This document shows, piece after piece, positions 1 to 40,893 of a stretch of DNA of 40,893 bases. The notes beneath the pieces are model-generated. The model was not told where the DNA came from and searched no databases. It saw only the letters and a program-made list of their open reading frames with translations. Numbering within the stretch: the first letter of the stretch is position 1; the number at the start of each line of letters is the position of its first letter. The stretch covers positions 1-40,893 of the IMG/VR virus record IMGVR_UViG_3300031569_000014; one strand, written 5' to 3'. Made by a program: the position numbers and the translations under genes. The DNA is from a virus.

Positions 1-119
1 ACCTCCGCTTTAATAAATGCTATGTTTGCATCTAACAATGCCCATGCATTCGGATACGTGTTGTCGTTTACTCCAATACCTGGATAAAACTTGTAATTAT
101 AAATCTTTTTCTTAGCCAT
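1..119 (-). CDS. Virion structural protein, N-terminal fragment (cut by window edge)
   Basis: An open frame starts with ATG at 119 and runs off the left edge, giving about 39 residues that begin MAKKKIYNYKFYPGIG and include a short NDNTYPNAW stretch. The start is 5 nt past the stop codon of the preceding gene (125-127) and is preceded by AAAGAGA, a plausible ribosome-binding site. The opening looks like the N-terminus of T4-like marine phage structural proteins, but this is from memory of the style and not from a search. Only the first residues are visible, so no function is assigned. Its place at the end of a fibre-gene series suggests another tail or fibre component. Confidence 0.7.
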   Translation of the reverse strand, partial: MAKKKIYNYKFYPGIGVNDNTYPNAWALLDANIAFIKAE

Positions 120-124
120 TCTCT

Positions 125-682
125 TTATGCTCCAAATGCTACTGCAAGGGCTGTGGCCGTTGCGTCTACATAACTTTTACTAGTTGCGTGTGTACCCAGT
201 GTAGGTTGATTAACCAACAATACATTGTTACTGATATTTACGTCTCCGACGAAGCTTGCACCATTCATATTGATTGATGATGCTGAGCTGTCTGGATTCG
301 TTGCCATATCAATTGTGTGTACTCTTATTTGTGAAGGAGTATTATATCCAATTTCTACATTGTCTATGCTACCCGGAAGTGCTCCAACACTTTTAATAAT
401 TACTCTGCCGTTAACTACTGATAATGCAGTGTCAGACAAGTAGTTAACTTTAAAAACACCACCGGTTACAGCAAGGCTATCAAAACTATTTGATACTTGT
501 GTTCCCGTATCGTCACCTGCATCATCTGCTGGAGGAACATAAGCAACAAACGGTGTTCCGTTGAGCAAAATGCTTTGAACATCGATAACAGGAGTAGTTA
601 GTTTACCAGCTGTGTCGACTGTAAAGAAAGGACTTTCAAATCCATTTTGTGCTTGGAATTTATCGTTAATTACTGTTGCCAT
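125..682 (-). CDS. Fibre-type structural protein, 185 aa
   Basis: This small protein is rich in Thr, Ser, Asn and Val, with short alternating beta-strand patterns typical of phage fibres. Near the C-terminus it has a T-H-A-T-S-K-S-Y-V-D-A motif, a variant of the NKxYVD motif that often sits just before a fibre tip or trimerisation region; the 36357-35407 protein has a related NKKYVDD. No membrane segment, signal peptide or enzyme motif is visible. The start follows a GGGAA site. It lies 12 nt downstream of the cupredoxin-fibre gene and 5 nt upstream of the next gene, so it is probably co-transcribed with both. Exact role is unknown; a short accessory fibre is the best reading. Confidence 0.75.
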   Translation of the reverse strand: MATVINDKFQAQNGFESPFFTVDTAGKLTTPVIDVQSILLNGTPFVAYVPPADDAGDDTGTQVSNSFDSLAVTGGVFKVNYLSDTALSVVNGRVIIKSVGALPGSIDNVEIGYNTPSQIRVHTIDMATNPDSSASSINMNGASFVGDVNISNNVLLVNQPTLGTHATSKSYVDATATALAVAFGA

Positions 683-694
683 TGTATTCCCTTA

Positions 695-2170
695 TTAAAT
701 TGCGCTTATCGATTTGATTGTAATAGTTCCTGCCATTGATGCATGTGATGTACATACATATCCATAGTTTCCTGAGATATTTGAAGGAATTTTCCAATAC
801 AATGTACCAGATGTTTTACCTTGTGCCGATGAACCAGTTGTTTCTGTGCCGTCTAACGCAACGTGTACTAATCCAGTACTGTATACCGATCCACCACTAT
901 TCTGAATTTGGAATGGGTGATTTGCTGTTGTAATCTTAAATGCAATAGTTGCCCCTGCCAATGCAAAGAGTGTTGGATCTTCTGTTGCACCATACTGATC
1001 AAATTTATATCCATTGTTTGAATCTGCTGTCACAGTTAATGTTGTAATTGCAGGATATGCTATTTGGTCAATAGTATGTTCACTGTCTACCCAAGAACTT
1101 CCGTTATATACAAGTACATTACCAGTTGTAACTCCAGTAACATCAACACCACTAAGTGTTGCAAGTGTTGGAGAAGTTCCGTTAATAGTAATTGTATCAC
1201 CCGTTATTGCTGTAGTAATATTTGTACCACCGGCAATAGTTAGTGTGTCAGTTGCACTGTCTGCTTCTGCAAGACCTGAGTCTGCTTGAACATTACTAAA
1301 TGCATTTTGGTTTGCTTCACCACTTAGTGCATCACCTGCATAGTTAATAGTAAGCGTATCACCAACAATACTAGTTGTAATGTTTGTGCCGCCTGCTAGT
1401 GTTAATGTGTCAGTTGCGGCATTTGCAGTTGTTGTTCCAGTATCGCCTGCAACTGTTTCGAATAAGTTCTGAATGCCAGTTGCGGCTGGTGTAATAAATG
1501 TAAATGTACCGTTGCCGTTTGCAGATAATACTTGTCCACTCGACCCATCAGTAATACTTAAACTAACAAGCGTTGTTGGAATGGTCGGCTTGTTATTTAG
1601 GTTATTATAGTTTGTAAAGTACGAGCTATCAAAGCCATCAAGGGTGCCAGCATCAACTGCCGCGCCACCTGATGATACGTCAACCCCAGGTGCCCATTTG
1701 CCTCCGTCCCATTTAAGAACGTTACCTGCTTGCGGTGCTTGTGAAGTTGTATCAACATCAGTTAAACTATTAATAGTTCCCGTGTATGCAACTGCTGACA
1801 GTGGATCAGTGTAGTTTGGAATTGCGCCGCCACTAGCGTCTAATAGCATTTTACGCCATGCACTTGAGTGTGCAACATAAACTGTTCCGCCTTCGTGTAC
1901 ATGTAGCATTGCACCATGATATGTGCTTGTACTAATTGCGTTCATTTGGTTTAACGTTGACGCATGAAATGATACTTTGTTAATTTTGTTATCGTCGTTT
2001 GGAATATCAAGTTCTAAACTTGAGTTCACTAAGTCCTTTAAGTTTGTACCGTCGCCTAACGAACTATATAGTTCGTCTGTATTAGTATTGATCTTAGTAG
2101 CACCTGCTCTAAGACTATCACCAGTACCGTCGTTTGCGGCTGTTCCTAAATTTAAAATTGATTTTGCCAT
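695..2170 (-). CDS. Fibre protein with C-terminal cupredoxin-like copper domain, 491 aa
   Basis: The N-terminus (GTAANDGTGDSLRAGATKIN) is a common phage fibre leader. The middle contains two nearly identical beta segments, each with the core TLAGGTNITT or TIAGGTNITT followed by a GDTxTIN strand. The last 100 or so residues differ: they contain NHPFQI (His 418) and, near the end, YGYVCTSHASMAGTI with Cys 473, His 476 and Met 479. This H...C-x2-H-x2-M arrangement is the type-1 copper ligand set of cupredoxins, and the C-x2-H-x2-M spacing matches amicyanin. I infer a fibre whose tip or lateral domain is a plastocyanin-like fold. Whether copper is bound is not shown by sequence. The gene follows the 2688-2173 gene after 2 nt, suggesting translational coupling. 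Confidence 0.8.
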   Translation of the reverse strand: MAKSILNLGTAANDGTGDSLRAGATKINTNTDELYSSLGDGTNLKDLVNSSLELDIPNDDNKINKVSFHASTLNQMNAISTSTYHGAMLHVHEGGTVYVAHSSAWRKMLLDASGGAIPNYTDPLSAVAYTGTINSLTDVDTTSQAPQAGNVLKWDGGKWAPGVDVSSGGAAVDAGTLDGFDSSYFTNYNNLNNKPTIPTTLVSLSITDGSSGQVLSANGNGTFTFITPAATGIQNLFETVAGDTGTTTANAATDTLTLAGGTNITTSIVGDTLTINYAGDALSGEANQNAFSNVQADSGLAEADSATDTLTIAGGTNITTAITGDTITINGTSPTLATLSGVDVTGVTTGNVLVYNGSSWVDSEHTIDQIAYPAITTLTVTADSNNGYKFDQYGATEDPTLFALAGATIAFKITTANHPFQIQNSGGSVYSTGLVHVALDGTETTGSSAQGKTSGTLYWKIPSNISGNYGYVCTSHASMAGTITIKSISAI

Positions 2171-2172
2171 TC

Positions 2173-2688
2173 TTACACCTTATCAAATGTTATGTTCGTA
2201 TTATCAAAATACGTACTTGTTGCATCAAAAGTATTTATTCCAGAGCCTTCCTCGACACTAGACACGTCTGCAATAATAGCAGGCGGAGTCAATTGATGTA
2301 TTGTTTTTGCATACGTTGCATGATATATTAATTTAGCGCCAGAGTATATACTACTTGACGGATTAACGTGTATCTTGCAAATGCTTTCGTCTACAGTAAC
2401 CGATAATGCAATTAGTTCTTGGTTAATACTTGATCTTCCAAATACACTTGCTACTGCTCTATCAGGTCTTGCAACTACTGAAAGTTGCATAATTTCTTTT
2501 TCGTTTGAATCAAATTCAACTGTGATTTGATACGTTACACTACTGAATTCGCCAACATGCCATTGATCCATAATCGTGTTGTAGTGACAGCCGATCCAAT
2601 TACCTTTATAACTAAAGCTAGATCTGTCCGGCAGATGAATTGTTTGGTTTGAGCCTTTTGTAAATAGGCCTGTTAGAAGTTTATTCAT
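2173..2688 (-). CDS. Unrecognised virion-associated protein, 171 aa
   Basis: I do not recognise a family. The protein has mixed alpha/beta composition with several hydrophobic beta strands, no signal peptide and no membrane helix. It has GNWIGCHYN and WHVGEF segments near the N-terminus and a Ser/Thr/Asn-rich C-terminal tail. It is the first gene after the enzyme operon. It carries its own late-promoter-like GATAAATA (2707-2714) and a GGAG ribosome-binding site before ATG 2688, and is followed after 2 nt by the cupredoxin-fibre gene. That arrangement suggests it starts a new virion transcription unit and may attach to, or assemble, the fibre encoded after it. Confidence 0.7.
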   Translation of the reverse strand: MNKLLTGLFTKGSNQTIHLPDRSSFSYKGNWIGCHYNTIMDQWHVGEFSSVTYQITVEFDSNEKEIMQLSVVARPDRAVASVFGRSSINQELIALSVTVDESICKIHVNPSSSIYSGAKLIYHATYAKTIHQLTPPAIIADVSSVEEGSGINTFDATSTYFDNTNITFDKV

Positions 2689-2706
2689 AGTTCATGCTCC
2701 ATATTG

Positions 2707-2714
2707 TATTTATC
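2707..2714 (-). promoter_or_regulatory. T4-type late promoter, GATAAATA
   Basis: GATAAATA on the minus strand lies 19 nt before ATG 2688. It differs at one base from the T4 late consensus TATAAATA, and the same variant precedes genes 11978, 20274 and 37032 in this window. It would start the left-most fibre transcription unit. Confidence 0.55.
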
Positions 2715-2745
2715 GTTTTATAAAGATATGCAACAGTACAGATTT

Positions 2746-3309
2746 TTATGATATATCTACTAAACTATGGGCAAATTGATATAAATTATCAAAAATTTCA
2801 GTCTGCTTTTTAAGATCTTTGTTTGCAAACGTATTTAACTTCTTAACAGTTTCTGCTCCGTATCCTGTACGTAGTAACACAGGTCTTGCTTTTGCTTTTA
2901 CTGCGGCCTTAAGGTCACTAATTTTATCTCCAACATACAAACCGTTTTTCCAATCACATCCTACTTCTGCGGCCGCACGTTTAAACATTCCTACATTAGG
3001 CTTTGCGTAAATATCGTCTTTAAGACTAGTGGTTGAATAATAAAGGCCATTAATGCTCTTGCATCCAATGTCGCCTAATAATTTAAGCATATGATTATGT
3101 ACTAGGTCAACATCAACTTCGTCCATTATTCCTTTACTGATCCCACCTTGATTAGTAAGGATAACAACGTCATACCCCTTATCTCTAATCATTTTTACAG
3201 CTTCTAAACTACCTTCAATTGGTGTAAACTGCTCAGGGCGAGTTACATATGTTCCAATATCTACATTAATAGTACCATCTCTGTCTAATCCAATTACCGG
3301 TGTACTCAT
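2746..3309 (-). CDS. HAD-family phosphatase, GmhB / histidinol-phosphatase-like, 187 aa
   Basis: The HAD motifs are complete: motif I GLDRDGTIN (nucleophile Asp 9, acid/base Asp 11), motif II LTNQGG (Thr 52), the motif III lysine in KPNVGMF (Lys 103) and motif IV YVGDKISDL (Asp 128). The closest family by pattern is D-glycero-D-manno-heptose-1,7-bisphosphate 7-phosphatase and histidinol phosphatase. Those usually carry a Cys/His zinc loop before the KP motif. Here that loop reads YYSTTSLKDDIYAKP and has no cysteine. A start at 3330 is possible, but ATG 3309 has GGAGA seven bases upstream and follows the preceding stop as TAACATG, so I prefer it. It is the last gene of the enzyme operon. The substrate is probably a sugar or small-molecule phosphate. 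Confidence 0.85.
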   Translation of the reverse strand: MSTPVIGLDRDGTINVDIGTYVTRPEQFTPIEGSLEAVKMIRDKGYDVVILTNQGGISKGIMDEVDVDLVHNHMLKLLGDIGCKSINGLYYSTTSLKDDIYAKPNVGMFKRAAAEVGCDWKNGLYVGDKISDLKAAVKAKARPVLLRTGYGAETVKKLNTFANKDLKKQTEIFDNLYQFAHSLVDIS

Positions 3310-3310
3310 G

Positions 3311-4171
3311 TTACGGTCTCCATCTATCATCTGACCAGCCTACTTGTTCTTTATTAAACCAATCTAGTTCAAAAAGTAAAATATCATCAGTGGCTGTTAA
3401 TGTTTGCTTCCATGTTTCAACAAACTCTAAAGTTTTATTATTTAATTTGCAAACGTGTTCTTGTATAAAATTTGCGGCTTCGTGTGTGAGTGGATGCACT
3501 TCGGGCTGACTCATATGTAAATGTTCTGGATTTTTACTAGGCACACTTGTTGGTCTTGTTTTAAAAAACTCGTCGTCGACTCCAAAGCCTAGTGCATTAA
3601 GTATTGGTGGACAAGTAGTTTTAATATCATCTTTGTATTTTTCTAGTATTGCTCTACAATCTTCTAATTCTAAATATTTGTTTTTAGTATTAAATTCTTT
3701 ACTAAGTTCGTTCCAGCCCTCTGTTGGCTCTCTAAAGCCAGTAGATATAACATTACATCCAATATTTTCTAATGCTTTGTGTGTACTGCTTATTAATGCA
3801 CAGTCTCTCATTGTTGCCCATATAGGATCTGCATAGTCCCAAGAATTTTCATAACGATAATTGTTTACAATAAATGCTTCATCAGTATTATTAGCGTTAA
3901 AGTTACCTGGTGTCCACCAACCTCGGCCCATATGATATCTGTCTTCGCGGAAAAAACTAGACCACTGTAGTAAGATGATATCGTCTTTATTAAATTTGTG
4001 TTCAGTGTTTGCTTCCCATAGTCGGGTTGATATGTATTGATTACCTGCACCACTACGTCCCCAGTTCTCTCCAACAGTGGCACCTTCTTCTACGTAATGA
4101 TGTATTAATACATCTGCCCAAGTGGGATAAAAATACTGTGTTAGACTGCATCCAAATGCAAATACCCTCAT
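3311..4171 (-). CDS. SGNH-hydrolase-like protein (GDSL family), 286 aa
   Basis: The N-terminus has FAFGCSLTQ, a GDS-like block I with candidate nucleophile Ser 9. It is followed by GRSGAGNQYI, matching blocks II and III of SGNH hydrolases (Gly and Asn 44). Near the C-terminus QPEVHPLTHEA supplies a candidate catalytic His 226. SGNH enzymes are esterases or acyl/acetyl transferases acting on lipids, sugars or modified peptides. Similar stand-alone proteins occur in marine phages, with no substrate known to me. The start overlaps the halogenase stop as ATGA, so translation is coupled. There is no signal peptide, so it would act in the cytoplasm or in the virion. The classical D-x-x-H is replaced by P-E-V-H, so activity is not assured. 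Confidence 0.75.
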   Translation of the reverse strand: MRVFAFGCSLTQYFYPTWADVLIHHYVEEGATVGENWGRSGAGNQYISTRLWEANTEHKFNKDDIILLQWSSFFREDRYHMGRGWWTPGNFNANNTDEAFIVNNYRYENSWDYADPIWATMRDCALISSTHKALENIGCNVISTGFREPTEGWNELSKEFNTKNKYLELEDCRAILEKYKDDIKTTCPPILNALGFGVDDEFFKTRPTSVPSKNPEHLHMSQPEVHPLTHEAANFIQEHVCKLNNKTLEFVETWKQTLTATDDILLFELDWFNKEQVGWSDDRWRP

Positions 4172-5631
4172 ACTAGATGCCTTAATAACTCTAGCATTAA
4201 CTTATGTGGGATTGTTTTTGATCGATCAAAATTTATTTTGTGCTTACAAATCTCATCAATTTGCATTAGTACTTCATCGGGCAACATATTATATTGTGTT
4301 AAAATGCTATCAGTATCAAACAAATCTAATCCATGCATTACTAGTGCAACATTATATTCGTTAAACAACACTTTCTTTGTATATGATGTAAAATCATCAG
4401 CAATGGGCAATCGCGTCTTCCACATTTTTAAATTTTCTTGTAGTGTATGTGGCAATGGAGTACTTGCTACTTTGTTCCAAAACGGCGTATCACGCCTATT
4501 GCTAACATAGTGCAATGCAATAAAGTCTCTAACATTTTCCATTATAGCATTAACTTCTATGTTATATCGATTAATACTTTGTTCATTATAATTAATCATA
4601 CGACGAGCTAATAAGAATGCTTGATTGATACTAGTACCAATACTACTTGCTTCTAAAGGTTCTACAAAACTAGCACTAAGGCCAATAGCACAAACATTTT
4701 TAATCCAAGGACGATCAACTGCACCTGGGTCAAATTTAATATGTTTTGCTACGTCAATACTATGTCCTAAATATTTTTCAACTTCTATTTGTGCCTGTTC
4801 TGCTGTAATAAAGTTACTGTCAAAAATATACCCGTTTCCTTTACGCCCTTGTACCGGTATACGAAACATCCAACCAGCATCCATTGCTTTAGCTAGAGTC
4901 CATAACGGAGTTTCTTCTTCTTGGGGAGTAGGAAATACAATAGCTTCCTTCATTAGCAAATGATCACTATAACTATTCCAAGTTGCTCCCAGCTTTCCAA
5001 TTAATAGTCTAGAAAATCCTGTACAATCAATATAAAAATCATAATTATATGTTTTAGTTTTACTTGTAATGTAATCTATACCTTGGGTGTTGACTGCTAC
5101 ATCTACTATTTCATCATCAAATACATTACATCCTTTTTCAATTGCAAACTTAGTTAAAAAATTATTTAATTTTTGTGTATTAAAGTGATATTGACTAACT
5201 CCAGTATCGTTTGGACGCTCATCTATAAATTTATTAAATGGTACATTGTTATTCCAAAGATAATCACCCGTCATGTCTCTTGGATTGCATTGTTCACCAA
5301 TAAGTTTTGCAAATGCGGCAGGTAATCCTAAATGTTCAAACACAAAAGGAGAATGTACACTTTGAAGATATGGTTTATCTCCCCAATCTTCAAACATAAT
5401 TCCTGTTTTGAATGTTGCATCACATTCATTAATAAGTTGTGCAGTCTGTATGCCAACATGATCCATAAATACTGACCAATGTTCTGTTGTCCCTTCACCA
5501 ACTCCAATAGTTCCAATTTTTTCTGATCGGATAATGTCTACTTGATAGTTTGGATAAGTGGTTTTTAGAATTAATGCTGATACAAATCCTGCTGTACCGC
5601 CGCCTACTACTGCTATTTTCATGTCATTCAT
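4168..5631 (-). CDS. Flavin-dependent (tryptophan-type) halogenase, 487 aa
   Basis: The FAD-binding GxGxxG-type motif is GGGTAG (residues 10-15), followed by the family's IGVGEGT (42-48). The lysine expected to form or position the hypohalous acid (Lys 79 in PrnA) is in CDATFKTGIMFEDW (Lys 75). The WxWxIP signature appears as WMFRIP (254-259), and the second catalytic-site block is SFVEPLEASSIG (Glu 324/Glu 327). These enzymes use FADH2, O2 and halide to halogenate aromatic substrates. A marine cyanophage member, VirX1, has been reported to favour iodination; kinship with it is my inference. The start overlaps the preceding stop (ATGAATGA); a second ATG at 5622 is also possible. No flavin reductase is encoded in the window, so FADH2 would come from the host. 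Confidence 0.93.
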   Translation of the reverse strand: MNDMKIAVVGGGTAGFVSALILKTTYPNYQVDIIRSEKIGTIGVGEGTTEHWSVFMDHVGIQTAQLINECDATFKTGIMFEDWGDKPYLQSVHSPFVFEHLGLPAAFAKLIGEQCNPRDMTGDYLWNNNVPFNKFIDERPNDTGVSQYHFNTQKLNNFLTKFAIEKGCNVFDDEIVDVAVNTQGIDYITSKTKTYNYDFYIDCTGFSRLLIGKLGATWNSYSDHLLMKEAIVFPTPQEEETPLWTLAKAMDAGWMFRIPVQGRKGNGYIFDSNFITAEQAQIEVEKYLGHSIDVAKHIKFDPGAVDRPWIKNVCAIGLSASFVEPLEASSIGTSINQAFLLARRMINYNEQSINRYNIEVNAIMENVRDFIALHYVSNRRDTPFWNKVASTPLPHTLQENLKMWKTRLPIADDFTSYTKKVLFNEYNVALVMHGLDLFDTDSILTQYNMLPDEVLMQIDEICKHKINFDRSKTIPHKLMLELLRHLV

Positions 5632-6199
5632 CTAATGTATACCATCCCGTTACAATGTACTTACTTCCTTTGTAAATAGGATTGCCGCGATGTGGATGGG
5701 TAAATGCTGTAGGGAAAATACTTAGCTTGCCTGGTTCGGGCTTAACTTTAACTCCTTGGTATAGGAATTCTGTTTCGCCGCCTTCTTCTACAGCATTTAA
5801 GTAAACTGTGTAAGCAAGTACCCGCGAACACGAACTTAGTGATGCGCTTTCACAATGCCAAGCATGATAACCTTGGTGCGGCATAGTCTTTTGTATACTC
5901 ATTCCTTTAGGAGAATGCTGTAAAACGTTACCTAAACTTTCATACTTAGTACGATACTTTTCTGTGTACACTTTATTAAGAGTAGCATAGAAATAACGAC
6001 ACAAGTCATCGTCTGCATGGTATCTTGAATTATGATTTGCCCAATCCATAATAATTCTTTCGTCTTGATTCTTTGTACTGCTTTCAAGGTTTGTTAATTG
6101 ACTGGCAGACATTTCTTCAAAGCGTTTAATTATTTGCTTACACCAATCAATCGGAAAAACATTCGAGTATTCTTCAAGTCCGTCAAAATTATCTTTCAT
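5624..6199 (-). CDS. 2OG-Fe(II) oxygenase, prolyl-4-hydroxylase-like, 191 aa
   Basis: The double-stranded beta-helix metal site is visible: YHAWHCES gives His 115 and Glu 117 (H-x-E in place of H-x-D). FPTAFTHPHRGNP gives the distal His (168 or 170), and Lys 180 in GSKYIVTGW is where P4H enzymes hold the 2-oxoglutarate carboxylate. This arrangement matches the small P4H-like oxygenases common in T4-like marine phages. Family members hydroxylate prolines or other side chains of proteins, or small molecules. The gene has a clean AGGAG ribosome-binding site and overlaps the halogenase start, so the two are translationally coupled. The acceptor is unknown. Confidence 0.88.
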   Translation of the reverse strand: MKDNFDGLEEYSNVFPIDWCKQIIKRFEEMSASQLTNLESSTKNQDERIIMDWANHNSRYHADDDLCRYFYATLNKVYTEKYRTKYESLGNVLQHSPKGMSIQKTMPHQGYHAWHCESASLSSCSRVLAYTVYLNAVEEGGETEFLYQGVKVKPEPGKLSIFPTAFTHPHRGNPIYKGSKYIVTGWYTLDE

Positions 6200-6210
6200 T
6201 TATTTTTCTC

Positions 6211-6930
6211 CTATATAAAGAATTGTTGATTAATTCTATAATTTTTATCTGTAAACATGCTTGGCTTTACATATGCCGAGTGTAGCAAGGATTGATTGTA
6301 CAATACCATTCTATTATACTGCATTGGAACCATTCCAATCATTTTCCAATCATGTGAACTATCAGTTATGTATTTTGTTACTTTAGTAGTACCAGTAACA
6401 TCCATTCCGATATCTCCGTTTATTAGTTGTACTCGGTCAGTAAAGCATGTTTCGCCTCCAAACTCGTAAAAGCTAGTGCCGCCGTTACACTCGTTAGCAT
6501 TGTTTAAGTAAATTGTACTAGCAAGATTTGTTCCTGAAGGATTATCTTGATGCGGCACAAGTGGCGGCAACTTATCTGACTGCATAACATTAACCATAAA
6601 GGTTGCATTCATAAAACTATTTTGCATGTATTCTTGTGGTTTATGTTCCATAATCTCTGGAAAATATGTTCTACTCAATTGATCAAATGCCCAAGCCATA
6701 CCGCTTAACTCATAAAATGCATTTACTCTCTCGGCAGGATTGCCTCCTCTAATACGTTTATTAGTTGATGCTGGAATATCTAATGCAAGTTGTCGCACCA
6801 TATCTGGATTCTTATAAAAATTATCAACTACTAATACTGGAACTTTATGTTGTCCAAATCTCCATAGCCTTGCATCAAAGTCTCGGTTAATATCAAATGT
6901 TTCTACTTCGTTAATTGTATTTTTATTCAT
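6211..6930 (-). CDS. DUF6445-like 2OG-Fe(II) oxygenase-fold protein, 239 aa
   Basis: After a short leader, the sequence PVLVVDNFYKNPDMVRQLAL is the usual opening of this family. The iron site is VPHQDN (His 127, Asp 129) with the distal His in SLLHSAY (His 217) and Arg 232 near the C-terminus, so the full H-x-D...H set is present. To my knowledge, related proteins are often encoded next to tryptophan halogenases in bacteria, and here the halogenase is two genes downstream, so a shared pathway is plausible. Start ATG 6930 overlaps the preceding stop and has AAGGAA as ribosome-binding site. Reaction and substrate are unknown. Confidence 0.8.
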   Translation of the reverse strand: MNKNTINEVETFDINRDFDARLWRFGQHKVPVLVVDNFYKNPDMVRQLALDIPASTNKRIRGGNPAERVNAFYELSGMAWAFDQLSRTYFPEIMEHKPQEYMQNSFMNATFMVNVMQSDKLPPLVPHQDNPSGTNLASTIYLNNANECNGGTSFYEFGGETCFTDRVQLINGDIGMDVTGTTKVTKYITDSSHDWKMIGMVPMQYNRMVLYNQSLLHSAYVKPSMFTDKNYRINQQFFI

Positions 6931-7525
6931 TTATACGTTCCTTAATAATAAAATTAGCACTAATTGTTGCTCTTACTTCTGTGCTATTGTTAGGCGAAAC
7001 ATAATGTTCTAATGTGCTTGGAAAATATATAATGTCACCTTCGTCTAGTGGGGGTGTTATTCTATTGTTAAACTTAAAAGGCTGTGTAGTTAACTTTGGT
7101 AAGTCTGATTGATGGAAATAATCATATGCATTTTTGTAAAATGTAAAGTTTCCGCTATTAGTAGGCGTGTGCATCATATATGCACAACTAATAATAGATT
7201 CTCCAGCATGATTGTGAACTTCTTGGAATTGCCCATTGGTGTATCTATTGAGCCAACATTCAATCCTGTAATCTCTTGGAAGATCTAGTTCGTAAATTTC
7301 CAAGTACTCATTAAGACCTGCAATAGCCGACTTAATAAACTGTTGCCAAGGTAAGCTATCAGCATCTCTATTACCGAAAGTTGTATCTACGTTACTATTC
7401 CATGTTGGAACTTCACTAAAGTACTCATCGCCTTTGAGTACTTCAGTAAAATCCGCTTGTATATCTACATGGTTGGCTAACTTTGCTTTATATACCGGTA
7501 CAGAATATATAGATTGATGTGTCAC
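6923..7525 (-). CDS. 2OG-Fe(II) oxygenase, PF13759-like, 200 aa
   Basis: The protein shows the pattern of the putative 2OG-Fe(II) oxygenase family with an H-x-H metal motif. EVHNHAGESIISCAYMM gives His 104 and His 106, NSGNFTFY is the typical following strand, and DIIYFPSTLEHYVSPN gives the distal His 174, with Arg 185 for 2-oxoglutarate. The start is GTG at 7525, overlapping the TAG stop of the carbamoyltransferase by one base; no in-frame ATG upstream of the conserved part offers an alternative. It is the third of four oxygenases in the operon in transcription order 10011, 7525, 6930, 6199 counting from position two, and is not close in sequence to the others, so it was acquired as a separate family and not by local duplication. 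Confidence 0.87.
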   Translation of the reverse strand: MTHQSIYSVPVYKAKLANHVDIQADFTEVLKGDEYFSEVPTWNSNVDTTFGNRDADSLPWQQFIKSAIAGLNEYLEIYELDLPRDYRIECWLNRYTNGQFQEVHNHAGESIISCAYMMHTPTNSGNFTFYKNAYDYFHQSDLPKLTTQPFKFNNRITPPLDEGDIIYFPSTLEHYVSPNNSTEVRATISANFIIKERINE

Positions 7526-9354
7526 TAGTTCTTCATTTCGATCATTACACTATATTCTGGCAAATAGCAGTATTCCATTTCACTATTGTAAAGTGTACGA
7601 ATTGCATCATCTAGTGTTTCTACTAACGGCTCACCACCTAAGTTAAAACTAGTATTAAAGATAATTGGCACATTGGTTTGCGCATAAAATTCAGTAATAA
7701 TATCATAATAGTGCTTATTTTGTTTTCTTGTTACAGTTTGTATGCGACATGTTCCATCAACATGTATAATACTAGGAATTAAATCTTGTTTACCTTCTTG
7801 GCAATCCATTGCATACATCATATGCGGACTTTCTTCCAGTCCTCGCATATCAAACCACTCACTTGCATGTTCAGCAAGGATAGTTCCTGCAAATGGACGG
7901 AAATATTCTCTACGCTTAACACTATTAACATGATCTTTACCGTTCGGGTCAGTTGGATCATACATAATACTTCTGTTACCTAATGCACGTGGGCCGTTTT
8001 CACTTTTTCCTTGAAACATTGTTACAATGTTTTTATTACGAATTAGATCAACAACTTTTTTATTATCTGCTTCTACAACTGTTGCTCCGTATTTGTCAGC
8101 AACTTCTTTAATTTCTTCTGCGCTATAATGATATTCAAATCCTTCGTAGATTGTTTCTGCTAACGGACGTACTTTAGTATCTTTAGTTGTTTGATGGTAC
8201 ATCATCATTGCCGCACCGATTGCAGTGCCTGCATCGTTACTAACTGGCTCTACATACAAAGTAATACCTTCTTTTTGTAGCTTATCAAGATACCAATAGT
8301 TAGCAACACAGTTTAGTGCATAGCCACCACTTAGTACAACATTTTTGTTGCCACTCATTTCAACTGCTTTCATAATAAGACTTAAAACTTCTTGTTGTGA
8401 TTCTGTTTGTACAGCATATGCTAAGTCTCGACGGTTTTCTAGTGTAGTTAAATCAACTTTACTATTAATTACGTCTTCTGATGTGTCAAGATAATCATAT
8501 TTCCCTTCATTAATAACAGCCGCATTAGGATATGTTGGAACAACAACATTTCTATCACTTGTTCTCCACTTGCCACCATTGCCATCTGTATATATTGTTG
8601 GAATATTACTATTAGGTTTGCCATATGGAGCAAGTCCCATAGTTTTTCCTGCTTCAATTGGTTGGAAGCCACAATATTGTGTTACTGCTTCATATGCTTT
8701 TACAATACCTGCTGTATCGTCAAGTACTAGTTCGTGATATCCTTCTTCACCTTCTCTATCTGACGGAATATACGGAATACATGTACTTGGGAACGGGCCA
8801 TTTCCGCCTTGATGTTTATACAATGTTTTAAATGCATCGGGATATGCACAATTAAAAATACTTTCAGTTTCCCATGTCATAAATTCATCGTTAAAAATAC
8901 CAGTATTGATATTCATAGGTATAAATGTTCCAGCACCATCAACAACTACTGCTGTTGCTGTTTCCATACCTGATCTATAAAATGCACAAGCCGCATGTAA
9001 CTTATGATGTACACTAGATAGATCAACTACTTGTCTATGTTCGTATTTTCCATCTTGCGAGTATGCGCTGTCTGAACGATCAATTAATCCTAACTTACGT
9101 GCTAGACCAGTATACATGTCTCCACCACTAAAATCAATTCTACTTGAATCTGCTAATGGTTGCGTGTGTGCAACTACCAAATAATCAAGTTTATCAGTGT
9201 AGTCTAAAAATTTAATCATTGCGGCTAGCGGCCCACCGTCATATTTTTTACGTGTTAGTCGTTCTTCTTCGATTGCAAACACAATCTCTCCGTCTTTAAG
9301 AAGAACAGCGCCGCCGTTATGTCCTCTTGTAATTGCTCCAATCCACTGCGTCAT
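7525..9354 (-). CDS. NodU/CmcH-type O-carbamoyltransferase, 609 aa
   Basis: Both domains are present at full family length. The N-terminal ASKHA-type domain has GHNGGAVLL, the metal-binding HHKLH (116-120), VVDGAG (138-142), GKTMGLAPYG (236-245), SGGYALNC (342-349) and SNDAGTAIG (372-380). The C-terminal YrdC-like domain follows SENGPRALGNRS and contains EYFRPFAGTIL and the IIFNTSFNLGGEP block. The enzyme makes carbamoyl-AMP from carbamoyl phosphate and ATP, then carbamoylates a hydroxyl group. Cellular relatives act on sugars (nodulation factors) and antibiotics. In this operon a hydroxyl made by a neighbouring oxygenase, or a sugar hydroxyl, could be the acceptor; this is inference. Ribosome-binding site AAGGAAG precedes ATG 9354. 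Confidence 0.95.
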   Translation of the reverse strand: MTQWIGAITRGHNGGAVLLKDGEIVFAIEEERLTRKKYDGGPLAAMIKFLDYTDKLDYLVVAHTQPLADSSRIDFSGGDMYTGLARKLGLIDRSDSAYSQDGKYEHRQVVDLSSVHHKLHAACAFYRSGMETATAVVVDGAGTFIPMNINTGIFNDEFMTWETESIFNCAYPDAFKTLYKHQGGNGPFPSTCIPYIPSDREGEEGYHELVLDDTAGIVKAYEAVTQYCGFQPIEAGKTMGLAPYGKPNSNIPTIYTDGNGGKWRTSDRNVVVPTYPNAAVINEGKYDYLDTSEDVINSKVDLTTLENRRDLAYAVQTESQQEVLSLIMKAVEMSGNKNVVLSGGYALNCVANYWYLDKLQKEGITLYVEPVSNDAGTAIGAAMMMYHQTTKDTKVRPLAETIYEGFEYHYSAEEIKEVADKYGATVVEADNKKVVDLIRNKNIVTMFQGKSENGPRALGNRSIMYDPTDPNGKDHVNSVKRREYFRPFAGTILAEHASEWFDMRGLEESPHMMYAMDCQEGKQDLIPSIIHVDGTCRIQTVTRKQNKHYYDIITEFYAQTNVPIIFNTSFNLGGEPLVETLDDAIRTLYNSEMEYCYLPEYSVMIEMKN

Positions 9355-9399
9355 AGTTTTATCTTCCTTTGTTATGTTTTAATTTTATTAGTTCGATTA

Positions 9400-10011
9400 T
9401 TAGTCAAAAGTAGGTGTTGGATTATAATTAAAATCAACTACAAATACTTTTCTTTCATTAAGTGTAGGATATGTTCCATGAAATACCCTACCGTCCATAA
9501 TTACCATTTTACCTGCTTGTGTAGGATGTGTACGGTATTGAATAGTATTATCTTCTGTAGGCTGTAATGTAAATAAATTTCCAGCATATGGAAGATTAAT
9601 ATCTGCGTCACAATCATCTAAAAACAATATAGCTGTTAATTGCTTTCCTAGTATATGATCATGTAGTAAACTGTATGCACCCGTTGGATATCTTACACCC
9701 CATGCTTTCTTAAACTGCCCAACATTAATCGGTAATTGTTGTAATTGAAATTTTATAAAACTTTGAAATTCTAGTCTAGGATCAATATCAGTTGGATAAT
9801 CCATATTAGGCTTATAAAATTGGACGCCACCACTGAATCCTGTATTTTTGTGTCCTTCATTTTCGTCTTTAAATAAAGCTAAAAACTTTTTCCACTTAGG
9901 ATAGTAAATATCATCTATAATCCAAGTTTCAATTTGATTAGGCAATACTGCTTTAGGTAGCTCAAGCGGTTCTGTATATGAACTATTTAAGAATTGTCCC
10001 GGATCTGACAT
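9400..10011 (-). CDS. 2OG-Fe(II) oxygenase-like protein, 203 aa
   Basis: A beta-helix oxygenase fold is suggested by YSLLHDHILGKQLTAILFL (His 117 and His 119), followed by GKMVIMDGRVFHGTYPT (distal His 178) and Arg 187 in NERKVFVVDF. The order and spacing fit a 2OG-Fe(II) dioxygenase, but the first motif is H-D-H and either His could pair with the Asp between them, so the exact ligand set is uncertain. It starts directly after the glycosyltransferase stop (TAAATG), so it is coupled to it. It is the first oxygenase of the operon and differs clearly from the other three. Substrate unknown. Confidence 0.78.
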   Translation of the reverse strand: MSDPGQFLNSSYTEPLELPKAVLPNQIETWIIDDIYYPKWKKFLALFKDENEGHKNTGFSGGVQFYKPNMDYPTDIDPRLEFQSFIKFQLQQLPINVGQFKKAWGVRYPTGAYSLLHDHILGKQLTAILFLDDCDADINLPYAGNLFTLQPTEDNTIQYRTHPTQAGKMVIMDGRVFHGTYPTLNERKVFVVDFNYNPTPTFD

Positions 10012-11070
10012 TTATTTTCCGGTCCTGCCTAAAATTTGTGCTGATTGAGAGCCGTGTGTTACACCATTTGAATGGACAACTCCGTGTGTAGGACAAACTT
10101 CACCTTCTTGTTGCTGTGCAACATAGTTACCAGTATATGATCTTGGCTTGCCTAAACGTTTGCGAACACTTGTAATAATCTTCTTAAAACTTTCATCGTT
10201 TAATTCCATTACTTCATCGTTAAATCGTTCAACTGCATCTTCCATTGTAAGTCTAATAGGACTAAACTTGCGTCTACCCTCACCTAAATCAACAATGTCA
10301 AAGTCTGGACTATCAGGATATGAAATATTAATAGGGTAAGTACTGCCAATAACACTTGTACACGTAGTACCGAGTGCTTTTGCCATATGTTGTCCTAAAC
10401 TATCGCACCCAATAAAATGATCTGCAATTTGAATAATGCTAGACCAAACTCTTACATCACTAATTTGTGGAATTGCAATCGGCACTGTCGGAGTTTCTTC
10501 GATTGTAATTGGAAATTCGCTCATTACAACAACAGCATAATCATCACGTAAGTCTTTACAAATACGAATTACATCGTTGAGGTGGAAACTTCTAGAAGTG
10601 CTATCAATTACAAAGTCTCCCATGTTCTCTGCGGTTCTACCAAATGGTTGGAATACTACAACTTTGTCTTTTTTAGTCATTGCTTTAATTTCTTCAATGA
10701 CTTTAAAGCCTTGCACCATTTCTTGCTTGTTCATATGTATTGTTGGGTCTGTTAACTCTCTAAGGCCTTCGTTATTAATTGCAATATCAAATGCCTGTGC
10801 TAAACTACATTTTTGATTATAGTATTCCCAAACTCTATATGGTTCTGGTGAGAAGCAATCCCTGTCTTTAATGTAATCTTTAAACAAGTTTTTATGCCAA
10901 TTGTCGTATGCTAGTTCGTGTAATACAGGATGTCCTTTATAAAAATCCATTCCTCCTTCACAAACAATAATAAAATCTTTGTCTGTTTCGTATAACTTTT
11001 CAAATGCAGGAATAGATGCAACTACTCTGCCGGCGCCACCGTTTATAAAATATGCTTTTTTGCGTGTCAA
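10012..11070 (-). CDS. GT9-like glycosyltransferase (heptosyltransferase-like), 352 aa
   Basis: The N-terminal GT-B half opens with YFINGGAGRVVASIPAFEKL. The C-terminal half contains VVVFQPFGR and IADHFIGCDSLGQHMAKALG (Asp 223, Ser 224, His 228), followed by GSTYP; this is the D-S-x-x-x-H-x-A-x-A-x-G...G-x-T-x-P signature of ADP-heptose:LPS heptosyltransferases. Family members move heptose or a related sugar onto a surface glycan. About 50 C-terminal residues after the fold are polar and Gly/His-rich, with no recognised domain. The start is TTG at 11070, supported by AGGAG six bases upstream and by the absence of an upstream ATG. The gene heads the enzyme operon, behind its own promoter-like AATAAATA and a terminator. 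Confidence 0.85.
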   Translation of the reverse strand: MTRKKAYFINGGAGRVVASIPAFEKLYETDKDFIIVCEGGMDFYKGHPVLHELAYDNWHKNLFKDYIKDRDCFSPEPYRVWEYYNQKCSLAQAFDIAINNEGLRELTDPTIHMNKQEMVQGFKVIEEIKAMTKKDKVVVFQPFGRTAENMGDFVIDSTSRSFHLNDVIRICKDLRDDYAVVVMSEFPITIEETPTVPIAIPQISDVRVWSSIIQIADHFIGCDSLGQHMAKALGTTCTSVIGSTYPINISYPDSPDFDIVDLGEGRRKFSPIRLTMEDAVERFNDEVMELNDESFKKIITSVRKRLGKPRSYTGNYVAQQQEGEVCPTHGVVHSNGVTHGSQSAQILGRTGK

Positions 11071-11092
11071 GGTTCTCTCCTGTGTATAGAAA

Positions 11093-11100
11093 TATTTATT
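11093..11100 (-). promoter_or_regulatory. T4-type late promoter variant, AATAAATA
   Basis: AATAAATA on the minus strand lies 23 nt before the TTG start of the glycosyltransferase gene and just after the terminator at 11134-11169. Position and spacing match the other late-promoter candidates in the window. It would drive the whole enzyme operon at late times. Confidence 0.5.
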
Positions 11101-11133
11101 GGGAGAATAGATTGCTGACAGTAAACGTGGTTC

Positions 11134-11169
11134 AAAAAAAATCCCTGCATAAACTAATATACAGGGATT
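11134..11169 (-). terminator. Intrinsic terminator after gene 11978-11190
   Basis: On the minus strand an AATCCCTG / CAGGGATT stem (11162-11169 with 11140-11147, 14-nt loop) is followed by a run of eight T (11141-11134). It lies 21 nt past the stop of the chaperone-like gene and separates the fibre block from the enzyme operon. Confidence 0.85.
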
Positions 11170-11189
11170 ATAATTTTATTTAAAAAGAA

Positions 11190-11978
11190 CTATTTCTTAC
11201 CAGCGGCTTTTTGACCTGCAACTGCAACATCAACAGCAAATGCGCCATCTCTGTAAGGATCTGCTGGATCACTTGATGGACTTGGGTCTCTCATATCCTT
11301 TGGTACTACTGGAAACATCATAACTGCTTGCCACGGTTCGTATCCACGTGCAGTCATAACTGCTGGATGATCACGTAATCTCTGTCTGTAATCTAACCAA
11401 ACTTGTTGTATCGAATCTGGTGCATCTGTTTGACCAACTTTCGCATCAGTAGCGTGTAATTCGTCGTCTCTTACATCTCTAACTTCTTCCCATGTAAGAT
11501 TCATGTTTGCGCCTGTTGCCGCCCAATCATGAACTCCTAATACAAATTCATTAGTTGTAAAGTCCCATGTAATGTTCCATTCGTCATAGACATCTCTTGG
11601 TTCTATATTAGATGTGTATTCAACGTCTTGATATCCGTCTGGTGCGTCCCAAAGAACTTCCCATTCTCTTTCGCGCCGCATTTGGACACCTGATTCTTTG
11701 CCGGTGTCGTTACCAATTTCGCATAGTAACGGATTGGCTTTGCAATCAACTGTTACTCTCATGATATCAGCGCCAGCAGGTCTTTCTAAATCATTCTTGC
11801 GCCACAGGCACCATCCTGATTCTTTTCCATAGTCATCTGTCGATGGATCATTTTGTACTTCAAAAGTTAAAAATTCTGGACCATCATATGTAAAGGTGCC
11901 AGTACGCCCTTGCGTAAAACTATTTGTTCTCCACTCATCCCATATTGGGTAAGTAAAATCTTGACTAATTATTCTCAT
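11190..11978 (-). CDS. Tail-fibre-assembly-chaperone-like protein, 262 aa
   Basis: Residues 1-160 form an aromatic, acidic, beta-rich region that I do not recognise, with a repeated GKESG element (YGKESGWCLW and TGKESGVQMR). Near residues 190-225 is QQVWLDYRQRLRDHP followed by MMFPVVPKD. This matches the W-x-x-Y/R-R-x-x-L-R-D...P pattern at the end of phage tail-fibre assembly chaperones and tail assembly proteins. The C-terminus is a low-complexity Ala/Gly/Lys tail. The gene comes directly after the three Cys-rich adhesin-like genes, the usual place for a chaperone serving those fibres. AGGAG precedes ATG 11978, and a terminator follows. Function is inferred from motif and position. Confidence 0.65.
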   Translation of the reverse strand: MRIISQDFTYPIWDEWRTNSFTQGRTGTFTYDGPEFLTFEVQNDPSTDDYGKESGWCLWRKNDLERPAGADIMRVTVDCKANPLLCEIGNDTGKESGVQMRREREWEVLWDAPDGYQDVEYTSNIEPRDVYDEWNITWDFTTNEFVLGVHDWAATGANMNLTWEEVRDVRDDELHATDAKVGQTDAPDSIQQVWLDYRQRLRDHPAVMTARGYEPWQAVMMFPVVPKDMRDPSPSSDPADPYRDGAFAVDVAVAGQKAAGKK

Positions 11979-11997
11979 TTTATTCAGCTCCTAAAAC

Positions 11998-12005
11998 TAT
12001 TTATC
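11998..12005 (-). promoter_or_regulatory. T4-type late promoter, GATAAATA
   Basis: GATAAATA on the minus strand lies 20 nt before ATG 11978 and starts 3 nt after the stop of the last Cys-rich gene. It is one base from TATAAATA and at the spacing shared by the other candidates. The chaperone-like gene could thus be expressed as its own short unit ending at 11134. Confidence 0.55.
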
Positions 12006-12007
12006 AT

Positions 12008-12847
12008 TTACATAAAGGTTATTCGAACAACACCCGAACCACCCTGGCCTGATCCACCTGCACAACATTTTGCCCAGTTTCCACAATATGAACTAACGCC
12101 TGGCATGCCGCCACCTGATGGCCATTCAATATGGCATCCACAGTTACACCATGCTTCGTTAGTAGCACTAGTTGACATTTTTCCGATCTTTGGCGGTGAA
12201 CCTGAACCCGAAAATGGATAGTTACAGTGACAGTTACCGTGTCCGTGAATCCATCCTGTTGATCCCATTGCACCAAAATCAGCGCCAAAAATTCCACATA
12301 TATTACAGTTTTCACAGCTAAAATGAGTGTGCCTTGGACCCCATGCGTCTCCATTACACATCCAACCACCACAGCCGCCTACTGTACAAAAATTCGATAA
12401 GTTATATCCGTTTACATAACTTTTACAACCCATACCTGCACCACAAGTGTGTGACTTACCACATGGCCATGAACCACCGGCGCATACACTGTATTGGCAT
12501 CCTGGACTTGTATTAATTGTCTTTGAACCGTAGTTTCCACCAGCACCACCAATAGTAAACGAACAACAGTTACAGCATGTATGACCTGGGCCACCGCCAC
12601 CGCCACTCCAAACTTCAAATGTTACTGTACTTGCACCATCTGGTACACACCAATAACAACATTTACCATTTGCTTGTTCACAACAACCTGATTGTCTAGC
12701 ACACTGATGACATTGCATGCCACGTGCATTGTAGATCCATTGTACTCCTAGGTTATTGCCATTTCCGTGTGCAATATCATCACTAGTTACTGTACCATTT
12801 ACAATACTGTCTGTTGCTACTTTTTTATAACTTGCATATGTTGCCAT
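12008..12847 (-). CDS. Cys/Gly-rich fibre or adhesin protein, third of three paralogues, 279 aa
   Basis: It opens with MATYASYKK, followed by a short fibre-leader-like region. From about residue 40 (YNARGMQCHQC) the protein is crowded with cysteines: I count 30 in 279 residues, many as CC, CxC or CxxC (GCC, KCCYWC, HTCCNCC, CNCGC, KCC). These alternate with glycine runs such as WSGGGGGPG and GGSGQGGSG, and the chain ends in a beta strand VVRITFM. Order and spacing match the two paralogues upstream, except in a variable segment around residues 195-230. No signal peptide or enzyme motif is visible. I infer a virion surface protein stabilised by disulfides or bound metal; the fold is unknown to me. 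Confidence 0.85.
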   Translation of the reverse strand: MATYASYKKVATDSIVNGTVTSDDIAHGNGNNLGVQWIYNARGMQCHQCARQSGCCEQANGKCCYWCVPDGASTVTFEVWSGGGGGPGHTCCNCCSFTIGGAGGNYGSKTINTSPGCQYSVCAGGSWPCGKSHTCGAGMGCKSYVNGYNLSNFCTVGGCGGWMCNGDAWGPRHTHFSCENCNICGIFGADFGAMGSTGWIHGHGNCHCNYPFSGSGSPPKIGKMSTSATNEAWCNCGCHIEWPSGGGMPGVSSYCGNWAKCCAGGSGQGGSGVVRITFM

Positions 12848-12862
12848 TTGTTCTCTTTCCTT

Positions 12863-13699
12863 TTAAGCGAATGTTATTTTGACCATTCCTGATCCACCCA
12901 TATTTCCAGCCGCACAACATTTTGCCCAGTTTCCACAATATGAACTCTGTGCTGATTGTCCACCACCTGCTGGCCAGTTAACATAACATGCACAGTTGCA
13001 CCACGCTTCTGCGTTTGAGCCTGCTGTACGTTTAGCTACAAAGGGTGCCGCTCCTGATTGTTGCCAGTCTGCTGATTTACATTGGCATTGTCCTTGACCA
13101 CCTTTGACGCCAGTTGATCCCATAATTCCAAAGTCTGCTCCAAATATGCCGCAAATTAAACAGTTTGCACATGATTGTGTATGTCTTGGTCCGTGCGCAT
13201 CGCCATTACACATCCAACCACCACATGCACCTGTAGTACAGAAGTTACTTAGGTTATGTCCATTAATATAACTCTTACAACCCATACCTGGACCACATGT
13301 ATGTACCTTTGAACACGGCCATGTTCCGCCGGCACACACACTATATTGGCATCCCGGGCACGTACTAATTGATTTAACAGCATAGTTTCCGCCTGCGCCG
13401 CCTGCTGTGTGCATACAGTTGTTACAACATGTCGCACCTGATCCTGAACCGCCACCGCTCCAAATTTCAAAAATTACTTTTGATGCTCCTGCCGGAACGC
13501 ACCAATAACAACATTTGCCGTTTGCTTGTTCACAACAATCACCTGCGTCAGCACACGCATGACATGCCATGCCACGTGCATTATATACCCACTGTGTGCT
13601 GTACTTATTTCCGGCACTAGCACCTAGTTTTTCGGCAGTAATACTGTTACTGTCGAAATTATCTGCTGTTAGTGTCTTATAACTTGCGTATGTTGCCAT
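12863..13699 (-). CDS. Cys/Gly-rich fibre or adhesin protein, second of three paralogues, 278 aa
   Basis: This is the most diverged of the three: the leader differs (residues 10-35), and the HTCCNCCSF block of its sisters is ATCCNNCMH here, with an extra Cys in STCPGC. I count 30 cysteines. The shared frame includes YNARGMACHAC, EQANGKCCYWCVP, CQYSVCAGG, MGCKSYINGHNLSNFC, GGWMCNGD, ICGIFGADFG and SSYCGNWAKCC. The variable segment near residues 195-225 is GQCQCKSADWQQ here. Start is preceded by AAGGAA. It sits 15 nt from both neighbours, consistent with one transcript and roughly equal expression. Function as for its neighbours is inferred only. Confidence 0.85.
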   Translation of the reverse strand: MATYASYKTLTADNFDSNSITAEKLGASAGNKYSTQWVYNARGMACHACADAGDCCEQANGKCCYWCVPAGASKVIFEIWSGGGSGSGATCCNNCMHTAGGAGGNYAVKSISTCPGCQYSVCAGGTWPCSKVHTCGPGMGCKSYINGHNLSNFCTTGACGGWMCNGDAHGPRHTQSCANCLICGIFGADFGIMGSTGVKGGQGQCQCKSADWQQSGAAPFVAKRTAGSNAEAWCNCACYVNWPAGGGQSAQSSYCGNWAKCCAAGNMGGSGMVKITFA

Positions 13700-13714
13700 T
13701 ATTATTTCCTTACC

Positions 13715-14554
13715 TTATACAAATGTAATCTTCACTAAACCTGATCCGCCTTGACCTGATCCACCAGCACAACATTTTGCCCAGTTTCCACAATAACTAG
13801 ATGTTCCTGGTTGACCACCGCCTGATGGCCAATTAATGTGGCACCCACATGCGCACCAAGCTTCGTTAGTAGCTGTTCCACCCATTGTTCCAATACCTGC
13901 CGCAACTCCTGAGAAACTAGTTTGTCCGTGACATCTACATGTTGTTGTACCAGCTTTCATGCCCATGCCGCCCATCATTCCAAAGTCAGCTCCAAATATG
14001 CCGCATATATTACAGTTTGCACAATCGCTTGTGGCATGTCTTTGTCCCCAAGCATCGCCATTACACATCCAACCACCACATGCACCAGTAGCGCAGAAGT
14101 TACTTAGATTGTGTCCATTAATATATGATTTACATCCCATACCTGCACTACAAGTATGTGACTTACCACACGGCCATGAACCACCAGCGCATACACTATA
14201 TTGACACCCTGGGTTAGTATTAATTGTTTTAGTAGCGAAATTGCCGCCTGCGCCGCCAATGGCGAACGAACAACAGTTACAGCATGTATGACCTGGGCCA
14301 CCACCACCACCACTCCAAATTTCAAATGTTACTTTATAAACATTGTCAGGAACACACCAATAGCAACATTTACCATTCGCTTGTTCACAACAGCCACTGG
14401 TTCTTGCACACATATGACATTGCATGCCACGTGCATTATATACCCATTGAGTTTTACGACACGCTCCTGCACCAGGTGCAAGTTTGTCTCTAGTAATGGA
14501 CCCATCTGGTATACCTGCTGATGTAATTTTTTTATAACTGCTATATGTAGCCAT
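13715..14554 (-). CDS. Cys/Gly-rich fibre or adhesin protein, first of three paralogues, 279 aa
   Basis: The N-terminal 35 residues (SAGIPDGSITRDKLAPGAG) match a common phage fibre leader of the type I-x-D-G-S-I-T-x-x-K-L. I count 31 cysteines, about one residue in nine. Conserved features are HTCCNCCSF, IGGAGGNFATK, the CxxCAGGSWPC region and the C-terminal GGSGQGGSGLVKITF. The WSGGGGGPG element followed by an aliphatic strand resembles glycine-rich tips of phage adhesins. It is the first of the tandem genes, 33 nt after the small fibre gene 15037-14588, with AAGGAA before ATG 14554. It is closer to the third copy than to the middle one. Confidence 0.85.
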   Translation of the reverse strand: MATYSSYKKITSAGIPDGSITRDKLAPGAGACRKTQWVYNARGMQCHMCARTSGCCEQANGKCCYWCVPDNVYKVTFEIWSGGGGGPGHTCCNCCSFAIGGAGGNFATKTINTNPGCQYSVCAGGSWPCGKSHTCSAGMGCKSYINGHNLSNFCATGACGGWMCNGDAWGQRHATSDCANCNICGIFGADFGMMGGMGMKAGTTTCRCHGQTSFSGVAAGIGTMGGTATNEAWCACGCHINWPSGGGQPGTSSYCGNWAKCCAGGSGQGGSGLVKITFV

Positions 14555-14587
14555 TAATAGTTCCTTTAAATATTTCTTGCACAGTTC

Positions 14588-15037
14588 TTATACAGTGAAG
14601 ATTCGCCATCCATAACTATTACCCGAATACACGATATCAAATGCCGCGCCTTCTGTATTAATTGTAAGATTTGCGGCATCGCCTTGAATAAGTCTGCCGT
14701 TGCGTCCTAATGTTAAGTTATTAGAATCAAACGTTTTTCTTAGATCAAAGAATCTAATAATGTCCCCCACTGCCGGTGACCCTGGTAACGTGACAGTAAA
14801 GCCGCCGCCGTTAGTGTCACAGAACAGTTGTTGTCCTGACTGCGCCGTAAATGTTGTTGTAACTGTTACACCATTTAATACCCCTACTGGAAGCCAAGCA
14901 GTACCGTTATATAATTCTAAGTTATTTAACTCAGTATTAAAGCGGATTGCGCCATTGCCAGCATCTGTAACTCTTTGTGCTGTAGTTCCAAAAGGGACAG
15001 TTAAACCTGGTGAACCTACTGAAATTCTTCTACCCAT
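14588..15037 (-). CDS. Small fibre-type protein with knob motif, 149 aa
   Basis: The first half carries the recurring knob motif of this window, VPFGTTAQRV followed by GAIRFNT and LELYNGTAWLPVG. The second half is a beta-rich domain with a QLFCDTNGGGFTVTLPGSP segment, the classic C-terminal element of many phage fibre tips in which a Pro/Gly strand closes the fold. It resembles the knob parts of the 1349 and 1238 aa fibres, but stands alone. It is preceded by a 108-aa small protein and followed by the Cys-rich triplet. Probably a short fibre or fibre tip. Confidence 0.75.
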   Translation of the reverse strand: MGRRISVGSPGLTVPFGTTAQRVTDAGNGAIRFNTELNNLELYNGTAWLPVGVLNGVTVTTTFTAQSGQQLFCDTNGGGFTVTLPGSPAVGDIIRFFDLRKTFDSNNLTLGRNGRLIQGDAANLTINTEGAAFDIVYSGNSYGWRIFTV

Positions 15038-15056
15038 TGTTTTTTCCTATCCTAAA

Positions 15057-15383
15057 TTACGCCGTTGGCACGGCTGTTTCTATACCCATAACCATCGCTG
15101 TTACAGATGCCACGCTTGCTCTTACTACAACTTTCTTAGATGTATCAAGTACAATGCCTGTACGTTCTAGTACACCGTTTGGTCCTACTGATATATCATA
15201 CTCTAGATAATCAGATGCTCCTGGAGTGTCTCCAGTTCCAATTGATAACCTACAGTTTGCCGTACTCGAACTTCTATTACAGAAGTTCACTGAGATAACA
15301 CTATACGTATCAGCTGGTACCGTGTAAACGGTAGTGTTTGTGTTTGCTGTTAGATCGCCTGATCCTAATATTCCTGATGCCAT
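15057..15383 (-). CDS. Small beta-sandwich virion protein, 108 aa (third paralogue)
   Basis: The protein has the pattern TTVYTVPADTYSVISVNFCN, then a polar loop and two further hydrophobic strands ending in VVVRASVASVTAMVMGIE. Two other genes (35394-35050 and 26593-26264) share this layout: an N-terminal y-T-x-P-A strand, a strand with I/V-x-V/I-x-x-C/A-N, and a C-terminal strand after a LVLEAGDK or IVLDTSKK element. Such small all-beta proteins are often virion decoration or fibre-collar subunits, but the role is not established. It has a late-promoter-like GCTAAATA and an AGGAG site upstream, and is followed after 19 nt by gene 15037-14588. Confidence 0.7.
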   Translation of the reverse strand: MASGILGSGDLTANTNTTVYTVPADTYSVISVNFCNRSSSTANCRLSIGTGDTPGASDYLEYDISVGPNGVLERTGIVLDTSKKVVVRASVASVTAMVMGIETAVPTA

Positions 15384-15404
15384 TTTTCTATGCTCCTATG
15401 TTAG

Positions 15405-15412
15405 TATTTAGC
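15405..15412 (-). promoter_or_regulatory. Late promoter-like GCTAAATA
   Basis: GCTAAATA on the minus strand lies 22 nt before ATG 15383 and begins 3 nt past the stop of the 1619-aa gene. It departs from TATAAATA at the first two bases, so it is a weaker match than the others. Spacing to the start codon supports it. Confidence 0.4.
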
Positions 15413-15414
15413 CA

Positions 15415-18400
15415 TTATGATTTACTTGTTAAAAAGTAAGCAAATGCAACTGGACTTCCACTTACACCGCCATTAAAGTTCATTCCCGTAGTTACAGTAA
15501 TTGGACTATTATCGGTTGTACTAATTGTATTACCCGTAATGTTTATTTTACCTGCTGTAACTGCGTTAACGTTTAGAGAACTACTGCCTCCACCAATTTG
15601 TGAGTTGATGTAAGTAATAATTGCTCTCTGTGTTGGAACTACATTATCTGAGTTAGCACTAAATGTTCCATCAGTACTAAATTCATTAATAACAGCGCCG
15701 CCTTGTCCTAAGCCTACTGCACCCAGTGACAACTCTTGTAGACCTGCCAAACTAAATGCACTTGTATTTAAGCTCGCAGAGCCTGTTGACTGCTCAACGT
15801 TGAACAAGCCACCAACTCTAAAGTTACCATCTTGGTCAGTACTTGTGTAGAACACTCGTCCTCCACCTGATTCTGTAACTTCGTCTTTCGGGTCATTAGC
15901 AACTGTTGGTGTACCAGGATAATTAGTATTTGCTAAGTTACCTGTACCAATGTCTAAGAAATCGTGTCCAGTTAAACGACATTGACTAAATCTTCTTCTA
16001 ATAGTAATGTTTGTTCCATGCTCAGGTGCTGTTTCAATCCCTGTATCTGGAGATATTTGTAAGTTAGCACTGTAGTTTCCAGCACTACCTACTACTTCTC
16101 TAACAAACACAATTTTAAAGAATCTGTCATCATTATCAAATTGTATGTTGGATCCTTCAACTGGCTGATCTGTTAATCCATAAGCATTAACATACTGTGC
16201 TGATTGATAAATGTCTGCATAACCGTCACCGTCGACTGTTGCACTAGCTGTTTCAAAGTCAGTACCTCTTGCAGTCCACGTTGGCTGATCTAGTACACCG
16301 TTACCAACTCTAACCTGCCACGGAACTTCAGTAGTTTCGCTTGGGTCAGTAATTGTTAGTGTTGGAGGACTAGTTAAGTTATAGCCTGATCCTGGCTTAA
16401 CGATATAAAACTGTGTAATTCTGCCTGTTGATACTTCTGCTCTTACAAATGCACCACTACCACTACCACCAGCAATCTCAACAACTTGAACTCTTGGCTC
16501 AATGCTATATGCTGTTGTAGCATCTAGTGTTGAAGCAACTGCGTTATCCGGATGCCATGTCTGCCACCCTGCACTGTTATCTGATTCTTTAGCAATACTA
16601 GCAACTTTAGTACCCGAATTGTATGCACTAATAAATCCATACTGTCCTGCACCTGTACCTGCTGTAATAACAATTCTCATACCAACGTATTTTGTATTGT
16701 TTGCTGTCTCAGTGTTTGATATTGTAATACTAGTTGCATTACCTGCCTGTGCTGTGTTAGCACTTGAACTATATCCACGTCCACCAACTGAGTCAATGTC
16801 ATTAAACAATCCATCGTTGTTAGTATCTGAGGCGTTATATGATGATCCGTCTTCTGGATTGCGTAGTCTAACTTCAAATACACCACCGTTTCTTACAACA
16901 GCCGCGTTTACTACTGCGCCATAACCGTCACCACTAATTGTGTATGTACCTGATGAATAGTTATTACCTGCATTAGTGTATTCTAAGTTAATAACTTTAC
17001 TACCGTCAGTAAGACCACGTCCAATTTGTGCTTCAAGTTTTCTGTTTTGTACACCACCTGTAATAGGAACTTCAGTAACGTCAATAAATTCTGATACTGC
17101 GCCTCTGTCACCGTACGAACAGTTACCGTTAGTAGCACGTACTTTGCCACCATTTTCTGCTAGGTAACCAATGTGTGCGTAGTAAGAGAATACCGAAACA
17201 AGTTCTGCTCTTCCTAAGTTAGTAACCCATGCACCAATACCGTCACTTAGTACTTGTGTAAAGTCGTTAGCAACAATACTATCGTTACCACCGTTGTGGA
17301 TAGATCCATCAACTTTAATTCCTACACAACCTGTACCAAAGTTAGTAACACCTTGTACGTATGGAGAACGTGCAGTAATCCAAACTCTATCATCATCTGG
17401 ACCCCAACCTGGATCAAGTGATGCATATGCGCCTGCTGTTGGACGCTTAGTTCCATATGCATTTGCACTACCTAGTGTACCATTTAGTCCGCCCAATGTT
17501 TGGTTTCTAATACCAGTACCGTCTCTTAGTAAGTACATATTTTCTAATGTAGAACCATTTACACTATTACCATAGTACAGTCCTGCCATTAATGTAAAGT
17601 AGTTAGAACCTTCTTGGACACTGTGTACTAGATCAAGAATAAATGCATCAATATAATGCTTGACATCTGCTTCACATGCTGTTACACTAAATGAGTATGA
17701 AGGGTATTCTACTGTAATATATTTTGTTACGTCACGTGCAATAAAGTCTTTGTTAAGCAATAGTTTTCTTACAGTTGCATACTTGTCTTGATCGTCTACT
17801 ATGCCATTATTGCCTCTAAATGCCGGAGCACTAGAATCACCTGATGCACCATTAATTTGGTAATCAATTTGGTCATACAATTCTTGAGCTAAGTCTGTAA
17901 GTATGGTGCTTGTTGCACTTGTACCATGCGGCTTAGTAACGTTCTGTGTTAGTGTATTACCAGTTTGTCTTGTAATAGCAGTACCTTCACTGATATCATC
18001 AAGTATTGATTTCATGTGCAATACACCAGCTAAACTGTATGTTGCATCACCTGCCGCCGTAACTGATCCTGCTGGCTCAACTCGTGTTGAACGCAATTCG
18101 TCACCAACAATAGCAACTCTTTCTGGAACTCTAATCGGTAGTACTTCTGTATACGTTCCTGTTTTTACAAATACAACTTTGTGAGGTATATGTTCTTTAG
18201 GAAGTGTATATCCTGCACCTAATGAGATTGCAGATTTAGCAATAGCTATAGCCGCTGTTAGTTCTGTTAAAGAGTCTGTTTCTGGAGCTCTAGTAGCATC
18301 TTTAATTTGGAAAGTCCTATCACCTGACGCAACACTGTCTAAGTCTTGGTAGTCTGCTGGAGGAGTAGCACTGTTAATAACATCTTCTGCTAAATCTAGT

Positions 18401-20274
18401 ACAAAAACAAGTGCCGCAACGTTTTGTGTTTCTGCGCCTGTTGCAAACCAGTCTGGAGTTTGGTTATCTTTGAATGTTTGCGCAACTCTACGTATGTTAA
18501 CGTTTCCGCCTTTTTTCATATCTAAGATTATTGCGTCAATTACAAAGCCAGCTAGTCTTTGAAACTTTGCTTCAGAAAAAGCAAATCCAATAAAGAATGG
18601 ACTTACTTGTGTAACAATTTGTCTCTTTGCCCACTTAGCAGTTTCAAGTGCAATAAACATTCTATTTTCTTCTAGTAATGATACTGAACTAGGCTTCTTT
18701 GGACCTTTTTCAATTTCTTCACATGCGTAACGAATTGATTTCCAAGGACGGTCTAATGTTCCACCGTTTATTGGATAAGCATTATTTGCTCCGTTATTAG
18801 CAACATAGTATACATCCGGAGTTGATCCAAAATCTTTCCATTCTGGTAATCCGCCTGCACTAACACTTAATACTTGTCCTTCAGTTCCAATTGGAAGTCT
18901 TGAAGGTCCTGATCCTGATTGGTAAAGTATATCACCTTCTGTAGTTAATGCACTTTCTTCTGCACCACTTGCTAGTGTATTCCAATAAGTACCATCTGTA
19001 TCTGCTGATGGCTTGTTGCCACTTGCTGATGTGTGTGCTAGTATACAAACATAACTAATTAATCCTTCACGTACTGCATCACCTGCATCGTATAGTGTAG
19101 AAGTTCCCCAAGCATTTTTCCATTCAATACCTTGGTTTAGTCTTGCCCAATATGTAGAGTTTGGGGGACGCTGTGCCGCGTTATCTGCAATAGCAACATA
19201 TGTATAACCACCTAGTCTTACAACATCGCCAATTCTATAGTCTTGGTTAGATGAGTCATCTCCCCATTCACCTCTTATATTAAATCCTGATGTAACTAAG
19301 TCGTACTTAGCACTACTTGCAGGATTTTCACCATAAACGTTATCATTAGCAACATACTGGTTACCACCATAAGTTACAAAGTCACCTGGTTGATATCTTT
19401 CATAAGGGTTCCAAGAGTTTTCAAATTCCATACCCGGAACAAAGATTTCCCAATTTGCAATATCTGCTTGTAGTGTACCTAATTGTGAATTATCATTAGT
19501 AACAACTGATGTGTGATGGGCCGTAGCAATATAAAGTGTAGCGCCGAACATTACAACATCGTTTACTTTATAACGTGTTTGGTTTGTCCATTCACCTTTA
19601 TAATCAAACCCTTTGTTTAAGTAGTCCCACTTACTTTGATCAGCTTCAAGTCCACTTGCTAAAGCCGCATTAGACGTGTGCCCAGTATTACAAACATAAA
19701 GTGTGCCACCATATTTAATAATATCGTTAATTTTATAACGTGTGCTAATTGCCCAGTTTTGTTTCCAGTCTTGACCTTCGGAGAATAGGTCCCATTTTAA
19801 AATGTCAGCTTCAAGACCAAGAGCATTACTTGCCGCCGCTGTATGACCAGTATTACAAAGGTAAATATTACCGCCGTATTTGACCAAGTCATTTGCTTTG
19901 TAAACAGTAGTAGCTACCCAATTATCTTTCCAGTCAATCGATGTAGCAAACTGATCCCATTTTGATTGATCAGCTTCTAGTGTTGCTTGCGCTGTGTGGC
20001 CGCTATTACAAATATATATAATACCACCATATCTTACAATATCATTGATTTTGTAAAAAGTTGCACCTGACCAATCACTCTGCCATTTTGTACCGTCACT
20101 AAATAAGTTCCAGTGTGCCGCATCTGTGTAGAAATTAGCATCTGCTGTGTGTCCTTTAATACACACATAAGTACGTCCACCATATCTGATGACGTCATCT
20201 TTTAGATATGCGGCTGTAGTAGTCCACGTATCTTTCCATATAAATCTAATTCTACCTAGCTTAAATTCTGCCAT
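15415..20274 (-). CDS. Giant modular fibre protein, 1619 aa, paralogue of 25884-20311
   Basis: Residues 1-435 hold eight repeats of about 50-60 aa with the pattern W-x4-Y-x2-x-D-x-V-x-Y-G-G-x-x-Y-x-C-x3-H-T, resembling CBM5/12-type chitin-binding modules. From about residue 490, VYYVANNGANNAYP starts a pectate-lyase-like parallel beta-helix. Two alpha-helical stretches, unusual in a fibre, interrupt it (about residues 520-660 and 760-880). The region with QGVTNFGTGCVGIKVDG and NDFTQVLSDGIG is shared with the paralogue, as is CRLTGHDFLDIGTGN followed by RVFYTSTDQDGNFRVG near residues 1440-1500. The C-terminus is a plain beta tail. The N-terminal six residues match the paralogue almost exactly. 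Probably a long tail fibre or side fibre with glycan-binding modules. Confidence 0.85.
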   Translation of the reverse strand: MAEFKLGRIRFIWKDTWTTTAAYLKDDVIRYGGRTYVCIKGHTADANFYTDAAHWNLFSDGTKWQSDWSGATFYKINDIVRYGGIIYICNSGHTAQATLEADQSKWDQFATSIDWKDNWVATTVYKANDLVKYGGNIYLCNTGHTAAASNALGLEADILKWDLFSEGQDWKQNWAISTRYKINDIIKYGGTLYVCNTGHTSNAALASGLEADQSKWDYLNKGFDYKGEWTNQTRYKVNDVVMFGATLYIATAHHTSVVTNDNSQLGTLQADIANWEIFVPGMEFENSWNPYERYQPGDFVTYGGNQYVANDNVYGENPASSAKYDLVTSGFNIRGEWGDDSSNQDYRIGDVVRLGGYTYVAIADNAAQRPPNSTYWARLNQGIEWKNAWGTSTLYDAGDAVREGLISYVCILAHTSASGNKPSADTDGTYWNTLASGAEESALTTEGDILYQSGSGPSRLPIGTEGQVLSVSAGGLPEWKDFGSTPDVYYVANNGANNAYPINGGTLDRPWKSIRYACEEIEKGPKKPSSVSLLEENRMFIALETAKWAKRQIVTQVSPFFIGFAFSEAKFQRLAGFVIDAIILDMKKGGNVNIRRVAQTFKDNQTPDWFATGAETQNVAALVFVLDLAEDVINSATPPADYQDLDSVASGDRTFQIKDATRAPETDSLTELTAAIAIAKSAISLGAGYTLPKEHIPHKVVFVKTGTYTEVLPIRVPERVAIVGDELRSTRVEPAGSVTAAGDATYSLAGVLHMKSILDDISEGTAITRQTGNTLTQNVTKPHGTSATSTILTDLAQELYDQIDYQINGASGDSSAPAFRGNNGIVDDQDKYATVRKLLLNKDFIARDVTKYITVEYPSYSFSVTACEADVKHYIDAFILDLVHSVQEGSNYFTLMAGLYYGNSVNGSTLENMYLLRDGTGIRNQTLGGLNGTLGSANAYGTKRPTAGAYASLDPGWGPDDDRVWITARSPYVQGVTNFGTGCVGIKVDGSIHNGGNDSIVANDFTQVLSDGIGAWVTNLGRAELVSVFSYYAHIGYLAENGGKVRATNGNCSYGDRGAVSEFIDVTEVPITGGVQNRKLEAQIGRGLTDGSKVINLEYTNAGNNYSSGTYTISGDGYGAVVNAAVVRNGGVFEVRLRNPEDGSSYNASDTNNDGLFNDIDSVGGRGYSSSANTAQAGNATSITISNTETANNTKYVGMRIVITAGTGAGQYGFISAYNSGTKVASIAKESDNSAGWQTWHPDNAVASTLDATTAYSIEPRVQVVEIAGGSGSGAFVRAEVSTGRITQFYIVKPGSGYNLTSPPTLTITDPSETTEVPWQVRVGNGVLDQPTWTARGTDFETASATVDGDGYADIYQSAQYVNAYGLTDQPVEGSNIQFDNDDRFFKIVFVREVVGSAGNYSANLQISPDTGIETAPEHGTNITIRRRFSQCRLTGHDFLDIGTGNLANTNYPGTPTVANDPKDEVTESGGGRVFYTSTDQDGNFRVGGLFNVEQSTGSASLNTSAFSLAGLQELSLGAVGLGQGGAVINEFSTDGTFSANSDNVVPTQRAIITYINSQIGGGSSSLNVNAVTAGKINITGNTISTTDNSPITVTTGMNFNGGVSGSPVAFAYFLTSKS
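18957..20274 (-). repeat. Eight chitin-binding-like protein repeats in the 1619-aa fibre
   Basis: Eight units of roughly 150-180 nt encode W...Y..(N/G)D.V.YGG..Y.C..(G)HT....W. Units 2-4 are most alike (for example VYKANDLVKYGG and RYKINDIIKYGG), while units 6-8 have drifted and lack the HT pair in part. Confidence 0.85.
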
Positions 20275-20301
20275 TGTTTGCTCCGTTCTTGATATTATAC
20301 A

Positions 20302-20309
20302 TATTTATC
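20302..20309 (-). promoter_or_regulatory. T4-type late promoter, GATAAATA
   Basis: GATAAATA on the minus strand lies 28 nt before ATG 20274, in the short gap after the 1857-aa gene. It matches the variant seen before genes 2688, 11978 and 37032. Confidence 0.5.
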
Positions 20310-20310
20310 A

Positions 20311-23300
20311 TTATCCGTTAAAGTCATCGCGTTCTGTTCTTGCCGCCATAAACATACCTAGTGCTTGTAAACCGCCACCTAGTGGTCCGTTAATAGTCAT
20401 TCCTACATTAATATCAGTCATTGCAAGAGCATTATTTGAACCTGCTGTGTTTGACATTACGTTATCTTCTAAGACAACTTGTCCTGCTGTAAGTTTGTTT
20501 GTAAACAGGTTGGATCCACCACCTGTAAATCTATTTTCGATGTAGCTTGTTAAAGCCTTTTGTGTTGGAATAATATTATCTGAATTAGCAACAAATGTAT
20601 TATCTGTAGTAAATTCTCTAATAACAGCTTGCGTACCACCAACTCTAATACCACCAAGTCTTAGTTCGTCTAATCCTTCTAAGTTAAAGAAGTCTGCATT
20701 TAGTGTAACACCACCTTGTGCTTGTGAAACTCTAAACAATTCACCAACTCTGTAGTTACCATCTTGGTCACTACTTGTGTAAAATACTCGTCCGCCATTT
20801 GATTCTTGTACTTCGTTAGCTTGTACAGTGTCATTTGCCGATGTCTGTCCGTCAACATATAGATTAGGATAGTTAGTGTCTGCAAAGTTACCTGTACCAA
20901 TGTCTAAGAAATCATGACCTGTTAAACGACATTGACTGTAGCGTTCACGTATTGTAACACCTGTGCTGTGTACTGGTGCTGTTGTTCTACCAAGTACTGG
21001 ACTAATTTGGAATGTTAATTCAATGTTAGGTGTTACACCTGATTGTGAATTCACTTTAACTAATCTGTAAATTGTAGCGTTGCCTGCAAATCTTACGTTT
21101 GCTCCTGGTCCTGGAACTGTAGTAATACCACTAATTCTCATTGTGTTACCAATTTGTAATTCTTCACCAAAACCGTTACCAGTAATTAATACAATCGCAC
21201 TTTGATAACCTGTACCTCTATTATAAAATGTAGGTTGAGGTAATACGCCGTTGTTAATATCAACAGTAAAGTACGGCTCGCCATATTCTTCTGGATCTTC
21301 AACTGATATTGTCGGAGCAGTAATGTATCCACTTCCTGGATTATAAATCTTAAACAAGTTAAGTTTTCCGTTTACTACCTCAACACGAGCGTATGCTGTA
21401 GCTCCACCTGTAATAATATTACCTACTGAACCAGCTGATGACATTCCAACAAATGCTGGTAAATTATTTCTAATTCCGCCTGCGATTGTTGTTAAGTTTC
21501 CAGTAACTTCTCTAATTGTCCAACCATAACCGTTGTCTGAACTTAGTGTAGTTCCTGTATTACTTACTACCATAAACAACCCTTGAGTGTAACCAATTTT
21601 CCAATTTTCTCTACCTGAGTCACCTACTAGTCCTGAGTCTGACCATGCTGTTCCTGTATCACTATATATAATTCTATCTGACTGATTCATTGTTGCAACC
21701 CAACAGTTACTACCAAACGCTAAGTCACTGTATACTTCTGGTGCTACTGGTGAATTTGCCGCTCCAGTTGTCCAAGTTGCTCCATTGTCAACGGAAATTA
21801 CTGTAGTTCCGTTTTGTGCTAATGCAATCCATTTGCCTGCACCGTATGCTAATCCTACCCAAGTAGTATTACTGCCGCCGGTTGCTCGTGTATTCCAAGT
21901 TGAAGGTACAACAGTTGAATCGCCGTCTGTGGTAAGTGTTGCAACATATGCATTTGCATTACCTGTTGCTAGAGCAATAATTGTATCACCGTTTGGCCCA
22001 CCAATTTCAACATGCTTCCAAGTTGTACTAGCTGGCAATGTTGAGTAATCAAAGTTAATACCGTCATTGGTGTAAACTAATTTGTCAGTACCGTCAGCAA
22101 CGCCTACCATAATTGGACCAGTTTTAGCAAAGCCTGTATAGCTTAAACTATATGGAGATTCTAAGTCAGCCCAAACAGCACCATCTGATGATGTATACCA
22201 GTCATTTGTTCCTGTTGGTGCATAATACCACTTTGCTAGTCCGTCACTGTAACCGAGGTCCTGTGCACCAGTTTGTACACTATTGTTAGTCTTTGCAAAT
22301 GTAGGTGAACTAATAGTTATTCTTGGTTCATATGTATATGTAGTTGTGCCGTCAAGCGCAGTTTCATTTAATTTACCATTAACAATATTGTCCCATCCAG
22401 GAGTATTTGTAGATTCTTTATAAACTGTTGCAGTAAACGTAGATGGATTATAATTCTGTATCCATCCATATTGTCCTGCTCCAAGTCCTTCTGTAATGTT
22501 AATTCTCATGCCGAGCAACTGTGCTCTTGTTCTAACTTCAGAAGCCGCAAATACAAGAGTTGATAAACCACCACCTTGTCCAGTGTTACCAAAGGATTTA
22601 AATCCTCTACCACCAACGTTAGTACTATCATCAGGTAGTGCTAAATCAATTCTAGATACTGCTCCGTATCTAAATTCATCATATCTTGCATCAAAGTCAA
22701 CACCTGATGCTTGTGTAGTTGATAACGTTGCTTGTGTATATGTTTGTCCTGTGTTTTTATATGCTACTGCAAGAATTTGTGATCCAGTAGTAAACACTTC
22801 ATCTATAGTAGCTTCGCCGCTTTGGTTGTTTACTGTAGCTGTTTGTGCAGTTTCAGTTGAATCAAATCCTTCAGCAACACTACCAAACGTGCCGTATGAG
22901 TTGTTACCGTTAGTAGCACGTAAAATACCACCGTTTTCTGCTAGGTAACCAATGTGTGCATAATATGTAAACACAGATACTAGCTCTGAACGTCCTAAGT
23001 TTGTTGCCCAATATCCAATACCGTCACTTAGTACTTGTGTAAAGTCGTTAGCAACGATTGATCTATTACCGCCGTTATGTAGTGCTCCGTCAATTTTCAT
23101 ACCAACACAGTTATCACCAATTGTAGTAACACCTTGTACGTATGTTGATTTACCACCCTGGATTCTCTCCATATTTACGGCGCCTGCTGTTGCACTTACA
23201 AATGTGTGTGCAGATAATTCTGAACTAATACCGACATTCATTGTAATAGTTGTACTAGAAGTACCAGTAATTACAATTTTCTTATTGTAATATGGATCTG

Positions 23301-25884
23301 TTGATCTTGGGTGTAACAGTTGTGTTGCATTACCATCACTAGCACAGGTCCATGCTAAACTATTTGCATCTATACTTACTGATTGTCCTGGTGTAATATT
23401 GTGAGACCAATTTATTGAGTCGTTAGTAGCACTAACAAACCTGTGTTCGTAAACTCCGTCTGGATTAACTCCAACATTTACTACAATGCTTGTAGGCGTA
23501 ACTGCAATAATTTTACGTTTTTCACCGTATGCAGGATCTGTTATTCTCGGATATGTATGAGTTGTTAAAAAATCATCTTTTGCACATGTAAATGTTAAAC
23601 TGTTAGGATCAAAGCTAATTTCTTCTTTTGGCTGTAATCCGTGTACTGTTCCAAATTCTATTGTCATTAACCCGTTTGCTGGATCATAAGTTGTTCCTGT
23701 TGTAGGTGTATATTCTGCAGAAGGAATAGTTAATGTCATTACACCAGATGCCGGAGCGTATGTACCTGCTGTTGGTGTATATTGCATTTTATTAGCATCT
23801 GCAATCCAAACACTTGTGTCGTCCGGTCCTGTACCAGGATCAAGTGACACAAATGCGCCGCCTGTTGGTCGCTTAGTTCCGTATGAGTTTGGTCCTACTA
23901 GTGCTCCAGTAAGTCCTTTAAGTGTACAATTTCTAAGTCCACTTCCGTTTCTAACATAGAACATATTTGATCTAACGTTATCATCCCCAACACTTAGTAC
24001 TAATTGAGGTTGTACAACACCGTTGATGTAAGTTCTCTCACCTAATACAACATCAGTAGAAACTGCTGGACGAATCGTTGTTGTTCTTAATTCAGCACCA
24101 ACAAGTGCAACTTTACTTGGAATACTAATTGGAAGAATTTCAGCAAACTCACCTGACATACATTTTACAGTAGCACCAGCGCCAACTCTGTGAGCCTGGT
24201 CTGCTAACAAGTACGCCATTGTAAATCTAATTGTTCTAAACGGAGCGTTTAATGTACCGCCTTGTGTTGCATCATCAATGCCATTAGTTGATACATAATA
24301 AAGTTTTGCTTGTAGATCAAGTGAGTCCCATGCCGGAACAGTTCCGGTAACTCTTAATGCTTGACCAGTTGAGCCAATTGCAAGACGTTGTGTGTCTATT
24401 GCAGTTGAGTCTTGATCTTCAAATGTTTTTAAGTCACCGCGTCTTGCTAACTTGTTAGTTAGTGTACCAAGGATCATTACTTTCCAGTAATTTTGATCTG
24501 GTTGGTTAATGTCCATATCGGGTCTAGAAGCCGATTCTGTTGATCTATGATATGTTAGTGCAAGATATGAAGTCCCTTGCCAAGTAACAATATCTCCTGG
24601 AAAATATTCAACATTGTCTTCCCAGAAGTTTCTGTATTGACGACCATCTATAATTTGTTCCCAATATGCAGGCCATGCATCAGGTTGTAAGTTTGTACTA
24701 TCTTGAATAGCAATATATAAACTTCCTGAATGACGAACCATATCACCTGTTTTGTAATTTATAAATGAACTGTCGCCATCTTCGGCGTTCCAATCTTGCC
24801 TAAATTTATAACCTTCAAAAGTTAAATTCCAATCAGTTGTATATGTACTTGGTGCTAATGCAAAGTTAAATGTAACTGCTTTATAAATGTATCCGCCGTA
24901 TAGTACAGTATCGCCTGGTTGATAGTAAACGTTATCAGCCCATACTCCTTCGTATTCACTACCTGGAAGATATGTTGTCCAGTTATTGGCCGCATAATCA
25001 GTATTAAATCCGTTTGCCCCTGTTGATGACGTATGACCTAGTATACACTGCATCAAGTTTCCGCCACGCTTTACGATATCATTTTTCTTATATCTGTAAG
25101 ATGAAACCCACTCTGATGAAATTGTTACAACACCATCTTCGTCTGTTGTTGATATAGCAACATACTCAATGCCGTCAAGTTGTATAGTCCACTTGGATTG
25201 ATCTTCTTCTAAACCTAGCGTTGCGTTATCAGCTGAAGTGTGTCCTTGAACACATTGGTAAACAATGCCGCCGTATTTTACAATATCGTTTATACGATAA
25301 CGTACACCAATTGACCAGTTTGCTCTCCAAGTATCACTATCTGATAGTGTTGCCCAATCTCCTTGGTTAGCTTCTAAGCCTGAAAGTGTTGTTGCGGCAG
25401 ATACGTGCTGATTAACAGCTTTGTAAACTTTACCATTGTAACGTACTAAATCGTTTGTTCTGTATAGTGTGCTAACTGTCCAGTTGTACTTCCAGTCCGC
25501 TGACGAAACAGCAACTAGTGTCCATTTTCCGATGTCAGCAACTAGTCCGTCTGTGCCTGAAGCAAATGTTGCGGCAGAAGTATGAGACTCAGTACATTCG
25601 TAAATACTAGCACCGTATTTTACAATATTACCTACTGCGTATATCGTGCTTGTAGCCCAACCATTTTTCCAAACTTTACCTTCTGACTGTTTTTTCCATT
25701 TTGGTAATGCTGGTGTAACATCAGTACCTGCAAGATCATTATAAAATGTAGCGCCAGTGTGTGTTCGTAAAGCAACATATGTAAAACCTTCGTACTCGAT
25801 CATATCATCAACAATATAGTCTGAGCCGCCTGTCCATGCGCCTTTCCAATTAAATCTTATTCTGCTTAGTTTAAATTCTGCCAT
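20311..25884 (-). CDS. Giant modular fibre protein, 1857 aa, with chitin-binding-like repeats, beta-helix and BNR-type propeller
   Basis: Eight N-terminal CBM5/12-like repeats (residues 1-475) have units such as RYRINDIVKYGGIVYQC. A parallel beta-helix begins near YYVSTNGIDDATQGG (about 535). Between about residues 730 and 905 is an inserted pair of repeats, each containing T-C-A-x-D, P-R-x-T-D-P-x-Y and N-V-G blocks. After a region shared with the paralogue (QGVTTIGDNCVGMKIDG), residues about 1195-1490 hold several S-x-D/N-G-x-x-W blades (YTSSDGAVW, ISVDNGATW, LSSDNGYGW), a sialidase/BNR-like beta-propeller that the 1619-aa paralogue lacks. The C-terminal part again matches the paralogue (CRLTGHDFLDIGTGN). 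Exact TATAAATA lies 18 nt upstream. Likely a long fibre with several glycan-binding modules. Confidence 0.87.
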   Translation of the reverse strand: MAEFKLSRIRFNWKGAWTGGSDYIVDDMIEYEGFTYVALRTHTGATFYNDLAGTDVTPALPKWKKQSEGKVWKNGWATSTIYAVGNIVKYGASIYECTESHTSAATFASGTDGLVADIGKWTLVAVSSADWKYNWTVSTLYRTNDLVRYNGKVYKAVNQHVSAATTLSGLEANQGDWATLSDSDTWRANWSIGVRYRINDIVKYGGIVYQCVQGHTSADNATLGLEEDQSKWTIQLDGIEYVAISTTDEDGVVTISSEWVSSYRYKKNDIVKRGGNLMQCILGHTSSTGANGFNTDYAANNWTTYLPGSEYEGVWADNVYYQPGDTVLYGGYIYKAVTFNFALAPSTYTTDWNLTFEGYKFRQDWNAEDGDSSFINYKTGDMVRHSGSLYIAIQDSTNLQPDAWPAYWEQIIDGRQYRNFWEDNVEYFPGDIVTWQGTSYLALTYHRSTESASRPDMDINQPDQNYWKVMILGTLTNKLARRGDLKTFEDQDSTAIDTQRLAIGSTGQALRVTGTVPAWDSLDLQAKLYYVSTNGIDDATQGGTLNAPFRTIRFTMAYLLADQAHRVGAGATVKCMSGEFAEILPISIPSKVALVGAELRTTTIRPAVSTDVVLGERTYINGVVQPQLVLSVGDDNVRSNMFYVRNGSGLRNCTLKGLTGALVGPNSYGTKRPTGGAFVSLDPGTGPDDTSVWIADANKMQYTPTAGTYAPASGVMTLTIPSAEYTPTTGTTYDPANGLMTIEFGTVHGLQPKEEISFDPNSLTFTCAKDDFLTTHTYPRITDPAYGEKRKIIAVTPTSIVVNVGVNPDGVYEHRFVSATNDSINWSHNITPGQSVSIDANSLAWTCASDGNATQLLHPRSTDPYYNKKIVITGTSSTTITMNVGISSELSAHTFVSATAGAVNMERIQGGKSTYVQGVTTIGDNCVGMKIDGALHNGGNRSIVANDFTQVLSDGIGYWATNLGRSELVSVFTYYAHIGYLAENGGILRATNGNNSYGTFGSVAEGFDSTETAQTATVNNQSGEATIDEVFTTGSQILAVAYKNTGQTYTQATLSTTQASGVDFDARYDEFRYGAVSRIDLALPDDSTNVGGRGFKSFGNTGQGGGLSTLVFAASEVRTRAQLLGMRINITEGLGAGQYGWIQNYNPSTFTATVYKESTNTPGWDNIVNGKLNETALDGTTTYTYEPRITISSPTFAKTNNSVQTGAQDLGYSDGLAKWYYAPTGTNDWYTSSDGAVWADLESPYSLSYTGFAKTGPIMVGVADGTDKLVYTNDGINFDYSTLPASTTWKHVEIGGPNGDTIIALATGNANAYVATLTTDGDSTVVPSTWNTRATGGSNTTWVGLAYGAGKWIALAQNGTTVISVDNGATWTTGAANSPVAPEVYSDLAFGSNCWVATMNQSDRIIYSDTGTAWSDSGLVGDSGRENWKIGYTQGLFMVVSNTGTTLSSDNGYGWTIREVTGNLTTIAGGIRNNLPAFVGMSSAGSVGNIITGGATAYARVEVVNGKLNLFKIYNPGSGYITAPTISVEDPEEYGEPYFTVDINNGVLPQPTFYNRGTGYQSAIVLITGNGFGEELQIGNTMRISGITTVPGPGANVRFAGNATIYRLVKVNSQSGVTPNIELTFQISPVLGRTTAPVHSTGVTIRERYSQCRLTGHDFLDIGTGNFADTNYPNLYVDGQTSANDTVQANEVQESNGGRVFYTSSDQDGNYRVGELFRVSQAQGGVTLNADFFNLEGLDELRLGGIRVGGTQAVIREFTTDNTFVANSDNIIPTQKALTSYIENRFTGGGSNLFTNKLTAGQVVLEDNVMSNTAGSNNALAMTDINVGMTINGPLGGGLQALGMFMAARTERDDFNG
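24455..25884 (-). repeat. Eight chitin-binding-like protein repeats in the 1857-aa fibre
   Basis: Eight units of about 150-200 nt encode the same W...Y...D.V.Y.G..Y.....H pattern as in the paralogue. The first unit of both proteins is nearly identical at its start (MAEFKL, then RIRF), so the whole array was probably duplicated together and then diverged unit by unit. Confidence 0.85.
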
Positions 25885-25901
25885 TTTCTCAACCTTCTAA
25901 G

Positions 25902-25909
25902 TATTTATA
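25902..25909 (-). promoter_or_regulatory. T4 late promoter, exact TATAAATA, overlapping a stop codon
   Basis: TATAAATA on the minus strand lies 18 nt before ATG 25884. The TAA stop of the preceding gene (25907-25905) lies inside the promoter octamer, so the same bases end one gene and start transcription of the next. Confidence 0.7.
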
Positions 25910-26264
25910 CACCCGTTGGGTATGTGTAATCTTCGTTAATTCGTGCTACTAAATTTCCGCTATCGTCAATATAGTAACTAATATTTCTGTTATCCCATCT
26001 AAATTGTTCATAATTTAAATTCTTATAAAGCCTCTCGTGGTTTACATTTCTTCCTTCAAAGAAATTTTCACCTTGATCAAAGTCTTCATAGTTATCTGTT
26101 GGATCACCTTCTGCGTTAATTGCAATACTATCATGACTTGTAAGTTGATCAACTTTACCTACATACAATTCACCATCGTCTGTTCTACGCAATCCATAAA
26201 AATATCTTGCATCTGTTTGGTCAATCATGTTTTGTATGCTTTGACCTAGAAAGTTATCTGACAT
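25905..26264 (-). CDS. Small acidic/aromatic virion protein, 119 aa
   Basis: The protein opens MSDNFLGQSIQNMIDQTDAR and is rich in Asp, Asn, Tyr and Arg, with a basic/aromatic central part (NYEQFRWDNRNISYYIDDSG) and no cysteine, signal peptide or membrane segment. I have a general memory of similar small structural proteins beside fibre genes in T4-like marine phages but cannot name the family. The ATG overlaps the stop of gene 26593-26264 by one base (TAATG), so translation is coupled. Its stop codon is inside the promoter of the 1857-aa fibre. A linker or assembly factor for that fibre is possible. Confidence 0.7.
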   Translation of the reverse strand: MSDNFLGQSIQNMIDQTDARYFYGLRRTDDGELYVGKVDQLTSHDSIAINAEGDPTDNYEDFDQGENFFEGRNVNHERLYKNLNYEQFRWDNRNISYYIDDSGNLVARINEDYTYPTGV

Positions 26265-26593
26265 TATACAATCTCCACTAAGCTAAGAATCACATCAAGT
26301 GATTCAGTTGTATCCGACGTAACGTATAATACGTTACCTGCATCAAGAACAATTTTCTCACCCTTGCCAATCGGCTTCATTGCAGTATTAGGAGGAATAG
26401 GCATCCCTTTAATTAGTACACCAATCGAACTTGCTTCGTCACCAACTTCAAGGGTAGCACTTACCATGCCACTTGTTAAATTAGCGATATTCATTCCGAT
26501 AACAGTTGCACTAGTAGCGGCAGGAGTTGTATAAACTGCTACCCGGCTTGTGCCTACTTCTTTTCCTATGATATTTTTAAAATTCGTTGCCAT
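26264..26593 (-). CDS. Small beta-sandwich virion protein, 109 aa (second paralogue)
   Basis: The layout matches the other two small all-beta genes: RVAVYTTPAATSATVIGMNIAN, a loop with EVGDEASSIGVLIKG, and the final strand after IVLDAGNVLYV. Where the 15383 paralogue has a Cys before the Asn of the second strand, this one has Ala. A PIPPNTAMKPIGKG loop is particular to this copy. The gene begins the block of the two giant fibres, as its sisters begin the two other blocks. Start is preceded by GGGAAAAAA. Probable role: fibre-base, collar or decoration subunit; unproven. Confidence 0.7.
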   Translation of the reverse strand: MATNFKNIIGKEVGTSRVAVYTTPAATSATVIGMNIANLTSGMVSATLEVGDEASSIGVLIKGMPIPPNTAMKPIGKGEKIVLDAGNVLYVTSDTTESLDVILSLVEIV

Positions 26594-26602
26594 CTTTTTT
26601 CC

Positions 26603-29600
26603 CTATAATAGTAATGCAAGTTTTATTGCAATTTCCTCTGCATCATTAAATGTAACAGCACCTGTAGCACCTGCAACCGAAACCCAGTTATTGCCGACAT
26701 CGTATATTTCTACTCTGTCTTCAACTGTGTTATACCGCATCATTCCAAGTTCTGGACTAGGATGCCTGTTAGCGTTGTTACCAACAGGAATAACAAATCC
26801 GCCTGTTCCTTCAACTTTAAAGTATCCTGATCCTGCTTGTTTTAAAGTAGTAACAGCACCGTCTATAGTATTAGTTATCACATTTCCGTTAAAACTAAAG
26901 TTTTCAATTGTTACAAAACCACTGCCGTTTGCACGTAAAACTAAATCTTCGTTAGTAGTAATTGTTTCTAAAACATTATCGTGTATAGCAATGTCATCTA
27001 CTTCAAGTCTTGCTACGTTAAATCGTTCTGTAGTTACATCAGCTACAAGCGAACCACCTGCATAAAATCTTAGTGTATTATCGTTGGCGCCCGGTGTTAA
27101 CTCGGGTGTAATGTATGTATCTCTATCAACATCGTATACTCCGCCTAGCTGGATCCAGCTTCCGTCATATGCTTCAAAAACACTAGTATCAGTGTTATAT
27201 CTAATCATACCAGTAATTGGTGATCCAGGACGCTGTGCTGTTGTACCCTTAGGAAGTATTAATGCTCCTGTAGCATCGATTGTTACAGACTCACTACTTG
27301 GATCTAATATGATGTCGCCACTTAGGTTAGCAATAATGTTATCACTAAGTTGTAGTTGATCAATAATAACTTGACCAACTCCGTTTGGTGTAACATTAAT
27401 ATCGCCATTGCTTGCATTTGTAGTAATAGTATCGTTGTCAATAATAATATCATCGACAAATACCTTGCCAACATTTATTTCTGACCAATTAAGTAATGTT
27501 GTTCCTAACTTATATGTATCGTCAACATTTGGAACAATGTCACTGTCAATTCTTGCGTTGATATTAATTGTGTCAGTATCTTCGTCGCCGAGTGTAATAT
27601 TTCCGCCAACTGTTACATTGCCAGTTACATCTAAGTTACCAGTAATATTAACGTTGTCTTGTAAATTAATGTTGCCTGTTGAACTGTTAATATTAATGTC
27701 GCCGCTAGTACTACTAATAGTATTTCCGCTAACTCTAATATTTCCAGCTTCAACCTTTGTGCCATCAATAATCGTTGTGTTTGTACCGTCAGTAAACGTA
27801 ATACCTTGGTTGTTATTAAATAAGAATTCTGCGTTAGTAAATGTTACTTCGCCTGTTTCTTGATTAACTCTAAATAAATCGCCTACTCTAAAGTCACCTT
27901 TGTGGTCAACTGTACTAAAGTATATATTTGCATCGCTGTTAGCAACAACTTCGTTTGCTTGGATAACTTCAGTTACATCATTAGTAACGTCTTTACCTGT
28001 GCCAATATAAGCTAAGTTCATCCCAATAGCATACACAATCGAACCACTGCCTGTTCCGTGAATACCGTAATTACCGTAAACACTTGCACTTGCAATACTT
28101 CTAATTTCGCCACCAAAGTCTGAGTGATCAATAAATGTTAATGCAGTAGCAGTGCCGCCTCCGCTAAACTCAACGTCTTGAATAAATGTATCATTATCAA
28201 CAAGTACTTGTGATCCACTGTCTTCGTCAAAATCTAATTTTAATACAGTGTATTGATCAACTATTGAAGCACTAGTTGGATTAGTAAATGCAGATGCTTG
28301 ACCTGCTCCTTTTCTAACACGGAAGTCGTCAATACGTCCTGCAAAACCATTTACGCCTGCGTAGTCCGAACCAATAATTAATGGCTTAGTTGTTCCTAAA
28401 TTAGTATTATTTGATGCAGTAGCTTGCTGTACTCCGTCAACAAAGAACTTAATTGTTGTACCAACTCTCGAAATCATAATATGATAAAAAGTAGTATTAA
28501 TAAGTGTAATAGCCGGAGCCATAATTGAAGTAGTACCAATGTTAATTTTTGGAACTCTATCAACTGTGTAAAAATTTAATGCATTGTCAGTAGCCGAGCC
28601 TGCTCTAAAGTCAAACATCATTTCTGTACCAGTGTCATCTGAGATATAAATTACCCCTTCTACACTAAAGTCACCTGTGCCAAAGCCAAAATCACTTGCA
28701 GAAGTTAGTGAAAATCTATCGCCTGTGCCGTCAAATAATCCAATTCCTGTTCCAAACTTTATAGGAGTTCCTGTAGAAACTTGAGCGTTACCAACTGCTG
28801 TAACAGTTTTCTTAGCTCTACTTAATGGCTTAATAAATCCAGTTGCTTTACCATCAATAATTACAGTATTAGTATCAATTGATTCAATTGCGGCTGTTGC
28901 TAATGTTGCGCCGCCTGCGTCTTTAAGAACAATATTCTGCCCTGCGGCTACTGCTGTTCCAGCAAATCCGCTATATTTAATTTTTGTTTTTCCATCGCCT
29001 TTAAGTCCACTAGCACCCTCAAGTATTTCAATACCCTTGTCTGCAAAGTATGTAAAGCAATTTAACCATTCTACCCTTGCGCCATTAGTAACTTTAAGTC
29101 CACTAACTCCTGGAGTAATAAATGTTACGCTGTGGAAAAGCATTGCGGCTTCTCTTGAATCTGAATGTGCAACTGCACCATCAATGAAACAACCTTTACC
29201 TGCGTCACCACTTGCAAATCCTCTTGGATCATCAGTACTAGTTGTTGTACCTTTTGTGATTACACTAACGTTTCTTATGTATGGTGATCTTTCATAAATT
29301 CTAACGTTGTTAGCAAAACGGAAACCGTGTCCTGTGTTTGCTCCGCTATTATAATAAAAATCTTTAAGTGTAACATCTTCAACTGCTGAGTCGCCTTGCA
29401 TTAAAAATGCATCGTTGCTTTGTGTTCCACTTGTTGGAGAAATCTCAACTGCACGTAAACTGTGCCCTCTTACTGTAACACCTTGTGGAACGGTTAATGG
29501 AAATGCTTCTTGATATTGTCCTGGATAAATGTAAACTGTATCGTGTAAGCCAGCAAGTTCTAAACCCTTTGCAATAGTCGCAACCGGATCTTGCGGGTGC

Positions 29601-30319
29601 GTTCCTGTTCTAGAATCACTACCGTTTGTAGCAACGTATATCAAATTGCCCGGAGTACTAATTAAATCAATAGCACCAAAGTCTAGGTCATTTGTTGTTA
29701 GTGTATTTGTTGTTACGTTAGCAAAGTTACCAGTTGCCCAACGCTTAGATGATGTACCAATATTGTACGTGTTGTCAATGTCTGGCATAATATCACTAGC
29801 AATATCTGCATTAATAAAAATGTTATCAGTGTCATCACTACCAATAGTAATATTGCCGTCTGCACTAATATTTCCAGTAGCATGTAGATTACCATTAACA
29901 GTAGTGTTACCAATAATGTTAATTTCACCAGTTCCGTTTGCACGAATAAACAAATCACTGTTAGTATTTGTGTTTTCAATAAAGTTGTTATTAAGTTCTA
30001 AGTCGCCTACAATAACTCTGTTACCAACAATAGTATTGTCAGCAGTAGCTATTGAAAATTCTTGTGCAGTAGTTGAAATAGTGCTAGTAGCACCGTTGAT
30101 TGTTACATTACCTACTTGGAATGTAGTATTTGTAATTTCTAAGTCGGTAACTCTTGCAGTGCCTGCAATGTCTAATGCGTATTGAGGACTAGTGGTTTTT
30201 ACACCGATTCGACGATTTGTTACATCTAAATATAAAAGGTCTGTCTCAAAGGCCAAATCCGTCCCATTACGTAGGAGGTTTTCCTTTAAGAGAGGACCCG
30301 ATATGCGACCAATTGCCAT
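26603..30319 (-). CDS. Fibre protein with beta-helix and LamG-like lectin domain, 1238 aa
   Basis: The N-terminus (MAIGRISGPLLKENLLRNG, then DLAFETDLL) matches that of the 1349-aa neighbour and probably forms the attachment or trimerisation head. Repeated IxGNxxxxGNITIG strands follow. A pectate-lyase-like beta-helix runs from IYVATNGSDSRTG through GQYQEAFPLTVPQGVTVRG to GVSGLKVTNGARVEWLNCF. Residues about 520-680 form a concanavalin/LamG-like domain (FDGTGDRFSLTSAS, GTGDFSVEGVIYI, TFYHIMISRVGTTIKFFVDG, GRIDDFRVRKG), a lectin fold absent from the neighbour. The C-terminal part has two knob motifs (GTTAQRPGSPITGMIRYNT and NANRHPSPELGMMRYNT). TATAAATA is 120 nt upstream, leaving a long structured leader. 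Confidence 0.87.
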   Translation of the reverse strand: MAIGRISGPLLKENLLRNGTDLAFETDLLYLDVTNRRIGVKTTSPQYALDIAGTARVTDLEITNTTFQVGNVTINGATSTISTTAQEFSIATADNTIVGNRVIVGDLELNNNFIENTNTNSDLFIRANGTGEINIIGNTTVNGNLHATGNISADGNITIGSDDTDNIFINADIASDIMPDIDNTYNIGTSSKRWATGNFANVTTNTLTTNDLDFGAIDLISTPGNLIYVATNGSDSRTGTHPQDPVATIAKGLELAGLHDTVYIYPGQYQEAFPLTVPQGVTVRGHSLRAVEISPTSGTQSNDAFLMQGDSAVEDVTLKDFYYNSGANTGHGFRFANNVRIYERSPYIRNVSVITKGTTTSTDDPRGFASGDAGKGCFIDGAVAHSDSREAAMLFHSVTFITPGVSGLKVTNGARVEWLNCFTYFADKGIEILEGASGLKGDGKTKIKYSGFAGTAVAAGQNIVLKDAGGATLATAAIESIDTNTVIIDGKATGFIKPLSRAKKTVTAVGNAQVSTGTPIKFGTGIGLFDGTGDRFSLTSASDFGFGTGDFSVEGVIYISDDTGTEMMFDFRAGSATDNALNFYTVDRVPKINIGTTSIMAPAITLINTTFYHIMISRVGTTIKFFVDGVQQATASNNTNLGTTKPLIIGSDYAGVNGFAGRIDDFRVRKGAGQASAFTNPTSASIVDQYTVLKLDFDEDSGSQVLVDNDTFIQDVEFSGGGTATALTFIDHSDFGGEIRSIASASVYGNYGIHGTGSGSIVYAIGMNLAYIGTGKDVTNDVTEVIQANEVVANSDANIYFSTVDHKGDFRVGDLFRVNQETGEVTFTNAEFLFNNNQGITFTDGTNTTIIDGTKVEAGNIRVSGNTISSTSGDININSSTGNINLQDNVNITGNLDVTGNVTVGGNITLGDEDTDTININARIDSDIVPNVDDTYKLGTTLLNWSEINVGKVFVDDIIIDNDTITTNASNGDINVTPNGVGQVIIDQLQLSDNIIANLSGDIILDPSSESVTIDATGALILPKGTTAQRPGSPITGMIRYNTDTSVFEAYDGSWIQLGGVYDVDRDTYITPELTPGANDNTLRFYAGGSLVADVTTERFNVARLEVDDIAIHDNVLETITTNEDLVLRANGSGFVTIENFSFNGNVITNTIDGAVTTLKQAGSGYFKVEGTGGFVIPVGNNANRHPSPELGMMRYNTVEDRVEIYDVGNNWVSVAGATGAVTFNDAEEIAIKLALLL

Positions 30320-30372
30320 CTTCTCTCCTTAATACGGGGATCCTGTCCCTCTAGCCTAAATTTACAGCTTTC

Positions 30373-30412
30373 ACTCTTTGCTGGCTAACCACAGTTTGTC
30401 TCTGCAAAGAGT
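30373..30412 (-). other. Inverted repeat in the leader of the 1238-aa fibre gene
   Basis: ACTCTTTGC (30373-30381) and GCAAAGAGT (30404-30412) are perfect 9-bp arms around 22 nt, whose centre TGGCTAACCA is itself nearly palindromic. The element lies between the promoter at 30439 and the start codon, so it would be in the 5' untranslated RNA. There is no T-run after it on the minus strand, so it does not look like an intrinsic terminator. Confidence 0.5.
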
Positions 30413-30438
30413 ATAGTTGGTCTTCTTTGCATTACTAT

Positions 30439-30446
30439 TATTTATA
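30439..30446 (-). promoter_or_regulatory. T4 late promoter, exact TATAAATA, with long leader
   Basis: TATAAATA on the minus strand lies 13 nt past the stop of the 1349-aa gene and 120 nt before ATG 30319. Unlike the other candidates it leaves a leader of roughly 110 nt that contains the 9-bp inverted repeat. Confidence 0.65.
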
Positions 30447-30458
30447 CGATTTTGAAAT

Positions 30459-33400
30459 TTAATCTAGTATAAGGTTGAATACGTATGCTAAATCTTCAAC
30501 GTCTGAAGATTCAATACTTTCAACTTCGCCAGCCGCATTAATCCACGCAGTTCCGTTCCATGTTTCAACATACTGTACTTGTGTATTGTAACGTGTGTGT
30601 CCAACTTCGGGCGATCCAGGTCTTGCGGCCGTGTTACCTTGTGGTACAACCATACCGCTCGTATTCTCAATTTTTAAGAAAGATGTACCGCTAGGATTAG
30701 TTAAATTAATTATAAAATTACTACTAGTATTATTAAGTAACTCACCATCTCTAAATTTAAGAGTGTTAATAACAGTATGTCCTGTGCCATTAGATCGTAA
30801 TATACTATTACCATTAGCATCATCTGCTGATACAATAGCACCGTCAATACTAAATTTACCCCCACTGCTAAATCCATTTGATTCCAGCAATGTTCCGTTT
30901 AGTGTATGATTTGTTACGTTATTTGTAGTAAAGTTAAATTGGTTATTTGAAAGATCAAGGTATGTATTACGATCTGTATCGTATATTCCTGCTAAACTAA
31001 TTGCGCCGGCAACTTCGAGTCCTTCAAATGTGTCAAAAGTATTATTGTATCTCAGTCCTGCTTGTATTGCCGGACGTTGTGCTGTAGTACCTTTTGGAAT
31101 TCTTAAATCTTTATTTGCACTTATACTTAAATTTTCAGTTGGTGCAAAATTAACATCGCGCTTTGTTCCGCCTAGATTATTTGTTACACTTGTCCAATAA
31201 TCAATTGAAGGACTGTTTGCAATAGGCAAGTAGTATGATGCAGTGTTTGCTATTGATAATCCTGTTGGGTCAGCGTCATCTAATAATACACTAGTGTAGG
31301 GGTCCCATAAAGATCCAATAGTTGCCGATCTCCAAGTTAAACTTCCTGCCATAGTCGCTGTTAGCAAATACAAATATTCGTATACTAAGTCGTTATAACT
31401 TAGTCCAGTTGGGTCAGTATACCAAGCAAATGCTGGATAGTTATAACCAGCTTGTCCGCCACCTTGATATCCGCCGCGAGCCGTGTCTAACGCCGTCGTA
31501 AGCGTACTTGATCTAGTTGTGCTTAGTGCTGAGTACAATCCGCTTATTCTTGGAATAAGCATGGTCTTTAATATTTTTTCACTAGCTAGGTCTCTATTAG
31601 AGCTTGCTCCGTCTCCTAAGAAATTATTCATTTCGCTTTCGTACACAGCAAACGTTCTGTTTATAGCAAACGATCCAAATGTACTTGCTAATGATGTTTT
31701 TTCTGTTGAGTTAGCATACACAACAATACCGTACAATCCATCTGCAAACGTATTAAGTAGTGCTGTGTTTTCGACAACACCGTCAAAGTTATTATCAAGA
31801 TAACTTGCTAACATATTTGCGGCATGCTTAATTGCGTTGTCAGATACTGTAGCAGTTCCTAATACCGGAATTCCAAATACTGTAGTATACCTAGGTAATT
31901 GAGTTTTAAAGGATGAATAGCCATTAAAAATTGTAGGTGTTGATAGTTCATAATCGTTAACAACAAACACACCGCTTGGACTAAACTTACCAATAATTTT
32001 ATTATCTTCAAGTTCAATATTACTTACTCTAACTTTACCAGTTCCTAAAGCAGTAATATATAAGTCTGCATTTGATTCGTTTGTTGAAATTAATTGTGAT
32101 GATATAGAAATGCTATTAATAACTGCTGTCGTTGCATTAAGTTCTTTCCAGCGATGTGTTGCTGTACCTAATACCAATCCTTCAGTTGACCCTGGTTCAA
32201 AGTTTTGACTAATGTTAGTATTGAAGTCAACAGTATCATTGCTATTATCGCCAATGGCACTAACTGCGCCACTTACACTTAAATTGCCTGATAATTCTAC
32301 ACTAGGTGCAAATACATTACCTTGGAATACAATGTTTCCTGCGCTGTTAAAGTTTATTTCGGATCTAGTTGTTTGTAAAATGTTTCCGTTAATTACAATA
32401 TTATCTAAGTTTACTGTGCCAGGATTAATTGTAACAACATCATTTCCGTTTCTAATTTGTACTTGTGAGTTATTTGCAAAAATACTTTCAATGTCAAAGC
32501 TAGTTCTTTCGTTTTCTAAATCAACATGGAAGTTGTCACCGATTCTAAAGTTACCTTTATGATCTTGTCCTGTAAAGTAAACCTTTGCACTATTTAATTC
32601 TACTACTTCGTTTGCTTGTATTGCCAATGTATTATCATTAGTAACACTTTTCCCTGCACCAATATATGCAAAGTTATGATTAACCATGTATGCTAAACAA
32701 CTAGCACCATCTGCTTCAATGCCTTTATTACCGTATACGTTAGCACTTGCAATAGTTCGTAGTTCAGCACCATAGACTGTAGTTCCGTCTTTTGCTGTTC
32801 TACCCGAACCCTGTGATATATAAATGCCCCTGTTAGCAAAGTAAGTAAAACTGTTGAGCCATTCAACTCGTACACCGTTTGTAATTGTTAATGCATCTAC
32901 ACCAGGAGTAATAAATGTGCAACTATGGAATAACATACTTGCTGATATACTATTTTGATTAACAACTGCTCCGTCAACTAATGCTCCTTTACCAGCATCG
33001 CCGCTTGCAAATCCTCTTGGGTCGCTTGCACTTGTTGTTGTGCCTTTAGTAAGAACTGTTACGTTTCTAATATAAGGGCTTCTTCCCGGCTCTTGTTCAA
33101 AAATAGTTGTTGTAAAATTAGTAACAAGTCTAAAACCGTAACCTGTATTGGCGCCACTGTTATAATAAAAATCTTTAATTGTTAAATTTTCAATCGTAAC
33201 ATCACTGTTAACTAAAAATGCATCATTACTTTGCGTTGCAGAAGTTGGAGAAATTTCAACTCCTCTAATGCTGTCACCTTGTATAGTAACGCCTTTTGCA
33301 ACTGTTAACGGAAATGCTTCTTGATACTGTCCCGGATAAATGTAAATTAAATCACCATCGCCTGCTAGTGTTAATGCTTTAGCAATCGATGCAAATGGTC

Positions 33401-34508
33401 CACCTGGGTTTGTGCCTGTGTTAGTGTCAGCACCGTTATTACTACTAACATATATAATACCAACGTTTTTTGTTAATTCAATACCTTGATAAACTAGCCC
33501 ATTTGCTTTTATGCTGTCTGCAATTAACTCCGTGACAGCAATTTTAAATCGCTTGTTAGGCCCAGTACTATCATCGTCTTTACCAATGTGAAATCTATCA
33601 CTATCATCTGGTATTAAATCATTTTTAAATTCTGCTAAGAAACTTGCAGTGTCAGTACTATCGTCACCAATAGTAATCGATCCGCCGCTGTATGTAATAT
33701 TTCCAGTAGCATGTACATTACCTGTTACTGTTAGTGTATCGCCAGTTTCTAATTGAAGTCGTCTAGGAGCTGATGTAGGATAATATTTTTCGATATATGC
33801 TTTAAATGCTGTTGTGTTTGCATGGTCTGCTAATGTTGAAGATGCAGGGTATGCAACTCCACCAACAAATGCTGTATTCATTGTTCCTAGTTTAAGAACG
33901 TCATCTGCTTGTATATCACCGTCACCGTCAAAGTCTAATGCCGCAAGCTCTTCTGCGTTCCAGTTGCCTGATTGTGATAATGATAATGCGTAATCATACA
34001 ACCTATTCATGTCATTAGGAGTACTACTTGCGCTAGTTATTGGTCCTGGGCTCCAGTAATTACCGTAGTTGCTGTTTAATTCCCAGGCTACAGTTTGTCC
34101 GTCGAGCACTTCTGATCGCAGGCCAATGCCGCCGTTAGTTTGCAATGCTATAATGCCGTCGCCTTTAATTGCAAAATTATTACTGCCAATTCCGGTAGTA
34201 GTAATATACCCTTCAGCATGTGTAGATTTTATAGTTACATCGCCACTTGCTTGACTTATACCAGTAGTTGCTAGTGTAATATCACCAACTTTAAAACTAT
34301 TGCCAAAGACAATATCAGGATCACTATTACCTGATGCTGTACGTAACGTACCTGCGATTGTTAAATTTCTAGGAGTAGTAGTTGTGTTAATACCAAGAGT
34401 GTTATCTCTTTTTACAACTAAGAGGTCTGTGTCAAACGCAAGGTCTGCAAGTTCTCTTTGTAAATTGTCTTGTAATAACTGTCCACCAATGCGGGCGACT
34501 TGTGCCAT
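30459..34508 (-). CDS. Fibre protein with beta-helix, calcium-loop motifs and an inserted globular domain, 1349 aa
   Basis: The N-terminus (MAQVARIGGQLLQDNLQREL) is paralogous to that of the 1238-aa protein. Near residues 189-206 is DFDGDGDIQADDVLKL, a dockerin or EF-hand-like calcium loop. The beta-helix part (IYVSSNNGADTNTG, GQYQEAFPLTVAKGVTIQG, GVDALTITNGVRVEWLN) is close to the paralogue. Residues about 860-1105 differ: a region of several helices (YTTVFGIPVLGTATV, AANMLASYLDNNFDGVVE, YEYLYLLTATMAG) that does not read like a fibre, replacing the expected beta strands and carrying a second D-N-N-F-D-G calcium-type loop. I do not recognise it. Two knob motifs follow. Exact TATAAATA stands 26 nt upstream. 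Confidence 0.87.
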   Translation of the reverse strand: MAQVARIGGQLLQDNLQRELADLAFDTDLLVVKRDNTLGINTTTTPRNLTIAGTLRTASGNSDPDIVFGNSFKVGDITLATTGISQASGDVTIKSTHAEGYITTTGIGSNNFAIKGDGIIALQTNGGIGLRSEVLDGQTVAWELNSNYGNYWSPGPITSASSTPNDMNRLYDYALSLSQSGNWNAEELAALDFDGDGDIQADDVLKLGTMNTAFVGGVAYPASSTLADHANTTAFKAYIEKYYPTSAPRRLQLETGDTLTVTGNVHATGNITYSGGSITIGDDSTDTASFLAEFKNDLIPDDSDRFHIGKDDDSTGPNKRFKIAVTELIADSIKANGLVYQGIELTKNVGIIYVSSNNGADTNTGTNPGGPFASIAKALTLAGDGDLIYIYPGQYQEAFPLTVAKGVTIQGDSIRGVEISPTSATQSNDAFLVNSDVTIENLTIKDFYYNSGANTGYGFRLVTNFTTTIFEQEPGRSPYIRNVTVLTKGTTTSASDPRGFASGDAGKGALVDGAVVNQNSISASMLFHSCTFITPGVDALTITNGVRVEWLNSFTYFANRGIYISQGSGRTAKDGTTVYGAELRTIASANVYGNKGIEADGASCLAYMVNHNFAYIGAGKSVTNDNTLAIQANEVVELNSAKVYFTGQDHKGNFRIGDNFHVDLENERTSFDIESIFANNSQVQIRNGNDVVTINPGTVNLDNIVINGNILQTTRSEINFNSAGNIVFQGNVFAPSVELSGNLSVSGAVSAIGDNSNDTVDFNTNISQNFEPGSTEGLVLGTATHRWKELNATTAVINSISISSQLISTNESNADLYITALGTGKVRVSNIELEDNKIIGKFSPSGVFVVNDYELSTPTIFNGYSSFKTQLPRYTTVFGIPVLGTATVSDNAIKHAANMLASYLDNNFDGVVENTALLNTFADGLYGIVVYANSTEKTSLASTFGSFAINRTFAVYESEMNNFLGDGASSNRDLASEKILKTMLIPRISGLYSALSTTRSSTLTTALDTARGGYQGGGQAGYNYPAFAWYTDPTGLSYNDLVYEYLYLLTATMAGSLTWRSATIGSLWDPYTSVLLDDADPTGLSIANTASYYLPIANSPSIDYWTSVTNNLGGTKRDVNFAPTENLSISANKDLRIPKGTTAQRPAIQAGLRYNNTFDTFEGLEVAGAISLAGIYDTDRNTYLDLSNNQFNFTTNNVTNHTLNGTLLESNGFSSGGKFSIDGAIVSADDANGNSILRSNGTGHTVINTLKFRDGELLNNTSSNFIINLTNPSGTSFLKIENTSGMVVPQGNTAARPGSPEVGHTRYNTQVQYVETWNGTAWINAAGEVESIESSDVEDLAYVFNLILD

Positions 34509-34533
34509 GTGAATCCCTCTCTAATATTAATAC

Positions 34534-34541
34534 TATTTATA
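34534..34541 (-). promoter_or_regulatory. T4 late promoter, exact TATAAATA
   Basis: TATAAATA on the minus strand lies 26 nt before ATG 34508, between the 167-aa gene and the 1349-aa fibre gene. It is an exact consensus match at the standard spacing. Confidence 0.7.
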
Positions 34542-34545
34542 GGAA

Positions 34546-35049
34546 TTACTTGTCGAAGTTATGTAGTACTTGTACTGGTTTTCCTGTAGGAACTGCTGAA
34601 CCAAACACAATGTACCAACCAGTAGCATAACCTGTAGGATTTTGTTCTAACACATAGTTAGTAGTTGCTAGTTGAAATACGTTTTCGATTGTAACTAATA
34701 TATTGTTTTGTGAAACAGGTACAGGATAATACGAATCACCAGAGTTAAGTGGACCAAACTTAGTTTCAGATCCGTCGCCGTTACCTAAATTCTGTTGTAC
34801 AATAACAGTTGGTTCTCTAAATCTAATTGGTTTCCATGCACTATTCTGATAAACTTCAAAGTCACTAGTATCGGAATTATAACGTAGCATGCCCTCAACA
34901 CCTGTAGCAGGTCTTTGATTCTGTGTTCCTTTAGGAACAATAACAGCCTTGTTTGTATTAACACTAACTAATCCAAGTGTATCAACGTTAATACCCTTAG
35001 TGTCGGAGTTAATTCCCCTCGATGTAGTTTGTGCTTTAATAAATCTCAT
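34546..35049 (-). CDS. Fibre-associated protein with knob motif, 167 aa
   Basis: The first 50 residues contain two short strands with ...GINSDTKGIN, then the knob motif VPKGTQNQRPATGVEGMLRYN followed by FEVYQNSAWKPI; this is the same element found in the large fibres. The second half (VIVQQNLGNGDGSETKF, ILVTIENVFQLATTNYVLEQ) is a beta-rich domain resembling small phage baseplate or fibre proteins with a GDG turn and a V-F-Q strand. It starts immediately after the preceding stop (TAAATG), so it is coupled to the 114-aa protein. Probable short fibre or fibre-base component. Confidence 0.75.
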   Translation of the reverse strand: MRFIKAQTTSRGINSDTKGINVDTLGLVSVNTNKAVIVPKGTQNQRPATGVEGMLRYNSDTSDFEVYQNSAWKPIRFREPTVIVQQNLGNGDGSETKFGPLNSGDSYYPVPVSQNNILVTIENVFQLATTNYVLEQNPTGYATGWYIVFGSAVPTGKPVQVLHNFDK

Positions 35050-35394
35050 TTATACTTCCAAATAACTAATTGTTGCAACTAAGTTTGCAGGTGATTGGCT
35101 TGCTGTTATAATTTTGTCGCCTGCTTCTAGTACAAGTTTTTCTGTGTCAAAGGTAAAAGTGTCACCGCCTGCAATTTTAAGATTGTTTAAAATTTGGTTT
35201 GCGTTTGGATCTGAATTACCTTTTGTTTGTCCAGATGGTACTACGTGCAAATCTAATTGCGTATCGTTAGTTCCGCCTGTGTCTTCTGGTTGCGTATTAC
35301 ATACTAAAATAGTTGTAATTGCATATCGCTTGGATGCAGGCACCGTTAGTAGTGTTTTGTCTGCAATCGATATTTGTCCGTTTATAATAGCCAT
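35050..35394 (-). CDS. Small beta-sandwich virion protein, 114 aa (first paralogue)
   Basis: The sequence TLLTVPASKRYAITTILVCN, a polar variable loop (about residues 38-65) and the closing strand pair KLVLEAGDKIITASQSPANLVATISYLE match the two other small beta proteins of the window. This copy has the Cys-Asn pair at the end of the second strand and a longer loop. It is the first of the three in transcription order and begins the fibre region. AAGGAAAGAGAAAT precedes ATG 35394. Function is unproven; a decoration or collar subunit fits size and fold. Confidence 0.7.
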   Translation of the reverse strand: MAIINGQISIADKTLLTVPASKRYAITTILVCNTQPEDTGGTNDTQLDLHVVPSGQTKGNSDPNANQILNNLKIAGGDTFTFDTEKLVLEAGDKIITASQSPANLVATISYLEV

Positions 35395-35406
35395 ATTTCT
35401 CTTTCC

Positions 35407-36357
35407 TTAAAATAACATACTAAACATTAGTGATCTGTTAGTACTTATTAACTCGTCTTCGTAGTTGTTCTTATTTGTATAATATACTCCGGAGTTACCA
35501 AAGCCTGGATCTTTTCCGTATACTACTATATTATCTCCTGGAGTAAACGATGTAGCGTCACTCTGGATTGGCATTTTTAAAACACCATCGATAACAACAA
35601 ATGAAGTTCCCGAACTACTCAGTGTTAAGTCTGTTGCACTAGTTACTGTGGATATTGTGTTATTTTCAAATACAATGTCTTCTATTTCAGTGCTTCCGCG
35701 TTTAAATAACGCAACTTCAGTTCCGTCAATTGACACTCTAAACGCACTAACGCCCGCATCTAATCCCGAATCATACAAGTTAAGTGCAGAATCTCCACGT
35801 TGAATACTTTGAATAGTAATTGTTTGAATACCAGTTGTAACTGTGTCGTCTACATACTTTTTATTTGGAATGTCATCGTCGTCTGTTACTTGATTTTCAT
35901 AGTCAGCTGTACCACTTACGCTAATTACACCCGTTCCTGAGTTAATTAAAAATAAGTCGCCGCCTGCTGTTGTAATGGCGTTTGTACGTAATCCAATAAT
36001 AGCATTGTCTGCTGTTTTTAAAACAAACGTACCTGGTTTAACAGTCTGCGTAATAGGATCGTTAAAAGAAATATCTTCATCAAATACAAGTAATGCATCT
36101 GTAAGACTTCCTCTATCAATTTGAATTCCTGCTTGATTTAAGGTAACGCCTGCGCCGGATTCATTTTTATTTAATGTAATAATATTATCAACTAGATCTA
36201 ACTGTTGGGAGCTAACTGTAGTAGTTTCTCCGTTTATCTGTAGATCGCCGGTTATAACAACCGTGCCAGCTTGTGCTCCAGTGTCAAGTGTAATTGTATT
36301 ACCGCTTGCTACTCTAGCTACATAGTTTCCTGTATTAACATTTAAAATCTTTGACAT
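35407..36357 (-). CDS. Virion structural protein with fibre-like repeats, 316 aa
   Basis: The N-terminal half is built of short beta strands (TVVITGDLQINGETTTVSS, LDLVDNIITLNKNE, AGIQIDRG) of the kind seen in phage fibre shafts. An IPNKKYVDD motif in the middle is the usual NKxYVD marker before a tip domain. The C-terminal half (QRGDSALNLYDSG, AFRVSIDGTEVALF) is beta-rich and ends in an aromatic stretch. A 10-bp hairpin sits upstream at 36375-36401. It follows the 205-aa head-side gene and precedes the first small beta protein, so it may be at the boundary of head and tail proteins. Exact role unknown. Confidence 0.7.
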   Translation of the reverse strand: MSKILNVNTGNYVARVASGNTITLDTGAQAGTVVITGDLQINGETTTVSSQQLDLVDNIITLNKNESGAGVTLNQAGIQIDRGSLTDALLVFDEDISFNDPITQTVKPGTFVLKTADNAIIGLRTNAITTAGGDLFLINSGTGVISVSGTADYENQVTDDDDIPNKKYVDDTVTTGIQTITIQSIQRGDSALNLYDSGLDAGVSAFRVSIDGTEVALFKRGSTEIEDIVFENNTISTVTSATDLTLSSSGTSFVVIDGVLKMPIQSDATSFTPGDNIVVYGKDPGFGNSGVYYTNKNNYEDELISTNRSLMFSMLF

Positions 36358-36374
36358 TTATAATTTCCTTAAAC

Positions 36375-36401
36375 TGTTGTGGGGAACTTGCCCCCACAAC
36401 A
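36375..36401 (-). other. Hairpin between genes 37032-36415 and 36357-35407
   Basis: TGTTGTGGGG (36375-36384) and CCCCACAACA (36392-36401) form a perfect 10-bp stem with a 7-nt loop. On the minus strand it is followed by GTTTAAGG and not by a T-run, so classical termination is unlikely. It may be an RNA processing or stabilising element between two cistrons. Confidence 0.55.
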
Positions 36402-36414
36402 TTCTTATCTTAAA

Positions 36415-37032
36415 TTAAGATGCTTGTGCGTCAACTACAACACCACCAGTTTCAGTAGCCGCTTTAGTTGCGACACCAACACTACCGTATGTAGTAAATC
36501 CACTACCGTCTACGCCTGATAATTCAAATGTGTTAGTTGCTTTGTTTGCTACTGTGTATGCAGTTTCAATGTTAAGCTCTACCATTCCAACTACACCGCG
36601 GATAGATACTTTATCTCCGTTGCTGAAGCCGTGTCCTGTTGCTGTAATAACAACTGGATCTGCCGCCGTAGCACCTGAAATAACTTTTTCAACTGCGGCC
36701 GAAGTACCTGTAGCTGTTCTTGCCCACTTGTGATTAGATGCACCTTCAAGTTGCATTTTTCTGTTCATTAGTTTAGTAACTTGCTTAGTAACACCGTCAC
36801 TGTCAGTTACGTTAATGCAGAATTCACCAGCGCCTAATCCGCCAATTGATTTGTTAACTAGTGTAACAGTTTCTGTTTTAGATCCATCAGTTACAATAAA
36901 TTTGTTTGTTGATCTTTGTGACACAATATGTGACTCAGTAGTAATTTCCCCGCCAGCCGCAAATTTAACTGCTGTTACTTGAATTTTACCTGCTCCATCA
37001 CCGATGTGCTTTTTATTAATTGGTCTTCCCAT
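36415..37032 (-). CDS. Virion structural protein downstream of the capsid gene, 205 aa
   Basis: The start is placed at ATG 37032 (MGRPINKKHIGDG) because AAGGAGA lies seven bases before it; the longer frame from 37083 would add 17 Arg-rich residues with no ribosome-binding site. The protein has two parts: an N-terminal beta domain (HIVSQRSTNKFIVTDG, GAGEFCINVTDSDGV) and a C-terminal module (ITATGHGFSNGDKVSIRGV, then NIETAYTVANKATNTFELSG). The latter is the FCCH-like G-H-G-F-x-x-G-D-x-V motif that recurs in phage virion proteins. Located just after the major capsid gene, it may be a head decoration or neck protein; that is inferred from position only. Confidence 0.75.
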   Translation of the reverse strand: MGRPINKKHIGDGAGKIQVTAVKFAAGGEITTESHIVSQRSTNKFIVTDGSKTETVTLVNKSIGGLGAGEFCINVTDSDGVTKQVTKLMNRKMQLEGASNHKWARTATGTSAAVEKVISGATAADPVVITATGHGFSNGDKVSIRGVVGMVELNIETAYTVANKATNTFELSGVDGSGFTTYGSVGVATKAATETGGVVVDAQAS

Positions 37033-37118
37033 TTGTTTTCTCCTTATGTAAGACGTTCTAGGTCTACGCTGTGGGTACAGCATAAGTCCTCATCATTGAG
37101 GTTCTCTCTATGACAATG

Positions 37119-37126
37119 TATTTATC
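37119..37126 (-). promoter_or_regulatory. T4-type late promoter, GATAAATA
   Basis: GATAAATA on the minus strand lies between the capsid-gene terminator and ATG 37032, 87 nt before the start. It gives the downstream structural genes their own promoter after the head transcript ends. Confidence 0.5.
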
Positions 37127-37143
37127 AAAGTGGAACTCAAGTC

Positions 37144-37174
37144 AAAAAAATAGGCCCCCTAAAGGGCCTATTTT
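37144..37174 (-). terminator. Intrinsic terminator after the major capsid gene
   Basis: An 11-bp stem AAAATAGGCCC / GGGCCTATTTT (37147-37157 with 37164-37174) with a 6-nt loop is followed on the minus strand by a T-run (37150-37144). It lies 25 nt past the stop of gene 23 and is the strongest terminator in the window. Confidence 0.92.
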
Positions 37175-37198
37175 AATTTCTATCTACTAAGAAACAAC

Positions 37199-38362
37199 TT
37201 AGCTGAATGTTACGTTGGAAATACTTACTCTTCCAAGGTAGTCAGCCGCGTTACCAAGTGAACTAGCAACGTTTGATAATTCAACGTAGCCGTAACGTGT
37301 CATGAACGATACAACAGGCTCAAATGTGCCTGGATCCAATACAACACCACTTGACATTAGTGGAATATAAGGAGCGTAGAACGCTGGTGCGTCTGATTCG
37401 CTTGATCCTTTAAATCCAACTAGTACGTCAGTTGCGTCTGAAGCATATGCGTCAACGTATACTTTCATTGCACCGTTTAAAGTACCAACCATTTTAGTGT
37501 TAGTTGGAGCTTCAAAAGTACCTTCAGTTGTACGTGCAAATGCACTTGTTGTTGCAGACTGTAGGATAGTTAATGCAAATGGTGAAACCACTGCATAGTT
37601 ACCTGCACCGCGACGTGTACGTGCCGCAATCTTGTTAGCAACTCTGTTGATCATAACAGCTAATGCCGCATGCTCATCACCAACAAAAGTAGCAGTGCCA
37701 CTTACGCCAGCTTGGTCGAATTGCACGTCTGATTCTGCAGAGCCAGCTAAACTACGTAAAGAAGCTAAGATTTCTTGGTCGATTTCAGCAGTAATTTCTT
37801 GTGCTAATGCCGCCATGATTTCAGCTTCGATGTCGATGCCTTGCTGTGCTTGTGCATCTTGAGCCGCTTCAAATGTCCAACGAGCACTTAACTTACGTGT
37901 CTTCGCTTCCACTGTCTGCTTCAAGATTTGAATTGACAAACGCTTGCCTGCCGCACCTTCAAGTGTTGCTGTTGCATCTGCTTTGTCGGTAGAACCGCCG
38001 CCACTGTAGCCAACACCAATTTTGAACGGTGATAGTGCTTCTTCGCCTGCAACTACATCATCTAATGTATCCGCATAACGAACTCTTAATGTGTGGATCT
38101 GACCCACGGGACCTGTCATAGGCTGTACACCAACTAATTCGTTGGCAATAACAGTCGGCATAACACGTCTGATTACTGGTAGGATAACTCTGTTAAGAGT
38201 TGCAACATTACCTGCTGAAGATGCACCCGCTGTAGCTGTCTCTGCTAAATACCTTTTGGTATTCTCAAGAGTCACGCCCATTACGGCTTTCTTATTGCCT
38301 GTTAGGCCTTCAAGAAGTGCAGTCTTTGTATCCTGCCAGCGACTTTCTAATAGTTCTGACAT
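37199..38362 (-). CDS. 23: Major capsid protein, gp23-like, 387 aa
   Basis: Identity rests on order (after 21 and 22) and on internal blocks typical of T4-like capsid proteins: RVILPVIRRVMPTVIANELV followed by GVQPMTGPVGQIHTLRVRYA, the ARWTFEAAQDAQAQQGID stretch with IEAEIMAALAQEITAEIDQE, and the C-terminal YAPYIPLMSSGVVLDPGTFEP and FMTRYGYVEL. It is shorter than T4 gp23 (521 aa). Two possible sites for the gp21 protease, of the L-x-E type, are LLEG (Glu 18) and YLAET (Glu 41) in the N-terminal region, so removal of about 41 residues on maturation is plausible. AAGGAG precedes ATG 38362. Strongly expressed late protein; a terminator follows. Confidence 0.95.
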   Translation of the reverse strand: MSELLESRWQDTKTALLEGLTGNKKAVMGVTLENTKRYLAETATAGASSAGNVATLNRVILPVIRRVMPTVIANELVGVQPMTGPVGQIHTLRVRYADTLDDVVAGEEALSPFKIGVGYSGGGSTDKADATATLEGAAGKRLSIQILKQTVEAKTRKLSARWTFEAAQDAQAQQGIDIEAEIMAALAQEITAEIDQEILASLRSLAGSAESDVQFDQAGVSGTATFVGDEHAALAVMINRVANKIAARTRRGAGNYAVVSPFALTILQSATTSAFARTTEGTFEAPTNTKMVGTLNGAMKVYVDAYASDATDVLVGFKGSSESDAPAFYAPYIPLMSSGVVLDPGTFEPVVSFMTRYGYVELSNVASSLGNAADYLGRVSISNVTFS

Positions 38363-38372
38363 TTCATTCTCC

Positions 38373-39476
38373 TTATTTCAATCCTGCAAGGCGTCTAATA
38401 TCAACTACGTTATCCGTAGCTAATGGGCTTGCATCTATGTCATTTGTTTGTTTATTGCCTGTGATTTGTGTGCCTTCAGTAAGTGTTGTTGCCTTGGTCT
38501 TCTTCGCTGGAGTGCTTCCTGCAATTACGCTAGGCATGTACTTATCGAACGACTTTTGTAGTCTATCGGTTTGTACAGATTCCAGCAAGTCCGCCATGAT
38601 ATCTCTTTGACCTTCGTTTAAAGGTGAAAGTAATTCATTCATAGTTTCCTTACGTACCGCGCTGTTAGTAGCTTGTTTAATTTCAGCATTTTTGCTTTCA
38701 ACTAGACTTACTGCCTGTCCTGCGATCTTTTTAGCTTCAGCTAATTGTTTATCTTTCAACCCAACTACTTTAAGTAGTTTTGCAGATTCAGATTTTTCAT
38801 TAAGATAGCTGTTAGTATATTCTGATGCAAAAGATTCAAAAATCTTACGTCCAAAATCATTCTTACGTGCTGTATCAATGTCCTCTTTAAGTTGAGTCAT
38901 TTCTTTGTTAAGACCTTTCTCAACTGTCTCTGCAACAATCTTTGTTGCGTCTGTGATAAACTTAGTTTTAACTTTAGCTAGATGTGTTTTAGCTTCACGT
39001 ACAAGTTTTACCTTGGTTTCAGCTAAATCTTTCTTATCTTCGTAAAACTCTGCAATTTCTTTTGATAATCCATCAATAACAAAATTCTCAAGTTTGGAAA
39101 ATTTACTTGCCATAGCTTTCTGATCTTCGTGTAGCTCGCCAATTTCTTTGCCCAACTGTTGCGTCACAAATTTTTGCATTAGTCCTGCGTTTTCACGCAT
39201 TGCTACTGCATATTTTGCTCTTGCTTCAGCTAGTTTTTGACGGTCATCTGCGAATTCAGTAATCTCTTCGCCGAGTTTTTCTTCTAACATTGTATCAATA
39301 GCTTCCACCATTGATGCTTTGTCATGCTCATATTTCTGAGCGAACTCTTCGCGAAGTTCAGCAGTAGCTTGCATACGATTCTCTTGAATCTTCTGCTCCC
39401 AAGCTCCTTCGATTTCTGCTCTGATTTCTTCTGAAACAACATTGTTTTCAAAGAGTGTCTTCAGTGCATCTAACAT
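38373..39476 (-). CDS. 22: Prohead scaffold (core) protein, gp22-like, 367 aa
   Basis: The protein is almost entirely alpha-helical and charged, with long heptad patterns from residue 20 to about 270 (for example EEIRAEIEGAWEQKIQEN and KKDLAETKVKLVREAKTHLA), as expected for the coiled-coil scaffold that shapes the prohead. The C-terminal part has a LLSPLNEGQRDIMADLLE block and ends in ASPLATDNVVDIRRLAGLK, resembling the C-termini of T4-like scaffolds. It sits between the protease and capsid genes, 10 nt from the latter. Several L/I-x-E sites are available for gp21 cleavage. AAGGAG precedes ATG 39476. Confidence 0.92.
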   Translation of the reverse strand: MLDALKTLFENNVVSEEIRAEIEGAWEQKIQENRMQATAELREEFAQKYEHDKASMVEAIDTMLEEKLGEEITEFADDRQKLAEARAKYAVAMRENAGLMQKFVTQQLGKEIGELHEDQKAMASKFSKLENFVIDGLSKEIAEFYEDKKDLAETKVKLVREAKTHLAKVKTKFITDATKIVAETVEKGLNKEMTQLKEDIDTARKNDFGRKIFESFASEYTNSYLNEKSESAKLLKVVGLKDKQLAEAKKIAGQAVSLVESKNAEIKQATNSAVRKETMNELLSPLNEGQRDIMADLLESVQTDRLQKSFDKYMPSVIAGSTPAKKTKATTLTEGTQITGNKQTNDIDASPLATDNVVDIRRLAGLK

Positions 39477-39489
39477 TCTTTTCTCCTTG

Positions 39490-40131
39490 TTAGCGGAGAC
39501 CGCTGATAATATTCACCAACGATTCCTTTAGGTATTTCTGTGCCTTTGCATCGCCCTGTAATTCTTGAGCCATATTGATTGCCTTATACCCACCACGAGT
39601 ATTCATTAAGTGTTCGTAAATTGGAGTTGGGTACGCTCCAGGAGCACTTGGTTGGGCAACGGCGTCAACTGTAATAATTTCAAATTCGCTGACCTCGCCA
39701 CTTCCATCGTCTTTCACATTTCCTGAACCCCTAGATGAAACACCTAGTTTAACGTTGCTCTCAAGCATTGTTTTAACTAGCTGTCCCATCGGAGTTGGAA
39801 TTACTTTCAACTTACCATAACCATTTGGGCCATCCATCCACATTTCTGTAATCATATGACTTACACGGTCAAGGTTAATATTAAGGCCTTCAGGATGATC
39901 AACTTCACCTAGTACACTATATCCACCTTTGATTTGATCGTTGAGCGTGTTGACAGCTCTACTAATCTCACTTACAGGATAAACACGTTGGTTGGCGTTA
40001 CGAACACCTCCCTGAATGCAAATACCCTTGAGATACAAGTCTTTTCCACCTGCATCATTTTCAGTAGTCTCGACGACCATCTTTGCCTGGTCGAATGATA
40101 GTGTTTCAGTTAAATTAAACATCTTATTCAT
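39490..40131 (-). CDS. 21: Prohead core protease, gp21-like, 213 aa
   Basis: Length equals T4 gp21 (212 aa). The catalytic elements of this serine protease family are visible: VLGEVDHPEG with His 79, KLGVSSRGSG with Ser 132 or 133, and ITVDAVAQPSAPGA with Asp 156. The opening segment GICIQGGVRNANQRVYP is also typical of the family. The enzyme cleaves scaffold and capsid proteins after L/I-x-E sites during head maturation and destroys itself. It is followed after 13 nt by gene 22. The initiator is ATG 40131 behind AAGGAA; an internal ATG three codons later (MNKM) is a less likely start. Confidence 0.95.
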   Translation of the reverse strand: MNKMFNLTETLSFDQAKMVVETTENDAGGKDLYLKGICIQGGVRNANQRVYPVSEISRAVNTLNDQIKGGYSVLGEVDHPEGLNINLDRVSHMITEMWMDGPNGYGKLKVIPTPMGQLVKTMLESNVKLGVSSRGSGNVKDDGSGEVSEFEIITVDAVAQPSAPGAYPTPIYEHLMNTRGGYKAINMAQELQGDAKAQKYLKESLVNIISGLR

Positions 40132-40143
40132 CTGAGTTCCTTA

Positions 40144-40893
40144 TTACTTGCCAACAACACTTTTAGTGTTAGCGGCCTTTTCACCTGTAGCAGGTGCTTT
40201 AGCGTTTGACATTGACTTAGAAGCTTTTCCGCCTGGTACGTTTACGTTCCCTGCATTATCTTCTTTAGCTGACATTGCTGAGCCTGCTTCACTACCTGTA
40301 CCGCCTTTTGCGATATTAGCAGTTGTGCCACCCATGTCATTTTTGCTTGCAACTGGTGATGTAGCTTTGTTATCTTCACCTGTTGGTGCTGATACTTTTT
40401 CTACGTACTCACGCATTTGTTCGCCTTCAGTCTTTGTACCTTCATAAGCCGGTACTTCATCGCTAAGTTCGGAAGTTTCATAAGACTCTTCCTGCTCATC
40501 TTCATCACCTTCTTCATCATCCATATCCATGTCAGCTTCGTCGTCGCCAGCTTCTTCGCTGTCGTCTTCACCGCTCATCATTTTTTCAAATTCTGCTTTA
40601 AGGTCATCAAGTGCATCTTCTAGGTCAACTACACGATCTTCAACATCTGCATCGTCCATTTCGTCGCCCATATCCATTTCATCGCCATTAGCTTCAATGT
40701 CATCGATAAAGTCATCTGCTTTGTCGCCGCCCATTGGGTCTGCTTCTGGTGTGAATTCTCCGAAGTTTTCTTCAACTTCTTCGTCGGTAGTTTCGTCAAG
40801 ATCTTCGTCATCTGAAGCTTCATCAACTTCTTCGTCAGTTGCTTCATCTACTTCTTCATCTGTAGTTTCATCAACTTCTTCGTCAGTTGCTTC
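40144..40893 (-). CDS. Acidic prohead-core-type protein, C-terminal part (cut by window edge)
   Basis: The frame is open to the right edge: codons from 40893 onward read E-A-T-D-E-E-V-D repeats in frame with the downstream Met at 40734, so the true start lies outside. The visible 249 residues comprise an extremely acidic repeat, a helical segment VEDRVVDLEDALDDLKAEFE, a second Asp/Glu/Met-rich run, a MREYVEKVSAP block and a Gly/Ala/Lys/Asn-rich tail. T4 has small acidic or core proteins (gp67, gp68) just before gene 21, and this occupies that place. I therefore infer a core scaffold component, without sequence proof. Confidence 0.75.
   Translation of the reverse strand, partial: EATDEEVDETTDEEVDEATDEEVDEASDDEDLDETTDEEVEENFGEFTPEADPMGGDKADDFIDDIEANGDEMDMGDEMDDADVEDRVVDLEDALDDLKAEFEKMMSGEDDSEEAGDDEADMDMDDEEGDEDEQEESYETSELSDEVPAYEGTKTEGEQMREYVEKVSAPTGEDNKATSPVASKNDMGGTTANIAKGGTGSEAGSAMSAKEDNAGNVNVPGGKASKSMSNAKAPATGEKAANTKSVVGK
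40760..40893 (-). repeat. 24-bp in-frame acidic repeat
   Basis: A 24-bp unit encoding EATDEEVD or close variants is repeated about five times up to the window edge. The 27-nt copies at 40819-40845 and 40867-40893 are identical, 48 nt apart. More copies may lie beyond the edge. Confidence 0.85.

Follow-up and report, generated by a model that had tools for sequence, protein, structure and literature searches.

The window, a 40,893-nucleotide stretch of DNA from a marine bacteriophage, contains two neighbouring genes on the minus strand that encode paralogous fibres, as judged by BLASTP. One encodes a 1349-aa tail fibre or baseplate-associated fibre (30459–34508) and the other a 1238-aa protein (26603–30319). 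The scaffold of the larger protein matches PHROG families annotated 'baseplate wedge subunit' and 'tail fiber', best at residues 342–567 and nearby, among them phrog_13163, a T4-like phage fibre/baseplate family (E 4.1e-95, residues 342–567). BLASTP pairs residues 579–838 of this fibre with residues 735–996 of the paralogue, and 1118–1348 with 1002–1238, leaving 279 residues between the paired segments in the 1349-aa fibre versus 5 in the paralogue. A first-pass annotation of the sequence had described a globular insert in the fibre at a point where the paralogue joins directly, and these alignments establish that the insert is real. The limits given there, 31190–31925 (residues 862–1106), fall inside the insert, which is slightly wider: about 275 residues, at approximately 843–1117 (31158–31982, minus strand); the motifs quoted are present in the 1349-aa ORF. 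On the same strand, the insert follows a stretch of fibre shaft (residues 579–842, 31983–32774) and precedes a C-terminal part (residues 1118–1349, 30462–31157), both common to the paralogue, in which a five-residue junction (997–1001, 27317–27331) marks the insertion point.

Other fibre genes of the window have modules too. In the paralogue, residues 530–670 (28310–28732, minus strand) form a Laminin_G_3 (ConA-like lectin) module (Pfam PF13385, E 1.9e-13). It resembles the insert in being a globular module of cellular type on the shared fibre scaffold, but it belongs to another family and occupies another insertion point. BLASTP also shows that the paralogue lacks residues 130–258 of the 1349-aa fibre (33735–34121, minus strand), a further region that is present in 14 of 14 fibres compared with that of the window and has no match among PDB sequences. 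It includes DFDGDGDIQADD, which by eye is dockerin/EF-hand-like. Two further minus-strand fibre-type proteins, of 1619 aa (15415–20274) and 1857 aa (20311–25884), contain four and five CBM_5_12 stretches, respectively. These carbohydrate-binding stretches suggest a target covered with chitin or polysaccharide. Cys, Gly and Trp are very abundant in three tandem paralogues of ~279 aa (12008–14554, minus strand), which are 64–73% identical to one another. Towards the opposite end of the window, minus-strand genes at 4168–5631 and 7525–9354 have PHROG matches, to tryptophan halogenase and to Nol-like carbamoyltransferase.

A standard phage fibre domain, the finding that the first-pass annotation had named as counting against its view, was looked for and not found. 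The insert matched 0 families in Pfam and 0 in PHROGs, although the scaffold of the same fibre does match the latter, and it occurs in 0 of 50,697 deposited phage records. On the strength of these searches we rejected such a domain. Searches against PADLOC, and sequence and profile searches against the PDB, returned no match either, and tblastn against plasmids gave just two matches, at chance level.

Outside the deposited phage records, we found the insert in 29 IMG/VR contigs at 46–100% identity and in five further contigs (L169, L175, L180, L226 and L227); all five of the closest relatives identified through the C-terminal part of the fibre (L223–L227) have it. NG86 omega values for the insert were 0.11–0.48 in 14 of 14 comparisons, indicative of purifying selection, with the values themselves being rough because dS is saturated in many comparisons and often above 1. 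The 29 plus five contigs, together with purifying selection, argue that the insert is no chance occurrence. Its rate of change is about that of the flanks of the same fibre. The major capsid protein of the window is 67–70% identical to those of large myoviruses (12 listed of 2,482 matching records) and 92–94% identical to those of two large insert-carrying contigs, of 167,518 and 261,806 bases.

An initial scan of bacterial genome contigs with patterns from the phage copies (A1) confirmed 0 of 66 stretches, these patterns being, we think, too phage-specific. A motif scan then yielded a sample of at least 118 bacterial stretches, of which at least 55 contain, in at least 59 segments, matches to the insert profile (A2) with E values below 1e-3 and as low as 5.5e-37. 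Alignment of the phage and bacterial alignments by hhalign gave a probability of 99.95 and an E value of 1.2e-38 over 235 columns. The insert is thus homologous, at the profile level and over nearly its whole length, to lipoprotein-like, apparently secreted proteins that make up a bacterial family without a name and share an EExxH motif; pairwise identities are ~22–29%. The first-pass annotation had likened the insert to a domain acquired from a secreted protein of cells and had proposed a search against such proteins; the strong homology found to lipoprotein-like secreted proteins, with no phage fibre family matching, bears this out.

By record titles, the bacterial relatives among the matches listed come from about 13 phyla, and Bacteroidota, Gammaproteobacteria and Verrucomicrobiota are among the groups represented. 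Within one class, 4 of 60 genomes sampled had the family, the starting genome counted. Eight bacterial members searched against Pfam and NCBIfam gave nothing over the curated cut-offs. Of 28 N-termini inspected by eye, most are signal-peptide- or lipobox-like, many with a lipobox-like Cys. The bacterial proteins are mostly stand-alone with such secretion-type N-termini, whereas the fibre domain is internal and has neither signal peptide nor lipobox. In a planctomycete (L117), a minus-strand ORF has a HELAH-containing region N-terminal to its EExxH domain (3608–4429 of that stretch); hhalign of the family against this region found nothing significant. The C-terminal part of a 701-aa ORF in L118 may be a second domain copy with EHLLH replacing EExxH, and is perhaps a site intermediate.

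To compare residues, we used an alignment (A5) of 69 rows: 53 'cell' rows, one of which (L210) is a viral_contigs record, 13 selected fibre copies and three giant-protein rows (see below). Seven fragmentary or frame-broken segments (L095, L112, L144, L078, two of L159 and one of L141) were left out of it and of alignment A3. Family motifs are HAAN..YLDNDEDG, LEEVLH, ARGG, YP..AWYTYDD and TEYxYW; an invariant His, YLDN, Glu133, ARGG and Tyr201 are common to the family and the insert. The His (H55, His895 in the window fibre, 31824–31826) is kept in 53/53 cell rows, 13/13 fibre rows and two of the three giant-protein rows, and the ARGG motif lies at residues 1010–1013 (31470–31481). DNNFDGVVE (residues 905–913, 31770–31796), a DxDxDG-type motif that had already been picked out as calcium-loop-like, is conserved family-wide: D65 and N66 are found in 69/69 rows and D69 in 67/69.

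A different pattern is seen for three other positions. Of the 53 cell rows, 47 have the full set of E134, H137 and E200; the remaining six, which form three sister pairs in the tree, have none of them. HExxH itself occurs neither in the window insert nor in the bacterial family. Where the predicted central helix bears EExxH in the family, the window has the degenerate E977-K-I-L-K981 (31566–31580), while the counterpart of E200, Glu1044 in YEYLYLL (31377–31379), is retained (coordinates in this and the preceding paragraph are for the minus strand). All 13 fibre rows show this combination, with Lys-Lys (eight) or Arg-Arg (five) at 134/137 and Glu at 200. They have also lost the Cys192/Cys196 pair of the bacterial family, which would fit folding in the cytoplasm. 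Since E133, like H55, is kept in every cell and fibre row (53/53 and 13/13), and since E133, H55 and R168 persist in the six bacterial rows without the site, these residues look structural. With Lys or Arg in the site, the fibre module should not catalyse, judging from its sequence; one guess is that a Lys/Arg–Glu salt bridge replaces a metal in these copies. All 13 fibre copies group together in an unrooted tree (support 100/100), and hence site loss may have been a single event.

Structure prediction, proposed by the first-pass annotation together with a fold search, gave a poor model of the window insert itself (pLDDT 37.4 with 11 close sequences) and a high-scoring one of a bacterial homologue (L067) that is 28% identical to it. 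Modelled with 69 sequences, window included, this homologue reached pLDDT 93.5 and pTM 0.90. VIA-align placed the Pro-Pro endopeptidases PPEP-2 (Z 8.7), PPEP-3 (8.3) and PPEP-1 (8.1) nearest to the model, followed by anthrax lethal factor (7.6), an MtfA-like hydrolase (6.4) and collagenases (~6), every one of which is a zincin; the best 23 of 50 rows listed are PPEPs, with Z from 8.7 to 7.6 over ~150–165 residues, a level (Z ~8) that, according to the tool's own note, possibly reflects just a common arrangement. Zincins carry HExxH on a central helix. Foldseek against the PDB returned 0 matches at E ≤ 0.001, and its top 22, all at E ≥ 0.018, bear titles that we take to belong to the zincin superfamily; the PPEP-2 chain with VIA Z 8.7 has a Foldseek E of only 0.067. 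In the model, all strands of three or more residues lie before residue 115 (spanning 33–114), helix 130–147 carries E133-E134-x-x-H137, further helices follow, and E200 sits on helix 194–209. PPEP-3 is described as having an N-terminal alpha/beta domain, then a central HEXXH helix, and a third zinc ligand, Glu, within an all-helical C-terminal domain (PMC12828418).

The consistency of the neighbour list and this shared order of elements make a zincin (metallopeptidase) fold probable for the bacterial family, as predicted from the model; its members may use a metal. The motifs differ: PPEPs and other zincins have HEXXH, the bacterial family EExxH and the phage insert EKILK. Pfam and PDB profile searches gave no match to the PPEP or lethal-factor peptidase families, which are structural neighbours only, and hhalign against an MtfA alignment (five of nine loci, L301–L309; the other four had no ORF passing the motif filter) gave nothing significant. 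A BFVD fold search likewise found nothing at E ≤ 0.001. Two sets of matches from phmmer of L067 against the PDB, to repeat proteins (best E 2.8e-6, 0 passing stretches) and to retroviral capsids (best E 0.067), were judged spurious. One caveat is that the model is of a homologue only 28% identical to the insert, which, with the Foldseek and hhalign results, weakens the zincin assignment.

The same domain occurs on a separate scaffold, in giant proteins of ~3,480 aa from large-phage contigs (L215–L217), and also in L200 (split) and L204 (truncated, with EEILH intact, and left out of the tree). One of these, L217, lies inside a contig of 316,664 bases that has no match to the window capsid protein. 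E134, H137 and E200 are all absent from L215 and L216, and L215 has a Laminin_G_3 module as well. Their size and make-up suggest that the giant proteins are virion proteins. The 100/100 branch that sets the fibre copies apart in the unrooted tree has the giant-protein copies on its other side, together with the bacterial ones, where their nearest placement is unsupported (86/67). Because of this, and because the root is not fixed, fibre and giant-protein copies may formally still have a single phage origin. That many bacterial phyla have the domain, as opposed to one clade of phage fibres, points to transfer from bacterium to phage, within the limits of an unrooted tree. The secreted-protein origin put forward in the first-pass annotation is supported, while the predicted metalloprotease-like fold, the degenerate site and the occurrence in giant proteins had escaped it.

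On balance, we favour the view that the insert is a zincin-like module that came from a secreted protein of bacteria, lost its catalytic ability and was probably kept for binding. In this view, the bacterial proteins probably have a zincin fold, and their site combines the EExxH of the central helix with a Glu from a C-terminal helix. A phage ancestral to this group would have taken up the module and placed it between two segments of the fibre shaft, after which the second Glu and the His would have changed to Lys/Arg and the Cys pair would have been lost, ending catalysis, with the core and the calcium-like loop retained. Most probably, the module protrudes from the shaft and binds a host-surface or extracellular ligand, perhaps via the old cleft. 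It would be one of a number of modules on this tail that bind sugars or proteins, the others being Laminin_G_3 of the paralogue and CBM_5_12 of two further fibre-type proteins. Loss of the presumed active site suggests reuse for gripping rather than cutting, and the lectin and CBM modules in neighbouring fibres lend support to a binding role. Retention of Glu at E200 in 13/13 fibres weakens this explanation, as does the rate of change, which is close to that of the flanks, unlike a fast-changing receptor-binding tip.

That same rate would suit a rigid, calcium-stabilised spacer or trimer-organising element that binds no ligand, as would the conserved calcium-like loop and the presence of the insert in every fibre found with this C-terminus (L223–L227, 5/5). 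We consider this somewhat unlikely, given that the paralogue shaft manages with five residues at the same point, that a 275-aa globular domain of cellular derivation would be an odd choice of spacer, and that other fibres of the window bear binding modules. It is improbable that the zincin likeness amounts to nothing more than a widespread alpha/beta arrangement, with the bacterial proteins having an unrelated fold: the modest Foldseek E values (≥ 0.018) and the reading of VIA Z ~8 noted above would allow it, but the leading rows of both lists come from a single superfamily, and the co-varying residues lie on a helix equivalent, by order of elements, to the HEXXH helix of PPEP-3. Still less probable is that the insert mimics a secreted lipoprotein of the host and binds its partner, as a decoy or docking interface; homologues in Bacteroidota, Gammaproteobacteria, Verrucomicrobiota and others, with surface-lipoprotein-like N-termini, fit this idea, and an identity of just ~22–29% to the bacterial forms does not. 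Finally, an enzyme with a site rebuilt from His895, the Glu residues still present and the Lys/Arg that have been gained is very unlikely, for although E133, E200, H55 and R168 are kept in 13/13 fibre rows, three of these look structural, and E134 and H137, a pair that changes together with E200 in bacteria, are replaced by Lys/Arg throughout.

Phage fibres collect binding modules, and cell-derived modules in fibres are already known. In the open-licence literature, a body without preprints and most subscription journals, we found no report of such a domain in a fibre, of a protease-fold pseudoenzyme as a fibre module, or of the EExxH family. On the favoured reading, a dead module kept for binding, a fibre binding module would have come from an unusual source, namely a metallopeptidase-like domain stripped of its site. 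More tentatively, the data could describe an unrecognised bacterial family of secreted, zincin-fold lipoproteins with an EExxH...E site in place of HExxH, captured at least twice into virion proteins of large phages, mostly as site-less adhesins. In either case, the insert points to an apparently unnamed, widespread family of bacterial surface proteins, in which the co-variation within the EExxH...E site opens a metal-dependent function to direct testing.
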